A stretch of 64,000 bases of DNA from Longimicrobium sp. (GTDB lineage: Bacteria > Gemmatimonadota > Gemmatimonadetes > Longimicrobiales > Longimicrobiaceae). Below, one piece after another: positions 1 to 64,000 of the stretch. The first letter of the stretch is position 1. Each line of letters begins with the position of its first letter. The DNA lies in contig NZ_DATIND010000083.1 of NCBI RefSeq assembly GCF_035474595.1, forward strand, positions 62,001 through 126,000, written 5' to 3'. The position numbers were made by a program, and so were the translations under genes. Below the pieces are notes generated by a model, which was not told the origin of the DNA, made no database searches, and saw only the letters and a list, made by a program, of their open reading frames with translations.

Positions 1-1176
1 GCTGGCCGTCGCCGGCACCGTCCAGGTGAAGCTCCCCGCCGCCGCGCTGGTGCTGGAGGTGACCGCCGTCCACGTTGTGCCGCCATCCAGCGTGTAGTCG
101 ATCTTCACGTTGGCGATCCCCGACGCCGTCCAGGTGATGGCGTGGCTGCTCCCGCCCGCCCACGACTCGCCGCCGTTGGGCGAGGTGACGGTGAGCGAGG
201 GCGCGCTGCCGCCGTAGGTGTAGCGGCTGAGCACGGGGTAGTGGTCGGAGGTGGTCGTCCCGTAGCTGGAGATGTAGGAGTCGACGCGGTAGACCTTCAC
301 CGAGCCCGCCACGTACGTCGCCGCCAGCTCGTTGGTCTCCAGCTGGTGGTCGATCATGTCCGTGAAGCTCACGGTCGAGGCGATCCCCGCGTTCGTCAGC
401 GCCGTCGTGGGGAAGGAGTAGCGCGCCGCGTCGGCGACGAAGTTGGCGTAGGGGCTGGGCTGGCCGGCGGTGATGGAGGTGTCCACGTCGTCGTTCCAGT
501 CGCCTACCACGATCACCTTCTGCGTGGGATAGGTGGCGTCGAGGTACGACTTCAGCGCGACCGCGGCGTTCTGGCGGCGCTGCCAGCTGGCCACGTCGTT
601 GAACGCCTTCATGTGCAGCACGATGAAGACGATGTCCTCGCTGCCGCCGTTCAGCGTCACGTGCAGCTTCACCTCCAGCGGCGGCCGCCCGGCGAAGTCG
701 TTGTCGTTGGCGGTGAGGATGACTTTCGCGCTCACCAGCGAGGCGGCGGCGGTCTTCCACAGCAGCGCGGGCTTCTGCTCGGTGGCCGTGTACCAGGTGG
801 AGCCGCCGGTGACCGCCGCGTCGTTCGCCAGGATGCCGGTGTAGCCGGAAAGCGTCTTCAGCGCGTTCCACTCGGTGGCGTCCACGATCTCCACCAGCCC
901 CCACACGTCCAGGTCGCTGCCGGTGATCACGTCCTGGGCGTTCTGCAGCTGCAGCGCGTCGTTGCTGGGCCCGTTCGACGCGTCGCCGAACCACTCCAGG
1001 TTCCAGTTGCCGATGTCGAGCGTCGCCGCCGTCCCCTGCGCGGGGATGACGACCGCCCGTGGCGCGGAGGGAGCGGGCGAGCGCGCGGGCACGGCAGACG
1101 GCGTGTCGCACGCCGCCACCCCGAATGCGAGCAGGGCGCCGAGCGAAAGGAGTTTCGAGCGGGTTGAGCGAAGCAT
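1..1176 (-). CDS. Secreted endonuclease/exonuclease/phosphatase-family lipoprotein (3' end outside window)
   Basis: Reading left from an ATG at 1176 gives 392 codons with no stop before the window edge, so the C-terminus is missing. The N-terminus is a lipoprotein signal (LLSLGALLAFGVAAC, Cys about residue 25). The body has the endonuclease/exonuclease/phosphatase pattern: NWNLEWFG near the start, GLVEI, VVGDWNDD, and a closing SDHYPV. These are metal- and phosphate-site motifs of the DNase I-like fold. After it (about residue 325 on) begins a domain reading SPNGGESWAGGSSHAITW, typical of Ser/Thr-rich surface modules that follow secreted enzymes. A periplasmic or surface phosphodiesterase or nuclease is likely; the substrate cannot be read from the sequence. 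Confidence 0.85.
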   Translation of the reverse strand, partial: MLRSTRSKLLSLGALLAFGVAACDTPSAVPARSPAPSAPRAVVIPAQGTAATLDIGNWNLEWFGDASNGPSNDALQLQNAQDVITGSDLDVWGLVEIVDATEWNALKTLSGYTGILANDAAVTGGSTWYTATEQKPALLWKTAAASLVSAKVILTANDNDFAGRPPLEVKLHVTLNGGSEDIVFIVLHMKAFNDVASWQRRQNAAVALKSYLDATYPTQKVIVVGDWNDDVDTSITAGQPSPYANFVADAARYSFPTTALTNAGIASTVSFTDMIDHQLETNELAATYVAGSVKVYRVDSYISSYGTTTSDHYPVLSRYTYGGSAPSLTVTSPNGGESWAGGSSHAITWTASGIANVKIDYTLDGGTTWTAVTSSTSAAAGSFTWTVPATAS

Positions 1177-1336
1177 CCTCGCACCTCGTTGGGTGATGAG
1201 AAACAGGCCGCGCGGCCGTCCCCCGGGAGGGCGGGGAGGACAGGGGATGCAGGGCCATCGGATGGGAGAGCGAGGATATACTACCGTTCCACCGCGCGTT
1301 GCGAAACGATGTCGTGTAACGAGAGGGTGAGGAGAC

Positions 1337-1452
1337 GTGCGGGAGTGCGGGAGTGCGGGAGTGCGGGAGTGCGGGAGTGCGGGAGTGCGGGAGTGCGGGA
1401 GTGCGGGAGTGCGCTGTTACTTTCGCACTCTCGCACTCTCGCACTTTCGCAC
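1337..1452. repeat. 8-bp tandem repeat array (GTGCGGGA)n with inverted tail
   Basis: Nine head-to-tail copies of GTGCGGGA run from 1337 to 1408. They are followed by a short spacer and by copies of the reverse-complement unit (CGCACTCT-like) at about 1424-1452, so the block could fold into a long hairpin. It lies just beyond the stop codon of the porin gene on the minus strand and may serve as its transcription end. The same unit recurs near 26.8 kb and 40.1 kb. Confidence 0.85.
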
Positions 1453-1458
1453 GCTCTC

Positions 1459-2511
1459 CTAGAACCTGACCGCGAGCGACGTCACCGCGGCCACGTCGCT
1501 GCTCTTCGGGGCACCGTGGGCCGGGAAAGTGCCGTCGTCCGCGCCGAAGAGGGCGCGGACCTCGGTGCGCCAGAGCGCCGGGCCGCGCGCCACGTCGATC
1601 CCCAGCGAGGCGCCGTTGGTGCGCAGGCCGGGGGTGAGCACGCCGTGGCGGTCGTCGTACCGCTCCACCCGGCCGTTCAGCGCCACCGTGGGCGTCAGCG
1701 CGTAGCGGCCGACCAGCGAGGCGCCGTACCACGTGTCGCCGTCCTGCGTTCCCACGTCGACGGTGGGGACGACCAGCAGCGGGCCGGCGGTGATGCGCGC
1801 GCTCAGGTCGTTCAGCACGCGCAGGTCCTGGTCGCCCGTGGCGGCGCCCGGCTCGCGCCCGACGAAGTTGGAGTACGAGACGATGACGGCAGGCGAGGCC
1901 GTCCAGTCCAGCCGGGCGCCCACCGCCTTGTCGTGGTTGTTCTCGGAGATGTTCTGCCAGCCGTTCACCACCACGAACGTGGCGGCCAGCGAGGGCGTGG
2001 CCTGCCAGCTGGCGCGCACGCCGGCCTCGTAGTACACGGAGTAGTCGGCCACCAGCGAGCGCGTGTAGGTCGGCTGGTCCATCGAGATCCATCCCTCGCT
2101 GCCGATGTGCGAAAGGAAGATCCCGGCGTCCACCCAGAGCGTGGGCGAAATCGCGACGCCGGCCCACGCCTCCTGCACGAGAGGGAGATAGTTGGGCAGC
2201 CCCGCCAGCGAGTCCGGCTCGAACGCGTAGTTCACCTGCACGCTGGTGCCGGCCTGCAGCGCCAGCCGCCCGCGCACCGTGGAGGACTGATACTTCGCCT
2301 CCACGTGCGCCAGGTTCAGGTTGAACTCGTCATGCCGCGACGCCTGCGTGGTGAACGGGCGGTCGTGCCCGGCGGGGCGGTTGAAGTCGTACGCGTAATA
2401 GCCGTCCACGAACGCGCCGAAGGTCACGTGCGCGGTGGTGTCGCCGGCCTGCGCGAGCGCGGCGGCGGGCAGGGCGAGCGCGGCCAGGCTCGCCAGGATC
2501 GGCATCTTCAT
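1459..2511 (-). CDS. Outer-membrane beta-barrel protein, BBP2-like porin family
   Basis: 350 aa with a signal peptide (MKMPILASLAALALPAAALA). The mature part begins with the FGAFVDGYYAYDFN element typical of BBP2-type outer-membrane barrels. Alternating amphipathic strands follow, ending in the aromatic C-terminus SLAVRF expected of a BAM substrate. It probably sits in the outer membrane as a porin-like barrel; the transported solute is unknown. It appears monocistronic: the 8-bp repeat array follows its 3' end and the upstream region is short and shared with the divergent GNAT gene. Confidence 0.8.
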   Translation of the reverse strand: MKMPILASLAALALPAAALAQAGDTTAHVTFGAFVDGYYAYDFNRPAGHDRPFTTQASRHDEFNLNLAHVEAKYQSSTVRGRLALQAGTSVQVNYAFEPDSLAGLPNYLPLVQEAWAGVAISPTLWVDAGIFLSHIGSEGWISMDQPTYTRSLVADYSVYYEAGVRASWQATPSLAATFVVVNGWQNISENNHDKAVGARLDWTASPAVIVSYSNFVGREPGAATGDQDLRVLNDLSARITAGPLLVVPTVDVGTQDGDTWYGASLVGRYALTPTVALNGRVERYDDRHGVLTPGLRTNGASLGIDVARGPALWRTEVRALFGADDGTFPAHGAPKSSDVAAVTSLAVRF

Positions 2512-2640
2512 CGGGAGGATCGGGACCGGGTGGGCCGGCAGGATGGGGATGGAGCGCGGACGGCGCGTATCTTACACGCGCCCCATCTCCGAAAACAGCA
2601 TCATCTTTCACCCCCGTTCGAGAACAGGAGCGCGCCGGCC

Positions 2641-3195
2641 ATGCAGGAAGGGGAGATCACGCGCACGCCGCGGCTGCTGCTGCGGCGCTTCACCCCCGCC
2701 GACGCGGCGGAGATGCACCGCATCTACAGCGACCCGGAGGTGATGCGGTTCATGGGCCCGCCCCCCGCGTCGGTCGAGGAGGAGGCCGCCAATCTCCGGG
2801 CGCACGCGCGCAACTACTACGAGCGGCTGGGCTTCGGTCTGTGGGCGGTGGTCGAGGTGGAGACGGGGGAGATGATCGGGCGGTGCGGCCTGCTGCGCTC
2901 GGAGATCGCGGGGCGGATGGAGACGGAGATCTCGTACCTGCTCGCGCGCCGCCACTGGGGCCGCGGCCTGGCGGCGGAGGCGGCGGCGGCCGTCCTGGCG
3001 CACGGATTCGCCGCGCTCGCCCTCCCCCGCATCGTCGCGGTGATCGACCCGCGCAACACCGCCTCCCGCCGCGTGGCCGAGCGCATCGGCATGACCCACG
3101 AGGGCGACGTGCCGTACAAGCAGTTCGGCATCGTCCACCTCTACGCCAAGGAAGCCGGGAAGGACCGCTCCAGCGAAGAGGCCAGGGGCGGCTGA
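2641..3195 (+). CDS. GNAT-family N-acetyltransferase (RimJ/RimL type)
   Basis: 184 aa from the ATG at 2641. The start TPRLLLRRFTPADAAEMHRIYSDPEVMRFMG is the common RimJ/RimL-like N-terminus (written here as fragments TPRLLLRRF and SDPEVMRFMG). Motif A is RRHWGRGLAAEAAAAVL, the acetyl-CoA pyrophosphate loop, followed by DPRNTASRRVAERIGM. Such proteins acetylate amino groups of ribosomal proteins, antibiotics or small amines; the substrate is unknown. It is divergent from the porin gene and convergent with the lipoprotein gene at 3336. Confidence 0.85.
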   Translation: MQEGEITRTPRLLLRRFTPADAAEMHRIYSDPEVMRFMGPPPASVEEEAANLRAHARNYYERLGFGLWAVVEVETGEMIGRCGLLRSEIAGRMETEISYLLARRHWGRGLAAEAAAAVLAHGFAALALPRIVAVIDPRNTASRRVAERIGMTHEGDVPYKQFGIVHLYAKEAGKDRSSEEARGG

Positions 3196-3253
3196 AGCCG
3201 CAGCATCCAGCAGGCGCAGGAAAGTGATGTATCCCCCCGGGTATTGCAGTTGA

Positions 3254-3314
3254 AGCCTCGCGCAGTTTGCGAGGCTTTCCGTAGTTGTTGCCGCGGCGCC
3301 GCGGCTTCAGCCGC
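3254..3314 (+). repeat. Two-hairpin dispersed element, copy A (divergent variant)
   Basis: Hairpin 1 pairs AGCCTCGC (3254-3261) with GCGAGGCT (3269-3276). A linker containing GTTGTTGCC follows, then hairpin 2 GCGGC-TTCA-GCCGC (3301-3314). The layout matches the other nine copies, but both stems have different yet still paired sequences. A lone hairpin-2-like palindrome in the opposite sense (GCGGCTGAAGCCGC) overlaps the end of the GNAT gene at about 3188-3201. The element lies between two convergent genes. Confidence 0.7.
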
Positions 3315-3335
3315 CTTTGCTGCCGCGCCTCCGCA

Positions 3336-4343
3336 CTACTGTGTAACGATGTTGTCCATCCGCACCACCTCGAAGTCGCTCGCCTTCACGTTGCGCAGCG
3401 TGGCCAGGTCGTCGTCGCTCCAGCGCGGGTCGGGCGCGCCGGAGACGTACCACGCGCTGCCGTTGTCGGCCAGCAGCATCCCGTACGTCTTCATCGCGTT
3501 CAGGATCACCCGCACGTTCGGCGAGAAGCCCGACACGTCGAACCCCGCCTTCAGCCGCACCCGCATCCCCATGGGCGGAAGACCGGCGTCGGTGCGGCTG
3601 CTGGCCCAGTGCCGCGCGGGGGCCACGTACGCGCGGCGCGTGACCGGGCAGGTGAAGCGCAGCGCGTGGCGGATGGCCTTCTGCTCCACCACCTCGTCGT
3701 AGCGGACCAGGCCGGGGAAGATGGGAAGCCCCGCCGCGTCCGCCGACGTCCACCCGGCCGGCCGCAGCGCGTTGGACGCCAGGTCGAATACCGCGCCCGA
3801 GCCCGCGTGCCAGCTCGCGCCGCCGTTCAGCGGGTGCGCGTCGTACAGCTCGTACAGCTTCCAGTTGTCGCGGTCGATCACCAGCACGTGCCGGTCGCCC
3901 GACGAGCTCGCGCCGCCCTCGATCGGCGCGCCGGGCGGCACGGGATACGGGCCGGGATCGCTCTCGTCCGCGTAGTCGAACGTGACCGGCACCCGCGCCT
4001 GCGATCCGGCGACGACGACGTAGGGGATGCCGTTCGGCGCGCCGTCGTAGACGGTGCCGAAGTCCGGATGCAGCCCGGTCGCGGCGCTTCCGCACGCGGC
4101 GATGAGCGTGGCCGAATTCGCGTCGACGGGATCGCCGGAGACGTCGCGGTTCCACGCGTTGTCCGCCGGGAACGGGCGCTTGCCGTGCAGGCTGGCGTTC
4201 GCTCCCAGCTCCGGCACCCCCGCGCCTCCGCCGCCGTTCCCGCCCCCATCGCCGCCGCCCGGCGCGGATGGGCTGCCGCCGGAGCACGCCGCGAACGCCA
4301 GGAGCAGGGCGATGGGGAGATGGCGGAGGCGTGGAGCGGTCAT
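3336..4343 (-). CDS. Conserved secreted lipoprotein of unknown function
   Basis: 335 aa from an ATG at 4343, with a lipobox (LLAFAACSGG, Cys about residue 20). A Gly-rich linker is followed by a conserved body: NAWNRDVSGDPVDANS, LHPDFGTVYDGAPNGIPY, GDRHVLVIDRDNWKLYELYD and WHAGSGAVFDL. Similar proteins occur in many soil bacteria, sometimes fused to carbohydrate-binding modules. No catalytic role is known to me; the conserved His/Asp/Trp residues suggest a small enzyme or binding domain exported to the periplasm. A much longer frame extending to 5339 is an antisense shadow of the receptor gene. Confidence 0.75.
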   Translation of the reverse strand: MTAPRLRHLPIALLLAFAACSGGSPSAPGGGDGGGNGGGGAGVPELGANASLHGKRPFPADNAWNRDVSGDPVDANSATLIAACGSAATGLHPDFGTVYDGAPNGIPYVVVAGSQARVPVTFDYADESDPGPYPVPPGAPIEGGASSSGDRHVLVIDRDNWKLYELYDAHPLNGGASWHAGSGAVFDLASNALRPAGWTSADAAGLPIFPGLVRYDEVVEQKAIRHALRFTCPVTRRAYVAPARHWASSRTDAGLPPMGMRVRLKAGFDVSGFSPNVRVILNAMKTYGMLLADNGSAWYVSGAPDPRWSDDDLATLRNVKASDFEVVRMDNIVTQ

Positions 4344-4518
4344 CCGGACCGGCGTGGGCTCGGGTGGCGAAGGAAGCGAGGGTGGACGACGGGAATGGGA
4401 TGGAAGATGCCAGCGCCGGCCGCTGCCCCACAATCCCCGCGTCACACGTTCTCTCCCGCATCGCCGCGCGGCGTTAGGTTTGTGCGCGCCCGGCCTCCGG
4501 CAACCGCTTCCCCGGTAG

Positions 4519-6918
4519 ATGATGGCGATGCGACCGATCTCCACCGCTGTCGCGGTTCTCCTCTGCGTGCTCGCGGCGCTGCTCGTGCCCGCGGGGCTGT
4601 CCGCGCAGGGGACGGGATCGCTGGCCGGGCGCGTGGTTTCCGCGGCGGGCGAGCCGGTGGGGGACGCGGTGGTGACGGCGCGGGGCGCGGCCGGCGGCGA
4701 GCGGCGGGCGCGCTCGGCGGCGGACGGATCGTGGCGGATCGCGCGGCTCGCGGCGGGGCGATGGACGGTGCGGGCCACGCGCGTCGGCCTCGCGTCCGCG
4801 GAGCAGGCGGTGGACGTGGCCGCCGGCGCGGAGGCCGCGGTGACGCTGCGGATGGCCGAGGCGGACGTGTCGCTCGCGCCCATCGAGGCTATCAGCCGCC
4901 GTGACGCCGAGCGCGAGCGCACCCGCTTCGAGAGCGAGGCCGGCATCACCACGCGCGTCATCACCAGCCAGGACATCAAGCTCCTCCCCGGCCTGGGCGA
5001 GGCGGACGTCATGCGCGCGGTCGAGGTGCTCCCCGGCGTCGTCAACACCTCGGACTTCTCCAGCGCCTTCAACGTCCGCGGCGGCTCGGCGGACCAGAAT
5101 CTCGTCCTCCTCGACGGCTTTCCCATCTTCAACCCCTTCCACCTGGGCGGCCTGTTCTCCGTCTTCAACTCCGACGCGGTGGCGCGCGCCGAGCTCCTTT
5201 CCGGCGGCTTCGGCGCGGAGTACGGCGGGCGCGTCTCCTCGGTGCTGAACGTGGAGACGAAGCCCGGCGGCGGGGCCGACGAGTTCGGGGTGGAGATGGG
5301 CATCTCCCTGCTGGCCAGCCGCGTGAGCGTGCACGGCAACCTCCCACGCGCCGTTCGCGGCGCGCTGGGCGGAGATGGCGGGGGATGGCTGGTCTCCGCG
5401 CGGCGCTCGTACTTCGACGTGGTGCTGCGGCCGGTGACGGACTTCCCCTATTACCTCACCGACCTGCAGGGCTCGGCCACGCTGGGCACGCGCGGCGGCG
5501 GCCGCCTGCGCCTGGTGGCCTACACGGGCGAGGACGTGCTCGACCTCTCCGACTTCAATCCCCCCGGGCAGGGCGACGATTCCACCAGCGTGCTGCGCAT
5601 CCGCTGGAACTGGGGGAACGCGGTGGCCGGCGCACGGCTGGAGCAGCCGCTGGGCGCGTGGGTGACGACCGTGTCGCTCGGCATCACCCACTACGCCGAG
5701 GCGCTGGGCTTCACCGACTTTCCCGACACGCGCTTCTCGTCGCACATCGGCCAGCTCACCGCGCGCGCCGACGCCGCGCGGCCAATCGGTCAGCGGCTGA
5801 CGGTGAAGGCGGGGGGCGAGGTGACGCGGATGGGGTACCACAACACCGGCGAGGCGGGCGGCACCACCTTCTTCTCCGGCCGCCGCAGCGGGGTGATGAC
5901 GGGTGCCTTCGCGCAGCTGCGCTGGCAGCCGGACAGCGCGTGGATACTGGAGCCCGGCCTCCGCGCGGACGCCTGGCGCTCGGGCGCGAGCACCCGCATG
6001 TACGCGTCGCCGCGCTTCGCGGTGAAGCGCTTCTTCGGCGCCGGGCGCGACGGCGCGGTGAAGCTGGCGGTGGGCCGCTACGTGCAGTTCGTGCACTCGC
6101 TGCGCGACGAGCAGCTCCCGGTGAGCAACGACTACTGGGTGACGAGCGACGAGAACGTCCCGGCGGTCGTGAGCGACCAGGGGCAGCTGGGCGTGGAGAA
6201 GTACTGGGGGCAGCGCTGGTACGCGTCGGCCGAGGCGTACTATCGCCGGTACCTGGGGGTCACGGACCTGAACGCGGCGGACGATCCCAACGATTCCACC
6301 GACGACCTGCTGACGGGGCGCGGCTACTCGTACGGCGCCGACCTGATGGTGCGGCGCACGCAGGGGCGGCTTACGGGGTGGATGACGCTGTCGCTGCTGA
6401 AGGCGAGCCGCACCTTTCCCGATCCGCTGCACCTGGACCTGGAGGGCCGCCCGCGGACGCAGACCTTCGCGCCCGTGTTCGACCGCCGCGTGGACCTGGA
6501 CGTGGTCGGCGAGTATCGGCTGCCGGGAAGGATCGAGGCGGGGCTGCGGCTGAACTTCGGGACGGGGATCCCGTTCACGCGGCCCACGGCGGCGTACGTG
6601 GGGTTCGAGACCGACCCCATCAGCGGCGGCTACCGCGTTCCCCGCCCCGTGGGCGACGACCCGGAGACGCCCGTCTTCATCGTCCCCGGCCAGCGCAACG
6701 CGCAGCGGTACCCGGCCTACTCGCGCCTGGACCTCACCTTCCGCCGCACGTACACGCACCGCTGGGGCACGCTCACCCCGTACCTGCAGGTGCTGAACGC
6801 CACCAACCGCAAGAACGTGCTGTTCTACTTCTACAACTTCGACCACACCCCCGCGACAAGAAGCGGCGTCAGCATGTTCCCGGTGCTCCCGACGATCGGC
6901 GTGGAGGCGGCGTTTTAG
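4519..6918 (+). CDS. TonB-dependent outer-membrane receptor with carboxypeptidase-regulatory N-domain
   Basis: 799 aa. A signal peptide ends near LSAQG (about residue 31). Next is a carboxypeptidase-regulatory-like beta domain (GSLAGRVVSAAGEPVGDAVV, about 35-110), then a plug domain with LPGLGEADVMRAVEVLPGV and FNVRGGSADQNLVLLDGFPI (about 150-250). A 22-strand-type barrel follows, to the end (VEAAF, terminal Phe). Such receptors import large or scarce ligands using TonB energy. No SusD-like partner or transporter lies beside it, so the ligand cannot be inferred. Confidence 0.9.
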   Translation: MMAMRPISTAVAVLLCVLAALLVPAGLSAQGTGSLAGRVVSAAGEPVGDAVVTARGAAGGERRARSAADGSWRIARLAAGRWTVRATRVGLASAEQAVDVAAGAEAAVTLRMAEADVSLAPIEAISRRDAERERTRFESEAGITTRVITSQDIKLLPGLGEADVMRAVEVLPGVVNTSDFSSAFNVRGGSADQNLVLLDGFPIFNPFHLGGLFSVFNSDAVARAELLSGGFGAEYGGRVSSVLNVETKPGGGADEFGVEMGISLLASRVSVHGNLPRAVRGALGGDGGGWLVSARRSYFDVVLRPVTDFPYYLTDLQGSATLGTRGGGRLRLVAYTGEDVLDLSDFNPPGQGDDSTSVLRIRWNWGNAVAGARLEQPLGAWVTTVSLGITHYAEALGFTDFPDTRFSSHIGQLTARADAARPIGQRLTVKAGGEVTRMGYHNTGEAGGTTFFSGRRSGVMTGAFAQLRWQPDSAWILEPGLRADAWRSGASTRMYASPRFAVKRFFGAGRDGAVKLAVGRYVQFVHSLRDEQLPVSNDYWVTSDENVPAVVSDQGQLGVEKYWGQRWYASAEAYYRRYLGVTDLNAADDPNDSTDDLLTGRGYSYGADLMVRRTQGRLTGWMTLSLLKASRTFPDPLHLDLEGRPRTQTFAPVFDRRVDLDVVGEYRLPGRIEAGLRLNFGTGIPFTRPTAAYVGFETDPISGGYRVPRPVGDDPETPVFIVPGQRNAQRYPAYSRLDLTFRRTYTHRWGTLTPYLQVLNATNRKNVLFYFYNFDHTPATRSGVSMFPVLPTIGVEAAF

Positions 6919-6979
6919 CGGCCGACTGTGACGTATGTGGCAAGTCAGCTGGAGGGTGGCAGATCCCCGCGCGCAAGTG

Positions 6980-6985
6980 TATACT
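6980..6985 (+). promoter_or_regulatory. Possible -10 box of the restriction-modification operon
   Basis: TATACT stands out in an otherwise GC-rich spacer 54 bp before the methyltransferase start. No convincing -35 box is seen at the right distance, so this is only suggestive. Confidence 0.25.
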
Positions 6986-7038
6986 TCGGGTAATCATCGG
7001 TAACGGTTTTCCTCGGCCTCGAGACGCGAACAGCTGAT

Positions 7039-8649
7039 ATGACGTTGTCCGCCTCCCGCACGATTTCGGAATCGATGCTGGCCGGCATCGCGGGCTTGCT
7101 GGGGGCAGCCGACGTGGCTGGTTTCTCCGGGGCCGAGCGAGATCTGGTGGCTGCAGCAGATCCGACGCTGGATTTTTGGGGCGACGATCTCCGAGAGCAG
7201 ATCATCCGCGGTGAAGACCCGCTGGGAAGCGCCTTCTCGCGGTTGCGCACGCCCGCGGAACGCCGTCCGCTGGGAGCGACGTATACGCCACAGCCGCTGG
7301 TCCGCTGGATGCTGGACTGGTCTGCTGCGGATGAGCATCCAACTCGCGTAGTCGACCCGGGCGTCGGCTCCGCCCGCTTCCTGCTGGAAGCAGGACGCAG
7401 GTTTCCACATGCTCATCTGATCGGCATCGAAATCGATCCACTCGCAGCGTTGATTGCGCGCGCGAATCTCGCAGTGGCCGGTCTCGCGAGCCGTGCACAG
7501 GTCCTTGTTTGCGACTACAGAGCGTTACGCCTGCCTTCTGTGAACGGGGCGACCCTGTTCGTTGGAAATCCCCCTTATGTGCGGCATCACCTCATCGGGC
7601 AGCAGTGGAAGAGCTGGCTTACCGACAACGCCCGGGCGTTGAAGCTGAACGCCAGCCAGCTGGCGGGCCTGCACGTCCACTTCTTTTTGGCCACAGCGCT
7701 GCACGCCCGTCCGGGCGACACAGGAACATTCATCACGGCCGCTGAGTGGCTCGATGTGAACTACGGGCGGCTCGTTCGCGAATTGTTCGTAGGCCCTCTG
7801 GGGGGTCGGGATCTGGTTGTGTTGGAACCTACGGCGCAACCGTTCCCCGACGCTGCCACTACCGCGGCGGTGACTACCTTCACTGTCGGAAGCCGCAGTC
7901 GTTCGATCAATGTCAGCCGTGCGACAGCAATCGACGATCTAAGCCCAATTGGAGAAGGGCAACCGGTTCACCGTGACCGGTTCGCAACGGCGGACCGTTG
8001 GAGTCATCTTACACGGGCCCCTCGCGAACTTCCTGCTGATTTCGTAGAACTGGGCGAGCTTTGCCGCGTTCACCGCGGCTCGGTAACTGGGGCGAACAAG
8101 GTTTGGATAGCAGGCGACCATAGCACCGGACTCCCAACCTCGGTGTTGTTTCCTTCCATAACGCGCGCCAAAGAACTGTTCAGCGCAGGAAACATCTTGG
8201 ACGATAACAGCCGGTTGCGCTGCGTGATCGACCTGCCGGTAGAACTCGACGTATTTGATGCTTCCACACGAGTTGCAGTCGAGCGCTTCCTGAAGCGGGC
8301 GAAGTACTTAGGTGCTGATCGTGGGTACATTGCGACCCATCGGAAGGCCTGGTGGTCAATCGGCCTGCGGCAACCCCCTCCCGTGATGGCGACTTACATG
8401 GCCCGGCGTCCTCCTGCATTCGTACGAAATCGGGCTGCTGCACGATACATCAACATCGCGCATGGCCTTTATCCACGTGAGGCGATGCCGGAAGCTGTGT
8501 TGATGAACCTTGTGCGGTACCTTCGAACCGCTACATGCACGTCGGAGGGACGGACGTATTCGGGGGGGCTTACCAAATTCGAGCCGCGTGAGATGGAAAG
8601 GATCCTCGTCCCGCATCCGGAGATGCTCGCCGCCGGAGACTTCGGATGA
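7039..8649 (+). CDS. Type II N6-adenine DNA methyltransferase, partner of the XamI-like nuclease
   Basis: 536 aa. The SAM-binding region reads VVDPGVGSARFLLEAGRRFP followed by IGIEIDPLAALIARANL. The catalytic motif IV is NPPYVRHH, the NPPY signature of N6-adenine (gamma-class, Eco57I/TaqI-like) methylases. The C-terminal half should carry target recognition. Its stop overlaps the start of the nuclease gene by four bases (ATGA at 8646-8649), so the two are translationally coupled. Base composition is clearly less GC-rich than the neighbours and rare codons are frequent, which suggests acquisition by transfer. It would protect host DNA at the sites the nuclease cuts. Confidence 0.9.
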   Translation: MTLSASRTISESMLAGIAGLLGAADVAGFSGAERDLVAAADPTLDFWGDDLREQIIRGEDPLGSAFSRLRTPAERRPLGATYTPQPLVRWMLDWSAADEHPTRVVDPGVGSARFLLEAGRRFPHAHLIGIEIDPLAALIARANLAVAGLASRAQVLVCDYRALRLPSVNGATLFVGNPPYVRHHLIGQQWKSWLTDNARALKLNASQLAGLHVHFFLATALHARPGDTGTFITAAEWLDVNYGRLVRELFVGPLGGRDLVVLEPTAQPFPDAATTAAVTTFTVGSRSRSINVSRATAIDDLSPIGEGQPVHRDRFATADRWSHLTRAPRELPADFVELGELCRVHRGSVTGANKVWIAGDHSTGLPTSVLFPSITRAKELFSAGNILDDNSRLRCVIDLPVELDVFDASTRVAVERFLKRAKYLGADRGYIATHRKAWWSIGLRQPPPVMATYMARRPPAFVRNRAAARYINIAHGLYPREAMPEAVLMNLVRYLRTATCTSEGRTYSGGLTKFEPREMERILVPHPEMLAAGDFG

Positions 8650-9560
8650 TTCCTGGACCAATGTATTCCGAAGTAGAACTCGATCAGCAACGCCGAGTCG
8701 CGATAGACCATTTCCGCCGCGAACGATTAGAGGAGCCTCTGGAGGATTACCTCGAGCACGTTGATAACTACCTCGGATCATTTGAAGACCTTTTGGAGGC
8801 AACGGTGGATCTGACCAGCATTGCTCCTGCTGCGTTGGAGTTGCTTACCGATCCCGAAATGCTAGAGGCGTTCCGGTATCTTGCCGGACCTCCAATCTCG
8901 ACGGACGATCTCAAAACGGTTGCTGAGGCAACTTCGGTCACCGCGAACCGCTTCAGGAAAGATCCCGGACTCGTTCGGCGCGTCGTTGACGTCGTACAGA
9001 TTGCCTTGGACCGTAGACGCTTTCCTTGGGTGACAGAAGAACGTGAGCCAACGGAAGCGGAACGGCAGGCCGCAGTACTCGCTTCCGCCGCACTGATGGC
9101 CACACGACGAATGGAAACGGCCCGGCGACATACCGGGAAGGGGCGTCAAGAGCAACGCGTCGAGGATGCGCTGCTCGCCGGCGGATGGAAGAAGGTCGCA
9201 GCACGGACGGTGAAGGTGATCTCCGATGCACCGGAGGCGGGGCACTTCTGCCGCGAGAGTATGCTGGGCTCACGCAAAGCAGATTTTATCATCCGCCTCT
9301 GGGATCAAAGAGTGATGCCGATCGAGTGCAAGGTTTCCAACAGCGCCACAAACTCGGTGAAGCGACTGAACAACGATGCCGCCGCAAAGGCGGTGAGTTG
9401 GCGGCAGGATTTTGGACAAACCCAGATCGTACCGGCAGCTGTGCTTAGCGGCGTGTACAAACTCCATAACCTCCTGGACGCCCAAGCACGCGGGCTTAGT
9501 CTGTTCTGGGAGCACGACCTCGCAAAACTCGTAGAGTGGACGGAGTCGGCCCGCCGTTAG
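8646..9560 (+). CDS. XamI-family type II restriction endonuclease
   Basis: 304 aa. The sequence resembles the XamI restriction endonuclease family: an N-terminal helical part with DQQRRVAIDHFR, and a C-terminal nuclease region with RKADFIIRL and MPIECKVSNSATNSVKRLNND. The D...ExK arrangement (ADFII and IECK) fits a PD-(D/E)XK active site. The characterised XamI recognises GTCGAC; whether this homologue does is an inference. It is coupled to the upstream methylase by a 4-bp overlap and shares its lower GC. Confidence 0.88.
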   Translation: MIPGPMYSEVELDQQRRVAIDHFRRERLEEPLEDYLEHVDNYLGSFEDLLEATVDLTSIAPAALELLTDPEMLEAFRYLAGPPISTDDLKTVAEATSVTANRFRKDPGLVRRVVDVVQIALDRRRFPWVTEEREPTEAERQAAVLASAALMATRRMETARRHTGKGRQEQRVEDALLAGGWKKVAARTVKVISDAPEAGHFCRESMLGSRKADFIIRLWDQRVMPIECKVSNSATNSVKRLNNDAAAKAVSWRQDFGQTQIVPAAVLSGVYKLHNLLDAQARGLSLFWEHDLAKLVEWTESARR

Positions 9561-9666
9561 ATGACGAGAGATAGATGCCGCGCAACGGGCGGCAGCGATG
9601 TCCGCGGCACGGGTTCTGCCATCGCAACGCGTTGAACGCGTTGAACTTGAGCCCAAGGAGGAGGCG

Positions 9667-9846
9667 ATGGCGCGCGAACGGGAGCTGATCGAGCCGCACA
9701 AGGGGGACAAGCGCTACGTCCGGCGCGACGAGCAGGGGCGCTTCACCAACGACCAGGTGGACGTGGGCCGCTCGCTGGCCGCCGACCGCCGGCAGCACTC
9801 CGAGCACAAGGCCCCGCGCGGGCAGGGCGACCGCGGCGACCACTGA
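9667..9846 (+). CDS. Small hydrophilic conserved protein
   Basis: 59 aa. The ATG at 9667 follows an excellent ribosome binding site (AAGGAGGAGG) and is preferred over an upstream in-frame start at 9598. The protein is highly charged (KGDKRYVRRDEQGRF, VDVGRSLAADRR, ending RGQGDRGDH). Similar short proteins with the GDKRYVRRDE core are common in proteobacterial genomes and have no known function. It is probably disordered and cytoplasmic. Confidence 0.75.
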   Translation: MARERELIEPHKGDKRYVRRDEQGRFTNDQVDVGRSLAADRRQHSEHKAPRGQGDRGDH

Positions 9847-10002
9847 CCGGGGCCGGGACGGGACGGGGATGGCGATGTGTGGCGCCGCGGCGGACCTCCG
9901 CCGCGGCGCCTTGCATTGTGCCCCGGCGCGGCCCGGCGATTGCGTTGGATCGGGCCCCAAGTTCCTGTGCTACAACGCAATCCCGTGAACGGAGACGACA
10001 GG

Positions 10003-10737
10003 ATGCCCATGCGACTTCTTCCCCAGCGGCTCGTCGGCCAGACCATCCGCGGGATCCGCAATCGCCTGGGGATGAGCCAGGCGGACTTCGCCAGCGCCGT
10101 GGGCGCGGCGAACGCGGCGGAGGTGGCGCGGTGGGAGAAGGGCCAGGTACAGCCGGACTACGGCACGCTGGCCAAGATTGCCACCATGGGCGTGGTGGAC
10201 GTGCTGGTCTTCCACGACGGCGCGTCGGCCGCCGAGACGCCGCAGATCACCCCCGGCGAGGCCAACGAGCTGCGCGACATCCTGATGCGCATGGAGTCGC
10301 TGCTGGACGACGCGCGCCGCCTGGTGGACCGCGCCTCGAACCGCACCGCGCTCGAGGCGCTGGAGGCGGCCACCGGCAGCGTCCCCGCCATCACCCAGCT
10401 GCCGGACGCGGTGGTGCTGGACGCCGAGGTGCGGCTGGAGACGAAGCCGCGCTCGCGCACCGCGTCCGCCAGCCGCCGCTCCGCCTCGCGCGCGACGCCC
10501 TCCGCCACGCCGCGCAAGCGCTCGTCCTCGACCGGGAAGAGCGGGAGCACGGCGGGCACCGGCACCACGGCGAGCGGATCGTCCGCGGGCGAGACGTCCG
10601 GCAGCGGATCGTCCTCGCGCGGATCGTCGCGCTCGGGAAGCGGGTCGTCGTCGCGCGGGCGGTCGGGCTCGTCGCGGGGCCAGAAGTCGCCGGGCGGGAC
10701 GGGTAGCGGGTCGTCGGGTGGGAGCGCGCCGGCCTGA
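10003..10737 (+). CDS. Cro/CI-type helix-turn-helix regulator with long Ser/Gly-rich tail
   Basis: 244 aa from the ATG at 10003. Residues about 9-65 form an HTH_3 domain (GIRNRLGMSQADFASAVG then VARWEKGQVQPDYGTLAKIA). A helical segment follows to about 150 (NELRDILMRMESLLDDARR). The last ~95 residues are a low-complexity Ser/Gly/Arg/Thr tail that is probably disordered. The tail's start is basic (KPRSRTASASRR) and could touch DNA nonspecifically. Targets are unknown; no divergently transcribed partner lies next to it. A strong hairpin follows the stop codon. Confidence 0.8.
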   Translation: MPMRLLPQRLVGQTIRGIRNRLGMSQADFASAVGAANAAEVARWEKGQVQPDYGTLAKIATMGVVDVLVFHDGASAAETPQITPGEANELRDILMRMESLLDDARRLVDRASNRTALEALEAATGSVPAITQLPDAVVLDAEVRLETKPRSRTASASRRSASRATPSATPRKRSSSTGKSGSTAGTGTTASGSSAGETSGSGSSSRGSSRSGSGSSSRGRSGSSRGQKSPGGTGSGSSGGSAPA

Positions 10738-10766
10738 TCCGGCGCGGGAGCCGGATCTCCAGCATT

Positions 10767-10822
10767 CACGAAGAGAAGCAGAGCAGCGGAGGAACTCCTC
10801 CGCCGCTCTGCTTCTTCGCGTG
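10767..10822 (+). terminator. Intrinsic-type hairpin after the HTH regulator
   Basis: Arms of over 20 bases (AAGCAGAGC then GCGGAGGA on the left; TCCTCCGC then GCTCTGCTT on the right) pair almost perfectly with one bulge. The element lies about 30 bases past the stop codon and lacks a long T tract. Confidence 0.6.
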
Positions 10823-11036
10823 AGATCCGTCCGTCGAGAATGCGGCGTTACGGCGGATGTAACGGGGCATGGCACCACCCCGCGGCTGCATCATCATCCC
10901 CCGATCCTCATCTCCATCCCAACCGACCGCGTAACCCCCGGCCCCTGCGGCGTTTCCGCATCTCCCCATCTCCCGTCTCCCTCGCTCCCCATCCGTTTGC
11001 GCGGCGGTCCGGCGAGTGCACTGACGGTGGCGCAAA

Positions 11037-13736
11037 ATGGATCGGGAACCTGCATCCGCACGGGAATCGATGTCGCAGCCGAAGTTCGTGGGGCGGGACG
11101 CGGAGATGGAGCGGCTGGGCGCGCTCTGGCGCGACGCCGCGGCGGGGCGGGCGCGCGTCTGCTTCGTCACCGGCGAGGCGGGCGCGGGCAAGTCGTCGCT
11201 GCTGCACAGCTTTGCCGCCGCGGCGCAGCGGGCGGACGCCAGGATGGTGGTGGCCAGCGCCAACTGCGATGCGCAGACCGGCCAGAGCGATCCGTATCTC
11301 CCCTTCCTGACCCTGCTGGAGCAGCTCACCGGCGACCCCGAGGCGGGCGGCGTGCAGTCGGCCGCCACGGGCGAGAACGCGCGCCGGCTGCGCTCGCTGG
11401 TCGGCCTGTCGATGCGCACCCTGCTGGAGCACGCGCCGGACCTGGTGGGCACCTTCGTTCCCGGCGCCGGGCTGCTGGTGAAGGCGGGGAAGTACGCCGC
11501 GGACCAGGCCGGGCTGCTCTCGCGGCTGGAGGAGAAGGTGACGTCGCGCGGTGGCGCGGGAGGCGCGCCGGCCGAGGCGGTGGACCGCGACCGCATCTTC
11601 CGGCAGTACACGGGAATGCTGCGCGCGCTCTCGGCCCAGTGCCCGCTGCTGCTGGTGCTCGACGACCTGCACTGGGCCGACGGCGCCTCGATCGACCTGC
11701 TCTTCCACCTGGGCCGCGCGCTGGAGAACGAGCGTATTCTCCTGGTCGGCTCCTATCGCCCCAACGACGTGTCCATCGGCCGCGACGGCCGCCGCCACCC
11801 GCTGGAGGCGCCGCTGGCCGAGCTGAAGCGCTACCTGGGCGACGCGTGGATCGACCTGGACCGCGCAGGGTGCGAGCAGCGCCGCGCCTTCGTGCACGCG
11901 CTGGTGGACGCCGAGCCCAACCGGCTGGACGCCGAGTTCCGCGAGGGGCTGCTGCGCCACACCGCCGGCCACCCGCTGTTCGCGGTGGAAGTCCTCCGCA
12001 CGCTGCAGGAGCGCGGCGACCTGGCGCACGACGCCGAGGGGTGCTGGCGCGCCGCCGGGCCCATCGACTGGGACGTCCTTCCCGCGCGGGTGGAGGGGGT
12101 GATCGAGGAGCGCATCGGGCGATTGACGGACGAGCTGCGCGAGGTGCTGACGGTGGCCTCGGTCGAGGGGACCAGCTTCACCACGCAGGTGGTGGCCCGG
12201 CTGCGGGAGATGGGTGAGCGCCAGCTGCTCCGCCTCCTTTCCGGCGAGCTGGAGAAGCGCCACCGGCTGGTGGTCGAGGGCACTACGGAGCGCGTGGGGG
12301 CGCGGTGGGTGAGCCAGTTCGCCTTCTCGCACGTGGCCTTCCAGCAGTACCTCTACCACGACCTGTCGGCCCGCGAGCGGATGCTGCTGCACGCCGAGAC
12401 GGCCGAGGTGCTGGAGGAGCTGTACGCCGGGCACACCGACCGCGTGGCCCTCCAGCTCGCGCGCCACCACGAGCTGGCGGGCGACCCCGCGCGCGCCGTG
12501 GACCACCGCCTGCGGGCCGCGTCGCGCGCGCTGGCGGTGGGCGCGTACGCCGAGGCGCGGGCGCTGCTGGAGCGCTCGCGCGAGCTGCTGGCCCAGGTGC
12601 CCGCCGGCCCCGAGCGCGACCGGCGCGAGCTGGAGGTGCTCACCCGCCTGTGCAACGTGCTGAACGCGACCGAAGGGTGGGACTCGCCGGGGCTGCCGGA
12701 GATCTTCTCCCGCTCGCGTGAGCTGTGCGAGGAATTGGGCGAGCGGGCGCAGCTGTCGCGCGTGCTCTTCGGGCTCTGGGCCTATCACCTCGTGCAGCTC
12801 CAGCTGCAGCCCGCGCTGGCGGTGGCGCGCGAGTACTTCGACCTGGCCGACGCGCTGGCCGACCACGACACCGTCCTCCAGGCGCACGCGGTGATGGGCG
12901 ACACCCTTTTCTGGCTGGGCCGCCCCGCCGAGGCGCGCGACTACGCCGAGGCGGCCATGCTCCTGTACGCGCCGCACCTGCGCGACGAGCACCAGGCGCG
13001 CTTCGGGCTGGACCCGCGCATGATCCCGCTGATGCTCCTGGCCCTCTCCGACGCGCTGCTGGGCCGGGCCGGGCGCGCGGCCGCCTGGGGCGCGGAGTGC
13101 GTGCGCGTGGCCGACGAGGCGGCGCACCCCTTCAGCCGCGCCTTCGCCCTGTACGCCGCGGCGCTGCTGGCGTGGCTTATGGGAGATGGGGATGCGGCAC
13201 GGGCGCACGCCGCCGCGCTGCAGGAGACGAGCGAGCGCTTCGGGTTCGCGTACTACCGCGGCCAGGCCGGGGTGCTGCGCGGGTGGGGGATGGGGATGGA
13301 GGGAAGCGTCGAGGACGGGCTGCAGGCCATGCGGCGCGGCTTCGAGGAGGCGGCGGCCAACGGCGGGCGCGGCGACCACTCGCTGTACTGCCTGATGCGC
13401 GCCGAGGTGCTGCGCCGCGCCGGCCGCGCCGCCGAGGCGCTGCGCGTGGTGGACTGCGGGCTGGCCGTGGCCCGCGAGTGCGGCGAGGCGGCGTTCGAGC
13501 CCGAGCTCCTGCGCGTCCGCGGCGAGGCGCTGGCCGAGGCGTTTCCCGAGCACGTGACCGACGCCGCCGCGTACCTGGAGCGCGCGATCGCCCGCGCCCG
13601 CGCGCAGGGCACGCCGCTGCTGGAGCACCGCGCCGCCGCCGGCCTCGCCCGCCTCCGCGCCACCGTCTTCGCCGCGCCGCCGCCCGACGAGCCCTTCTCC
13701 GCCCCGCCATCGCTCCGCGTCCCCGTGCTGGCGTGA
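11037..13736 (+). CDS. STAND-type AAA ATPase with TPR-like C-terminal half
   Basis: 899 aa; an internal ATG at 11070 (MSQPKFVGRDAEM) is an equally good start. The N-terminus FVGRDAEMERL opens an AAA_16-like module. Walker A is GEAGAGKSSL and Walker B is LLLVLDDLHWADGAS (about residue 205). The arrangement is that of the large ATPases of adenylate-cyclase and LuxR-type regulators. Residues about 430-880 are helical, Ala/Leu/Arg-rich and TPR-like. No cyclase, kinase or DNA-binding effector domain is fused. A signalling or scaffold role is likely, with the partner unknown. It appears monocistronic. Confidence 0.8.
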   Translation: MDREPASARESMSQPKFVGRDAEMERLGALWRDAAAGRARVCFVTGEAGAGKSSLLHSFAAAAQRADARMVVASANCDAQTGQSDPYLPFLTLLEQLTGDPEAGGVQSAATGENARRLRSLVGLSMRTLLEHAPDLVGTFVPGAGLLVKAGKYAADQAGLLSRLEEKVTSRGGAGGAPAEAVDRDRIFRQYTGMLRALSAQCPLLLVLDDLHWADGASIDLLFHLGRALENERILLVGSYRPNDVSIGRDGRRHPLEAPLAELKRYLGDAWIDLDRAGCEQRRAFVHALVDAEPNRLDAEFREGLLRHTAGHPLFAVEVLRTLQERGDLAHDAEGCWRAAGPIDWDVLPARVEGVIEERIGRLTDELREVLTVASVEGTSFTTQVVARLREMGERQLLRLLSGELEKRHRLVVEGTTERVGARWVSQFAFSHVAFQQYLYHDLSARERMLLHAETAEVLEELYAGHTDRVALQLARHHELAGDPARAVDHRLRAASRALAVGAYAEARALLERSRELLAQVPAGPERDRRELEVLTRLCNVLNATEGWDSPGLPEIFSRSRELCEELGERAQLSRVLFGLWAYHLVQLQLQPALAVAREYFDLADALADHDTVLQAHAVMGDTLFWLGRPAEARDYAEAAMLLYAPHLRDEHQARFGLDPRMIPLMLLALSDALLGRAGRAAAWGAECVRVADEAAHPFSRAFALYAAALLAWLMGDGDAARAHAAALQETSERFGFAYYRGQAGVLRGWGMGMEGSVEDGLQAMRRGFEEAAANGGRGDHSLYCLMRAEVLRRAGRAAEALRVVDCGLAVARECGEAAFEPELLRVRGEALAEAFPEHVTDAAAYLERAIARARAQGTPLLEHRAAAGLARLRATVFAAPPPDEPFSAPPSLRVPVLA

Positions 13737-13795
13737 GGGGGAGAAGGAACCGAGCAGGAACTCGGCGATCTCCGCGTCTCCTCGACGGTGACTTC

Positions 13796-13868
13796 TCACG
13801 CGGAGACGCGGAGTCGCGGAGAACTCCGTGGCGTGACGAATCCTCCGCATCTCCGCGTCTCCGCGTGA
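13796..13868. repeat. Long-armed inverted repeat
   Basis: An 18-base arm (13796-13813, TCACGCGGAGACGCGGAG) is exactly complementary to 13851-13868. A smaller GCGGAG/CTCCG-rich palindrome lies between the arms. It sits between the ATPase stop codon and the polyphosphate kinase gene and could act as a terminator or as an expanded GC-rich repeat. Confidence 0.7.
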
Positions 13869-14063
13869 GATCAACGATGTAGCGGCAGGGCGGCGATGAA
13901 AGTCGTACCGACCCGGCGGATCCGGAACGCGCCGGGGCCGGCGGAAAGCGGAAGATGTACGCTCCGGGGGAGAACGCCGTTACATTGGAACGGTTTACAT
14001 CCGCGGGGCCGCCGCGTACCTGTAGGGCGGTCCGCCCCGTTCCCCGGAATCCCACCGCACCGC

Positions 14064-16340
14064 ATGCGCGCCGAGCACAGCCTTCCCTCCACCAACGGCG
14101 ACACGCCGAAGCCGCAGCCGCCGGCCACCGCCCCGCGCCGTACCCGCGGCGTCCGCGCGGTCCCCCGCGTCCCCGACGCGCCCGCCGCCATCCCCTGCGC
14201 GGTGCGCCCCCGAGCGGTACCGCGCGGCGCGCCGCTGGACGACAAGTCGCTGTACTTCAACCGCGAGCTCAGCCTTCTCGACTTCAACTGGCGCGTCTTC
14301 GCCCAGGCGCTGGACACGCGCACGCCGCTGCTGGAGCGCGTGCGCTTCCTGGCCATCGCCAGCAGCAATCTGGACGAGTTCTTCCAGAAGCGCGTGGGCG
14401 GATTGAAGCGGCAGGTGGCGGCCGGGGTGCAGGTGCTCTCCATCGACGGACGCACGCCGGCCGAGCAGCTGGAGCTGATCGGCGCCGCCGCGCTGGAGAT
14501 GCAGGCCGCGCTCTCCGACACCTGGGAAACGGCGCTGAAGCCGCTGCTGCGCGCCGACGCCGGCGTGCACGTGTGCTCCTACGCCGAGCTGGCCCCGCAT
14601 CAGCGGCGGGCGCTGGACGAGCACTTCCGCGAGCAGATCTACCCGGTGCTCACCCCGCTGGCGGTGGACCCCGGGCACCCGTTTCCCTTCATCTCCAACC
14701 TCTCCCTTTCCCTGGCCGTGCTGATGCGCCACGCCGCGCGCAGCACCTACCACTTCGCCCGCATCAAGGTCCCCGCGCAGCACGGCCGGTGGATCCCCGT
14801 CCCGGGCTCGGACGAGCGCTTCCACTTCGTGCCCGTGGAGCAGGTGATCCAGGCGAACGTGGCCTCGCTCTTCCGGGGGATGGAGATCGTGAACGTCCAC
14901 CCCTTCCGCGTGACGCGCAGCGCCGACGTGGACCGCGGCGACGACGAGAGCGAGGACCTGCTGGCGCTGATCAGCGAGGAGCTGCGCGAGCGCCGCTTCG
15001 CCCCCGTCGTGCGCCTGGAGGTGGACCGGGCGATGCCGAAGGAGGTGCGGCAGCTGCTGGTGCGCGAGCTGGAGCTGCAGGACGACGACGTGTACGAGAG
15101 CGGGGGGATGATCGCGCACGCCGACACCGCCTTCTTCGCCGACCTCGACCTCCCCGCGCACCGCTTCGAGGCGTGGGAGCCGGTGGTCCCCGAGCCGCTG
15201 CAGCACGAGGGCGAGACCGAGGAGGAGCGGAACATCTTCTCCATCATCCGCCGCGGCGACGTGCTGGTGCACCACCCGTACGACTCGTTCCCCGCCAGCG
15301 TGCAGCGGCTGCTGGAAGAGGCGGCGGTGGACCCGCGCGTGGTGGCCATCAAGATGACGCTGTACCGCACCGGCGGCGAAGCCAGCCCGGTGGTGAAGGC
15401 GCTGATCGCCGCGGCCGAGCGGGGGAAGCAGGTGGCGGTGCTGGTGGAGCTGACCGCGCGCTTCGACGAGGAGAACAACATCCGCGGGGCGGAGATCCTG
15501 GAAGACGCCGGCGTGCACGTCACCTACGGGCTCGTCGGCCTGAAGACGCACAGCAAGGTCACGCTGATCGTGCGCGACGAGGGCGGCCCGCCGCGCACCT
15601 ACTGCCACATCGGGACGGGGAACTACCACGCCCGAACGTCGAAGCTGTACAGCGACCTGGGGCTTCTCACCTGCCACGACGAGATCGGCGACGACCTGGT
15701 GAACCTGTTCCACTTCCTCACCGGGTACGCGCCGGACCAGCAGTACACGCGCCTGGTGGTCGCCCCGCGCGACATGCGGCGGGTGTTCGAGGAGCGCATC
15801 GAGCGCGAGGTGCAGCACCAGCGGCGGTACCAGAACGGCCGCATCATCGCCAAGTTCAACGCCTTGGACGACCCCGGCATCATCCGCGAGCTGTACCGCG
15901 CCAGCCGCGAGGGGGTGAAGATCGACCTGATCGTGCGCGGCCACAGCCGGCTGCGTCCCGGCCTTCCCGGCTACAGCGAGAACATCCGCGTGGTCAGCCT
16001 GATCGGGCGCTTCCTGGAGCACGACCGCATCTACCACTTCGGCAACAACGGCGACCCCGAGGTGTTCATCGGCAGCGCCGACTGGCGCGAGCGCAACCTG
16101 AACGAGCGGGTGGAGACGATCGTCCCCGTGATGGACAGCGTGCTGCGCGAGCGCCTCGTGCGCCTGCTGGAGAACGCGCTCACCGACAACCGCCTCGCCT
16201 GGGACCTGCAGCCCGACGGCCACTGGAAGCCCCGCCACTGCGCCGAGGACGAAACCGAGGTGAACTACCACGACCTGCTGATGCGCGACGCCCTGGAGCG
16301 CAGCCGCAAGGGCGCGCGGCCGTGGGAGGTGATGCTGTAG
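14064..16340 (+). CDS. ppk1: Polyphosphate kinase 1
   Basis: 758 aa from the ATG at 14064; an in-frame extension to 13896 is possible but looks non-coding. Ppk1 reversibly polymerises the gamma-phosphate of ATP into polyphosphate, usually at the membrane. After a ~55-residue disordered, Pro/Arg-rich N-terminus the core begins LYFNRELSLLDFNWRV (N domain). The catalytic C1/C2 phospholipase-D-like domains follow, with IKMTLYRTG, LKTHSKV (His496, matching the phosphorylated His) and FLEHDRIYHF (His653). SADWRERNLNERVE closes the active site. Length is typical apart from the N-terminal extension. No exopolyphosphatase gene adjoins it. Confidence 0.95.
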   Translation: MRAEHSLPSTNGDTPKPQPPATAPRRTRGVRAVPRVPDAPAAIPCAVRPRAVPRGAPLDDKSLYFNRELSLLDFNWRVFAQALDTRTPLLERVRFLAIASSNLDEFFQKRVGGLKRQVAAGVQVLSIDGRTPAEQLELIGAAALEMQAALSDTWETALKPLLRADAGVHVCSYAELAPHQRRALDEHFREQIYPVLTPLAVDPGHPFPFISNLSLSLAVLMRHAARSTYHFARIKVPAQHGRWIPVPGSDERFHFVPVEQVIQANVASLFRGMEIVNVHPFRVTRSADVDRGDDESEDLLALISEELRERRFAPVVRLEVDRAMPKEVRQLLVRELELQDDDVYESGGMIAHADTAFFADLDLPAHRFEAWEPVVPEPLQHEGETEEERNIFSIIRRGDVLVHHPYDSFPASVQRLLEEAAVDPRVVAIKMTLYRTGGEASPVVKALIAAAERGKQVAVLVELTARFDEENNIRGAEILEDAGVHVTYGLVGLKTHSKVTLIVRDEGGPPRTYCHIGTGNYHARTSKLYSDLGLLTCHDEIGDDLVNLFHFLTGYAPDQQYTRLVVAPRDMRRVFEERIEREVQHQRRYQNGRIIAKFNALDDPGIIRELYRASREGVKIDLIVRGHSRLRPGLPGYSENIRVVSLIGRFLEHDRIYHFGNNGDPEVFIGSADWRERNLNERVETIVPVMDSVLRERLVRLLENALTDNRLAWDLQPDGHWKPRHCAEDETEVNYHDLLMRDALERSRKGARPWEVML

Positions 16341-16433
16341 CTGCAGGGACAGGTTACAGGGGACAGGGAATAGGGAACGGCAACTCCGGATGAGCCCGGC
16401 GCTGCTGGGGGCCTCACCCGGGGAGCCCTCACC

Positions 16434-16488
16434 CGAAAAAGAGAGATGGAGAAGACAAAACCGCCGTCTTCTCCATCTCTCTTTTTCG
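16434..16488. terminator. Perfect 23-bp palindromic terminator
   Basis: Arms 16434-16456 and 16466-16488 are exactly complementary with a 9-base loop. The left arm starts with an A tract and the right arm ends in CTCTTTTTC, so it would terminate transcription from either side. It lies about 95 bases beyond the ppk1 stop. Confidence 0.8.
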
Positions 16489-16557
16489 ACCTCTCCCGAC
16501 AGCAGGAGAGGTGAACTGTAACAGAAACGGCAGCTCCGCGCGGGGAACCAGCCATGC

Positions 16558-16628
16558 GTTGAGTTCTCCCCTCCCCCGCGGAACGGGCGGAGCGGCCGGG
16601 GGAGGGGCCAGCCAGGCGGGCAGGATGC
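16558..16628 (-). repeat. GC-rich palindromic dispersed repeat (family 2), copy 1
   Basis: In reverse orientation this reads GGCATCCTGCCCGCC, then a CCCCTCCCCC...GGGGGAGGGG palindrome, then GAGAACTCA. The same ordered parts occur near 38.2, 39.9 and 57.1 kb. It fills the spacer upstream of the S9 peptidase gene. Confidence 0.7.
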
Positions 16629-16780
16629 CATCGCAAAGCTGCGATGCTTCTCCTCGGGGCCGTCACTTCGCCCACCGGGAATGGCCGTTCATCCCTCCCG
16701 ATTTGCGCCGGACGTCCATCCGTCCCATGCTAACCATCCAGCACTCCGCAAACAGCGTTTCCCTTGGCCCCACGATCCCG

Positions 16781-18916
16781 ATGCATTCCATCCCAATCGC
16801 ACGCACCGCCGTCCTGCTGGCGTCGGCGCTCGCGCTGGCCGCCGTGCCCGTGCGGGCGCAGGAGCGGCGCCCGCTCACGCCGCTCGATCTGTATCACCTG
16901 CGCACCGCGTCGCAGACCGCGCTCTCGCCGGACGGGCGCAGCGTGGCGTACGTGGTGCTGCAGGCGGACTCGGCCACCAAGAAGTACCGCCGCGAGCTGT
17001 GGCTGGCGCGCACCGACGGCAGCGGGGCGCGGCGGCTGACCTGGCTGAACGTATCCGCCTCCGCGCCGGCGTTCTCGCCCGACGGGCGGCAGCTGGCGTT
17101 CGTCAGCGCGCGCGAGAGCAACCCGCCGCAGATCTGGGTCCTGCCGCTGGCCGAGGGCGGCGAGGCGTGGCCGCTCACCTCGCTGGAGCACGGCGCCGGC
17201 AGCCCCGCCTGGAGCCCGCGCGGCGACCGCATCGCATTCATCTCCAGCCTCAAGCCCTTGGAGCTCGACTCCGCCGCAGCGAAGGCGGACACTGCCAAGG
17301 GCGACGCCGCCACCATCCAGCACATCGACCGCGACCGCGCCGCCGCGCTGCGCGCCATCCGCGCGCGGCTGCGGGACGACGCCAAGGACGACGACCCGCA
17401 GGTGGTCAGCCGCCTGGGCTACCTCACCGAGACCTCCATCCAGAGCGGCGACGAGTGGGGGCAGCTCTACGTGGTGGACGCGCGCTCCGGCGCCACGCCG
17501 AAGCGGCTCACGTCCAACCCGTGGAACACCGGCGAGGCGCAGTGGTCGCCGGACGGGCGCTGGATCGTGGCCACCTCCACCCAGCCGCGCGGCGACTATC
17601 ACCCCGACTACGAGCTGGAGGGGCAGGTGATCCTCGTCCCCGCGGACGGCGGGGCGGCCACGCGCCTGCACGAGACCGGCTACCAGGAGGGCGCGCCGCG
17701 CTTCTCGCCGGACGGGAGATGGATCGCCTACCAGCGGCAGTCCACCGCCAGGCCCTACTACACCGCCGTGAACACCGAGCTGGTGGTGATGCATCCCGAC
17801 GGCACCGGCCGCACCTCCATCTCCGCCCCCATGGACCGCTCGGTGGCCGCGCACCGCTGGGCGGCGGGGGGATGGCTCTACTTCACCGTTCCGTCCGACG
17901 GCGCCATCTCGCTCTACCGCGTACGCCCGGGCCAGGGCGCGCCGCAGCGCATCGTGAGCGGCCCGCGCGGCGTGCTCTCGTTCGACGTGGCCGGGCCGAC
18001 GATCGCGTGGACGCAGATGAGCCCCGCGCGGCCCAGCGACGTGTACGCCGCGGCGCTGGACGGCGGCGGCGAGCGGCGGCTGACCACGCTGAACGACTCG
18101 CTCCTGTCGCGCGTCTACGTGGCCGACTACGAGGAGATCCGCTATCCCTCGTTCGACGGCAAGCCGGTGCAGGGGTGGTTCCTGCGCCCCATCGGCTGGC
18201 GCGCGGGGATGCGCCCGCCGCTGGCGGTGGAGATGCACGGCGGCCCGCACGTCATGTGGGGCCCGGGCGAGGCGAGCATGTGGCTGGAGTACCAGTCGCT
18301 GGCGGGCGCGGGCTACACCGTGTTCTTCTCCAACCCGCGCGGCTCGGAAGGCTACGGGCAGGCGTGGCTGCAGGCCATCCACGAGAACTGGGGAACGCCC
18401 CCCGCGCGCGACATCCTGACCGGCGCCGACAGCGTGCTAGCCCGCGGGCTGGCCGACCCGGCCAAACAGGTGGTGACGGGCGGGAGCTACGCGGGGTACA
18501 TGACCGCGTGGCTGATCGCGAAGGAGGTGCCGGAGCGCTTCCGGGCGGCGGTGGCGCAGCGCGGCGTGTACGACCTGACCATCTGGTGGGGGTCGGCCAA
18601 CACCTGGCAGCTGTTCGAGGGCGAGTTCGGCGGGCGGCCGTGGGAGCAGCCGGAGCTGGCGCGCGCGCAGAGCCCGCTGACCTACGTCGCCAACGTGCGC
18701 ACGCCGCTGCTGATGCTGCACGGCGCGCAGGACAACCGCGTGGGCGTGGCCAGCGCCGAGGCGTTCTATCGCGGGCTGAAGGAGGAGAACCGCGAGGTGG
18801 AGATGGTGCTCTATCCGCGCGAGGGCCACGAGGTCACCCGCAGCGGCGAGCCCGAGCACCGCATCGACCACATGCTCCGCATCATCGACTGGTTCGAGCG
18901 CCACGTGACGCACTGA
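16781..18916 (+). CDS. S9-family (prolyl oligopeptidase-type) secreted serine peptidase
   Basis: 711 aa from the ATG at 16781, where a signal peptide begins (MHSIPIARTAVLLASALALA, cleavage near VRAQE). The N-terminal two thirds form a TolB-like beta-propeller with repeated FSPDGR(Q/W) motifs. The C-terminal alpha/beta hydrolase domain carries GGSYAGYM (nucleophile Ser569), HGAQDNRV (Asp651) and REGHEV (His683). It is likely a periplasmic acylaminoacyl or dipeptidyl peptidase that trims oligopeptides. The gene stands alone. Confidence 0.92.
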   Translation: MHSIPIARTAVLLASALALAAVPVRAQERRPLTPLDLYHLRTASQTALSPDGRSVAYVVLQADSATKKYRRELWLARTDGSGARRLTWLNVSASAPAFSPDGRQLAFVSARESNPPQIWVLPLAEGGEAWPLTSLEHGAGSPAWSPRGDRIAFISSLKPLELDSAAAKADTAKGDAATIQHIDRDRAAALRAIRARLRDDAKDDDPQVVSRLGYLTETSIQSGDEWGQLYVVDARSGATPKRLTSNPWNTGEAQWSPDGRWIVATSTQPRGDYHPDYELEGQVILVPADGGAATRLHETGYQEGAPRFSPDGRWIAYQRQSTARPYYTAVNTELVVMHPDGTGRTSISAPMDRSVAAHRWAAGGWLYFTVPSDGAISLYRVRPGQGAPQRIVSGPRGVLSFDVAGPTIAWTQMSPARPSDVYAAALDGGGERRLTTLNDSLLSRVYVADYEEIRYPSFDGKPVQGWFLRPIGWRAGMRPPLAVEMHGGPHVMWGPGEASMWLEYQSLAGAGYTVFFSNPRGSEGYGQAWLQAIHENWGTPPARDILTGADSVLARGLADPAKQVVTGGSYAGYMTAWLIAKEVPERFRAAVAQRGVYDLTIWWGSANTWQLFEGEFGGRPWEQPELARAQSPLTYVANVRTPLLMLHGAQDNRVGVASAEAFYRGLKEENREVEMVLYPREGHEVTRSGEPEHRIDHMLRIIDWFERHVTH

Positions 18917-18955
18917 CGGGAGCCCTCACCGGATGGCCCTCACCCGCGCTGCACC

Positions 18956-19001
18956 GCCAATGAATTGGCGGGCAACAACAGCACCAAGTCCCTCCGGGAC
19001 T
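18956..19001 (-). repeat. Two-hairpin dispersed element, copy B
   Basis: Read on the minus strand: hairpin 1 AGTCCC-GGA-GGGACT, linker ending GTTGTTGCC, hairpin 2 GCCAA-TTCA-TTGGC. It begins 40 bases after the S9 peptidase stop codon and faces copy C. Confidence 0.85.
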
Positions 19002-19091
19002 GCTTCCAGGCATTGGGGTGGCGAGCCACCCTCGGCGCGGCCATCATCAGCGGCCGCGCCCGGGCCTCTCCCGCGGGGATGTGGAGGCCGC

Positions 19092-19139
19092 AGTCCCGGA
19101 GGGACTTTGTGCTTTTGTTGCCCCGGAATTCCATTCCGG
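19092..19139 (+). repeat. Two-hairpin dispersed element, copy C
   Basis: Hairpin 1 AGTCCC-GGA-GGGACT at 19092-19106, linker with TTTTGTTGCC, hairpin 2 CCGGAA-TTCCA-TTCCGG at 19123-19139. It is in inverted orientation to copy B about 90 bases away, so the pair could also form one large cruciform through their hairpin 1 and linker sequences. Confidence 0.85.
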
Positions 19140-19244
19140 GGAGCGGGGGAGCCATCCACTGACTGCAACGGCAGCCCCGCGCGACCGAAGCCGCCCGCGG
19201 ATATCGTCCTCGCCACGCACCCACCGTCTCCCGCTCCGCGCAGC

Positions 19245-19604
19245 TCAATCCGCCGGTTTCGACAACCCGTACGCCTCGCCCAGCCACCCCGCCAGCTCCG
19301 CATCCACCTCCTCCGGCGCGTTGAGCAGGATCTCGTTGTGGAAGCGGCTGCGCGAGACCTGCTCCAGCTTGCGGACGCGCGGGCTCTCGATCGGCGCGGA
19401 GGTGCGGACGTTCAGCAGGATGCCGGCGCGGCGCGGGTGCACCCCGGCGAACGCGGTGCCGCCCTCGCCTGCGGTCAGGTGGATGGACGTCTTCTTCGCG
19501 TCCTGCCCGATGGGGCCCAGGCCCGCCAGCACGTCGATCAGCCGGTCGTAGATTCGCTGGACGACGGGGTCCTTCCCGGCAATGAGGGAATCGACCGTGA
19601 ACAT
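19245..19604 (-). CDS. DUF5655-type protein of unknown function
   Basis: 119 aa from the ATG at 19604 (MFTVDSLIAGKDPVVQRIYD). Conserved pieces are KKTSIHLTAGEGGTAFAGVHPRR, given here as KTSIHL and AFAGVHPR, followed by ILLNVRT and RFHNEILL. This matches the DUF5655 pattern of small cytoplasmic alpha/beta proteins. Function is unknown; family members often accompany transport or DNA-related genes but nothing here is informative. It is divergent from the xanthine dehydrogenase operon. Confidence 0.7.
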   Translation of the reverse strand: MFTVDSLIAGKDPVVQRIYDRLIDVLAGLGPIGQDAKKTSIHLTAGEGGTAFAGVHPRRAGILLNVRTSAPIESPRVRKLEQVSRSRFHNEILLNAPEEVDAELAGWLGEAYGLSKPAD

Positions 19605-19885
19605 GGGGCCTCCATTGTGGGCGTTCGCCGCGGCACGCCCACAGCATAATCCGGCGCGCGGCCATCGCCAACCCGGACGCCCGTCCCGGGGAGTTGACCG
19701 CGGGGCGTGGGCGCCGTTATCTGTTCCCGTCACGACTCATCGCACGCGCCGCCCGCCGCGCCGGTCATCTCCGCGCGGCCGTCCGGCCATCCTCCCGGCA
19801 GAGGTCCGATCTTGCGACGTCCCCCGTTCCGCCGTCCGTCCATCTCCATCTCCCCCAACGCCGTTCCCGAGACGCGGAGGCGCGC

Positions 19886-22033
<2,148 letters not shown>

Positions 22034-22139
22034 GCGGCGGGATTCGCAGGAGAAGCATCGCCGCGTCTCCGCGGCCTCGCGGCCCTCTCCCCCGTCGTTC
22101 CGGGCGCGACTCCGTCGCATCCCGCAACGCCGACCCCTC

Positions 22140-22175
22140 CCCCCAAACAGCCTGGGGGAGGGGTGGTGCGGGCCC
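22140..22175. repeat. GC-rich hairpin in the xanthine dehydrogenase spacer
   Basis: CCCCTCCCCC pairs with GGGGGAGGGG around a CAAACAGCC loop. It is a short palindrome of the kind scattered through most spacers here, and it lies inside the operon between the large and small subunit genes. Confidence 0.6.
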
Positions 22176-22255
22176 GGCCTCTCGATCGATCCTCTATCCT
22201 TGCTCTACCCGGAGACCCGCGTGACCACACCGTCGCATCGGCCGCACCGCAATGA

Positions 22256-22303
22256 AGTCCGCGAAGGCGGACTGCGTGCCGTTGTAGCCGCGACTTCAGT
22301 CGC
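22256..22303 (+). repeat. Two-hairpin dispersed element, copy D
   Basis: Hairpin 1 AGTCCGC-GAAG-GCGGACT, linker GCGTGCCGTTGTAGCC, hairpin 2 GCGAC-TTCA-GTCGC. It lies within the xanthine dehydrogenase operon, 73 bases before the small subunit start. Confidence 0.88.
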
Positions 22304-22375
22304 ATTTTCGCAACAAACACCATCGTCCCCACCCTCGTCCCGCCGCGGCTTCACCCTCGCCGGAGGGCGGCGCTG

Positions 22376-22830
<455 letters not shown>

Positions 22831-22834
<4 letters not shown>

Positions 22835-23655
22835 AGACCGCCGTCACCCCGCTGGCGCTGCTGCAGCCCGGGACGCTGGACGACGCGCTGGCGATGCTGC
22901 GCGACGAGGGGCCGCTGGTGCCGCTGGCCGGCTGCACCGACGTGTACGTGACGCTGAACTTCGGCACCCAGCCGGCCGCGCGCTTCCTGAACCTGTGGGG
23001 GCTGGACGAGCTGCGCGGGATCGGGGAGATGGACGGCGGCCTGCGCGTGGGCGCGCTGGCCACGCACACCGACCTGCAGCGCTCGCCGCTGGTCCGCGAG
23101 CGCCTCCCCTTCCTTGTCGAGGCGTGCGGCCAGGTGGGCGGCGTGCAGATCCAGAACCGCGGCACGCTGGCCGGCAACGTCGCCAACGCCAGCCCCGCGG
23201 GCGACACGCTCCCCGTGCTCGCCGTCGCCGATGCCGTCGTCGTGCTGCGCAGCGCGGAGGGCGAGCGGCGGGTGCCGTTCAACGGCTTCTACACGGGATA
23301 CCGGGCCACGGTGATGCGCCCCGACGAGCTGATCGTGGCGATCGAGATCCCGCGCATCGACGGCGATCAGTGGTTCCGGAAGGTGGGGACGCGCGCCGCG
23401 CAGGCCATCAGCAAGGTGGTGATGGCCGCCGTCCGCGGCGACCGCCCCCGCGTGGCGCTGGGCAGCGTCGCGCCGACGGTGGTGCGCCTCCCCGGCGTCG
23501 AGGAGGCCCTCGCCCGCGGCGCGCCGATCGAGGAGGCGCAGCGCATCCTGATGCAGGAAGTCACCCCCATCGACGACATCCGCTCCACCGCCGGCTACCG
23601 CAAGCGCGTCGCGGCGAATTTGCTGGCGCGGTGGTGGGCATCAGCCGCGATGTAG
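22831..23655 (+). CDS. Xanthine dehydrogenase-type FAD-binding subunit
   Basis: 274 aa. FAD-binding motifs of the CoxM/XdhB family are visible: LVPLAGCTDVYV near residue 30 and QIQNRGTLAGNVANASPAGD near 105. This subunit takes electrons from the iron-sulfur subunit and passes them to NAD+ or another acceptor. Translation is coupled to the small subunit gene by a 4-bp overlap. It closes the three-gene enzyme cluster. Confidence 0.92.
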
Positions 23656-23750
23656 TGCTGGGAGATCGATCCTCCGGATTGTATGGTGAAAGCGTGGTTT
23701 GATCGAGATTTCTTCAGTGAGGAACGATACATCGAACCGCAGAGGCCATC

Positions 23751-25991
23751 ATGACGCCCGAGGAACTCGAGTCCAGGCTTCGTGCCGGGACGCGGATCGA
23801 CTGCAAGCAGCCGGACGGAACCAGGGGCAGTATCGCGGCGGAGAAGTTCCTGGAGCTCGTGGACTGGCCCGAGCACCGGGTGCGCGTCGCGATCGAGGTC
23901 GAAAACGCGACCATCGCCGGCCCGCTGCGCCTGCAGAACATCCGCTTCTCCCGCGTCGTCTTCAAGAACTGCGACTTCACCGACCTGGTGGAGCTTTCCG
24001 AGTCCGTGTTCGCGGGTGACCTGCAGTTCAGCGGGTGCCGTCTGGCCCGCGGGCTCTACCTCACGGCCTCCCGCGTCCGGTACGATCTCTCCCTCGCCGA
24101 TGCCGACGTCACGGATCCGGACCTCTCCAATCTGCGGGTGGACGGCTCCGTCCGGTCCGAGAGCGCCACGTTCCGGAACAAGTTTCTCGACTCGCTCCAG
24201 TTCAGCGGCCTCCGGTGCGGGAACCTGTTTCTGCAGGACGCGAAGTTCGAAGGTCCCGCGGAGTTCCGGCAGGCCCGGATTCTTGGACGGTGCAGCTTCG
24301 AATCGGTGCACTTCGCCGGCCTGGCCGATTTCGCATCGGTTTCCGTGGAGGGACATGCCGAGTTCTCCACCGGGAACCCCACCGGGCCGCAGCCCAGGGC
24401 GCGGACGAGGTTCGATGGCCCGGCCGTGTTCTCGCACGCCGCGTTTCGAAGCTCGGTGGACTTCAGGGACGTCACCTTCGCCGACACCGTGGAGTTCAGG
24501 GCCGCCTCCTTCGGCGGCGACGCGTCGTTCGTGCTGTCGGACTTCGACGGCCGGACCTTCTTCTCCTCGGCCACCTTCGAAACCAACGCCTTCTTCCAGA
24601 GCTCCCGCTTCGCCAGGCTGGCCACCTTCTACGGGATCTCGGTGCGCTCCGACCTGGTCGTTTCGCCGCTGGAAGGCGAAAGACAGACCTGCTTTGCGGC
24701 CATCTGCCGCTTCATCAAGGCCGCGGTGCACGGCGAGGCGTGGTTCTCGGGCGTGCTCTTCGGCGACAAGGCCAAGTTCACCCACTTCTTCTGCGAGGGA
24801 GCCGCGTACTTCAACCCCCGGAACGAACTTCCGGTCTCCTTCCAGGGCCCCGCCGACTTCTCGCGGTCGCGGTTCGGGCGGTTCGTCGAGATGGGACGGG
24901 CGGAGTTCCACGACCGCGCCACCTTCGACGGAATCGTCGTGGAGTCGAAGATGGATTTCGTGGAGTCGGTCGAAACCGAACAGGGGACGGTCGAGCTCGG
25001 CGCGAAGTTCATGGCCGCCGCGGTGTTCGCCGGCGCCGAGATCCGCGGCGACCTTTTCCTGTCCGGGGCGTCGTTCGCCGCCGCGGCGAACTTCGAGGGC
25101 GTCCGGGTGGGCGGGGCCGCGGATTTCTCGGCGCTCGAGCGGGGCGTGGTGTTCGGGGGAGAGGCGTGCTTCGAGAACGCGCAGTTCGCCGGCGACCTGA
25201 AGTTCACCGGCGCGCGTTTCCGCGGCGACGCGCGCTTCAGCTGCGCGCGCGCCACGCGGCAGGTGCATTTCCGGGAGGCGATCTTCGAGGCGGGGCTGGA
25301 CCTGCGGGACGCCTTCTTCCACGAGGTGTTCTTCCGGGCGGAGCTGCGGGAGCACTGCCCCCGGGATGCCCCCCCGCAGTTCGCCAGCCATCCGCGGATC
25401 GAGGGGTTCAGCTACGACAGGATCTCGGTCGCGTGGCGCGATCTGTTCAACCGGCGGCTGCCGCACGTGGGCCAGCCCTACACGCACCTCGAGAAGACGC
25501 TTCGCGCGAACGGCGAGGACAAGGCGGCCGACCAGGTGTACGCGGAGTCGCGGCGGCACGAGACCGCCTCGTACCGCCGCAGCAGCTGGCTGCGGTTCGT
25601 CCTCTTCTGGATCTACGGAGTGACCGCCGGCTACGGCGTGAGGCGCGTCCGGCTGGCGGCGACCATGGTGATCCTCGTCGCGCTGGGCGCGTTCATCTTC
25701 CAGCTTCCGCGCTCGGTGGCCCAGAAGCAGGTGGGACGCGACGCGGTGATCGTGGAGGAGGGGCTCGATCTGCCGACGGCCATCGGGTTCAGCATGCACC
25801 AGTTCCTGCCGATCGAGATCGCTTCGGGCTCGCAGTGGGAGCCCGGCGACGACCAGATCGAGATCCTGGGCCGCAGGCTGCCGTTCACCTTCAAGGCGTA
25901 CGCGTCGCTGCAGAAAGTGCTGGGTTTCCTGCTGGTGCCCCTGGGCGTCGCCGCCGTGGCCGGAATCCTCTATCGCCGCGCGACGAAATGA
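23751..25991 (+). CDS. Large pentapeptide-repeat protein with membrane C-terminus
   Basis: 746 aa. From about residue 60 to 530 the sequence repeats a five-residue period centred on Phe or Leu (RFDGPAVFSHAAF, VDFRDVTFADTVEF, ANFEGVRVGGAADF), which predicts a long right-handed quadrilateral beta-helix. There is no signal peptide. From about residue 610 there are hydrophobic segments (WLRFVLFWIYGV, MVILVALGAFIF and LGFLLVPLGVAAVAGIL), with FSMHQFLPIEI between the last two. That pattern resembles ion-channel-like tails of other pentapeptide proteins. The solenoid would face the cytoplasm. It interrupts the purine genes and has no evident link to them. Confidence 0.8.
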   Translation: MTPEELESRLRAGTRIDCKQPDGTRGSIAAEKFLELVDWPEHRVRVAIEVENATIAGPLRLQNIRFSRVVFKNCDFTDLVELSESVFAGDLQFSGCRLARGLYLTASRVRYDLSLADADVTDPDLSNLRVDGSVRSESATFRNKFLDSLQFSGLRCGNLFLQDAKFEGPAEFRQARILGRCSFESVHFAGLADFASVSVEGHAEFSTGNPTGPQPRARTRFDGPAVFSHAAFRSSVDFRDVTFADTVEFRAASFGGDASFVLSDFDGRTFFSSATFETNAFFQSSRFARLATFYGISVRSDLVVSPLEGERQTCFAAICRFIKAAVHGEAWFSGVLFGDKAKFTHFFCEGAAYFNPRNELPVSFQGPADFSRSRFGRFVEMGRAEFHDRATFDGIVVESKMDFVESVETEQGTVELGAKFMAAAVFAGAEIRGDLFLSGASFAAAANFEGVRVGGAADFSALERGVVFGGEACFENAQFAGDLKFTGARFRGDARFSCARATRQVHFREAIFEAGLDLRDAFFHEVFFRAELREHCPRDAPPQFASHPRIEGFSYDRISVAWRDLFNRRLPHVGQPYTHLEKTLRANGEDKAADQVYAESRRHETASYRRSSWLRFVLFWIYGVTAGYGVRRVRLAATMVILVALGAFIFQLPRSVAQKQVGRDAVIVEEGLDLPTAIGFSMHQFLPIEIASGSQWEPGDDQIEILGRRLPFTFKAYASLQKVLGFLLVPLGVAAVAGILYRRATK

Positions 25992-26070
25992 CGGCGCCTT
26001 CCACCCCGACGCCGCGGCCGCTCTCACGCCGGCCCGCGGTGTCCGGCCGACCGCGATCCGGATCTCCCGC

Positions 26071-26766
26071 ATGAAGATCATCTGCCCCGAATGCCGCGTT
26101 CCGGTCGCGGCCGAGGACGTCAATCTCGGCACCGGGCTGGCCAAGTGCCGCACGTGCAACAACGTGTTCCGCTTCACCGACGTCGCGCCGGAGCTCGCGG
26201 CGCCCGCGGCGCGGGCACGCATCCCGGTGGAGAAGCCGCGCAGCGTGGTCACCTCCGAGTTCGGCGGCGAGCTGACGCTGGAGTACCGGTGGTTCTCGTG
26301 GAAGTACCTCTTCCTCGCGTTCTTCTGCCTGTTCTGGGACGGGTTCCTGGTGGTCTGGTACGCGATCGCCGTGCGCAGCGGCAACCCGGTCCTGATGCTG
26401 TTCCCGCTGCTGCACGTGGCGGTGGGGATCGGCCTGACCTACGCCACCCTCGCAGGGTTCGTGAACACCACGACCGTGCGGATCGACGCCGGCCGCATCC
26501 GCGTGCGGCACCATCCGCTGCCGTGGGGGCGCACGGTGGAGCTGGGCGTGGTCGAGGTGAAGCAGCTGTTCTGCCAGGAGAAGATCTCGCGCGGCCGCAA
26601 CGGCGTGTCGTACACGTACGACCTCGTCGCCCTGCTCCACGACGGCACGCGCCGCAAGGTGCTCGGCGGCCTGGACTACCCCGAGCTGCCGCTGTACCTG
26701 GAGCAGAACGCCGAGTCGTGGCTGAAGATCCGCGACGAGCCGGTGGTCGGCGAGCTGGCGCGGTGA
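26071..26766 (+). CDS. Zinc-ribbon membrane protein of unknown function
   Basis: 231 aa. The N-terminus CPECRVPVAAEDVNLGTGLAKC continues to RTCNNVF, giving a CxxC...CxxC zinc ribbon of the MJ0042 type (about residues 5-33). Two transmembrane helices follow (WKYLFLAFFCLFWDGFLVVW and VLMLFPLLHVAVGIGLTYAT). A C-terminal soluble part is PH-like (VRHHPLPWGRTVELGVVEVK). The layout matches small uncharacterised inner-membrane proteins. It starts 79 bases after the pentapeptide-repeat gene and may be cotranscribed with it. Confidence 0.7.
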   Translation: MKIICPECRVPVAAEDVNLGTGLAKCRTCNNVFRFTDVAPELAAPAARARIPVEKPRSVVTSEFGGELTLEYRWFSWKYLFLAFFCLFWDGFLVVWYAIAVRSGNPVLMLFPLLHVAVGIGLTYATLAGFVNTTTVRIDAGRIRVRHHPLPWGRTVELGVVEVKQLFCQEKISRGRNGVSYTYDLVALLHDGTRRKVLGGLDYPELPLYLEQNAESWLKIRDEPVVGELAR

Positions 26767-26771
26767 ACCGA

Positions 26772-26828
26772 AGTGCGGAAGTGCGGGGAGTGCGGGAGTG
26801 CGGGGAGTGCGGGAGTGCGGGAGTGCGC
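26772..26828. repeat. 8-bp tandem repeat array, second site
   Basis: Seven imperfect copies of GTGCGGGA (some expanded to GTGCGGGGA) follow the zinc-ribbon gene and end in GTGCGCTG. The array at 1.3 kb ends in the same GTGCGCTG flank. Confidence 0.8.
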
Positions 26829-26989
26829 TGGCTCTGGAGCGGCCGGCGCACTTTTGCGTTTTCGGGAGATGCGGGGGCGGCGGCGCATCCAGGCCTCCGG
26901 ACGCGGTAGCCAATCCGGTGGCGGCGGGATATCCTCTCGCGAGGGGGGATGACGGGCTGGCGGGGATGGAGACCAGGGGGAGGTGGACG

Positions 26990-27781
26990 ATGGAGCTGGG
27001 GCTGCGGGGGAAGGTCGCGCTGGTGACGGGCGCGTCGGCGGGGCTGGGGCTGGCGATTGCGCGCGAGCTGGCCGCGGAGGGCGCGCGCGTGGCGATGGTC
27101 GCGCGCCGCGAGGACGTGCTGCGCGCCGCCGCGGACGAGATCGCCTCCGCCACCGGCGCCGACGTGCTCCCCATTGCCGGCGAGGTGGGGCGCGAGGGAG
27201 AGGCCGAGCGCTTCGTCCGCGAGGCGGAGGCGGCTCTGGGGCCGATGGACATCCTCGTCGCCAACGCGGGCGGGCCGCCGTCGACCACCTTCGCGACCAC
27301 GACCGACGAGCAGTACCGCGCCGCCATCGATCTTAACCTGCTCGGCTCCATCCGGCTCGCGCAGGCCGCCGTGCCGGGGATGCGCGCGCGGCGCTGGGGA
27401 CGCGTCATCTTCCTGACCTCGATGTCCGCCAAGCAGCCGCTGCCGGGGCTGATCCTGTCGAACACCGCGCGGGCCGGGATGCTCGGGTTCGCCAAGACGC
27501 TGGCGACCGAGGTGGCGGGCGACGGGGTACTGGTGAACAGCGTGCTCCCGGGCCACTTCGACACCGCGCGCGCCGCCGAGCTGGCCCGCATGCGCGCCGA
27601 GCGCGACGGCCGCAGCGTGGACGACCTGCTGCGCACCCGCGCCGCCGGCATCCCCGTGGGCCGCAGCGGTGACCCGCGCGAGATGGCAGCGGTAGTCGCC
27701 TTCCTCGCCTCCGACCGCGCGAGCTTCGTCACCGGCACGGCCATCCAGGTCGACGGCGGCCAGCTCTCCGGCCTGTTCTGA
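26990..27781 (+). CDS. Atypical short-chain dehydrogenase/reductase
   Basis: 263 aa from the ATG at 26990, preceded by GGGGGAGGTGG. The NAD(P)-binding Rossmann start is [16 protein letters not shown], and VANAGG follows. The usual YxxxK active site is replaced: after [12 protein letters not shown] the sequence reads [13 protein letters not shown], so the Tyr position is not Tyr and the Lys position is Arg. This variant is known from an SDR subgroup with SNxxR. The C-terminus ([12 protein letters not shown]) is normal. It may reduce a different substrate by another mechanism or bind without catalysis. Confidence 0.85.
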
Positions 27782-27886
27782 TCCGATCGGCGGAGAGAAC
27801 CGGTCGGTTGATAGATCCTCCTGCGCCGATGACATCCCGAGGTGAGGCGACACCGGTGCGGGACCGGCGCGTGGATGCCGCCCAGC

Positions 27887-27931
27887 AGTCCCGCAGGGAC
27901 TTTGTGCTTTTGTTGCCGCGAAATCATTCGC
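27887..27931 (+). repeat. Two-hairpin dispersed element, copy E
   Basis: Hairpin 1 AGTCCC-GCA-GGGACT, linker TTGTGCTTTTGTTGCC, hairpin 2 GCGAA-ATCA-TTCGC. It ends 30 bases before the RidA start codon. Confidence 0.88.
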
Positions 27932-27961
27932 CTTTTTCCAGCACTTCGAGCGGAGGATGGG

Positions 27962-28339
27962 ATGCCCAGAGAAACCTTCAGCAGCGACAAGCTTCCGCCG
28001 ACCGCCGGGCCGTTCTCGCCGGCGGTGCGTGGCGCGGGCGACTCCATCTACCTGAGCGGGCAGGTGGGGACGGATGCGGCCGGGAAGCTGGTCGGCGGCG
28101 GCGTGGAAGCGCAGACCAGGCAGGCGCTGGAGAACCTGCGGGCGGTGCTCGAGGCCGCAGGGCGCACCTTGGACGACGTCGTCCGCGTCGGCGTGTACCT
28201 CACCGACATGGGCAACTTCGCCGCGATGAACGAGGTGTACGCGCGGTTCTTCGCCCAGCCGTATCCCGCTCGCACCACCATCGGGGTGGCGGCGCTGCCG
28301 CTGGGCGCCGCGGTGGAGATCGACCTGGTGGCGAAGTGA
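27962..28339 (+). CDS. RidA/YjgF-family enamine/imine deaminase
   Basis: 125 aa from the ATG at 27962 with GGAGG five bases upstream. Typical RidA features are [40 protein letters not shown], and the Arg of [13 protein letters not shown] that binds carboxylates. RidA hydrolyses reactive enamine/imine intermediates. Members of this family also sit in ureide and pyrimidine breakdown operons, and the following allantoinase gene points to a role in clearing purine-degradation by-products. Confidence 0.92.
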
Positions 28340-28365
28340 ATCCATCCCCATCCGCGGACAGGCCC

Positions 28366-28905
28366 ATGGCGCACCGCTTCGTCATCGCCGACGTGTTCAC
28401 CGACCGCGCGTTCGGCGGCAACCAGCTGGCCGTCTTCCCCGACGGCCGCGGCATTTCCGACCGCGCCATGCAGTCGCTGGCGCGCGAGTTCAACTTCTCC
28501 GAGACCACCTTCGTCCTCCCGCCGCGCCAGCCGGGGCACGCATACCAGCTCCGCATCTTCACCCCCGCCACCGAGCTTTCCTTCGCCGGGCACCCCACGG
28601 TCGGCACCGCGGCGGTGCTGGCGCGGCTGGGCGTGGTCGAGCTGCGGGGCGGCGCCGCGTCGATCGTCTGCGAACTGGGCGTCGGCCCCGTCGCCGTCGA
28701 CGGGCATGGTGAAAATGCGAGTGAACTCGCGGCTACAACGGCACGCAGTCCGCCTTCGCGGACATCAGATCCGCGCGCACCTCGCCTCTCGTCTTCTTCC
28801 TCCACTCCGCTGGACCGGTCGAGGTTCGTCGTGCCCGCCAACACGACGCTGATCGCGACTGCCCGTCTCCGCGCTGGTGACGGTCGTCGCGACGGGGCGG
28901 GGTGA
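28366..28905 (+). pseudogene. PhzF-family epimerase/isomerase gene, truncated
   Basis: The first ~108 residues are a good PhzF N-terminal domain ([48 protein letters not shown]). At 28717-28763 the frame runs into a copy of the two-hairpin repeat. After that the 179-aa frame is Ser/Arg-rich and has no PhzF character. The second half of the enzyme, about 170 residues in intact relatives, is missing. The gene is therefore probably inactivated, either by arrival of the repeat or by a deletion next to it. Confidence 0.75.
28717..28763 (-). repeat. Two-hairpin dispersed element, copy F, inside the phzF-like frame
   Basis: On the minus strand: hairpin 1 GTCCGC-GAAG-GCGGAC, linker TGCGTGCCGTTGTAGCC, hairpin 2 GCGAG-TTCA-CTCGC. 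This is the only copy found within what was once coding sequence. Confidence 0.88.
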
Positions 28906-29022
28906 GCGACTCCGCGCTTGCGGCGGACCGCTTCGTCCGGCAGTTTCGCGGGGCGGACGCCCGGGTCCCGGGCACCTGCTTCGCCGCGCAGACGCCGATC
29001 GCCCTCTCCACCCGTTGACTCG

Positions 29023-30393
29023 TTGAGCGACGCTCCCACCCAGCTCGTCTTCCGCTCCGCGCACGTGGTGACGCCCGAGGGCGCCCGCGCGGCCGCCGTG
29101 TGGGTGAAGGACGGCCGCATCGCCGCCGTGCGCGAGTTCGGCGACGTGCCGGCGGGGGTGGAGACCGTGGAGTGCGGCGACGAGGTGCTGATGCCGGGGC
29201 TGGTGGACACGCACGTCCACGTGAACGAGCCCGGCCGCACCGAGTGGGAGGGATGGGATACGGCCACCCGCGCCGCCGCGGCCGGCGGGGTCACCACGCT
29301 GGTGGAGATGCCGCTGAACAGCATCCCTGCCGTGACCGATGCGTCGGCACTCGCGGCCAAGATCGCGGCCGCGGACGGCCACGTGCACGTGGACACCGGC
29401 TTCTGGGGCGGCGTGGTTCCCGGCAACGCGGGCGAGCTGCGGGGGATGTGGAACGCGGGCGTGCTCGGCTTCAAGTGCTTCCTCTCCCCCAGCGGCGTGG
29501 ACGAGTTCACGCACGTGGGCGAGGCCGACCTCCGCGCCGCGCTCCCCATCCTGCGCGAGCTCGGCGCGCCGCTGCTGGTGCACGCGGAGTCGCCGCACGT
29601 GCTGGACGAAGCCGCGGCGGGGGTGGGGGATGCGGATCCGTCGCGCTATGCCACCTACCTCGCGTCGCGGCCGCCCGAGGCGGAGATCGAGGCGGTGGAG
29701 ATGATGGTGCGGCTGGCGCGCGAGACCGGCGCGCGCATCCACATCGTGCACGTCTCCGCGGCCGAGGCGCTGCAGCCCATCCACGCCGCGCGCGAGGAGG
29801 GGCTGGCCGTCAGCTGCGAGACCTGCCCGCACTACCTCCACTTCGCCGCCGAGGACGTGCCCGACGGCGCCACGGAGATGAAGTGCGCGCCGCCCATCCG
29901 CGGCGCGGGGAACCGCGAGGACCTGTGGACGGCGCTCGGCGCGGGGTGGATCGACCTGGTCGCCACCGACCACTCGCCCTGCCCGCCGGAGATGAAGCTG
30001 CGCGAGCAGGGCGACTTCGTGCGCGCCTGGGGCGGCATCGCGTCGCTGCAGCTGGGGCTGGCCGCCGTCTGGCGCGGCGCGCGGGAACGCGGCTACACTC
30101 CCGGACACATCGCGCACTGGATGTCGGCGGGGCCGGCGCGGCTGGCGGGGCTGCACGCGCGCAAGGGCGCCATCGCCCCCGGCCACGACGCCGACCTGGT
30201 GGTGCTGGACCCCGACGCCGAGTTCCTGGTGGAGCCCGGCCGGCTCTTCCATCGCCACAAGCTCTCGCCGTACGTGGGCTCCGTGCTCCCCGGCGTGGTG
30301 GAGCAGACGTGGCTGCGCGGCGTGCGCATCCACGACCGCGGCGAGCTCGCCGGCCCGCCGTCCGGCCGCCTTCTCCTTCGCCATCGGGTGTGA
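29023..30393 (+). CDS. allB: Allantoinase
   Basis: 456 aa if translated from the TTG at 29023 (LSDAPTQLVFRSAHVVTP); no ATG lies nearby and a GTG at 29068 is an alternative. It hydrolyses allantoin to allantoate. The dinuclear metal site of cyclic amidohydrolases is clear: DTHVHVNEPGRTEWEG, the carboxylatable Lys in GFKCFLS, LLVHAES, IHIVHVSAAEA and ATDHSPCPPEMK. Length is normal. It precedes allantoicase and the urate genes, forming a purine-degradation group. The 240 bases before it hold the remains of the phzF frame and no recognisable gene. Confidence 0.93.
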   Translation: MSDAPTQLVFRSAHVVTPEGARAAAVWVKDGRIAAVREFGDVPAGVETVECGDEVLMPGLVDTHVHVNEPGRTEWEGWDTATRAAAAGGVTTLVEMPLNSIPAVTDASALAAKIAAADGHVHVDTGFWGGVVPGNAGELRGMWNAGVLGFKCFLSPSGVDEFTHVGEADLRAALPILRELGAPLLVHAESPHVLDEAAAGVGDADPSRYATYLASRPPEAEIEAVEMMVRLARETGARIHIVHVSAAEALQPIHAAREEGLAVSCETCPHYLHFAAEDVPDGATEMKCAPPIRGAGNREDLWTALGAGWIDLVATDHSPCPPEMKLREQGDFVRAWGGIASLQLGLAAVWRGARERGYTPGHIAHWMSAGPARLAGLHARKGAIAPGHDADLVVLDPDAEFLVEPGRLFHRHKLSPYVGSVLPGVVEQTWLRGVRIHDRGELAGPPSGRLLLRHRV

Positions 30394-30433
30394 GATGCAC
30401 GGGCAGCCGCTCGTCGCCGCGATGCCGGAGAGC

Positions 30434-30481
30434 AGTCCGCGAAGGCGGACTTCGGGCCGTTGTTGCCGCGAATTCATTCGC
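30434..30481 (+). repeat. Two-hairpin dispersed element, copy G
   Basis: Hairpin 1 AGTCCGC-GAAG-GCGGACT, linker TCGGGCCGTTGTTGCC, hairpin 2 GCGAA-TTCA-TTCGC. It sits in the spacer between allantoinase and the EthD-like gene. Confidence 0.9.
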
Positions 30482-30544
30482 CTTCGGGGCCAGGGAGATG
30501 CGAAGAGCAGCCGGGCGGCGATCATCCTTGGGTGAGAGAGAGCA

Positions 30545-30859
30545 ATGGCAAAGATGGTCGTGATCTACCGGACGCCGAAGGACCCCCAGGCGTTCGATGC
30601 GCACTACTTCGACGTGCACGTGCCGCTCGCGAAGCGGCTCCCCGGGCTGCGGAAGTACGAGGTGAGCCGGCGGCCGATCCTCACGCCCGCCGGCGACCCC
30701 GAGCCGTACCTGGTCGGGACCCTCTACTTCGACGACCTGGAGGCCATCCGCCGCGCCTTCGCGACGCCCGAGGGGCAGGCCTGCGCCACGGACCGGCGCG
30801 TGCTGGCGCCCGAAGACGGCGACGTGCAGATGTACCTGTTCGACACCGCCGAGGTGTAG
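30545..30859 (+). CDS. EthD-like small dimeric alpha+beta barrel protein
   Basis: 104 aa starting MAKMVVIYRTPKDPQAFDAHY. The FDVHVPLAKRLPGLRKYEV segment and the closing strand VQMYLFDTAEV match EthD-type ferredoxin-like barrels. These are small proteins or enzymes acting on hydrophobic or aromatic substrates, often of unknown reaction. It lies between allantoinase and allantoicase; a link to ureide metabolism is possible but not supported by any motif. Confidence 0.75.
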   Translation: MAKMVVIYRTPKDPQAFDAHYFDVHVPLAKRLPGLRKYEVSRRPILTPAGDPEPYLVGTLYFDDLEAIRRAFATPEGQACATDRRVLAPEDGDVQMYLFDTAEV

Positions 30860-30949
30860 CGGCAGCCACCGCGCCCGGGTGCCGATCAGCAATTTCGTGA
30901 AGGCGATGGACGCCTCATCCGTATCCCTGTCTCCCGCTGTTTGCCGTAG

Positions 30950-31957
30950 ATGACCGACTTTACCGAGATGGTGGACCTGGCGTCCGAGCGGCTGGGCGCC
31001 GCGGTGGTGGCCGCCAACGACGAGTTCTTCGCGCCCAAGGAGGCCATGCTGAAGCAGGCCGAGCCCGAGTGGCGCGAGGACGCGTACACCGAGCGCGGCA
31101 AGTGGATGGACGGCTGGGAAACGCGCCGCCGCCGCGACGACGACGGCCACGACTGGGCCATCGTCCGCCTGGGCGTTCCCGGCGTGGTGCGCGGCGTGGT
31201 GGTGGACACGCGCTGGTTCCGCGGCAACTACCCCGAGCACTGCTCGGTCGACGGGTGCGCCCTCCCCGGCATCCCCTCGCCTGAGGAGCTGGAGGCGGCG
31301 GAGTGGGTGGAGCTGCTGCCGAAGTCGGAGCTCGAGGGGAACGCGCCCAACCTCTTCGAGCTCGTCCGCTCCCCCCGCGTGACGCACCTGCGGCTGAACA
31401 TCTTCCCCGACGGCGGGGTGGCCCGCTTCCGCGCGCACGGCGTGGCGCAGCCGCAGCTCACCGCGTTCGTCCTGCGCGGCGGCGAGATCGACCTGGCGGC
31501 GATGGAGAACGGGGGATGGGTGGAGGAGGTCAGCGACCGCTTCTACGGACATCCGCAGAACCTGATCCTCCCCGGCCGCTCGCTGTTCATGGGCGACGGA
31601 TGGGAGACGCAGCGCCGCCGCGGCCCGGGCCACGACTGGAGCATCGTGCGCCTGGCCGCGCCGGGCACCATCCACCGCGTGGAGATCGACACCGACCACT
31701 TCAAGGGCAACGTCCCCGACCGCTGCATGCTCGAGGGGATCCACGCATCCGGCGTCCGCGAGGCGGGCAACCTCGCCGAGGCCACGGGATGGCGCCCGAT
31801 CCTCCCCGAAACGAAGCTGCAGCCGCACGCGCGGCACCGCTGGGAGGCGGAGGTGGCGGACGCGGGGCCCGTGACGCACGTGCGCCTCAGCATCTTCCCC
31901 GACGGCGGGGTCGCGCGGCTGCGGGTGTTCGGCACGCTGGAGCGGCCGTCGTCGTGA
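30950..31957 (+). CDS. alc: Allantoicase
   Basis: 335 aa made of two similar halves of about 160 residues, as in all allantoicases. Both halves carry the same signatures: GWETRRRRDDDGHDW and later GWETQRRRGPGHDW, then THLRLNIFPDGGVARFR and THVRLSIFPDGGVARLR. The enzyme cleaves allantoate to ureidoglycolate and urea. Its stop overlaps the GTG start of the next gene (GTGA at 31954-31957), so the two are translationally coupled. No ureidoglycolate lyase or urease is seen in the window. Confidence 0.95.
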   Translation: MTDFTEMVDLASERLGAAVVAANDEFFAPKEAMLKQAEPEWREDAYTERGKWMDGWETRRRRDDDGHDWAIVRLGVPGVVRGVVVDTRWFRGNYPEHCSVDGCALPGIPSPEELEAAEWVELLPKSELEGNAPNLFELVRSPRVTHLRLNIFPDGGVARFRAHGVAQPQLTAFVLRGGEIDLAAMENGGWVEEVSDRFYGHPQNLILPGRSLFMGDGWETQRRRGPGHDWSIVRLAAPGTIHRVEIDTDHFKGNVPDRCMLEGIHASGVREAGNLAEATGWRPILPETKLQPHARHRWEAEVADAGPVTHVRLSIFPDGGVARLRVFGTLERPSS

Positions 31958-32460
31958 CGCTCGCCGAGCTGAACGCGCTGCCGGAGGACGAGGCCGCCGC
32001 CGCGCTCCTCGGCTGCTGCGGCTCGCCGCGGTGGGCGCGGGAGATGGCGATGCGGCGCCCGTTCGCGGACTTGGGCGCGGTGCTCGGCGCGGCGGACGAG
32101 GCGTGGTGGGCGCTGGAGGCGGCGGACTGGGACGATGCCTTCGCCGCGCACCCCCGCATCGGCGAGCGCAAGGCGGCGCCGGCGCAGGGCGCGCAGGCCG
32201 CCGCGTGGTCCGCGCAGGAGCAGTCCGCCGCCGCCGCCGCGGGAGACGACGTCGCCACCGCGCTGGCGGAGGGAAACCGCGCGTACGAGCAGCGCTTCGG
32301 CCGCATCTACATCGTCTGCGCCACGGGGAAGACGGCCGGGGAGATGCTCGCCATCCTCCGCTCCCGCCTCGGCAACGATGCGGACGCGGAACTGCGCGTC
32401 GCCGCCGGCGAGCAGGCGAAGATCACGCGGCTGCGGCTGGAGAAGCTGCTGGCGGGGTGA
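31954..32460 (+). CDS. uraD: 2-oxo-4-hydroxy-4-carboxy-5-ureidoimidazoline (OHCU) decarboxylase
   Basis: 168 aa from the GTG at 31954. The family motif AHPRIGERK holds the catalytic His. A conserved C-terminal block (GNRAYEQRFGRIYIVCATGK followed by LRSRLGND) supports the call. It converts OHCU to S-allantoin, giving stereospecific product after HIU hydrolase. The 4-bp overlap with allantoicase and the two downstream genes place it in one urate-to-ureidoglycolate unit. Confidence 0.93.
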   Translation: MTLAELNALPEDEAAAALLGCCGSPRWAREMAMRRPFADLGAVLGAADEAWWALEAADWDDAFAAHPRIGERKAAPAQGAQAAAWSAQEQSAAAAAGDDVATALAEGNRAYEQRFGRIYIVCATGKTAGEMLAILRSRLGNDADAELRVAAGEQAKITRLRLEKLLAG

Positions 32461-32549
32461 GCTGGAGCGGTGACGGTGCGCGGCAGGTGTGGAGATTGGC
32501 TGCGGTGTGCGAGCCGGCATCGCGCCCTCTACGGCCGGCCGAGACCGTC

Positions 32550-32577
32550 CACCTCTCCCGTACCGGGAGAGGTAGCC
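32550..32577. repeat. Short palindrome CCTCTCCCGTACCGGGAGAGG
   Basis: A near-perfect palindrome (CCTCTCCCG/CGGGAGAGG around TAC) that recurs in similar form near 35.14, 35.25, 40.02 and 57.27 kb. It lies between the uraD-like and HIU hydrolase genes. Confidence 0.6.
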
Positions 32578-32628
32578 ATCCACCATCCCCGCGGAGATCC
32601 TGCCTCAGCGCACCCGGGCCGGGGAGCG

Positions 32629-32676
32629 AGTCCGCGAAGGCGGACTTCGGGCCGTTGTTGCCGCGAATTCATTCGC
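32629..32676 (+). repeat. Two-hairpin dispersed element, copy H
   Basis: Hairpin 1 AGTCCGC-GAAG-GCGGACT, linker TCGGGCCGTTGTTGCC, hairpin 2 GCGAA-TTCA-TTCGC. It matches copy G over the whole element and ends 46 bases before the HIU hydrolase start. Confidence 0.9.
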
Positions 32677-32722
32677 CTTCCCGGGGCAGGCGAGCGCCTG
32701 ATACCATCTACCGAACAACCAC

Positions 32723-33067
32723 ATGAGCGCGATCACGACGCACGTGCTGGACACCATGCGCGGGCTGCCGGCGATGGGGATCGCCGTGCTGCTGGAGCGC
32801 GCGGACGCCGAGGGGCAGATGCAGACCGTCGCGAGCGGCGTCACCAACAGCGACGGGCGCATCCTCGACCTCCTCCCCGTGGACCAGGCGCTGGAGCCGG
32901 GGACGTACCGCCTGAGCTTCGACACGGGCGCGTACTTCACCGCCACGGCGGTGGAAGGCTTCTACCCCGAAGTCTCCATCGTCTTCTCGGCGCGCGAGGG
33001 CGAGGCGCACTACCACGTGCCGCTGCTGCTCAGTCCGTACGGCTACTCCACCTACCGCGGGAGCTGA
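32723..33067 (+). CDS. uraH: 5-hydroxyisourate hydrolase (transthyretin-like)
   Basis: 114 aa. It starts with TTHVLDTMRGLPA, the His-containing N-terminal motif, and ends in the family hallmark tetrapeptide YRGS. The middle block (YHVPLLLSPYGYSTYRGS) also fits. It hydrolyses 5-hydroxyisourate, the product of urate oxidase, to OHCU. It is separated from urate oxidase by only three bases, so both are almost certainly cotranscribed. There is no N-terminal signal peptide. Confidence 0.96.
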   Translation: MSAITTHVLDTMRGLPAMGIAVLLERADAEGQMQTVASGVTNSDGRILDLLPVDQALEPGTYRLSFDTGAYFTATAVEGFYPEVSIVFSAREGEAHYHVPLLLSPYGYSTYRGS

Positions 33068-33070
33068 CCG

Positions 33071-33919
33071 ATGCCCGCCGCGCTGGGCCCCAGCAACTAC
33101 GGCAAGTCCCGCGTCCGCCTGTTCCGCGTCACCCGCGACGGCGAACGCCACGACGTGGCGGACCTCACCGTCGACGTGGCGTTCGAGGGGAAGTACCGCG
33201 ACGTGCACCTGCAGGGCGACAACGCCGCCGTGCTGCCGACCGACACCATGCGCAACACCGTCTACGCGCTGGCGAAGCAGCACCCGGTGACGCCGGTGGA
33301 GGGCTTCGGCCGCGCGCTGGCGGAGCACTTCCTGGGCGCGACGGAGGAGTGCGACCGCGTGCGCATCCGCATCGCCACGCACGGGTGGGAGCGCATCGCC
33401 GTGGGCGGGCGGCCGCATCGGCACAGCTTCGTGCGCGGCAGCGGCGAGCGGCGGATGGCCTACGTCTTCGCCGACCGCGATTCCGTGCGGTTCGAGGCGG
33501 GGATCGAGGACCTGGAGGTGCTGAAGACCACGCAGTCGGCCTTCGAGGGATACATCAAGGACCGCTACACCACGCTCCCGGAGACCAGGGACCGCATCTT
33601 CGCGACGATCGTCTCCGCGCGCTGGAAGTACGCGAGCGCGCCGGCCGATTTCGACGCCGCCTTCGCCGCCGTCCGCACGGCGATGCTGGAGACCTTCGCC
33701 GAGCACGAGTCGAAGTCCGTGCAGCAGACGCTGTACGCGATGGGCGCCGCCGCGCTGGACGCGGCGCCGGAGATCCCCGAGATCCGTCTCTCCCTCCCCA
33801 ACCGCCACCACCTGCTGTTCGACATCGGCCGGTTCGGGCTGGAGAACCGGAACGAGGTGTTCGTCCCCACGCCGGAGCCGTTCGGCCTGATCGAGGCCAC
33901 GGTGGTGCGGACGGAATAG
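33071..33919 (+). CDS. Urate oxidase (uricase)
   Basis: 282 aa. The cofactor-free oxidase has two T-fold domains. Visible signatures include NYGKSRVRLFRV with the active-site Lys, VLPTDTMRNTVYALAKQ with the catalytic Thr, HSFVRG, and the C-terminal NRHHLLFDIGRFGLENRNEVF. It oxidises urate with O2 to 5-hydroxyisourate and H2O2. The start is three bases after the HIU hydrolase stop. With xanthine dehydrogenase, HIUase, OHCU decarboxylase, allantoinase and allantoicase it completes an oxidative purine route. Confidence 0.95.
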   Translation: MPAALGPSNYGKSRVRLFRVTRDGERHDVADLTVDVAFEGKYRDVHLQGDNAAVLPTDTMRNTVYALAKQHPVTPVEGFGRALAEHFLGATEECDRVRIRIATHGWERIAVGGRPHRHSFVRGSGERRMAYVFADRDSVRFEAGIEDLEVLKTTQSAFEGYIKDRYTTLPETRDRIFATIVSARWKYASAPADFDAAFAAVRTAMLETFAEHESKSVQQTLYAMGAAALDAAPEIPEIRLSLPNRHHLLFDIGRFGLENRNEVFVPTPEPFGLIEATVVRTE

Positions 33920-33944
33920 CCCGGCCCGAGCCTTCCCCTCCCCC

Positions 33945-33991
33945 GCCAATGGAATTGGCGGGCAACAACAGCACAAAGTCCCTGCGGGACT
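33945..33991 (-). repeat. Two-hairpin dispersed element, copy I
   Basis: On the minus strand: hairpin 1 AGTCCC-GCA-GGGACT, linker with GTGCTGTTGTTGCC, hairpin 2 GCCAA-TTCCA-TTGGC. It starts 26 bases after the uricase stop codon. Confidence 0.88.
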
Positions 33992-34192
33992 GCGCCCCCG
34001 GCATCCTGCCGGTCACCGGCCCGGTGAAATCCGCCGAATGAGTTGAAGGTGGCAGGCCACGCCGAAGCCCCGTCCCTCTCCCAGGCGGTTTGGGGAGAGG
34101 GACAGGCTGGCCGGCGACGCGGCGGGAGTCGCGCCGGCCGGCCAGGGAGAGGACCCGCGGCGCCGCGGACGCGCGGCATCGTCCGAATCGTG

Positions 34193-34220
34193 GAGGCGCC
34201 CCATCCGTGGGCGCCTCTTT
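34193..34220 (+). terminator. Intrinsic terminator downstream of urate oxidase
   Basis: GAGGCGCCC (34193-34201) pairs with GGGCGCCTC (34209-34217) and is followed by TTTC. The ~400-base spacer from 33920 otherwise holds repeat copy I and a CCCTCTCC/GGAGAGGG palindrome near 34073-34102, with no further gene. Confidence 0.65.
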
Positions 34221-34328
34221 CGCTTTCCAGCCCGATGCATAGGTTGGCGGGCCTGTGGATTGCATCCGGCGCGCACCAATCCGCCGGTGGCTGCCCGCGC
34301 GCGCGACCCTTCCGGAGATGGTAAGACG

Positions 34329-35048
34329 GTGAACCGAGAGTACCACCGCTGGTACAGCCCGTCGCTCGGCCGCGACATGGAGATGCTGGTGTTCGGCTGG
34401 GGCGGCGCCCGGCTGCTGGTGTATCCCACCTCGATGGGGCGCTACTTCGAGTGGGAAGACCGCGGGATGATGGACGCGCTGGGCGACCAGATCCGCGGCG
34501 GGCACCTGCAGGTATTCTGCGTGGACAGCGTGGACGCCGAGAGCTGGTACGCCAGGTGGAAGCACCCGCACGACCGCGCGGTGCGCCAGGGGCAGTACGA
34601 GGACTACATCCTGCGCGAGGTGCTCCCCTTCTCGTCGTCGCGCAACGGCAACTCCTACCTGATCGCCGCCGGCGCCAGCTTCGGCGCCTACCACGCCGTG
34701 AACATCGGCCTGCGCAACCCGTGGGTGTTCAACCGCGTGCTGGGGATGAGCGGCCTGTACGACATCCGCGAGCAGACCGACGGCTACTACGACGACACCA
34801 TCGCCGCGCAGAACCCGTCGCACTACATCAGCACCATCGACGACCACGGGCGGCTGGAGGCCCTGCGCCGGATGGACGTCATCCTCGCCACCGGCCACGA
34901 CGACTCGTTCGTGGAGAACAACCGCTACCTCTCCCGCATCCTGTGGGAGAAGGGGATCGGCAACGCGCTCCGCCTGTGGGACGGCTGGGCGCACGACTGG
35001 CCGTGGTGGAAGGACATGGTCCGCGCATACATCGGCGGGCACGACTGA
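34329..35048 (+). CDS. Esterase-like alpha/beta hydrolase, first gene of an amide-ligase cluster
   Basis: 239 aa from a GTG at 34329 with GGAGATGG upstream; the frame remains open back to 34260. The core resembles PF00756-type esterases: VNREYHRWYSPSLGRDMEML, the nucleophile elbow GASFGAYHAVN, ATGHDDSFVENN, and WDGWAHDWPWWK with the likely catalytic His. There is no signal peptide. Similar esterases are often found next to ATP-grasp ligases, as here. It could release or trim an amide or ester product made by the downstream ligases. Confidence 0.8.
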   Translation: MNREYHRWYSPSLGRDMEMLVFGWGGARLLVYPTSMGRYFEWEDRGMMDALGDQIRGGHLQVFCVDSVDAESWYARWKHPHDRAVRQGQYEDYILREVLPFSSSRNGNSYLIAAGASFGAYHAVNIGLRNPWVFNRVLGMSGLYDIREQTDGYYDDTIAAQNPSHYISTIDDHGRLEALRRMDVILATGHDDSFVENNRYLSRILWEKGIGNALRLWDGWAHDWPWWKDMVRAYIGGHD

Positions 35049-35104
35049 GGGGACAGGGGACAGGGAAGGCGGTGCGGAGACGGAGTTACGCGCAAGCCGC
35101 GGCG

Positions 35105-35290
35105 CTGCTGCCCTCTCCGGCCGGCCGAGGCCGTCCACCTCTCCCGTACCGGGAGAAGTAGCTCGGCGGGCATCCGGCACGCCCGAAGCATCAGCGTGCG
35201 AAGAGAGGTTGCAGGGCTCGCGGATGGTGCGGCAGCCCCCCTCGCCCGGTACGGGAGAGGGCGAGCGCCCTGAGGCGCGGGGAGAGGGCG
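35105..35290. repeat. Palindrome-rich spacer before the ATP-grasp genes
   Basis: Contains CCTCTCCCGTACCGGGAGA (about 35138-35156), an inverted relative near 35240-35262, and a GGGCGAGCGCCC palindrome at about 35258-35272. No gene is visible between 35049 and 35381. Confidence 0.5.
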
Positions 35291-35381
35291 GCGCGGGTCT
35301 TTTCGGAGACGCGCCTGCGCACGCGTGGGAAGGCAGTTCAACCGGTTTCTCTCGAAGTAAAAACGATTCGAGCACGGGGGG

Positions 35382-36794
35382 ATGAAGATGACGCTGAAGG
35401 TGGGCTTGATCGTGGGGCGCGAGTGGTCGTTCCCCCCCGCGTTCATCGAGGAGGTGAACCGCCGCGACCAGGGCGTGACCGCCGAATACGTGAAGCTGGG
35501 CGCGCCGCGCATGGACGACCCTTGCGAGTACGCCGTCATCATCGACCGCATCTCGCACGAGGTGCCGTTCTACCGCACCTACCTGAAGCAGGCGGCGCTC
35601 GCCGGGTGCGCGGTGGTGAACAACCCCTTCATGTGGACGGCCGACGACAAGTTCTTCGGCGCCGCGCTGGCCACCTCGCTCGGCATCGCCCACCCCAAGA
35701 CGGTGGTGCTGCCGAACAAGGAGTACATCCCCGGCATCGTGCACGAGGAGTCGCTGCGCAACCTGCAGTATCCGCTGGACTGGCAGGGGATCGTCGAGTA
35801 CGTCGGCCTTCCCTGCATCCTCAAGGACGCGCACGGCGGGGGATGGAAGGACGTGTACGTCTGCCGCAGCCTGGAGGAGCTGATCCACCACTACGACACC
35901 AGCGGCCTGCTGACGATGATCGTGCAGGAGTTCATCGAGTGGGACCAGTTCATCCGCTGCATCTGCATCGGCCAGGACAAGGTGATGCCGATCAAGTACG
36001 ACCCCAAGGAGCGGAAGTACCACGTCGAGCACGAGCACCTGACGCCCGAGCTGGGCCAGCGCGTGATCGCCGACTCGCTGAAGCTGGTGCGGGCGCTGGG
36101 ATACGACATGAACTCGATGGAGTGGGCGGTGCGCGACGGCATCCCCTACGCCATCGACTTCATGAACCCCGCGCCGGATATGGACATCTACTCGCTGACG
36201 CCGCACTACTTCGAGTGGGCGATCAGCGCCATGGCCGACATGGCCATCGACCTGGCGAAGAACCCGCGCCGCCAGGTGCGCGACCTGCGCTGGGACGCGC
36301 TCTTCACCCACTCGCGCGAGGGCGGCGGCGGGGCGAGCACCGCGCAGGACACCGGCCCCGGCGGCGGCACCGCGTTCGGCCCCGGCTTCATGGGCGGCGG
36401 CGGCCGCGGCGAGGGCGGCGGCACGGACCCCGGCTCCGGCTCACCCTCCAGTGGGTCGGGCGATCCTTCCGGCGCCCCTTCGGGCGGTGGCGAGGGTGGC
36501 GGCTCGAACGCCCCCGGCGGGTCCTCACACGACGCGCAGGGCGGCAGCTCGCCGATCCAGGGCGCCCCGAACAGCGTGGTCGACGCCTCGCCGGCGGCGG
36601 ACCTGGAGCCCGCGGCCGACGCATCGCAGCCGCCGCACGGGGGCGACGAGCGCGGCGGAGTGACGGCGGACGGCGGGGGGCCGGCCGGGTCGAAGGAAGG
36701 CGGGAACGGTCGATCGGCGGCGGGCGAAGGCGGGCGGGCGGGGGAGGACACTTCGCCGGACGCGGCGTCGCGCTCGGCGCAGGAGCAGGCGTGA
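35382..36794 (+). CDS. RimK-like ATP-grasp ligase with long disordered tail
   Basis: 470 aa; an ATG six bases downstream is an alternative start. Residues 1-305 form an ATP-grasp enzyme: LKVGLIVGREWSFPPAF, NNPFMWTADDKFF, CILKDAHGGGWKDVYV (nucleotide loop), VQEFIEWDQFIRC, and IDFMNPAPDMD with metal ligands. Such enzymes make an acyl-phosphate and join it to an amine or thiol. Residues ~306-470 are Gly/Ser/Pro/Asp-rich and probably disordered, an unusual addition for this family. Its stop overlaps the GTG of the next ligase (GTGA at 36791-36794). Confidence 0.82.
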   Translation: MKMTLKVGLIVGREWSFPPAFIEEVNRRDQGVTAEYVKLGAPRMDDPCEYAVIIDRISHEVPFYRTYLKQAALAGCAVVNNPFMWTADDKFFGAALATSLGIAHPKTVVLPNKEYIPGIVHEESLRNLQYPLDWQGIVEYVGLPCILKDAHGGGWKDVYVCRSLEELIHHYDTSGLLTMIVQEFIEWDQFIRCICIGQDKVMPIKYDPKERKYHVEHEHLTPELGQRVIADSLKLVRALGYDMNSMEWAVRDGIPYAIDFMNPAPDMDIYSLTPHYFEWAISAMADMAIDLAKNPRRQVRDLRWDALFTHSREGGGGASTAQDTGPGGGTAFGPGFMGGGGRGEGGGTDPGSGSPSSGSGDPSGAPSGGGEGGGSNAPGGSSHDAQGGSSPIQGAPNSVVDASPAADLEPAADASQPPHGGDERGGVTADGGGPAGSKEGGNGRSAAGEGGRAGEDTSPDAASRSAQEQA

Positions 36795-38155
36795 GCGCGG
36801 AGGCCCTGCGCCGGGCGATCGACGCCTGGCACGGGCTGCTGGGCGACGAGGGGCTCGCCGCGGACAGCGCCGAGCGGATGGAGCAGGAGCACCGCTCGCT
36901 GGGGATGTACTTCGGCGAGCGCGCGCTCTGCACCGTGCTGCGCCCGCGCTTCTTCACGCCGGGTCAGTGGGCGGGGATCCGGCGCGGCGTGGAGACGCTG
37001 ATGGGCGCCTTCCGCCGCGCCCACGAGGCGGCCATGCGCGATCCGGCGCTGCTCGCCCGGTTCCATCTCCTGGACTGGGAGCGCGAGCTGGTCGCGCAGG
37101 ACCCGGGCTTCCGCTCGCCATGCCCCACCAGCCGCCTGGACGCCTTCTTCGACCCCGACGACGGGTCGCTGCGCTTCACCGAGTACAACGCCGAGACGCC
37201 GGCCGGGCCCGCGTACATGGACAACCTCAGCGAGGTGTTCCTGGCGCTCCCCGTCACCGGCAAGTTCCTGCGCACGCATGCCGTCTACCCGCTTCCCGCG
37301 CGGCATGGGGTGCTGCACGCGCTGCTGGGCGCATACGCCGAGTGGAGCGGCCGGCGCGAACTGCCGCGCATCGGCATCCTGGACTGGGCCGAGGTGCCCA
37401 CCTACAGCGAGTTCGTCTTCTTCCGCGACTACTTCCGCCAGCACGGCATCGCCTGCGAGATCGCCGACCCGCGCACCCTGGAGTACCGCGAGGGAAAGCT
37501 GATGGCGGGCGACTTCCACATCACCCTCATCTACAAGCGCGTGCTGATCGACGAGCTGGTGCTGCGGATGGGGATGGACAACCCCGTGGTCCGCGCGGTC
37601 CGCGACGGCGCCGTGTGCATGGTGAACCCCTTCCGCTGCAAGGTGCTGTACAAGAAGGCCTCGCTCGCCGTGCTCGGCGACGAGCGCAACGCGCACCTGT
37701 TCTCGCCCGACGAGATGCGCGCGATCGAGGCGCACGTGCCGTGGACGCGCATCGTGGAGGCGCGGCGCACGCGCTTCCATGGCGACGAGATCGACCTGCT
37801 GGAGTGGGCGGAGGGGAACCGCGAGCGGCTGGTGCTGAAGCCGAACGACGACTACGGCGGGCGCGGCATCGTCCTGGGCTGGCTGGTGTCCGACGACGAG
37901 TGGCGGGCGGCGCTGAAGACGGCCACGGAAACGCCGTACGTGCTGCAGGAGCGCATCCATCTCCCCGTCGAGCCGTTCCCCAGCTGGGTGGACGGGAAGG
38001 TGGAGATCTACGACCGGATGGTGGACGTGGCGCCGTTCGTCACCCGCACCGCCACGATCGACGGCGCGCTCACCCGCATCGCCACCGACCCGCTGCTGAA
38101 CGTGACCGCCGGCGGCGGCTCGTCCGTCGCCACGATGCTGGTGGAGGCGCGGTAG
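36791..38155 (+). CDS. Second ATP-grasp-type ligase (glutathionylspermidine-synthase/circularly permuted-like)
   Basis: 454 aa from a GTG at 36791. The order of motifs suggests a circularly permuted or glutathionylspermidine-synthase-like ATP-grasp fold: RFTEYNAETPAGPAYMDNL, IGILDWAEVPTYSEF, MVNPFRCKVLYKKASLAVL, LVLKPNDDYGGRGIVLGW (ATP loop) and VLQERIHLP. It would form an amide bond from a carboxylate and an amine at the cost of ATP. It is coupled to the upstream ATP-grasp gene by a 4-bp overlap, and a third ligase follows. The substrate is unknown. Confidence 0.78.
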   Translation: MSAEALRRAIDAWHGLLGDEGLAADSAERMEQEHRSLGMYFGERALCTVLRPRFFTPGQWAGIRRGVETLMGAFRRAHEAAMRDPALLARFHLLDWERELVAQDPGFRSPCPTSRLDAFFDPDDGSLRFTEYNAETPAGPAYMDNLSEVFLALPVTGKFLRTHAVYPLPARHGVLHALLGAYAEWSGRRELPRIGILDWAEVPTYSEFVFFRDYFRQHGIACEIADPRTLEYREGKLMAGDFHITLIYKRVLIDELVLRMGMDNPVVRAVRDGAVCMVNPFRCKVLYKKASLAVLGDERNAHLFSPDEMRAIEAHVPWTRIVEARRTRFHGDEIDLLEWAEGNRERLVLKPNDDYGGRGIVLGWLVSDDEWRAALKTATETPYVLQERIHLPVEPFPSWVDGKVEIYDRMVDVAPFVTRTATIDGALTRIATDPLLNVTAGGGSSVATMLVEAR

Positions 38156-38231
38156 GCGCGGCGACGCGGCAGGCATCTTCGCCGCGCCGCGCGAACGTCG
38201 ATTCCGCGAGAACCTTCGGCGTGGTGCGATC

Positions 38232-38305
38232 GGCATCCTGCCCGCCAGGTTGGCCCCCTCCCCGGCCCCTCCGCCCGCTCCGCGGGGGAGGGGAGAACTC
38301 ATCGA
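38232..38305 (+). repeat. GC-rich palindromic dispersed repeat (family 2), copy 2
   Basis: GGCATCCTGCCCGCC, then CCCCTCCCCGG, CCCCTCCGCCCGCTCCGCGG, GGGAGGGG and GAGAACTCATCG, in the same order as at 16.6, 39.9 and 57.1 kb. The spacer 38156-38528 holds this and copy J and no gene. Confidence 0.7.
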
Positions 38306-38347
38306 GGAGGCACCACCGGCTCGGAGCCGCCACGATGGCGCGGCGCG

Positions 38348-38395
38348 AGTCCGCGAAGGCGGACTTCGGGCGGTTGTTGCCGCGAATTCATTCGC
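38348..38395 (+). repeat. Two-hairpin dispersed element, copy J
   Basis: Hairpin 1 AGTCCGC-GAAG-GCGGACT, linker TCGGGCGGTTGTTGCC, hairpin 2 GCGAA-TTCA-TTCGC. It sits between the second ATP-grasp gene and the carboxylate-amine ligase gene. Confidence 0.9.
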
Positions 38396-38528
38396 CTTCC
38401 CCACCCCGGCTCGATCCCCATCACCCCCGCGGTAAACAATTTGCGGCTGGCGCGGGGTGGGACGGCTGCGCATCATCCCCAGATACGATTTTCGTTCATC
38501 TCCATCGCCATCCGGGAGAGGACCCGCC

Positions 38529-39671
38529 ATGCAGGCTCCGTCGCTGACGCTTGGGATCGAGGAAGAGTACCAGATCATCGACCCGGAGACGCGCGAGCTG
38601 CGCTCGTACATCACCGAGATTCTGGACCACGACCACCTGATCCTGGGCGAGATCAAGCCCGAGCTGCACCAGAGCATCGTGGAGGTGGGGAGCCCCGTCT
38701 GCCAGACGCCCACGGAGCTGCGCGGCGAGCTGAACCGGCTGCGGCGGATGGTGATGGACCTGGCCGCGCGGAAGGGGCTGAAGGTGGTGGCGGCGGGCAC
38801 GCACCCGTTCAGCAGCTGGATGACGCAGGAGATCACGCCGCTGGAGCGCTACCTGGGCGTGAAGCAGGACATGCAGGACCTTGCACAGCAGCTGCTGATC
38901 TTCGGCACGCACGTGCACGTGGGGATCGAGGACCGCGAGTTCATGATCGACGCCCTGAACGTGGCGCGCTACTTCCTTCCCCACATCCTCTGCCTGTGCA
39001 GCTCCAGCCCGTTCTGGATGGGGCGCAACACCGGCCTGAAGAGCTACCGCAGCGTCATCTTCCGCAACTTCCCGCGCACCGGCGTGCCGCGCGTGCTGCG
39101 CGACTGGCGCGAGTTCGAGTCGCTCAGCAACACGCTGGTGGAGACCGGGTGCATCCCCGACGGCAGCAAGATCTACTGGGACGTGCGGCCGCACCACAAG
39201 TTCCCCACGCTGGAGTTCCGCTTCCTGGACGTGTGCACGCGCGTGGACGAGGCCGTCTGCGTGGCCGCGCTGCTCCAGGCCATCGTGCTGAAGCTGTGGA
39301 AGCTGCGGCGCGACAACATGACCTTCCGCGTGTACGCGCACGACCTGATCGAGGAGAACAAGTGGCGCGCCGTGCGCTACGGCTTCGACGGCAAGCTGAT
39401 CGACTTCGGCAAGAAGGCCGAGTGCCCGGCGCGCGACCTGATCCGCGAGATGCTGGAGTGGTTCCTGGACGACGTGGTGGACGAGCTGGGAAGCCGCGGT
39501 GCCATCGAGTACGCCTTCCGCATCATGGACGAGGGATCGAGCGCCGACCGCCAGCTCCGCGTCTACCAGGAGACGGGAAGCCTGCAGGCCGTGGTCGACC
39601 ACCTGATCGCGGAAACCGAGGAAGGCGTGTACTCGGCCGCGGAGCGCGAGCACGCCCACATGGGTGCGTGA
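38529..39671 (+). CDS. YbdK-type carboxylate-amine ligase (GCS2 family)
   Basis: 380 aa from the ATG at 38529 ([18 protein letters not shown]), preceded by GGGAGAGGA. The glutamate-cysteine ligase 2 fold is shown by [36 protein letters not shown] and the metal-binding [10 protein letters not shown]. Characterised relatives have weak glutamate-cysteine ligase activity, but true substrates are usually unknown. Position after two ATP-grasp ligases and an esterase suggests it condenses one building block of a small amide-linked metabolite. Confidence 0.9.
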
Positions 39672-39689
39672 ACGCGCCCGGCAGCACAT

Positions 39690-40178
39690 CGGGCTCTGGA
39701 CAGAAGCAGAGGCAGCAGAGGACGGGGGTTCTCTGCTGCCTCCGCGTTTGCGTCTGGAGCAAGGCTCCGGTGTCGTCTGGCGCCGCGGCCCTCTCCCCCC
39801 GCCCCCTCCCCCAAAACCGACTGGGGGAGGGGGAGACCTCATCGAGAGAAGAGATTTCGGCGCGGCGGGATGGCACCTTGCCCGCCTGGCTGGCCCCCCT
39901 CCCTGGCCCCTCCGCCCGCTCCGCGGGGGTGGGGAGAACTCAGCGCCGGAGCGAGGTCGTCGCGTCACGGAAGCATGGCTGAGATGGAGTTTCGGCACGT
40001 GGGGATGCTGGAGAGCCACCTCCTCCCGGAACGGGAGGGGGTCGCGCCCTCCGGCGCGGGGGGAGGGCGCGAGGCATCCGAAGCGCGCCACCCGGTTCAG
40101 CGTGATGGAGTCGCACTCCCGCACTCCCGCACTCCCGCACTTGGCACTTGGCACTTGGCACTTGGCACTTCCCGATGA
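39690..40178. repeat. Repeat-filled spacer, 39672-40262
   Basis: Four elements stand in line and no gene is seen. GCAGAGGCAGCAGAG (about 39706-39720) pairs with CTCTGCTGCCTCCGC (about 39731-39745), terminator-like. A CCCCTCCCCC/GGGGGAGGGGG palindrome lies at about 39800-39833. Family 2 copy 3 spans about 39870-39953. A CCTCCCGGAACGGGAGG palindrome lies at about 40021-40040. At 40110-40178 come three CGCACTCC units (reverse complement of the 8-bp unit at 1.3 kb) and then five CACTTGG units. Confidence 0.75.
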
Positions 40179-40262
40179 ATTGCGCACCGCGTTACGATGC
40201 TTGACGGCCATGACGCACCGCGTTATCATCCATCCAGCGCGGCGCGAACCCGAGGGGAGACA

Positions 40263-40718
40263 ATGGCGCGAGTGATCAAGCGGTACGGCAACCGGAAGCT
40301 CTACGACGTGCAGGCCAGCGAGTACGTGTCGCTGGAGCAGGTCGCCGGCATCATCCGCGGCGGCGAGACGGTGGAGGTGGTGGACAACGTGACGGGCGAG
40401 GACATCACCGCCCAGACCCTCACGCAGGTGGTGCTGGAAGAGGGCAAGCGCGGGCGCGGGCTGCTGGGCGCCGAGCTGCTGCACGACCTGCTCCGGAAGA
40501 GCGGGAAGGCGATCGAGTCCGGCGTGGGCCAGGTGCGCCACGGCGTGGACGAGCTGGTGAGCGCCTCGCTGGGGCGCGTGACGCGGGTGCTGCAGGGCCC
40601 GCAGACGCAGGAGCTGAAGCAGCTCCGGCAGCAGCTGGCCCAGCTCGAGGCCACGCTGAACCGCGTGCTGGAAGAGCAGGAAGACGCCCGGCGCGACGAC
40701 GAAACGCCGCGGGGCTGA
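40263..40718 (+). CDS. phaR: PHA synthesis regulator, PhaR type
   Basis: 151 aa from the ATG at 40263 (GGGGAGA upstream). The N-terminus VIKRYGNRKLYDVQASEYVSL is the PHB_acc_N DNA-binding domain signature. A C-terminal coiled coil (TQELKQLRQQLAQLEATLNRV) follows. PhaR represses phasin genes and binds PHA granules, releasing the promoter when polymer accumulates. The phasin gene lies 51 bases downstream, so autoregulation of this pair is likely. The PHB_acc effector repeats are reduced compared with proteobacterial PhaR. Confidence 0.88.
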   Translation: MARVIKRYGNRKLYDVQASEYVSLEQVAGIIRGGETVEVVDNVTGEDITAQTLTQVVLEEGKRGRGLLGAELLHDLLRKSGKAIESGVGQVRHGVDELVSASLGRVTRVLQGPQTQELKQLRQQLAQLEATLNRVLEEQEDARRDDETPRG

Positions 40719-40769
40719 GGGTTTTCCGATGGCTGACGTGGGACCACACCGGGGACGGAGACGACACCG

Positions 40770-41432
40770 ATGAGCACGAACGGCACGAAGGGCGGCGCGG
40801 GGATCCTGCGCCTGGGCGACCTGCCGAAGAACGTGGCCGACCGCGTGGTGAAGCTGCCCAGGGAGATCGCCGAGGGCGTGACCACGCGCGGCCGCGACGT
40901 GTGGCTGGCCGGGCTGGGCGCGCTGGCGGCGGCCGAGGACCGCGGCAGCGCCTTCTACGGCTCGCTGGTGAAGCAGGGCGAGGAGCTGGTGAAGCGCGGC
41001 GAGACCGTGGAGACGCGCGGCAAGGCGCGCTGGTCGGAGCTGAAGGACGACGTCGGCACCCGCCAGGAGGCGGTGGTGGAGAAGGTGGAGAGCACGATCG
41101 TCGACCCCGTCGTGGACGCGCTGCGCAAGCTGGGCGTGCCCACCCGCGCCGAGGTGCAGACGCTTTCCACGCAGGTCGAGTCGCTCACCGAGCGCGTGAA
41201 CCTGCTGATCGCAAAGCTGGAGCGCCGCCACGGCACCGTGTTCTCGGTGGTCTTCCGCGCGGGCGAGTGGGCGGTGGAGAAGAGCGGGACCACCGCGCCG
41301 CTCAGCGTGCACGCTTCCGAGGCCGATGCGCTGGAGGCCGCGCGCCTGCTGGCCGTGGAGAGCCGCCCCTGCGAGGTGGTGATCCACCGCGAGGACGGCA
41401 GCGTGCAGAACACCGTGGTGTACGACGCGTAA
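40770..41432 (+). CDS. Phasin-like granule protein fused to a DUF2188-like domain
   Basis: 220 aa. Residues ~10-150 resemble poly(hydroxyalkanoate) granule-associated proteins: an amphipathic segment (VWLAGLGALAAAEDRGSAFYGSLVKQGEEL) is followed by a coiled-coil region (VQTLSTQVESLTERVNLLIAKL). Shorter fragments such as LAGLGALAAAEDRG show the phasin pattern. Residues ~155-220 (GEWAVEKSGTTAPLSVHASE to EVVIHREDGSVQ) look like the small DUF2188 fold. This fusion is not the usual phasin layout. It would coat PHA granules, and the extra domain may recruit a partner. Confidence 0.75.
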   Translation: MSTNGTKGGAGILRLGDLPKNVADRVVKLPREIAEGVTTRGRDVWLAGLGALAAAEDRGSAFYGSLVKQGEELVKRGETVETRGKARWSELKDDVGTRQEAVVEKVESTIVDPVVDALRKLGVPTRAEVQTLSTQVESLTERVNLLIAKLERRHGTVFSVVFRAGEWAVEKSGTTAPLSVHASEADALEAARLLAVESRPCEVVIHREDGSVQNTVVYDA

Positions 41433-41534
41433 GCCGGTGCACGGCTTCTGCAACAGCCCCGACGGGTGCGGGCGCGCGGAGACTTTCTCCGCGCCCTCGC
41501 ACCCTTTTTCACGCCCGCGGTGTACGCTACACGC

Positions 41535-42791
41535 ATGAGCAACAACCACGAAGGCGCCGGCGAGGCCGGCGATCGGCCGCGGATCGGCGTGGCCCTGGCG
41601 GGCGGGGTGCTGGAGGGCGGCTTCTACGAGGTGGGCGTGCTCTGCGCCCTGCAGGACGCCATCCGCGGACTGGACTTCACCCGCGCGGACGTGTACGTGG
41701 GCGTGAGCTCGGGCGCGGTCATCACCTCGCTGCTGGCCAACGGTATCCCCCCGCGCACGCTTTCCCGCGCCATCCTCTCGCTCGCCGGGCCCGACCTCAA
41801 CCTGGATCCCAACATCCTCTTCACCCCCGCGGTGCGCGAGTACGCCCGCCGCGTGGCGAAAGTCCCCGGCCTGGTGGGGCGATGGGTGAAGCGGCGCATC
41901 GAGCGGCCGCTGGACATGTCCATCATCGGGTCGCTGCTGGAGCTGGGCGCGCTCACGCCGGTGGGGATCTTCGACAGCGCGCCGATGGAGCGCTACCTGT
42001 CGCGCGTGTTCTCCAGCGGCGGGCGCAGCAACGACTTCCGTCGGCTGAAGGGCGCGCTCCGCGTGGTCGCGGTGAAGCTGGACACCTCGGAGCTGGTGAC
42101 CTTCGGCGGGCCGGGGTACGACCACATCCCCATCTCCCGCGCGGTGCAGGCAAGTCTGGCGCTCCCCGGCTTCTACTGCCCGGTTGAGATCGAGGGCGAG
42201 CCGTACATCGACGGGGTGGCGCGGCGGACGCTGAACGCCAGCGTGGCGCTGGAAGAGGGCGCGGACCTGCTCTTCTGCGTGAACCCCATCGTCCCGGTGG
42301 ACGTGCACGCGGACGGGTCGGACGGCTCGAACGGGAACGGCAACGGGAAGAAGACGAAGAGCCTGTCGGACTACGGGCTGCCGGCGGTGCTCTCGCAGAC
42401 CTTCCGCACCGCGATCCACTCGCGGATGGGGACGGGGTTCCGCAGCTACGCCCACACCTATCCCGGCGCGGATGTGATCCTGGTGGAGCCGGAGCTGGGC
42501 GACCACCGGATGTTCTTCTCCAACATCTTCAGCGTGACCAACCGCCGCGACGTGTGCGAGCACGCGTACGCCCGCACGCTGGCCTACCTGCGCGCGAACG
42601 AGGTGGAGATCGCGGAGAAGCTGGCGCGCAGCGGAATGTCGCTGCGCCGCGAGGTGCTGGACGACCCGCGTCGCACCCTGTTCTCCGCGGACGAACGCCC
42701 GCCCCGCGACGGCGTGGTGGGCGAGATCCGCGATGCGCTCGACCGCCTGGGCGAGGTGCTGGAGCGCCTGGAGCGCCGCCCGGCCGCATAG
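41535..42791 (+). CDS. Patatin-like phospholipase/esterase
   Basis: 418 aa from the ATG at 41535. The oxyanion loop is ALAGGVLEGGFYEVGVL, the nucleophile motif is GVSSGAVI, and the catalytic Asp is in YIDGVARR. Patatins are Ser-Asp dyad lipid acyl hydrolases. Because a PhaR-type regulator and a phasin precede it, hydrolysis of stored PHA or granule lipids is plausible. A Gly/Asn-rich insert (DGSNGNGNGKK) occurs near residue 260. A strong terminator follows. Confidence 0.85.
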   Translation: MSNNHEGAGEAGDRPRIGVALAGGVLEGGFYEVGVLCALQDAIRGLDFTRADVYVGVSSGAVITSLLANGIPPRTLSRAILSLAGPDLNLDPNILFTPAVREYARRVAKVPGLVGRWVKRRIERPLDMSIIGSLLELGALTPVGIFDSAPMERYLSRVFSSGGRSNDFRRLKGALRVVAVKLDTSELVTFGGPGYDHIPISRAVQASLALPGFYCPVEIEGEPYIDGVARRTLNASVALEEGADLLFCVNPIVPVDVHADGSDGSNGNGNGKKTKSLSDYGLPAVLSQTFRTAIHSRMGTGFRSYAHTYPGADVILVEPELGDHRMFFSNIFSVTNRRDVCEHAYARTLAYLRANEVEIAEKLARSGMSLRREVLDDPRRTLFSADERPPRDGVVGEIRDALDRLGEVLERLERRPAA

Positions 42792-42812
42792 CGCGCCCGA
42801 CCGACCGAACAC

Positions 42813-42851
42813 GACGAAGCCCCGGACGAGAGCATCGGCCGGGGCTTCGTC
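42813..42851. terminator. Hairpin after the patatin gene
   Basis: GACGAAGCCCCGG pairs exactly with CCGGGGCTTCGTC around a 13-base loop. It separates the plus-strand patatin gene from the minus-strand toxin gene and could end both transcripts. Confidence 0.75.
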
Positions 42852-42867
42852 CTGTTCAGCTATCCTT

Positions 42868-43275
42868 TCACGGGACTACATCGAAATGCCCGCGCGGGGT
42901 GCGATACGCATGGAAATGCCGGTCCAGCGTGAAGACGCGCCGGATGTCCAGCGTCTCCGCGGCGGCCACGAGGGAGGCATCCGCGAAATCCATCGGAGAG
43001 TCCGCGTACTGCCGCATCAACGCGCGGACCCGGTCCAGCTCGCCGGGGTCCGGGGGATGCAGCCGGACGATGCCGTCCGCATAGAGATTCCACAACTCCT
43101 CCTGCGCGGCCAGCCCACCGGCATGGAAGAGGAAATACATGGCCTCGGTGAAACAGGGCCACGTCGTCACGAAGGTCGTGGAACCGATCCGATCGAGAAC
43201 CGCGACCGACCGCATGTGCCAGCTGTCGTTGCGGTCGATCAGGGCGACGAGCGGCCCGGTATCGCACAGGGTCAC
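42868..43275 (-). CDS. VapC-type PIN-domain ribonuclease toxin
   Basis: 135 aa from a GTG at 43275. PIN-domain acidic residues are visible in LCDTGPLVALID, WPCFTEAMYFL and SPMDFADASLVAAAE. The C-terminus VFTLDRHFHAYR is also typical. Such toxins cleave tRNA, rRNA or mRNA when free of antitoxin. Its start overlaps the antitoxin stop by four bases, giving the usual antitoxin-toxin order. Confidence 0.87.
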   Translation of the reverse strand: MTLCDTGPLVALIDRNDSWHMRSVAVLDRIGSTTFVTTWPCFTEAMYFLFHAGGLAAQEELWNLYADGIVRLHPPDPGELDRVRALMRQYADSPMDFADASLVAAAETLDIRRVFTLDRHFHAYRTPRGHFDVVP

Positions 43276-43541
43276 AGGCGTCCCTCGCGCTTCTTGGCGA
43301 CGAGATAGTCGGTGAACGCGTTGCCCGAAGGTCGCGACAGCGCTTCGATCCCGCCGCTCGCGATCCGGCCGACGCGCCCCGCCAGACGCTGGCTGATGGG
43401 CACCTGCGACTCGGCCGGCGTATCGCTTTCCTGCTGGGGAAGCTGCGCGGCGATCCATCCCGCGGGCGTGGTGCCGGCGGCGGCCGCGGCTTCTTCGACC
43501 TGCTGGTAGATGTCGTCCGGGAGTTCGACCATTCTGCTCAT
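43272..43541 (-). CDS. Antitoxin partner of the PIN-domain toxin
   Basis: 89 aa beginning MSRMVELPDDIYQQVEEAA, a ribbon-helix-helix-like N-terminus, followed by TPAGWIAAQLPQ. The C-terminal half (FTDYLVAKKREGRL) would wrap the toxin. GGAGGTGATTCG precedes the start on the minus strand. The stop codon overlaps the toxin GTG (43272-43275). Confidence 0.8.
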   Translation of the reverse strand: MSRMVELPDDIYQQVEEAAAAAGTTPAGWIAAQLPQQESDTPAESQVPISQRLAGRVGRIASGGIEALSRPSGNAFTDYLVAKKREGRL

Positions 43542-43761
43542 CGAATCACCTCCTGTCTGTCCAAATCTACCAAAGCGCGCCGTTTACGTCCATGCGCGCA
43601 TGCGGCCGCTAAAACGCGTCGCGGCGGCTCCCCGCGATCCGGTCTCCATCATCCCCCCGTCCTCTCGTCCTTTCGCGCGCGAGGTGCTAACTTGTGCGCG
43701 TTCCATCGCTTCGGCGCGCGCCGGGGCGGACGGGGAGAAACGATTCCGCATCCAGAGCTGA

Positions 43762-44934
43762 ATGATGGCTACCGTTGACCTTGCCGCCGGCGGCGCCCCG
43801 CTGACCGTGCTGAGCGAAGACGAGCAGATGTTCCGCGACCTGGTTCGCCAGTTCGCGGAAGACGAGGTGCGCCCCCGCGTGCACGCCATGGACGAGGCGC
43901 AGAAGATGGACCCCGCGCTCATCCCGCAGTTCTTCGAGCTGGGGCTGATGGGGATCGAAGTGCCCGAGGAGTTCGGCGGCACCGGCAGCTCGTTCTTCAC
44001 CGCCGCGCTGGTGGTGGAGGAGCTTTCCCGCGTGGACGCCAGCGTGGGCGTGCTGGTGGACGTGCAGAACACGCTGGTGAACAACGCTTTCCTGCGCTGG
44101 GGCTCGGACGAGCTGAAGACGAAGTATCTCCCCCAGCTCTGCGCGGAGAAGGTGGGCGCCTACGCGCTTTCCGAGGCCGGCTCCGGCTCCGACGCCTTCG
44201 CGCTGGCCACGCGCGCGACGAAGGTGGACGGCGGCTTCCGGCTCACCGGGCGCAAGCTGTGGATCACCAACGGCGCCGAGGCCGAGGTGTTCATCGTCTT
44301 CGCCAACGTGGATCCGTCGGCCGGGTACCGCGGCATCACCGCGTTCATCGTGGAGAAGGGCTTCGACGGCTTCTCGGTAGGGAAGAAGGAGGACAAGCTC
44401 GGCATCCGCGCCTCGTCCACCACCGAGCTGATCCTGGAGGACGTCTTCGTCCCCGCCGGGAACGTGCTGGGCGAGGTGGGGAAGGGGTACAAGACCGCGA
44501 TCGAGACGCTGAACGAGGGCCGCATCGGCATCGGCGCGCAGATGATCGGGATCGGCACGGGCGCGCTGGAGGCGACCATCAGGTACGTGCAGGAGCGCGA
44601 GCAGTTCGGGAAGAAGATCGGCGACTTCCAGGGCGTGCAGTTCCAGATCGCCCAGATGGCCGTGGAGCTCGAGGCGGCGCGGCTGATGGTGTACAACGCC
44701 GCGCGGCTGAAGGACGCGGGGCAGCCGTTCCTGCAGGAGGCGGCCATGGCCAAGCTCTTCAGCAGCCAGGTGGCCCAGCGCATCGCGTCGACGTGCATCG
44801 ACCTGTACGGCGGCTACGGCTTCACCCGCGAGTACCCGGTGGAGAAGTTCTACCGCGACAGCAAGATCGGCACGATCTACGAGGGCACCAGCAACATGCA
44901 GCTGAACACCATCGCCAAGAACCTGATGAAGTAG
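43762..44934 (+). CDS. Acyl-CoA dehydrogenase (short/branched-chain type)
   Basis: 390 aa. The flavoenzyme signatures are present: YALSEAGSGSDAFAL, WITNGAEAEVFIVFA, GRIGIGAQMIGIGTGALE, REQFGKKIGDFQGVQFQ, and the catalytic Glu in IYEGTSNMQLNTIAK. It oxidises acyl-CoA to enoyl-CoA, passing electrons to ETF. Sequence details resemble the short/branched-chain and butyryl-CoA group. It is monocistronic here with its own terminator. Confidence 0.93.
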   Translation: MMATVDLAAGGAPLTVLSEDEQMFRDLVRQFAEDEVRPRVHAMDEAQKMDPALIPQFFELGLMGIEVPEEFGGTGSSFFTAALVVEELSRVDASVGVLVDVQNTLVNNAFLRWGSDELKTKYLPQLCAEKVGAYALSEAGSGSDAFALATRATKVDGGFRLTGRKLWITNGAEAEVFIVFANVDPSAGYRGITAFIVEKGFDGFSVGKKEDKLGIRASSTTELILEDVFVPAGNVLGEVGKGYKTAIETLNEGRIGIGAQMIGIGTGALEATIRYVQEREQFGKKIGDFQGVQFQIAQMAVELEAARLMVYNAARLKDAGQPFLQEAAMAKLFSSQVAQRIASTCIDLYGGYGFTREYPVEKFYRDSKIGTIYEGTSNMQLNTIAKNLMK

Positions 44935-44961
44935 GCTCCACGCGACGGATCGGATGGCGAC

Positions 44962-44990
44962 GCCCCGGCCGGGGACCTCCCGGCTGGGGC
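44962..44990 (+). terminator. Intrinsic terminator after the acyl-CoA dehydrogenase
   Basis: GCCCCGGCCGGG pairs with CCCGGCTGGGGC and is followed by TTTCG. It begins 28 bases after the stop codon. Confidence 0.75.
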
Positions 44991-45158
44991 TTTCGTTCAT
45001 CCAGGATCGCGAAGAATGCCGGTCCCGCTCCGATTCCCGCGGGACAACGCCGGATGCGGCGGCGCGCGACTTTTCCGACGTGCCGGGGACGATTACGTTA
45101 CGGACCCGCCCGCTCTTTCCCCCCCGACATTTCCGCCCCTTCCTCGGAGATCCTTCAC

Positions 45159-45770
45159 ATGGCGCCTCCAGTCCAGGTCGTCGCCTTCACCGACCGCGCG
45201 TCCACGCGGGTGACCTATCGTCCCGGAACCACCGACCTGGCCGGCGGCGTGGGCGGGATCTGCATCTCGATGGTGCTGATGTGGCTGCGCAAGTCGTTGG
45301 AAACCGGCGGGCAGGTCACCGCCCAGCACCTCCGCGACGGCCTGCATGTGGCCACGCTGCGCGAGGGTGCGTACCTGCGGAACGCGCGGGCCGACCGCCG
45401 CGCGCGGGCCGCGGGGCTGCCGCTGTTCGGCGCGATCCGAGACCTGTTCGCCTCGTACGGCCTGGTGATGCACGAGCGCCACAAGGAAGACAACGCGCTC
45501 CACTCGTTCTTCTATCCCGTCATGGAGATGTCGCTGGCTCCCGGTCATTACGCCTTCTGGATGACACGCCCGGGGTATTCGGGGCACGCCATGGGGCTGG
45601 TGCTCGACGAGGATGGCCCGTGCTTCTGGTTCGAGCCCAACGGCGGCGTGTACCGATGGAACGACCTGAACGAGCTGCTCGACTGGCTCCCGGACAAGCT
45701 GGATACCTTCAGCTTCAGCGCGGGCTACAGGGGAGGAGCCTACCACTTCGCGCGCGTCACCCTCGGCTGA
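45159..45770 (+). CDS. Putative papain-like cysteine peptidase (YopT/C58-like)
   Basis: 203 aa from the ATG at 45159 (GGAGA upstream). I do not recognise a named family with certainty. The order GGICISMVLMWL (Cys35), SGHAMGLVL (His143), then FWFEPNGGVYRW (acidic/Asn pair 159-161) is that expected for a YopT-type cysteine peptidase: Cys in a helix after GGxC, His before a strand, and a (D/E)PNxG turn. There is no signal peptide or lipobox. It might process a peptide or protein in the nearby RiPP-like locus, but it is separated from it by a terminator. Confidence 0.55.
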   Translation: MAPPVQVVAFTDRASTRVTYRPGTTDLAGGVGGICISMVLMWLRKSLETGGQVTAQHLRDGLHVATLREGAYLRNARADRRARAAGLPLFGAIRDLFASYGLVMHERHKEDNALHSFFYPVMEMSLAPGHYAFWMTRPGYSGHAMGLVLDEDGPCFWFEPNGGVYRWNDLNELLDWLPDKLDTFSFSAGYRGGAYHFARVTLG

Positions 45771-45859
45771 GGGCGGACGTGCCAAGGCTGTTCATCGACG
45801 CGGCGGCATAGCGCACCAGCTCCCAGACCGTGGACTCCACGGACGAGGGTGCGAGACAG

Positions 45860-45888
45860 GCCCCCGACCGGAATCTCCCGGCGGGGGC
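45860..45888 (+). terminator. Terminator between the cysteine-peptidase gene and the precursor genes
   Basis: GCCCCCG then CCGG pairs with CCGG then CGGGGGC, followed by TTCG. The rest of 45771-46088 shows no gene; AT-richer stretches at about 45900-45960 may hold the promoter of the precursor operon. Confidence 0.65.
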
Positions 45889-46088
45889 TTCGCTCGTTTA
45901 AGAGCGCGAACGATACACTGCGATCCTTGACCGATCTCCGATGCCGCGATTAATCTGCCGATCCCCCTACCGTACGGCGCCTGTTTGTGCGATCGATCGC
46001 GTCGCCGGCGGCGAGCCGTCGTGCCGTTCCCGCGGGGGAAGCCGCCTCCGCGGGTGATGTCCATCCCCCCAAGCCGGGAGAGCCAGCG

Positions 46089-46370
46089 ATGGAGAAGACG
46101 CGCCTCAGCCTGGACGAGCTGGAAGTCCAGTCGTTCGCCACGACCAGCGAAGTCGGCCGGCAGCGCGGCACGGTGCGCGGCCACGACGCCCCCACCGACC
46201 AGGTGGAGTGCCCCACCGCCGACGTGAACTGGAACACCTGCTGGGAGAGCTGCGCGGACACCAACTGCTGCGGCGGGGGCGGCGGGCCGTCGGGCGACTG
46301 CACGGTGGACTGCTGGTCGGACTGGTGCTCGTGGGATTGCTACTGGACCTGGTACATCAGCTGGTGCTGA
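46089..46370 (+). CDS. RiPP-like precursor peptide 1 (pinensin-type leader, 10 Cys)
   Basis: 93 aa from the ATG at 46089, which best matches the sister peptides. The leader is MEKTRLSLDELEVQSFATT, continuing through RGTVRGHDAPTD. The core begins near VECPTADVNWNTCW and contains ten Cys and about eight Trp, ending in CYWTWYISWC. A GGGGG hinge splits the core. LxLDxLxVxSF leaders mark pinensin-family lanthipeptide precursors in Bacteroidota and Longimicrobium-like genomes. No lanthionine synthetase adjoins, and Ser/Thr are few compared with Cys. Confidence 0.8.
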   Translation: MEKTRLSLDELEVQSFATTSEVGRQRGTVRGHDAPTDQVECPTADVNWNTCWESCADTNCCGGGGGPSGDCTVDCWSDWCSWDCYWTWYISWC

Positions 46371-46472
46371 GCGGCCCCGCGGCCGGCGGGTGCACGCCCG
46401 CCGGCCGCCCTCATGCGCGGGGGAGCCGCCTCCGCGCCGACGTGACCCCACCCCCGCCCGGAGTACCCCGCG

Positions 46473-46769
46473 ATGCAGAAGACCCGCCTCAGGCTGGACG
46501 ACCTGGAGATCCAGTCGTTCGCGACCACCGGCGACACCGCGCAGCAGCGCGGCACCGTCCGCGGCCACGACGCGCCGACGGACCCGGTGGAATGCCCCAC
46601 CGCGGACCCGAACTGGAACACCTGCTGGGAAACCTGTGCCGACACCTGCGGCAACACCTGCGGCTGCGGCGGCGGGGGCGGAGATTCGACCGGCTGCGGC
46701 GGCTTCTCGGACTGGGCGTGCACGGGCAACTGCTCCACGACCTGGTACGTCAGCCTCTGCTGGTACTGA
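46473..46769 (+). CDS. RiPP-like precursor peptide 2 (10 Cys)
   Basis: 98 aa. The leader MQKTRLRLDDLEIQSFATT and the GTVRGHDAPTD and VECPTADPNWNTCW blocks are nearly identical to peptide 1, while the core diverges. It reads CADTCGNTCGCGGGGG, then DWACTGNCSTTWYV, ending LCWY. Ten Cys are again present. The conserved leader and variable core are the pattern of a precursor family processed by shared enzymes. It starts about 100 bases after peptide 1. Confidence 0.8.
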   Translation: MQKTRLRLDDLEIQSFATTGDTAQQRGTVRGHDAPTDPVECPTADPNWNTCWETCADTCGNTCGCGGGGGDSTGCGGFSDWACTGNCSTTWYVSLCWY

Positions 46770-46795
46770 ATCCGTTCGGCGGCCCCGCGGACCCG

Positions 46796-46866
46796 GAGGG
46801 ATGCGGCGGGTCGAACCGGGAATGCACAGGCAGCTGCTCCACCACGGGGTACGTCACCCCTCTGCG
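46796..46866 (+). pseudogene. Degenerate copy of the 3' end of precursor 2
   Basis: The bases translate as GCGGSNRECTGSCSTTGYVT in one frame, closely matching GCGGFSDWACTGNCSTTWYV near the end of precursor 2. There is no leader or start codon. It looks like a decayed partial duplication of a core segment. Confidence 0.6.
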
Positions 46867-46970
46867 GGTGAGCGTGCGCCACCCGGCGGAGTTGGCCCCG
46901 CCGGGTGGCGCCGCGGGGGGAGCGTCCCCACGGCACCATCATCCCCATCCCCACTCCGGAGAGCCGTCGG

Positions 46971-47264
46971 ATGGAGAAGAAGCGCCTGACGCTGGACGAG
47001 CTGGAAGTGCAGTCGTTCTCCACCACCCGCGCCGCTGCCGGGCAGCGCGGCACCGTGCGCGGCCACGACGCCCCCACCGACCAGGTGGAGTGCCCCACGG
47101 CCGACGTGAACTGGAACACCTGCTGGGGAAGCTGCGGCTGCGGAAGCGGCGGCAACACCGACGACTGCACGGTGATCTGCGAGAGCGACGCCTGCAGCGC
47201 GATGGACTGCTCGTTCGGCTGCCCCTGGGAAACCCGGGGAAGCTGGTACGCCACCTACTGCTGA
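46971..47264 (+). CDS. RiPP-like precursor peptide 3 (10 Cys)
   Basis: 97 aa from the ATG at 46971. The leader is MEKKRLTLDELEVQSFSTT and the GTVRGHDAPTDQVECPTAD block is shared. The core is CGCGSGGNTDDC, then ICESDACSAMDCSFGC, ending GSWYATYC. Ten Cys again, though positions after the fourth differ. A longer in-frame start at 46905 lacks similarity to the sisters and is rejected. The TOPRIM gene follows after about 75 bases. Confidence 0.8.
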   Translation: MEKKRLTLDELEVQSFSTTRAAAGQRGTVRGHDAPTDQVECPTADVNWNTCWGSCGCGSGGNTDDCTVICESDACSAMDCSFGCPWETRGSWYATYC

Positions 47265-47338
47265 GGGCCCGCGGATCTTCCGCGGCCGGCGGAGCCCGCT
47301 CCGCCGGCCGCGCCACCGGCTCTCCACCCTCGATCGCC

Positions 47339-49111
47339 TTGCCCCTCTACGACGCCCTTCCCGCGCCCACCGAGGCCGAGCTGCTGGCCGCCTCCGGCTA
47401 TCCGCACCTGCCGGTGCGGGTGCGCCACCGCGCGCCGCTCGCCTGGCATCCGCTGCGCGATGGCGAGGAGACCGCGCGCTACGCCTACATCGCCGCGGAC
47501 GGCGAGCCGCGCTTCGAGTGCATCCGCTTCCACCTGAGGCCCGGGCACGAGGCGGCGCCGGACAAGGCCTTTCTCTGGCGGGCGATCGACCGGAACGGCG
47601 GAGGGAGATGGGGATTGGACGACGTGGATCTCGTACCGTACCGCCTTCCGCGCATCCTCGCGGCCGCCGCGGCGGGCGAGCGCGTCTTCGTGGTCGAGGG
47701 GGAGAAGGACGTGCACGCGCTGGAGATGCTGGGGCTGATCGCCACCTGCAATCCGCTCGGGGCGATGCAGTGGACGAATCGCCACGCCGAGGCGCTGCGG
47801 GGCGCGGAGGCAATCGTCATCCCCGACCACGACCGCGCGGGGATGGTGCACGCCGGGCGGGTGATGACGACGCTGCGGGGCCGCGCCCGCTCCGCCGCGC
47901 TCCTCCTTCTCCCCGGCCTGGAGCGCGGCGAGGACGTGAGCGACTGGATCGCGCGCGGCGGAAGTGCGGCGGAGCTGAACCGCCTCGCCGGCGCCGCACC
48001 GCGCGATCCATCGCCGGCCGGGCTGGCGGCGCTGCTGAACCTGCCGATGGATGTCGATCCGCTCGCCACGTCGCCCGAGGACGTGCGGGCACTGCTGGTC
48101 GGGGCCGCGCCGGATGGCGGTATCCCCGCTCCGCACCCCGGCTTCCGCCGCTCCGCCGCCGCGTTCGCGCGGCTGGGCGCCGCAATCCGCCCGCCCGCGC
48201 CGCTGCGGGACTCGGGGCTCCCCGACGCGCATCCCACCTGGCGCGCGGTCGCCGCTGCCGTGCGGGATGCGGATGGGGACGCCGCCGCGATGCTGGACGA
48301 CGCGTCGCTGCTGGACCGCGCGTCGTACGAGCTGGGCCTGCTCTCCGGCCTGCTGCGCGCGGCGATGGCCGGGGAGCCGCCGTCCGAGCCCATCGACGCG
48401 ACGGCCACGGACACGGCGTTCGTCACCGCGCCCGCGGTGCGGCTGGTACGCACGCGGTGGGACTGGGACGCGTTCATCGGCGATCCCGATCTCCCCGAGC
48501 CGCCTGAGCCCGGCCCCGCCTGGGTGTTCCATCTCCCTCCCTCCGGCGCGGTGCAGATGCGGCGGCTGCACCCGCTTCCCGCGATGGTGCTGGAGCTCTG
48601 CGCCCGGCCGCACACCCGCGCGCAGGCCGCCGCGGCGGTCGCGGAGCGCGTGGAGGGCGATCCCGCGCGCATCGCGGCGCTGGTGCACGCGCAGATCGGC
48701 GAGCTGCACGCCTCCGGTTTCCTGCGCCCGGCCGTGGCCGAGCGCGCGGAAGGGACGATCGGGGAGATGAAGCGTCTCCTGCTCGCGGACGAGGCACCGC
48801 AGTCGGGCGCGCGCAGCCTCGTGGGGATGCTCGCGCGCGCGGTCGGCGGCACGCGCGAGGCTGCGGACGACGCGACGGAGGCGGGGGGAGATTCGTATCC
48901 CGTTCACCTCCTCGACGTCTCCGTGAACATGCTGGAGCAGCTGCTGGCGAGCGCCCGGCTGCGCGGCGCGTTCGCCGCCGAACTGGACGGCTACTGGGCC
49001 GGCGGCGACGTCCATGCGCGCGTCCGCTCGCTCGCGCCGCTGCTGGACGCGCTGGCCCGCGCGCTGGGGAATCGCGAGCAGGCGCTCGCCCCGTACGTGA
49101 TCGCCGAATGA
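47339..49111 (+). CDS. Primase-like TOPRIM protein with PqqD-like C-terminal region
   Basis: 590 aa if started at the TTG at 47339; the open frame extends further left through the precursor region, so the start is inferred. Residues ~40-215 match plasmid/phage primase-type TOPRIM proteins: RYAYIAADGEPRFECIRFHL, PYRLPRILAA, VFVVEGEKDVHAL (Glu120), ATCNPLGAMQW and IPDHDRAGM (Asp163, Asp165). Residues ~395-470 (VQMRRLHPLPAMVLELCAR onward, ending ASGFLRPA) look like a PqqD-type winged helix, the RiPP recognition fold. No helicase motifs are visible. Its stop overlaps the next gene (ATGA). Confidence 0.65.
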   Translation: MPLYDALPAPTEAELLAASGYPHLPVRVRHRAPLAWHPLRDGEETARYAYIAADGEPRFECIRFHLRPGHEAAPDKAFLWRAIDRNGGGRWGLDDVDLVPYRLPRILAAAAAGERVFVVEGEKDVHALEMLGLIATCNPLGAMQWTNRHAEALRGAEAIVIPDHDRAGMVHAGRVMTTLRGRARSAALLLLPGLERGEDVSDWIARGGSAAELNRLAGAAPRDPSPAGLAALLNLPMDVDPLATSPEDVRALLVGAAPDGGIPAPHPGFRRSAAAFARLGAAIRPPAPLRDSGLPDAHPTWRAVAAAVRDADGDAAAMLDDASLLDRASYELGLLSGLLRAAMAGEPPSEPIDATATDTAFVTAPAVRLVRTRWDWDAFIGDPDLPEPPEPGPAWVFHLPPSGAVQMRRLHPLPAMVLELCARPHTRAQAAAAVAERVEGDPARIAALVHAQIGELHASGFLRPAVAERAEGTIGEMKRLLLADEAPQSGARSLVGMLARAVGGTREAADDATEAGGDSYPVHLLDVSVNMLEQLLASARLRGAFAAELDGYWAGGDVHARVRSLAPLLDALARALGNREQALAPYVIAE

Positions 49112-49830
49112 GCACCGTCGACGCGCCGCCCGTGGAGATCCGCCTCCCCCCCATCCCCCGCGACGCGCACACCGCCGCTGCCGAGGCCATGCTGCGCCGC
49201 CTGGCCGCCGCCTTCCCGGACGCGGGGCTGGGCATCACCGGCTCGCTGGCCACGGGCACTCACGGGCCCGGGAGCGACATCGATCTGGTGATGACGGATG
49301 CCTCGTTCCGGCGCGAGGTGCAGTTCGCCAGCGCGTCGGAAGGCATTCCCGTCGCCGTCGTCTGCCTGCGCCCGCGCTTCGATGCGGACCGCGAGCGGCG
49401 CTGGATGCTCCAGTCCGGCGGCGACGTGCGCATCGTCTCCATGGTCCGCTCCGCCTTCGTCGCGCGCGATCCGGGGGGCTCGCTGGCGGAGATGCAGCGC
49501 ACGGTGGAGCGGCTGGACGCCGAGCGCCGGACGCGGCGCGACGAGCTGGTGGCCGTGCGCCGCGAGGATGCGGCGTCACTCGTCCGCGCCCTCCGCGGCG
49601 GCACCCCCGCCAGCGACGAGCACGTGCAGCTGCAGCTCTTCGACGCCGTGGTGGATGGCTGGTACCTGAAGCACGGCCTGGCGATGGACACGCGCCGGGA
49701 AAGCGAGCGGATGCTCGAGACGATCGCCGCGCGCGACGCCGCGCTGTTCGAGCTTCTGCGCCGCGCCGTCCCGCTCACCCACACGTCCATGGCGCCGCTC
49801 CTCCGCGCCGTGGACCTGGTTTTCGGGTAG
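49108..49830 (+). CDS. Nucleotidyltransferase-fold protein
   Basis: 240 aa. The motif GLGITGSLATGTHGPGSDID, continuing LVM, is the GSx(8-10)DxD signature of the polymerase-beta nucleotidyltransferase fold; both Asp are intact. The rest is helical (EMQRTVERLDAERRTRRDEL) and includes LFDAVVDGWYLKHG, perhaps an HEPN-like helical partner region. Such enzymes transfer NMP to antibiotics, proteins or RNA ends. It overlaps the TOPRIM-PqqD gene by four bases, so the two act together or are at least co-made. Confidence 0.75.
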   Translation: MSTVDAPPVEIRLPPIPRDAHTAAAEAMLRRLAAAFPDAGLGITGSLATGTHGPGSDIDLVMTDASFRREVQFASASEGIPVAVVCLRPRFDADRERRWMLQSGGDVRIVSMVRSAFVARDPGGSLAEMQRTVERLDAERRTRRDELVAVRREDAASLVRALRGGTPASDEHVQLQLFDAVVDGWYLKHGLAMDTRRESERMLETIAARDAALFELLRRAVPLTHTSMAPLLRAVDLVFG

Positions 49831-49990
49831 TCCGGCCGAAGCTCGCCCGACAGAAATGCGACTGGCCCGGCTCATTGCCGGGCCTTTCTATTCACCTCGC
49901 TTGTCACACGCCGGGTTCCGAGTTCTTGTTGAAGCGGACGAGGGCAAGCTCAGAGCAACGGTCATCAAGACCACTCAGGATTCATATCCC

Positions 49991-50368
49991 ATGAGCACTC
50001 CAGCTTTTACGCAGGTCGATCCGGCGCCATGGCCGAGTGGCTACGGCAACGTGATCGCCACGGTCGATGTTCCCATCGAGGAGCTTGCGGAGCGGCACGG
50101 GCTTGCGCTCTTCAGCGGCAGCGACAACCTGGACGCGTACCGCGCGGCGGCGGTGCGGCTTCGTTCCGGCCGGCGGCTCGGCTTGGTGCGTCATGACGGA
50201 GATCCCGCGCCGGGGACTGAGTTGCACGCCGACGCGGGCGACGACGTTCTCGACGCGCTGCGGGAATTTCTGGACGCGTTCGATCTCTCCGCCGACGACC
50301 TGCTGTGGGTGCGCGACGACGTTCCGCAGGACCACCTCCGGCCAGCCGAGAAGACCGCCGAAGCCTGA
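49991..50368 (+). CDS. Hypothetical protein
   Basis: 125 aa from the ATG at 49991 (a longer frame reaches back to 49856). It has no motif I recognise. The sequence is soluble and acidic (FSGSDNLDAYRAAAVRLRSGRRLGL, shown in part, and LREFLDAFDLSADDLLWVRDD). The C-terminal half looks like a small alpha/beta domain. The gene is followed by a strong bidirectional terminator and converges with the pseudokinase gene. Confidence 0.5.
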   Translation: MSTPAFTQVDPAPWPSGYGNVIATVDVPIEELAERHGLALFSGSDNLDAYRAAAVRLRSGRRLGLVRHDGDPAPGTELHADAGDDVLDALREFLDAFDLSADDLLWVRDDVPQDHLRPAEKTAEA

Positions 50369-50393
50369 CGTCGAGCTCCTCGCGAGAATGAAC

Positions 50394-50434
50394 GAGAGCC
50401 CCCGGCCGGAAATCCCGGCCGGGGGCTCTCTTTA
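50394..50434. terminator. Strong bidirectional terminator
   Basis: GAGAGCCCCCGGCCGG pairs with CCGGCCGGGGGCTCTC around a short AAATC-type loop and is followed by TTTAT. It lies between convergent genes. Confidence 0.85.
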
Positions 50435-50453
50435 TCTCCATCTCCCGAAGCTC

Positions 50454-52853
50454 TTACTGCTCCAGGCTCCAGGTGATCGGCATGGTCACCTGCACGCGCA
50501 CGGCCTGGCCCTTCACCGTGGCGGGGCGGAAGCGGGCACGGCGCAGCACGCCTTGCGTGGGGGCGTTGAACCCCTGGTTCGGCGAGTTGAGGATGCGGAT
50601 GCTGGATCCGTCCACGCGCCCGTCGGGGCCCACCACGAAGGTGGCCGTCACGCGTCCGGAGACGCGGTTGTGCGCCAGCTGCGAGGGGTAGCGGTCGCGG
50701 AGCGCGCGCTGCAGCTCGGGCGCGTTGGTCAGCCGCGGACGCTCCTCCACCACGTCTTCGTCGTAGACCTCGCTGGTCGACCGCGCGGCGGCGGCCTCCT
50801 CGCGCGGCGCGGGGGCGGGCGGCGGGGCGGGAGCCGGCGCGGGCGGCGGCGCAACGGCCACCTGCTGCGGCCGCGGCTGGGCGGGCGCGGGCTGCTGCGC
50901 CGGCGCCTGTGCGGCCGGCGGAGCCTGCGTCTGCGCGGCCGGCTGCTGCGGCTGCTGGACGAGCGCGGCCTGCCGGGCCTTCTCCTCGTCCTGCTTCCGG
51001 CGCTCGTCCTCCTGCTGCTTCTTCTTCGCGGCGTCGAGCGCGGCCTGCTGCTGCGCGGTCGGCGCCTTCGCGGCCGAGTCGGCGGCGGCGGGCGCGGCAT
51101 CCGTGGCCCCGGCGGCCGCGGGCTGGGCGGCGGCTGCCCCGTTCGGCACCACGGCGCCGGGGGCGAGCTGGTTCGCCGCGGCGAGCGTGGTCGCCGGGCC
51201 GACGGCCGGGCTGGGGGTGCGGCGCGTCGCGATCCAGGCCACCGAGCCGAGCACCAGGATGCCGAGCAGGAACCCGGCGGCCATCGCCGGCGGCGCGCGG
51301 AAAGCGCCCGCCGCGCGCTTCTTCCGCTCTCCGCCGCCGATCAGCTTCAGCTCGCGCATCGGCGCCGCCGGCTCCACGGCTACCGGGGCGGCCGCGGGGA
51401 TGGGAGCGATGGCGACGGATGCGCTCTCCGCGACCGGCGTCGGCGCGGGGATCGGTGGCGGCGCGGCGATCGCGGGGATGGGGATCGCGGCCGCGGCAAC
51501 GGCAGCAATCACCGGTGCAGCGACGGGTGCCGGCGCCTCGTCCTCTACCTTCGTCGCGGCGATGGGCGGCGCGACGGGCTTCGGCGCGGGCGGTGTCACG
51601 ATGGCGGCCGGCACCGCGGGCGCGGGCGTCTTAGCCAGCTGCGGGGGATAGTACAGCGGGAGGTCGCTGTCCGGCGTCTTCGCCGCGGCGCCGCGGCGGG
51701 GTGCCTTCGACGGAGCGGCGGGCGGCGCGGCGGCCGCACTCGCGACCGGTGTCTCGGTCACCGGAGCGGCGGCCTCGGGCTCCGCGGGCGCGGACTCAAC
51801 TGCGATCGGCGCGGCGGCGGCATCCGCGGCGATGGCTGCAGTGGCAACCGCACCCGCGGCGGCCGCGATCACGGGCGCGGCGGCGGAGGGTTCGGGCTGC
51901 GGCTCTTCAGCGGGCGATTCCGCGACGGGCTCCGGCGCGGCCGCGGCCTGCGGCTCGGGCTCGGTGATGATCTTCGGGACGGAGATCATCTGCGGCGCGG
52001 GCGCCTGGCGGAGCGCGGCGGCAAAGCTGCTGCCGTCGGCGAAGCGCTCGGCGGGGTCGATGCGCAGCGCCTGCATCACCGCGTCCATCACGTGCGGCGG
52101 CACGGCGGCGGCCACTTCCCGCGGCGCCTCGATCTCCACCTTCCCGCCGTCGGCCAGGGCGCGGCGCGCGGCATCGTCCAGCGGCAGCGCGCCCGTCATC
52201 AGCTCGAAGCCGATCATCCCCAGGCTGAACACGTCGCTGGCGGGGGCCAGGCGCGCGCTCCCGTTGGCCAGCATCTCGGGCGAGGCGTAGGCGCGCATCT
52301 CCGGCGCGGCCACGGCCAGCGACTCGCGCCGCACCAGCTGCGGCACGCCGAAGCCGGTCAGCTTCACCCGCACGTGCCGCTCGGCCTCGCCGCGCACCAT
52401 GTACAGGCTGGCGGGGCGCAGATCGCGGTGCACCAGCCCGGCGGCGTGCCCGGCGGCCAGCCCCTCGGCGGCGTCGCCCAGCAGGCGCAGCCCCAGCGCG
52501 ATGGGCGGCTTGCCGCGCTGCGCCAGCACGCCGGCCAGGCTCTGCCCGCGCACCAGCTCCGTCACCACGAAGTCCAGGTCCAGCTCGGCGTCGCCGCCCA
52601 TCTCGTGGACGGTGGCGACGTTGGCGTGGCGGATGGCGGTCGCGGCGGCCACCTCGCGCGCCACCAGCTGCCGGAAGCGCTCGCGGGCCTCGGGGCTGCG
52701 CGGCGCGTTCAGCACCTTCACCGCCACCTCGGCACCGGTCCGCGAGTCGCGCGCGCGGTACACCAGGCCGGCGCGCCCCGGGCCGATCAGCTCGTCGACG
52801 GTGTAGCGGCCGGCCAGCGTGCGCCCGATGAGCAGTTTTTCTAGCCCCACCAT
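50454..52853 (-). CDS. Ser/Thr kinase-like (probable pseudokinase) fused to a TonB C-terminal domain
   Basis: 799 aa. Residues ~17-275 form a bacterial Ser/Thr kinase domain: GPGRAGLVY loop, VAVKVL (Lys46), Glu67 and HRDLRPASLY (Asp144). The Asn after HRD is Ser149, and the DFG Asp is Gly167 (KLTGFGV), so both Mg-binding residues are lost. A long Ala/Pro-rich linker follows, with a membrane helix (MAAGFLLGILVLGSVAWIA) near 525. Residues ~700-799 are a TonB_C domain (SGRVTATFVVGPDGRVD, RARFRPATVKGQ). It may sense state inside and contact outer-membrane receptors outside. Confidence 0.85.
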   Translation of the reverse strand: MVGLEKLLIGRTLAGRYTVDELIGPGRAGLVYRARDSRTGAEVAVKVLNAPRSPEARERFRQLVAREVAAATAIRHANVATVHEMGGDAELDLDFVVTELVRGQSLAGVLAQRGKPPIALGLRLLGDAAEGLAAGHAAGLVHRDLRPASLYMVRGEAERHVRVKLTGFGVPQLVRRESLAVAAPEMRAYASPEMLANGSARLAPASDVFSLGMIGFELMTGALPLDDAARRALADGGKVEIEAPREVAAAVPPHVMDAVMQALRIDPAERFADGSSFAAALRQAPAPQMISVPKIITEPEPQAAAAPEPVAESPAEEPQPEPSAAAPVIAAAAGAVATAAIAADAAAAPIAVESAPAEPEAAAPVTETPVASAAAAPPAAPSKAPRRGAAAKTPDSDLPLYYPPQLAKTPAPAVPAAIVTPPAPKPVAPPIAATKVEDEAPAPVAAPVIAAVAAAAIPIPAIAAPPPIPAPTPVAESASVAIAPIPAAAPVAVEPAAPMRELKLIGGGERKKRAAGAFRAPPAMAAGFLLGILVLGSVAWIATRRTPSPAVGPATTLAAANQLAPGAVVPNGAAAAQPAAAGATDAAPAAADSAAKAPTAQQQAALDAAKKKQQEDERRKQDEEKARQAALVQQPQQPAAQTQAPPAAQAPAQQPAPAQPRPQQVAVAPPPAPAPAPPPAPAPREEAAAARSTSEVYDEDVVEERPRLTNAPELQRALRDRYPSQLAHNRVSGRVTATFVVGPDGRVDGSSIRILNSPNQGFNAPTQGVLRRARFRPATVKGQAVRVQVTMPITWSLEQ

Positions 52854-53143
52854 GGCTGGACTTCCGACGGAAGAGGGGTCGGGAAAGCTCCACCGCGGCC
52901 CTGCCGGCGCCGCGCATCCCCGGGAACGGCATGGGATTGCGCGAGATGGCCGGACGGCGCGGAGAGCGCGGAGACACGACGACCCGGGCCGTGAGCGCCC
53001 GGGCGAAAAGCCCGCGAAATCAGGGTTTGGAGACCCCGCGCGAGGAACCGCGGCCGCCGGGCGGCCATCGCGTCAGGGTGGGCTGAAATGGGTCAGGAAC
53101 GCGGAAGTTAGTGCGCGAAACGGTGTTGGTCAATGCGCATGTA

Positions 53144-53602
53144 TCAGATTTCTTCCGAATCCATAGGCCACGGTTGCGCGAACCGCACCGGGATGCGCTC
53201 GGAAAGGCGCTTGAAATCGTGGAGATTGTCCGTCAGCAGCGTCACGCCGGCTTCCGCGCACGAGGCGGCAATCAGCGCATCATTTACGAGCGAGCGAGAG
53301 ATCTTCCCAAGCTCCATGCGGTGCTTGACCGCCAAGGCGCTCAGCGCCTGCGCAGACCGATCCCATGCTGAGTGCGTCGGCGTGATGATGCGGTTTTTCT
53401 TCTCCGCCGGATCGACGATCGTGTCGTGAATATCACGTATTCTCTCAGGGGAGTTCGCGCCGATGAGCAACTCGTGGACTACAACGGAGCACAGGTGCAT
53501 GCGAGGCGAATGACGGGCATAGAAATCCCTAAGACGGACCCCGAACTCCGCCTCCCGAATTGAACGGATGTAGAGATTGGTGTCGAACGCGAACTTTACC
53601 AA
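53144..53602 (-). CDS. PIN-domain toxin of a second toxin-antitoxin pair
   Basis: 152 aa. Acidic PIN residues are seen in FAFDTNLYIRSI, VVHELLIGA, LVNDALIAAS and LLTDNLHDFKRL. This is the VapC/FitB type ribonuclease layout. The gene and its antitoxin are noticeably less GC-rich than the surroundings, consistent with recent transfer. The start overlaps the antitoxin 3' end by seven bases. Confidence 0.88.
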   Translation of the reverse strand: MVKFAFDTNLYIRSIREAEFGVRLRDFYARHSPRMHLCSVVVHELLIGANSPERIRDIHDTIVDPAEKKNRIITPTHSAWDRSAQALSALAVKHRMELGKISRSLVNDALIAASCAEAGVTLLTDNLHDFKRLSERIPVRFAQPWPMDSEEI

Positions 53603-53856
53603 TCGGGATGATCGTCGAAGTAGTTCTCGACGCCTCCCGTGCCGATGATCCGCTCGATTCCCTCTACTAATTCGTCACGGTAGAGCACGATGTCGAGGGC
53701 CTTGTCGATGGCCTCGGTTTCGGACTTCGAGCCAAGAATCTTGACGACCCGGTCAAGCTTTTCCTGGTCGATGTTCAGGTTCTTGCGTCGAACCGGGGGC
53801 CGCCGGGCGCCACCTTTCGCGAGCGCGCTGCGTTTGTGTGTGCTGGCCATAGGCAT
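53596..53856 (-). CDS. Antitoxin of the second PIN-domain pair
   Basis: 86 aa. A basic N-terminus (STHKRSALAKGGARRPPVRRK) is followed by a ribbon-helix-helix-like part (NLNIDQEKLDRVVKILGSKS, then ETEAIDKALDIVL). It would bind its promoter and neutralise the toxin. AAGGAGATGCCT precedes the ATG on the minus strand. Confidence 0.8.
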   Translation of the reverse strand: MPMASTHKRSALAKGGARRPPVRRKNLNIDQEKLDRVVKILGSKSETEAIDKALDIVLYRDELVEGIERIIGTGGVENYFDDHPDW

Positions 53857-53992
53857 CTCCTTTCTGTATCGATCAATTTAATATCTGTATTCACTCCCTC
53901 GCAACGGTTCTCGACCAGAACGCATGGCCGGCTTCCGGCTCACCGCATAGAATTACCCCGGGAAGACCGGTGCACCCATCGTAACGAGCCGA

Positions 53993-54496
53993 ATGACTGA
54001 CGAGACGACACCCCCCGGCAAGACGCCGCGCGAGTCGTACACCGTGCTCTCGGAAAGCATGATGCCCGACCAGCTGAACCATCACGGCAACGTGTTCGGC
54101 GGCGTGATCCTGGCGCTGGTGGACAAGTGCGGCGGCGTGGTGGCGCGGCGGCACGCGCGGCTCCCGGTGGTCACCGTCTCCATCGACCGCGTGGAGTTCA
54201 ACCAGCCGGTGTACGCCAACGACTACGTGGAGGCGCACGGCCGCATCGTGCGCGTGGGCCGCACCTCGATGGACGTGCTGGTGACGGTGACGGCCGAGCA
54301 GGTGGAGACCGGGGTGCGGCGGCAGACCAACCGCTGCATGGTCACCTACGTGGCGCTCGACCGGCTGAACGGCCGCCCCGCGCCCGTTCCCCCGCTGGTG
54401 CTGGAAACCGACGAGGACCGGCGGCTGCACGCCATCGCCGAGCGGCGGACGGAGCGGCGCAGGGCCGAGGCCCGCGACGACGTGGACGACTGGTGA
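53993..54496 (+). CDS. Acyl-CoA thioesterase (hotdog fold)
   Basis: 167 aa. The motif NHHGNVFGGVILALVDKCGG includes the catalytic Asp of the YciA/BACH group, and VSIDRVEFNQPVYANDYVEA is the second hotdog strand pair. It hydrolyses acyl-CoA to free acid and CoA. The C-terminus is a charged helix (RRTERRRAEARDD). Its TGA shares one base with the next ATG (TGATG at 54494-54498), so the two are coupled. Confidence 0.9.
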   Translation: MTDETTPPGKTPRESYTVLSESMMPDQLNHHGNVFGGVILALVDKCGGVVARRHARLPVVTVSIDRVEFNQPVYANDYVEAHGRIVRVGRTSMDVLVTVTAEQVETGVRRQTNRCMVTYVALDRLNGRPAPVPPLVLETDEDRRLHAIAERRTERRRAEARDDVDDW

Positions 54497-55149
54497 TGCC
54501 GATGGACCGGAAGACGGACCTCCACGCGGCCGCGCAGGGTTCAACAAACGCGGGAGATGGAGACGCGCTCGAGCGGCGCATCCGCTTCGCGCTGGAGGCC
54601 GACCGGCTGAAGAGCGTGATCCGGCGCACGCGGCTGGTCGACGGCTCGCGGCGGGAGAACAGCGCCGAGCACTCGTGGCACCTGGCGCTCCTCGCCGTGC
54701 TCCTGGCCGACACCGCGGGGCCCGGCGTCGATGCCGCGCGCGTCGTCCGCATGCTGCTGGTCCACGACGTGGTGGAGGTGGAGGCGGGCGACACCTTCGC
54801 CTACGACGTGGACGCCAACCTGGGCCGCGACGAGCGCGAGCGGCTGGCCGCCGAGCGCACCTTCGGCCTCCTTCCCGCGGAGCAGGGCGGCGAGCTGCGC
54901 GCGCTCTGGGAAGAGTTCGAGGCGGGGGAATCGGCGGACGCGCGCTTCGCCGTGGCGCTGGACCGCTTCCAGCCGCTGCTGCTGAACTTCTACGGCGGCG
55001 GGGGATCGTGGCTGGAGCACGGCATCGCCCGGGCGCAGGTGCTGCGGCGGATGGCGCCCATCGAGCACGGCGCCCCCGCGCTCTGGCCGTTCGTGGTGCG
55101 GACGATCGACCGCGCCTGCGCCGAGGGGTGGATCGCCCCGGACCCATAG
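54496..55149 (+). CDS. HD-domain phosphohydrolase (YfbR/HDDC2-like)
   Basis: 217 aa from the ATG at 54496. The metal-binding HD motifs are RRENSAEHSWHLALLAVLLA, MLLVHDVVEVEAGDTFAYD, and a later Asp in ALDRFQPLLLNF. This pattern matches 5'-deoxynucleotidase-type HD proteins that dephosphorylate dNMPs. The N-terminal ~25 residues are disordered. It is translationally coupled to the thioesterase gene. Confidence 0.87.
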   Translation: MPMDRKTDLHAAAQGSTNAGDGDALERRIRFALEADRLKSVIRRTRLVDGSRRENSAEHSWHLALLAVLLADTAGPGVDAARVVRMLLVHDVVEVEAGDTFAYDVDANLGRDERERLAAERTFGLLPAEQGGELRALWEEFEAGESADARFAVALDRFQPLLLNFYGGGGSWLEHGIARAQVLRRMAPIEHGAPALWPFVVRTIDRACAEGWIAPDP

Positions 55150-55257
55150 CTTTGCCTTCCCGCGCGCCCCGGTTATCATTCGCGGTGACGGGCCGCCCGG
55201 CCGCCGGTGGTATCCCGCGGACCGCCGATCCCCACCGCGCAGCACCCCGCAGTGTCC

Positions 55258-56988
55258 ATGCATCACGGCTTCCCAAGCCTCGAAGCCATGTCCAGCCGCA
55301 TCCACCTCGCCCTGGAGCCCGGCGTGCTCGACCGCCTGGCGCGGCTCGCGTGCACCGTCACCGGCGCGCCCGCCGCGCTGGTGCTGCGCTTCGACGCGGG
55401 GCGCACGGTGGCGGTGGGGCGGCACGGATGGAACGGCGCCACCCCCATCCCCGAGCTGGGGATCGACCCCGCGCCCGCCCGGCGCCGCGGCGCGCCGGAG
55501 CTGCGGGTGGCCGCCTCGTGTCCGCTGACGGCGGGGGAAGATGCCGAGCCGCTGGGCACCCTCGTGGTCCTCGACGCCGCGCCGCGCGACTACGCCCCGG
55601 CGGACCTGCAGGCGCTGGACGACGTGGCCGCCGCGGCAGCGGCCGAGCTCGCGCGGATGCGCGCCGAGGCGGAGACGCCGCCCACGCCGTCCGTCGAGTT
55701 CGAGCGCGCCGCCCGCATGCAGGCCGAGGCGGGGGAGAAGCGCTACGCCTTCCTGGCCGAGGTCAGCTCGCTGCTCGACGCGTCGCTGGACTATCAGACC
55801 ACCTTCCAGAAGCTGGCCCGCCTGGTCGTTCCCGCGCTCGCCGACTACTGCCTGATCGACGAGGCCGAGCCGGGCGGCGGGCTGCGGCGCATCGCCCGCG
55901 CGCACGTGGACCCCGAGAAGGAGAAGATCCTCTACACCAACACCTACCATCCCCCGGTGTCAGAAGAGGAAGATCTCTCGCGCCACCCGGTGCTGCGCGT
56001 GATCCGCACCGGGCTGCCGCTGCTGGTGGCCGACTTCACCACCGAGATGGTGGAGGTGATCGCGCACGACGACGACCACCGCGGGCGCCTGGCGCAGCTG
56101 GACCTGCGCTCGTACATCATCGCGCCGCTGGCGGCGCGGGGGCGGGTGCTGGGCGCCATTACCCTGGCCGCATCGGCGGAGAGCGGCCGCCGCTACCGCG
56201 CCACCGACGTCGCGCTGGCGGAAGAAGTGGCGCGGCGCGCAGCGCTGGCGATCGACAACGCGCGGATGTACACGCTGGCGCAGGAGGCCATCCGCGCCCG
56301 CGAGGCGGTGCTGGCGGTGGTGTCGCACGACCTGCGCAACCCGCTCGCCTCCATCCTGCTGAACGCCACCATGCTGCTGGACATGACGCCCGACGGCACG
56401 CTGGACCCCTGGATGGACGACAACCTGCGGCAGATCGTGGGCTCGGTGGAGCAGACCAACCGGCTGATCACCGACCTGCTGGACGTGGCGCGGATGGAGG
56501 AGAGCGGCGGCATTCCGCTGGACCGCAGCCCGGTGGACGCGCGCCCGCTGGTGGCCGCCGCGGTGCGGATGCTTAGGCCGGTGGCCGCCGCGCGCGGGGT
56601 GGAGCTGGCCGACGACACGCGCGGGCCGCTGCCGGTGATGGCCGACCCCGACCGCGTGGTGCAGGTGCTCTCCAACCTGCTGGGGAACGCGGTGAAGTTC
56701 ACCGAGCCGGGCGGCCACGTGCGGGTGACGGCGGAGACGTACGGCGGCGAGCAGTGGTTCGCGGTGACCGACACGGGCGTCGGGATCCCGCCCGAGCACC
56801 AGCCCTACGTGTTCGACCGCTTCCGCCAGGTGGGGCGCGACCGCCGCGGCGTGGGGCTGGGCCTGCCGATCGCGCGCGGGATCGTGGAAGGCCACGGGGG
56901 CCGCATCTGGGTGGACAGCCGCCCCGGCACGGGCACCACCATCCACTTCACGCTGCCGGCGGCGACGGGGAGTGAGAGCGCGGCGTAG
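55258..56988 (+). CDS. Soluble sensor histidine kinase with two GAF-like domains
   Basis: 576 aa from the ATG at 55258; the frame is open back to a GTG at 55207. Residues ~15-140 and ~165-335 look like GAF sensor domains. HisKA follows with VLAVVSHDLRNPLASILLN (phosphorylated His), then HATPase_c: LSNLLGNAVKF, VTDTGVGIPPEH and GVGLGLPIARGIVEGHGG. No transmembrane segment is seen, so it senses a cytoplasmic signal. No response regulator adjoins, making it an orphan kinase. Confidence 0.92.
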   Translation: MHHGFPSLEAMSSRIHLALEPGVLDRLARLACTVTGAPAALVLRFDAGRTVAVGRHGWNGATPIPELGIDPAPARRRGAPELRVAASCPLTAGEDAEPLGTLVVLDAAPRDYAPADLQALDDVAAAAAAELARMRAEAETPPTPSVEFERAARMQAEAGEKRYAFLAEVSSLLDASLDYQTTFQKLARLVVPALADYCLIDEAEPGGGLRRIARAHVDPEKEKILYTNTYHPPVSEEEDLSRHPVLRVIRTGLPLLVADFTTEMVEVIAHDDDHRGRLAQLDLRSYIIAPLAARGRVLGAITLAASAESGRRYRATDVALAEEVARRAALAIDNARMYTLAQEAIRAREAVLAVVSHDLRNPLASILLNATMLLDMTPDGTLDPWMDDNLRQIVGSVEQTNRLITDLLDVARMEESGGIPLDRSPVDARPLVAAAVRMLRPVAAARGVELADDTRGPLPVMADPDRVVQVLSNLLGNAVKFTEPGGHVRVTAETYGGEQWFAVTDTGVGIPPEHQPYVFDRFRQVGRDRRGVGLGLPIARGIVEGHGGRIWVDSRPGTGTTIHFTLPAATGSESAA

Positions 56989-57084
56989 CGATCGTTCCGG
57001 CTCATCCTCGTATCCACCTCCCAATCCTCAGTCCCCGCCGCATCCGTCTGACCGCACGGCGGATCTATCGCGCGCGAACGGCAC

Positions 57085-57345
57085 CCTGCCCGCCACGCTG
57101 ACCCCCTCCCCCGGCCCCGCCCCCGGCCCCTCCGCCCGCTCCGCGAGGGAGGGGAGAACTCATCGCGGAGGAAGCTTCATCGCGGCGCCGCGAGGCTGGA
57201 GAGGGCCCCGCATCACACGTCAGCCGAGGAGTGCGCCGCCGTCCGCGCGCCGCGTTCCAAGTTACCCCCTCCCGTTATCGGGCCCCGTTATCGGGAGGGG
57301 GTACGCGGCCCCAGCCGCGGGGGGAGGGCCCCGCAGGAGGACTCC
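57085..57345. repeat. Palindromic repeats in the spacer before the riboswitch
   Basis: Family 2 copy 4 (GGCACCCTGCCCGCC through GGGAGGGGAGAACTCATCG, about 57082-57167) comes first. A nested palindrome at about 57265-57302 follows, pairing CCCCCTCCCG with CGGGAGGGGG around two TTATCGGGCCCCG-like units, and then a GCGGCC/CCGCGG stretch. No gene is seen from 56989 to 57488. Confidence 0.6.
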
Positions 57346-57488
57346 CACGCGCAGCATTGCTGGAGTCCCATATCAGGCGGCCCGGATTGGCGGCACCCGC
57401 TCCCCCATGCCGGGGTACGACACAGCGTCCGCGCGGGAGACATTCTGGTTTGACGGCAGGATTGTTGCGCACTAGCTTCCGCGGATAC

Positions 57489-57642
57489 ACGGAAGGGGAG
57501 TAGCTAACCGGGTGAGACAACCCGGCGGCCGGATCGTCAAGACTGCGGGCCCAAACCCGCACGGTCCGGCCGGGGCGGAGGCGCGAGCCTCGGTTCAGGG
57601 CGAGACCTTCGTTCAGGCAGGCGGATGCCCGGCTTTTCCGGG
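57489..57642 (+). ncRNA. yybP-ykoY family (Mn2+) riboswitch upstream of terC
   Basis: The hallmark GGAAGGGGAGTAGCT occurs at 57491-57505, and GGGCGAGACCTTC at 57598-57610 supplies the other conserved strand; GAAGG and CCTTC close the basal stem. Between them GC-rich hairpins (CCGGGTGAGACAACCCGG and GCGGGCCCAAACCCGC) form side stems. A further hairpin GCCCGG-CTTTT-CCGGGC at about 57627-57643 may be the expression platform. TerC-type transporters are among the classic genes controlled by this Mn2+ sensor. It ends about 60 bases before the terC start. Confidence 0.85.
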
Positions 57643-57705
57643 CGCCCGCGCGCCGGACGAGGGTTTCGCCCCTTTTCATGGCCGGACGCAACGGAAGGTA
57701 CCGGT

Positions 57706-58737
57706 TTGACGGCACACATGCTGGCCTGGGCGGGCTTCGTGGGGGTGGTGCTGGTGCTCCTCGCGGTCGACCTGGGGATCTTCAACCGCAAGGCGCACGT
57801 CATCACCATGAAGGAGGCGGGGCGCTGGAGCGCCATCACCCTCGTTCTGGCGCTGGCGTTCGCGGGCCTCATCTACACGCACAACCTGCCCACCGACATC
57901 GTGGGCGGGCGCAAGCACGCGCTGGAGTTCCTCACCGGCTACCTGATCGAGCTGGCGCTCTCGGTCGACAACATCTTCGTCTTCGTCCTGATCTTCGGCT
58001 ACTTCTGCGTTCCCCCGCAGCACCAGCACCGGGTGCTGTTCTGGGGCGTGCTGGGCGCGCTGGTCTTCCGCGGGGGGATGATCGGCGCCGGGGCGCTGCT
58101 CATCCGCCGCTTCGAGTGGATCGTCTACGTCTTCGGCGCGTTCCTGGTCTTCACCGGCGTCCGCATGGCCATGCAGGACGACGTGGAGATCGAGCCCGAA
58201 GCCAACCCGGTGCTGAAGCTGATCCGCCGCTTCCTGCCGGTGAGCGCCGACTACGACGGGCAGAAGTTCTTCACCCGCGAGCGGTGGGACGGGAAGATGC
58301 GGCTGGCCGCCACGCCGCTCTTCGTCGTCCTCGCGCTGGTGGAGACCACGGACCTGATCTTCGCGGTCGACTCCATCCCCGCCATCTTCGCGGTCACGCG
58401 CAACCCGTTCCTGGTGTTCACCTCGAACGTGTTCGCCATCCTCTGCCTGCGCTCGCTGTACTTCCTGCTGGCCGAGGTCATCGACAAGTTCCACTACCTG
58501 AAGGCCGGCCTCTCCATCGTGCTGATCTTCATCGGCGCCAAGATGCTGGCCACCATGTTCGGGCTGCACATCGACACCGCCATCTCGCTCTGCGTGGTCG
58601 CGCTGGTGCTGATCGGCTCGGTCGTCCTCTCGCTGCTGCGCCCGAAGCCGGCGGAGGCCGCGCCTGACGTCCCGCGCGAGCCGGATCCGGACGAGGCAGC
58701 GGCGGACGTGGCGCGGACGGGAACGGAGAAGAGGTGA
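57706..58737 (+). CDS. terC: TerC-family membrane protein (Alx-like Mn2+ exporter)
   Basis: 343 aa from a TTG at 57706, chosen because GGAAGG lies seven bases upstream; an ATG at 57718 is the alternative. About eight or nine membrane helices are predicted. Signature residues are ELALSVDNIFVFVLIFGYF and VETTDLIFAVDSIPAIFAVT, with Asp/Asn in the membrane. Alx-type members export manganese and their genes carry yybP-ykoY leaders, as here. The C-terminus is acidic and disordered. The SCO gene overlaps its stop. Confidence 0.92.
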   Translation: MTAHMLAWAGFVGVVLVLLAVDLGIFNRKAHVITMKEAGRWSAITLVLALAFAGLIYTHNLPTDIVGGRKHALEFLTGYLIELALSVDNIFVFVLIFGYFCVPPQHQHRVLFWGVLGALVFRGGMIGAGALLIRRFEWIVYVFGAFLVFTGVRMAMQDDVEIEPEANPVLKLIRRFLPVSADYDGQKFFTRERWDGKMRLAATPLFVVLALVETTDLIFAVDSIPAIFAVTRNPFLVFTSNVFAILCLRSLYFLLAEVIDKFHYLKAGLSIVLIFIGAKMLATMFGLHIDTAISLCVVALVLIGSVVLSLLRPKPAEAAPDVPREPDPDEAAADVARTGTEKR

Positions 58738-59396
58738 GGGAGATGGCGGAACGGCGATTTCCCCTGCTGCCGGTGCTGGCGGTGCTGATCGTGGCGGCCG
58801 GCGCGTTCGCGGGGTGGATGGCGGTGCCGCGGCGGATCGCGTTCCACGGCACCACGTACGATCCGGTCGCGCCGGTGGACGACTTCCGGCTTACGGACCA
58901 GGACGGGCGCGCGGTGTCGCTGGCCAGCTTTCGCGGGCGGCCGCTGCTGGTGTTCTTCGGCTACACCCGGTGCGCGGACTTCTGCCCGCAGACGCTCGGC
59001 CGCCTCTCGCGCGCCGTCCACTCGCTCGGCGAGGATGCGGGCGACGCGCGCATCGTGCTGGTGACGGTCGACCCCGCGCACGACACGCCGGCGGTGCTGA
59101 AGCGCTACGTCGCCCGCTTCGGCCCGCAGGTCTCCGCGCTGACGGGCGATTCGGCGTCGCTGGCGGCGGTGTGGCACGCGTATGGCGCCTACGTCGCGCC
59201 CAAGCCGGCGGAGCCCGCGATGGCGATGCCGCACGAGCACCATCCCGCCCCGGCGCCGCCCGCCGTCCCCGCGCAGCTCATCCACAGCGGCGTGGTGTAC
59301 GGCATCGACCGCCGCGGCAACCTGCAGGTCGTCATCTCCGACGGCGCCACCGAGGACGAAACGCGCGACGACATCCGCACGCTCGCCGGGCTGTAG
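58734..59396 (+). CDS. SCO1/SenC-type copper chaperone, membrane anchored
   Basis: 220 aa from a GTG overlapping the terC stop (GTGA); an ATG at 58743 with AGGTGAG upstream is equally likely. A signal anchor (LLPVLAVLIVAAGAFAGWMA) precedes a thioredoxin-like domain with FFGYTRCADFCPQTLGRLS (Cys-x3-Cys copper site) and the conserved His in LIHSGVVYGID. Such proteins deliver copper to cytochrome oxidase. A His-rich insert (AMPHEHHPAPAP) near residue 165 may add metal binding. It is likely cotranscribed with terC, so Mn and Cu handling may be linked. Confidence 0.88.
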   Translation: MREMAERRFPLLPVLAVLIVAAGAFAGWMAVPRRIAFHGTTYDPVAPVDDFRLTDQDGRAVSLASFRGRPLLVFFGYTRCADFCPQTLGRLSRAVHSLGEDAGDARIVLVTVDPAHDTPAVLKRYVARFGPQVSALTGDSASLAAVWHAYGAYVAPKPAEPAMAMPHEHHPAPAPPAVPAQLIHSGVVYGIDRRGNLQVVISDGATEDETRDDIRTLAGL

Positions 59397-59420
59397 CACC
59401 AGAGAAGTCTCACACGGAGA

Positions 59421-59468
59421 ACGCAGAGGCCACGGAGAACTCATCGCGGTTCTCCGTGGCCTCTGTGT
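59421..59468. terminator. Hairpin after the SCO gene
   Basis: ACGCAGAGGCCACGGAGAAC pairs, with one mismatch, with the strand at 59449-59468 (GTTCTCCGTGGCCTCTGTGT) around an 8-base loop. It separates the plus-strand SCO gene from the minus-strand precursor gene. Confidence 0.7.
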
Positions 59469-59509
59469 AAAGCTTCCGTTCAGGCGAACAGGTCCGGCGC
59501 GCCGGTGCG

Positions 59510-59707
59510 CTAGCCGACGACGCAGGGCTTGCAGGGGTTCCCCGTGTTGCACGAGTACTGCGGGTAGCAGGTGTCGGCGGTGCAGTTGCAGGTCCGAAGC
59601 GTGAGCAGGAACTCGTTCGCGACCACCGTTCCCTTCGCCGTGACCTCCGGCTCCACCTCGAAACGATCGACGCGCAGCGCGCTAAGGTCCAGGTCAAGCT
59701 TCTTCAT
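59510..59707 (-). CDS. RiPP-like precursor peptide 4 (pinensin-type leader, 6 Cys)
   Basis: 65 aa from the ATG at 59707 with CAGGAGATG just upstream on the minus strand. The leader MKKLDLDLSALRVDRFEVEP continues into TAKGTVVANE, matching the LxLxxLxVxxF...GTV pattern of the 46-kb peptides. The core is TLRTCNCTADTCYPQYSC, then NPCKPCVVG, with six Cys. No modification gene adjoins; an orphan precursor served by enzymes elsewhere is likely. Confidence 0.75.
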   Translation of the reverse strand: MKKLDLDLSALRVDRFEVEPEVTAKGTVVANEFLLTLRTCNCTADTCYPQYSCNTGNPCKPCVVG

Positions 59708-59942
59708 GAGGCATCTCCTGTGAGAGGGATCCTTGGTGCGGCTCGCCTCGAGCAGCAGCCTCTTCGGTCCCGTCCTGAAGAGATTTCTATGCAGGACGGC
59801 CCGTCCGGAGCCGCATGCAGAACCTAGGCGGACCAACCGGGTGGCGCAACGATGCGGGCCGGGGAGCGTGGTCGTGCGAGGACTGCACGGCGCGCGAGCA
59901 TGGCGCTTTGCGCTCGACGCCGGGAGGTGAGATGTTGAGCGG

Positions 59943-60572
59943 ATGAACGACGATCTGATCGAGCAGCAGAAGGACTACTACCGCGCCCGGGCCGGCGAGT
60001 ACGACGAGTGGTTCCTGCGCGAGGGGCGATACGACCGTGGCCCCGGGCACCGCGCGCGCTGGCTGGCCGAGGTGGACGAGCTCCGCGCGGCGCTGGAGCG
60101 CTTCCGCCCCGCCGGGCGGGTGCTGGAGCTGGCGTGCGGCACCGGCTGGTGGACCGAGCAGCTCGTCCGCTTCGCCGACCGGGTGACGGCGGTGGACGCG
60201 TCCGACGAGGTGCTGGAGCTGAACCGCCGGCGCGTGGGCGACGCGAAGGTGCGCCGCGAGCGTGCCGACATCTTCGCGTGGCGGCCGGACGCGGCGTACG
60301 ACGCGGTGTTCTTCAGCTTCTGGCTCTCGCACGTGCCGCCGGAGCGCTTCGAAAGCTTCTGGGCAATGGTGCGGGGTGCGCTGGCGCCGGGCGGGCGCGT
60401 GTTCTTCATCGACTCGCTGCGCACCGAGCTCTCCACCGCCACCGACCACCAGCTGAGCGGCGAGGACGACGTGGTGCTGGAGCGCAAGCTGAACGACGGC
60501 CGCCGCTTCCACATCTATAAGGTCTTCTACGACCCCGCCGATCTGCAGGCGAAGCTCGAGGCCACCCGATAA
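59943..60572 (+). CDS. Class I SAM methyltransferase, copy 1 (3'-truncated)
   Basis: 209 aa. The SAM-binding motif is RVLELACGTGWWTEQLV, with AVDASDEVLELN as motif II and FIDSLRTELS later. Over ~200 residues it is virtually identical to the second copy at 62494. In this copy the sequence stops matching at about 60564, so the last ~20 residues (GWRAGVRATESFFLYGEA in copy 2) are replaced by a new stop. The lost strand belongs to the Rossmann-like sheet, so activity is doubtful. The cassette-bearing DNA begins at this breakpoint. Confidence 0.8.
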   Translation: MNDDLIEQQKDYYRARAGEYDEWFLREGRYDRGPGHRARWLAEVDELRAALERFRPAGRVLELACGTGWWTEQLVRFADRVTAVDASDEVLELNRRRVGDAKVRRERADIFAWRPDAAYDAVFFSFWLSHVPPERFESFWAMVRGALAPGGRVFFIDSLRTELSTATDHQLSGEDDVVLERKLNDGRRFHIYKVFYDPADLQAKLEATR

Positions 60573-60994
60573 CACACGGAATATGAGCGCTATCCCGCCA
60601 CCCCGCGTATCTATCCGCGTCACGCTCCCCAGCACACGACACATCGGATTGCATTCGTGTGATTTACCGGCGCTTGACCTTGGATGGCAGAGCATTATCT
60701 GGTTTGGAGCGGATTCGGTTATGCACGAGGCGGGATTGACCGGCCGTGGCATTCTCTCGCAACAGGAACAGCGCCAGCAGCCTTGCACGTTAGCCGGAAT
60801 TCCGTCCACTGAACAACAAGTTAGGCCGCTGGACAAGCATCGCGGCAGCCGAACGTGGTCCTTCCAGCGCTGCTGGGTTTGCCGCGCACGCCTTCTCCCA
60901 CAACCTATTCCTCCTTGACAGCATACCGGTCTTGCTGAGGGTTGGTGAGTCGAGGTGTAAGCAAGTCAAAAACTCGAATAAGGACTATTTGGCC
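60573..60994. other. Low-GC spacer at the left side of the cassette region
   Basis: No gene is recognised. The composition is visibly lower in GC than upstream. A GTTAGGC at 60820-60826 matches the right-hand (R') core of an attC site, but no clear left partner or folded arm is found, so a degenerate site is only possible. Confidence 0.4.
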
Positions 60995-61327
60995 ATGGCT
61001 ATCATTGTGTCGACAGGCAACCCTGGGGATCTCCTGAAGTCTATCTACAAGGGGATCGATGACGGCGATATCGAGACGTGGTCCTACGACAGTGACGGCG
61101 ATTTCACGCACACGCCTGATCAGTGGCGTAACAAGGCATGGCTGGTTCCCAAGGTTGGCGTTGGTGAGCTTCGATTCGGCATTCTGAAGCAGAAGGATGT
61201 GAACCTCTCCAAGCTTATTTATGGGGTTTACCACGGACGATTTATCGAAATGCTCCTAAACCACTTCGACAACGCCTTTTCCGGGGCGCTTGCGACTGCA
61301 CATAAGACCACGCCGGACATCTTTTGA
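60995..61327 (+). CDS. Cassette-borne small hypothetical protein
   Basis: 110 aa from the ATG at 60995 (MAIIVSTGNPGDLLKSIYKG); the frame is open to 60932. It includes IETWSYDSDGDFTHTPDQW, ELRFGILKQKDVNLSKLIYG and VYHGRFIEMLLNHFDNAFSG. Proteins of this type occur in many bacteria and in integron cassettes and have no known function. GC is lower than the chromosome average here. An attC site follows 55 bases after the stop, the normal cassette layout. Confidence 0.7.
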   Translation: MAIIVSTGNPGDLLKSIYKGIDDGDIETWSYDSDGDFTHTPDQWRNKAWLVPKVGVGELRFGILKQKDVNLSKLIYGVYHGRFIEMLLNHFDNAFSGALATAHKTTPDIF

Positions 61328-61382
61328 CATCCAGTTTGCGAGGGACCGGCGTTCGCGAACTACACCAAAGCGGTCCGGCGCG

Positions 61383-61481
61383 GCCTAACAATCGGCTGCA
61401 GGGGATGCGGGGCCGTCCATGCTTTCGCCGGATGAAAGTCTTGCGCGCCGGCCCCGCACCCCTGACCCTTGGGCGTTAGGC
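61383..61481 (+). other. Integron attC recombination site 1
   Basis: Left core GCCTAAC (61383-61389) and right core GTTAGGC (61475-61481) are exact complements and match RYYYAAC/GTTRRRY. Between them CAGGGG-A-TGCGGGGCCG pairs with CGGCCCCGCA-CCCCTG, leaving one extrahelical A, as expected for the folded bottom strand. Total length is 99 bases. Confidence 0.85.
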
Positions 61482-61497
61482 GCCTGATGATCCAACC

Positions 61498-62079
61498 ATG
61501 GGAAAGGAAAGCCCCTTGAAGAAAACCCCTCTCCTCCTCAGCATCGTTTCGCTCTTGGGGGTGCTTGCTGCCTTGCCCGCAGCCGCTCAAGAGCTCTACA
61601 CCCAGAAGCTTGAGCCAAATGTTCAGATCACCCTGCCGAAGGCACAACAGCTCCGCGCATTTCCGATGCCGATTCCTGGGGCGTCCAACTACAGGATCGA
61701 AACGGGAACCATGCGAATCGGACTTACCGGCATTCCGCGCAACCTGGGCGGCGGGGAGCCGCCTCCTGTGCCCCCTGATGAGGAGCTGAAGGAACTGGCG
61801 CTGGAAATCGCCGCACAGGCTCGCCTGGAAGCCGCCAACCCGGACGCACAGCCTGTTCAATACAAGGGGCCCGGCTGGACCGCAACTTACGTTACCTACT
61901 CGGCGAAGCCTGGCAGCGCTGGGTTCGTTGCCATGGGCAGAGCGTTCCAGTGTGTATCCAGTGGCCAGATCACGACCGTGCGCACCGTCTTTGTTGTCAC
62001 CATTGGGTCATCCGATTGCTCGGGCGCCGAGCATCAAGGCTTTCTCAAGGCGCTCGAGACTCTCTCGGTTGATGGCTAA
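61498..62079 (+). CDS. Cassette-borne secreted hypothetical protein
   Basis: 193 aa from the ATG at 61498. A signal peptide (MGKESPLKKTPLLLSIVSLL through AALPAAAQ) leads to a soluble domain with a Pro-rich stretch (GGGEPPPVPPDEELKELALE) and two Cys (FQCVSS and SSDCSG). I recognise no family. The gene begins 17 bases after attC site 1, and its stop codon lies within the left core of attC site 2, typical of a compact cassette. Confidence 0.75.
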   Translation: MGKESPLKKTPLLLSIVSLLGVLAALPAAAQELYTQKLEPNVQITLPKAQQLRAFPMPIPGASNYRIETGTMRIGLTGIPRNLGGGEPPPVPPDEELKELALEIAAQARLEAANPDAQPVQYKGPGWTATYVTYSAKPGSAGFVAMGRAFQCVSSGQITTVRTVFVVTIGSSDCSGAEHQGFLKALETLSVDG

Positions 62080-62133
62080 CAATTCTTCCAAGCCGACGCC
62101 GCTTCGCGGCGCGGCTTAACTCCGGTGTTAGGC
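62074..62133 (+). other. Integron attC recombination site 2
   Basis: Left core GGCTAAC (62074-62080, one mismatch) and right core GTTAGGC (62127-62133). The interior AAGCCG-A-CGCCG pairs with CGGCG-CGGCTT over a CTTCG loop with one extrahelical A. The 60-base length and the AACAATTC...AAGCCGACGCCGC layout resemble attC sites of large chromosomal integrons. Confidence 0.9.
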
Positions 62134-62194
62134 GCCTGATGATCCAACAATGGGAAAGGAAAGCCCCTTGAAAAGGAATCGCATGGCCGGTTGA
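62127..62194 (+). pseudogene. Truncated cassette remnant
   Basis: From 62127 to 62172 the bases repeat 61475-61520 with one difference, including the start ATGGGAAAGGAAAGCCCC. The reading frame then leaves the cassette sequence and stops after 14 codons (MGKESPLKRNRMAG). It is the head of a second cassette of the same kind whose remainder, including its attC, has been lost. Confidence 0.8.
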
Positions 62195-62219
62195 CCTCGG
62201 GGTCGGGGGTAATAGACTC

Positions 62220-62270
62220 GGCGGGCGAGGCGGGGAAGCTCTTCTCCCTCCCTCGCCCGCCGGTTTTCTT
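62220..62270 (+). terminator. Intrinsic terminator right of the cassette region
   Basis: GGCGGGCGAGG pairs with CCTCGCCCGCC, followed by GGTTTTCTTT. It isolates the second methyltransferase gene from the cassette DNA. Between 62271 and 62493 nothing further is recognised. Confidence 0.75.
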
Positions 62271-62493
62271 TGCTACAGTGTGCGCGCGACGCGCGAAAGT
62301 GGGATGGATTGTGGGATAGGTGTGGCGGTAAACTCGGGCATTTCGGCCCGCAAAGTCCGGTAGGCTCTTCCGAAGCATCAAGGATTTTCAAGGGTTCCGG
62401 CATCTGTGCCGTTTCTTTCGCTGACTCCGTGTGATCCATCTTTTGCGATCTCCGCCGCCCGGTGAGATGTTGAGGGGACGAAAGGAGGTGGGG

Positions 62494-63186
62494 ATGGACC
62501 TGATCGAGCAGCAGAAGGACTACTACCGCGCCCGCGCCGGCGAGTACGACGAGTGGTTCCTGCGCGAGGGGCGATACGACCGCGGCCCCGGGCACCGCGC
62601 GCGCTGGCTGGCCGAGGTGGACGAGCTCCGCGCCGCGCTGGAGCGCTTCCGCCCCGCCGGCCGCGTGCTGGAGTTGGCGTGCGGCACCGGCTGGTGGACC
62701 GAGCAGCTCGTCCGCTTCGCCGACCGGGTCACGGCGGTGGACGCGTCGGACGAGGTGCTGGAGCTGAACCGCCGGCGCGTGGGCGACGCGAAGGTGCGCC
62801 GCGAGCGTGCCGACATCTTCGCCTGGCGGCCGGACGCGGCGTACGACGCGGTGTTCTTCAGCTTCTGGCTCTCGCACGTGCCGCCGGAGCGCTTCGAAAG
62901 CTTCTGGGCGATGGTGCGGGGTGCGCTGGCGCCGGGCGGCCGCGTGTTCTTCATCGACTCACTGCGCACCGAGCTCTCCACCGCCACCGACCACCAGCTG
63001 AGCGGCGAGGACGACGTGGTGCTGGAGCGCAAGCTGAACGACGGCCGCCGCTTCCACATCTACAAGGTCTTCTATGACCCCGCCGATCTGCAGGCGAAGC
63101 TGGAGGCCATCGGCTGGCGCGCCGGCGTCCGCGCGACGGAAAGCTTCTTCCTGTACGGCGAGGCATCCCCCGCCGGCACTTCCTGA
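62494..63186 (+). CDS. Class I SAM methyltransferase, copy 2 (complete)
   Basis: 230 aa from the ATG at 62494 with a very strong AAAGGAGGTG site. Motif I is RVLELACGTGWWTEQLV and the post-I acidic residue is in AVDASDEVL; FIDSLRTELSTATDHQLSGE follows. The C-terminus GVRATESFFLYGEASPAG, absent from copy 1, completes the fold. The substrate is unknown. The duplication also includes the upstream GGTGAGATGTTGAG, so it is a segmental copy of at least 640 bases. The isochorismatase-like gene starts 12 bases after the stop. Confidence 0.88.
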   Translation: MDLIEQQKDYYRARAGEYDEWFLREGRYDRGPGHRARWLAEVDELRAALERFRPAGRVLELACGTGWWTEQLVRFADRVTAVDASDEVLELNRRRVGDAKVRRERADIFAWRPDAAYDAVFFSFWLSHVPPERFESFWAMVRGALAPGGRVFFIDSLRTELSTATDHQLSGEDDVVLERKLNDGRRFHIYKVFYDPADLQAKLEAIGWRAGVRATESFFLYGEASPAGTS

Positions 63187-63198
63187 TTGGAGATGGAG

Positions 63199-63777
63199 AT
63201 GCCCGAGCCGCTGACGCTGGACGCCGCGACCACCGCGCTCGTGCTGATCGACCTGCAGCAGGGGATCGTCGCGCGCGACACGATGCCGCACGCGGCGGCA
63301 AACGTGGTCGCGAACGCGGTGCGGCTGGCGGACGCCTTCCGCGCGGCGGGGGCGCTGGTGGTGCTGGTGCGCGTCAGCTACTCCGATGACGGCCGCGACA
63401 TGCTGCGGCCGCCGGTCGACAACCCGCCCCCACCCATGCCGCGCCCGCCGGGGTGGGACCGGGTCGTCCCCGAGGTGGGGCCGCGCGACGGCGACATCGT
63501 CGTCACCAAGCGCAACTGGGGCGCCTTCCACGGCACCGACCTGGAGCTGCAGCTGCGCCGCCGCGGCATCCGGACCATCGTGCTGGGCGGCATCGCCACC
63601 AACTTCGGCGTGGAATCCACTGCCCGCGGCGCCTTCGAGCGTGCTTACGCGCAGGTGATCGTCGAGGACGCCACCTCGGCCCTGAGCGCCGGCGCGCACG
63701 AGTTCGCGCTCACCACCATCTTCCCCCGCTTCGCCCGCATCCGCTCGACGGACGAGGTCCTCGCCGCGCTGCGATGA
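63199..63777 (+). CDS. Isochorismatase-like hydrolase
   Basis: 192 aa from the ATG at 63199 (GGAG six bases upstream). The family Asp is in ALVLIDLQQGIV and the Lys in VVTKRNWGAFHGTDLELQL. Where nicotinamidases and carbamoylases have a catalytic Cys this protein reads GIATNFGVESTARGA, with Gly at that position, as in true isochorismatases that use water directly. A hydrolase of a vinyl ether or similar substrate is therefore more likely than an amidase. It may be cotranscribed with methyltransferase copy 2. Confidence 0.87.
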   Translation: MPEPLTLDAATTALVLIDLQQGIVARDTMPHAAANVVANAVRLADAFRAAGALVVLVRVSYSDDGRDMLRPPVDNPPPPMPRPPGWDRVVPEVGPRDGDIVVTKRNWGAFHGTDLELQLRRRGIRTIVLGGIATNFGVESTARGAFERAYAQVIVEDATSALSAGAHEFALTTIFPRFARIRSTDEVLAALR

Positions 63778-63906
63778 GGGGGATCGGGTGACGCATCCGC
63801 CTCCGATTTCGTCTCAGCACCACAACGCCTCAACCGCCGCGCCGGTTCTTCGCCGCGGCCCCGAACGTGCGGCGGTGGGAGGCGAACCCCGAGCCGAGGA
63901 GGAGCG

Positions 63907-64000
63907 ATGAAGCTGAAGCTGGACGACATCCGCGTGGATTCGTTCGCCCCGCTGGAGGCGGCGCCGGAGGAGCGCGGGACGGTGCACGGCCAGGCCGCGA
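63907..64000 (+). CDS. RiPP-like precursor peptide 5 (leader only, runs off the window)
   Basis: The ATG at 63907 follows GAGGAGGAGCG. The visible leader is MKLKLDDIRVDSFAPLEAAP, then EERGTVHGQAA, which fits the LxLDxxxVxSF...RGTVxG pattern of the 46-kb precursors. The core lies beyond the window edge. Confidence 0.75.
   Translation, partial: MKLKLDDIRVDSFAPLEAAPEERGTVHGQAA

Follow-up and report, generated by a model that had tools for sequence, protein, structure and literature searches.

Among the described systems closest to the locus reported here are the pinensin-type class I lanthipeptides, which resemble it in the leader, in the Cys-rich cores and in the presence of a split LanB and of LanC in the genome. 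They differ from it in that the locus itself carries neither LanB nor LanC, displays a TOPRIM-RRE fusion and a nucleotidyltransferase, and belongs to a genome whose precursors are scattered. Many precursors served by few modifying enzymes are also encountered in the prochlorosins, where the promiscuous ProcM serves many diverse precursors (PMC10783134). The prochlorosin system relies on a class II LanM and Nif11 leaders, as opposed to the class I split LanB/LanC and the pinensin-type leaders found here, and a dedicated enzyme pair for one subset of the precursors is an addition of the present locus. Nucleotidyl transfer has two relevant precedents: the pseudomycoidin lasso cluster includes a nucleotidyltransferase gene whose product decorates the peptide (PMC8498205), and MntA, which possesses a GSX10DXD motif, adenylylates a protein tyrosine (PMC7641770).

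Organization of the locus

The window, i.e. the whole stretch of 64,000 nucleotides of DNA analysed from Longimicrobium sp., a soil-type member of the Gemmatimonadota, contains a cassette of five open reading frames, all located on the + strand: three precursors, a TOPRIM protein and a nucleotidyltransferase (Table 1). The start of the nucleotidyltransferase frame overlaps the TOPRIM stop codon by 4 bp, and the hairpin preceding the TOPRIM gene is a possible attenuator. An earlier note on this DNA had described three ten-Cys precursors with a common leader and block, a 590-aa protein with the TOPRIM motifs EGEKD and DHD and a PqqD-like C-terminal region, and an overlapping nucleotidyltransferase; the frames, Cys counts and motifs were all recovered in the present analysis.

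Table 1. Features of the cassette, with positions in the window
Feature	Position	Strand	Evidence
Precursor 1, 93 aa, pinensin-type leader, 10 Cys	46089..46370	+	NF038180 E 3.6e-5, 23.6 bits (hmmscan); six-frame search 24.8 bits, cut-off 24
Hairpin 3' of precursor 1, 12-nt perfect arms	46379..46408	+	repeat search
Precursor 2, 98 aa, pinensin-type leader, 10 Cys	46473..46769	+	NF038180 E 1.7e-4, under cut-off
Hairpin separating precursors 2 and 3, 14-nt perfect arms	46876..46911	+	repeat search
Precursor 3, 97 aa, pinensin-type leader, 10 Cys	46971..47264	+	NF038180 E 7.3e-4, under cut-off; alignment to the other two and to the three G009 precursors
Hairpin separating precursor 3 and TOPRIM gene, 15-nt perfect arms	47281..47312	+	repeat search
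TOPRIM-RRE fusion, 590 aa, TTG start	47339..49111	+	orthologue with 60% identity in G009
Primase-type core with TOPRIM, residues ~36-215; E120, D124, D163, D165 retained	47444..47983	+	phrog_6088, NF005477, DnaG structure, primase-helicase relatives
LanC-tail domain, residues ~262-470, including predicted PqqD-like/RRE fold (model residues 143-240)	48122..48748	+	homology to LanC C-terminal extension; AF2 model and Foldseek
C-terminal helical region, residues ~471-590	48749..49108	+	55% conserved relative to G009; helical in model, confidence partly low
MNT-type nucleotidyltransferase, 240 aa, GSX10DXD, helical C-terminal domain	49108..49830	+	NTP_transf_2 E 3.7e-7; 66% identity to G009

Precursors and lanthipeptide machinery

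The precursor leaders follow the pattern LxLDxLxVxSF...GTVxG and the cores are rich in Cys. All three window precursors share the leader and a GTVRGHDAPTD..VECPTAD..NWNTCW block, and each has exactly ten Cys, a number found in only 4/58 other precursors collected from the Longimicrobium genome. The three precursors of a second copy of the cassette, present in genome G009, display 9-10 Cys and all exceed the NF038180 cut-off (33.0, 26.8 and 25.9 bits). Judged by sequence, the leaders of the window precursors belong to the pinensin type of class I lanthipeptides; the lanthionine rings are predicted only. A Gln replaces the Asp or Glu ahead of SF in 6/6 cassette leaders versus 2/70 others, the six being non-independent as they originate from two genomes only. 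No acceptor residue obviously conserved across all six cores was seen in their alignment. The GHDAP[ST]D pattern also occurs in another genome (G012), but inside an unrelated gene, and this hit was rejected.

Precursors are spread across many contigs of the Longimicrobium genome. At least 60 of them possess a leader of the NF038180 type, and a single LanB/LanC cluster, with a split LanB and an elimination partner, is encoded on other contigs (C4/C23). The absence of LanB and LanC claimed in the earlier note holds for the locus, where neither is adjacent to the three precursors, but not for the genome. Given this abundance of precursors and the location of the cluster, the three window precursors are probably modified in trans by the distant LanB and LanC.

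The TOPRIM protein

The N-terminal half of the protein is, by sequence comparison, the core of a mobile-element primase, with matches to the phrog_6088 DNA primase (E 7.6e-19), to NF005477 (4.5e-16) and to the E. coli DnaG structure (2e-4). The four catalytic acids listed in Table 1 align to those of DnaG and are kept in both copies. The G009 copy exceeds the Toprim_2 cut-off of 22.1 bits (23.3 bits) and the window copy falls below it (18.2 bits). The zinc ribbon and the helicase domain of the mobile primase-helicase relatives are absent from the window protein, and scans of genome contigs and viral contigs with the whole protein retrieved no relatives.

The tail domain shows homology to C-terminal extensions of LanC (phmmer 2e-11 to 9e-14), that of the LanC encoded in the same genome among them. 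A profile built from this domain matches LanC in this genome and in seven further members of the family; throughout the 395 genomes searched, its only matches are LanC-length frames and the TOPRIM protein. The AF2 model of the tail consists of strands followed by three helices (pLDDT ~77-95) and was matched by Foldseek, with probabilities of 0.96-1.00 and no match attaining E 0.001, to NGO1945, TglHI, PqqD (5sxy), TbiB1 and TfuB1. The Pfam PqqD score of 20.4 bits lies under the cut-off of 23.4, so that the assignment is below curation by sequence; the fold search is in its favour, and the model supports the PqqD-like/RRE fold that had been proposed for this region. The tail would be a leader-binding domain, a reading well supported by its homology to the LanC tail and by the leader signature. 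The structures of TbiB1 and TfuB1 were solved with leaders bound. Winged-helix DNA-binding folds look like RRE folds. Weak matches to the PqqD core in two further genomes (G005 and G006) overlap other called genes and were discarded, and the final ~110 residues gave a suggestive alignment with the C-terminal end of an Ignavibacteriales LanC, but this similarity is non-significant.

Such a protein could also be a scaffold with an idle TOPRIM centre, acting as a leader-binding chaperone that withholds the precursors from LanB/LanC or a transporter, or passes them on. Non-catalytic RRE proteins do exist as discrete PqqD or B1 proteins (PMC12710340), and the tail is that of LanC. This possibility is nevertheless considered distinctly unlikely: the catalytic acids are retained, conservation relative to G009 is highest in the TOPRIM part (72%, versus 55-60% for the tail), and the coupled nucleotidyltransferase would be left without explanation.

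The nucleotidyltransferase and conservation of the cassette

The nucleotidyltransferase scores 30.9 bits against NTP_transf_2 (cut-off 21), and its GSX10DXD motif (GS-LATGTHGPGS-DID, residues 45-59) is conserved in both copies. Its sequence is assignable to neither the MntA nor the pseudomycoidin family. A single-sequence model was poor, and weak hits on aminoglycoside transferases of the ANT(4') type carry no evidential weight. Scans of viral contigs and plasmids retrieved no relatives. Residues 219-225, within the helical half, form an R-x5-H stretch reminiscent of HEPN.

The TOPRIM protein occurs in only one other of 395 Gemmatimonadota genomes, G009, where the whole cassette is present in the same order between unrelated flanking genes. 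The TOPRIM and nucleotidyltransferase genes co-occur in the same two of 21 genomes, the latter being found only alongside the former, apart from a weak 27-residue match in G008. Both retrieved copies of the whole TOPRIM architecture thus adjoin such precursors, in agreement with the association suggested in the earlier note, and conservation statistics are thin since the cassette is present in two genomes only. Precursor arrays are many, so chance neighbours would not be rare, and a decayed mobile-element primase could have landed with an unrelated nucleotidyltransferase beside one of them. Such an accident is strongly disfavoured and extremely improbable: chance adjacency is rejected because the flanks differ between the two copies of the same five-gene order, and the LanC-type domain inside the TOPRIM protein and the 4-bp overlap also argue against it.

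Nucleic acids or nucleases are the targets of the TOPRIM and MNT families, and the cassette might instead be a regulatory or toxin-like module in which both enzymes act on RNA or DNA, the RRE-bound precursor or mature peptide being an on/off signal and not a substrate. Hints in this direction come from the R-x5-H stretch and from weak matches to sub-domains of the PADLOC library (nucleotidyltransferase to PDC-S09, E 2e-4 to 1e-3; TOPRIM protein to RTasDnaG-like, 6e-10 in G009 and 2e-5 in the window copy); for the defence alternative of the earlier note, these matches are the only hints. Neither enzyme matches HEPN, and the cassette lacks a toxin gene of the HEPN or any other type. Mobile primases use a zinc ribbon and a helicase on DNA, and both are missing here; the docking domain is common to LanC, and the precursor cores are normal and Cys-rich. 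A regulatory module is therefore regarded as unlikely.

Proposed function

The leader family, the shared domain, the predicted fold, the intact motifs and the conserved cassette are observed. From these we infer leader binding, action in trans and nucleotidyl chemistry, and propose, with about an even chance of being right, that the cassette is a side-branch of the pinensin-type lanthipeptide system of the cell. The LanB/LanC set encoded elsewhere would act on the three precursors, whose leaders would be gripped by the LanC-type domain of the TOPRIM protein. The precursors held in this manner would be offered to the Mg2+-dependent centre of the TOPRIM protein itself and to the translationally coupled MNT-type nucleotidyltransferase. 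The two enzymes would most likely transfer, trim or exchange an NMP group on a Ser, Thr or Tyr residue, either to complete the decoration of the peptide or to mask it reversibly. Modification by nucleotidyl chemistry, already raised in the earlier note, is suggested by the intact active-site motifs of both enzymes; that note had missed the pinensin-type leaders, the distant LanB/LanC and the docking domain shared with LanC.

Two other chemistries may be envisaged. Phosphorylation serves Ser/Thr dehydration in class II-IV enzymes, and adenylylation of Ser/Thr followed by departure of AMP could likewise produce dehydro residues, the precursors then requiring LanC but not LanB. An NMP-transfer enzyme with a leader-docked partner and many Ser/Thr in the cores would suit this route, which is nevertheless very unlikely: LanB and its elimination partner are encoded in the same genome, elimination is without sequence evidence and, to our knowledge, no lyase activity has been described for TOPRIM. 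Alternatively, the nucleotidyltransferase might add a first NMP to the peptide held by its leader, a start that the primase-derived TOPRIM centre extends, yielding a lanthipeptide-oligonucleotide conjugate. This peptide-primed polymerization is given only a slim chance, and we know of no such conjugates among RiPPs.

Comparison with known systems

If confirmed, the proposed side-branch would show that acquiring the leader-gripping domain of LanC can bring a catalytic core of DNA replication into the chemistry of peptide natural products. The C-terminal extension of LanC, seen in several phyla, may itself bind leaders and help to find further tailoring enzymes. With three precursors and two enzymes, the cassette constitutes a small expressible test set for nucleotide-dependent peptide modification.

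The tail resembles known RREs (PqqD, TbiB1, TfuB1, NGO1945/HvfC, TglI) in its predicted fold, with strands before three helices, and in its association with precursors, but is fused here to a TOPRIM core. The main text of two RRE surveys mentions no TOPRIM or primase fusion, and literature searches that combined TOPRIM with either RRE or lanthipeptide found no paper. The mobile-element primase-helicases (phrog_6088, NF005477) share residues ~36-215 with EGEKD and DxD, whereas their upstream zinc ribbon and downstream helicase are missing here and an RRE-type tail is present instead. The GSX10DXD motif is common to MntA of type VII toxin-antitoxin systems, whose HEPN partner is replaced here by the TOPRIM-RRE protein. 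The RiPP cluster of pseudomycoidin likewise includes a nucleotidyltransferase gene, the peptide being a lasso there but not here. Within the literature searched, the enzymes of the cassette are probably new to RiPPs, in a lanthipeptide side-branch of an otherwise known kind.

Organization and conservation of the cassette

The five-gene arrangement proposed in the earlier note, in which three small precursors precede a TOPRIM gene and a nucleotidyltransferase gene (hereafter the cassette), was confirmed for all five genes, and the ten Cys residues and common blocks it had quoted are present in each of the three small proteins. A repeat search located perfect hairpins at three sites, namely 3' of precursor 1, 5' of precursor 3 and in the gap that separates precursor 3 from the TOPRIM gene; they may lower enzyme expression relative to the precursors.

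Features of the cassette and its surroundings (window coordinates unless indicated)
Feature	Position	Strand	Remarks
Precursor 1	46089-46370
Precursor 2	46473-46769
Precursor 3	46971-47264
TOPRIM gene	47339-49111		590 aa, directly after the three precursors
Nucleotidyltransferase gene	49108-49830		240 aa, 4 bp overlap with the 590-aa gene
C58/YopT-type papain-fold peptidase-like gene	45159-45770	+	203 aa, upstream of cassette; weak likeness, E 0.006-0.013, below cut-off
PIN-domain toxin-antitoxin-like pairs	42868-43541; 53144-53856		two, on either side of the region (by eye)
Purine/urate breakdown gene row	19886-33919		xanthine dehydrogenase parts, allantoinase, OHCU decarboxylase, hydroxyisourate hydrolase, urate oxidase (by eye)
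Further pinensin-type precursor	59510-59707	-
Methyltransferase genes	59943-60572; 62494-63186		~2.5 kb apart, identical N-terminal sequence; apparent recent duplication
Hen1-type RNA-repair methyltransferase-like gene	L044 (G009 stretch) 11507-13813	-	adjoins the nucleotidyltransferase, opposite strand (by eye)

A cassette of the same five genes, flanked by unrelated genes, is found in a second Gemmatimonadota genome (G009), and BLASTP comparison of the two stretches returned the cassette in common and only weak generic matches elsewhere. The C58/YopT-like gene is absent from the G009 cassette, and the Hen1-like gene beside the latter is probably a coincidence. Gln precedes SF in 6/6 cassette leaders versus 2/70 others (precursors of the window's genome and of examined relatives, rounded up by one), for a Fisher value of 1.3e-7 which overstates the case as the six are related. 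Asp or Glu occupies this position in 51 of the 58 other precursors of the window's genome. As a sequence signature, this Gln fits a dedicated leader reader.

The TOPRIM protein

Residues about 36-215 form a mobile-element primase core (phrog_6088 DNA primase, 7.6e-19; NF005477, 4.5e-16), and the same front half matches the E. coli DnaG structure at 2e-4. The acids used by DnaG (E120, D124, D163 and D165) are conserved in the window and G009 copies. In most Gemmatimonadota relatives examined, the core common to these proteins is preceded by a zinc ribbon (CPAH.D...CHAGC), followed by a helicase/ATPase-like half, or has both neighbours, whereas the window protein has neither and carries a LanC-type tail instead. 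Rival readings of such a protein are a nucleic-acid enzyme switched by the peptide and an idle scaffold.

The tail shares homology with the extension at the C terminus of LanC (phmmer 2e-11 to 9e-14). A profile of the tail matches LanC in the window's genome as well as in seven further genomes of the family; across 395 Gemmatimonadota genomes its matches are confined to frames of LanC length and the two TOPRIM proteins. The tail also occurs on LanC of Acidobacteriota, Ignavibacteriota, Chloroflexota, Planctomycetota, Aminicenantes and Bacteroidota. Since the two TOPRIM copies form a single long-branch clade in the tree of tails (support 100/100), the tail is, by this phylogeny, an old capture rather than a fresh copy of the tail on the resident LanC. 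In an Ignavibacteriales LanC (L126), the last ~110 residues form an extra helical end which, by eye, lines up with the final 110 residues of the TOPRIM protein, a likeness not significant by HMM.

The earlier note had likened the C-terminal region to PqqD and called for a test of its fold. A structure model of residues 225-590, built from a 12-row alignment, displays strands that lead into three helices across model residues 143-240 (pLDDT block means about 77-95), and Foldseek matched this predicted model to the RRE-type fold: NGO1945 (E 1.4e-3), TglHI, PqqD itself (5sxy), TbiB1 and TfuB1 with leader, TigE and TruD. Probabilities were 0.96-1.00 for the small RRE entries, with target TM-scores of 0.70-0.77, and no DNA-binding winged helix was among the best PDB matches. 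As no E-value fell below 0.001, the case rests jointly on LanC-tail homology and fold. The LanC extension, about 200 residues long in several phyla (L124-L136), is assigned here as putatively RRE-like; no description of this extension was found in the literature searched.

The nucleotidyltransferase and a possible chemistry

At 30.9 bits the nucleotidyltransferase scores above the Pfam NTP_transf_2 cut-off of 21, and it is 66% identical between the window and G009. Of the 21 relatives, just the two genomes with the TOPRIM gene have it, aside from a weak 27-residue match in one relative (G008). It shares the GSX10DXD motif with MntA, by which the latter performs protein tyrosine adenylylation (PMC7641770); among RiPPs, the pseudomycoidin lasso peptide (PMC8498205) offers a precedent for nucleotidyltransferase genes. 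In the most likely mode of action, the TOPRIM-protein tail would grip the precursor leader, presumably in the manner of the LanC tail, and the TOPRIM and nucleotidyltransferase centres would then act on the leader-held peptide, the simplest such action being transfer of an NMP group. We consider the chances of such NMP chemistry evenly balanced; AMP-driven dehydration is a rival.

The component families are already known. A search of the main texts of open papers gave no instance of their combination (TOPRIM core, LanC-type tail, MNT-type nucleotidyltransferase and lanthipeptide precursors). One RRE survey counts 1,158 Pfam domains among proteins that bear an RRE (PMC12710340), and its supplement could include a TOPRIM entry.

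Precursors and lanthipeptide machinery

The leaders of the window precursors fit NF038180 (pinensin family lanthipeptide), with E-values between 4e-5 and 7e-4; its curated cut-off is reached by one of the three in a six-frame search and exceeded by all three G009 cassette precursors. Judged by their leaders, the cassette precursors are thus of a known kind. The window's genome holds about forty leader matches at E <= 0.01, and its examined parts contain 61 distinct Cys-rich precursors with a pinensin-type leader; none of 14 control genomes matched at E <= 0.05. At least 60 such precursors are spread over dozens of contigs, alongside one split LanB/LanC set. The LanB N-terminal domain is located at the ends of two contigs (C4 and C23), probably as a single gene split by assembly, and C23 carries the LanB C-terminal domain, LanC, an ABC transporter, a secretion protein, a subtilase-like gene and six precursors. 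Prochlorosins are described as many precursors served by one promiscuous enzyme (PMC10783134). The arrangement of many precursors and one enzyme set in the window's genome resembles this, as an extensive class I equivalent of the prochlorosin system, and points to action in trans, in which the cassette precursors are likely modified by the LanB/LanC encoded elsewhere in the genome.
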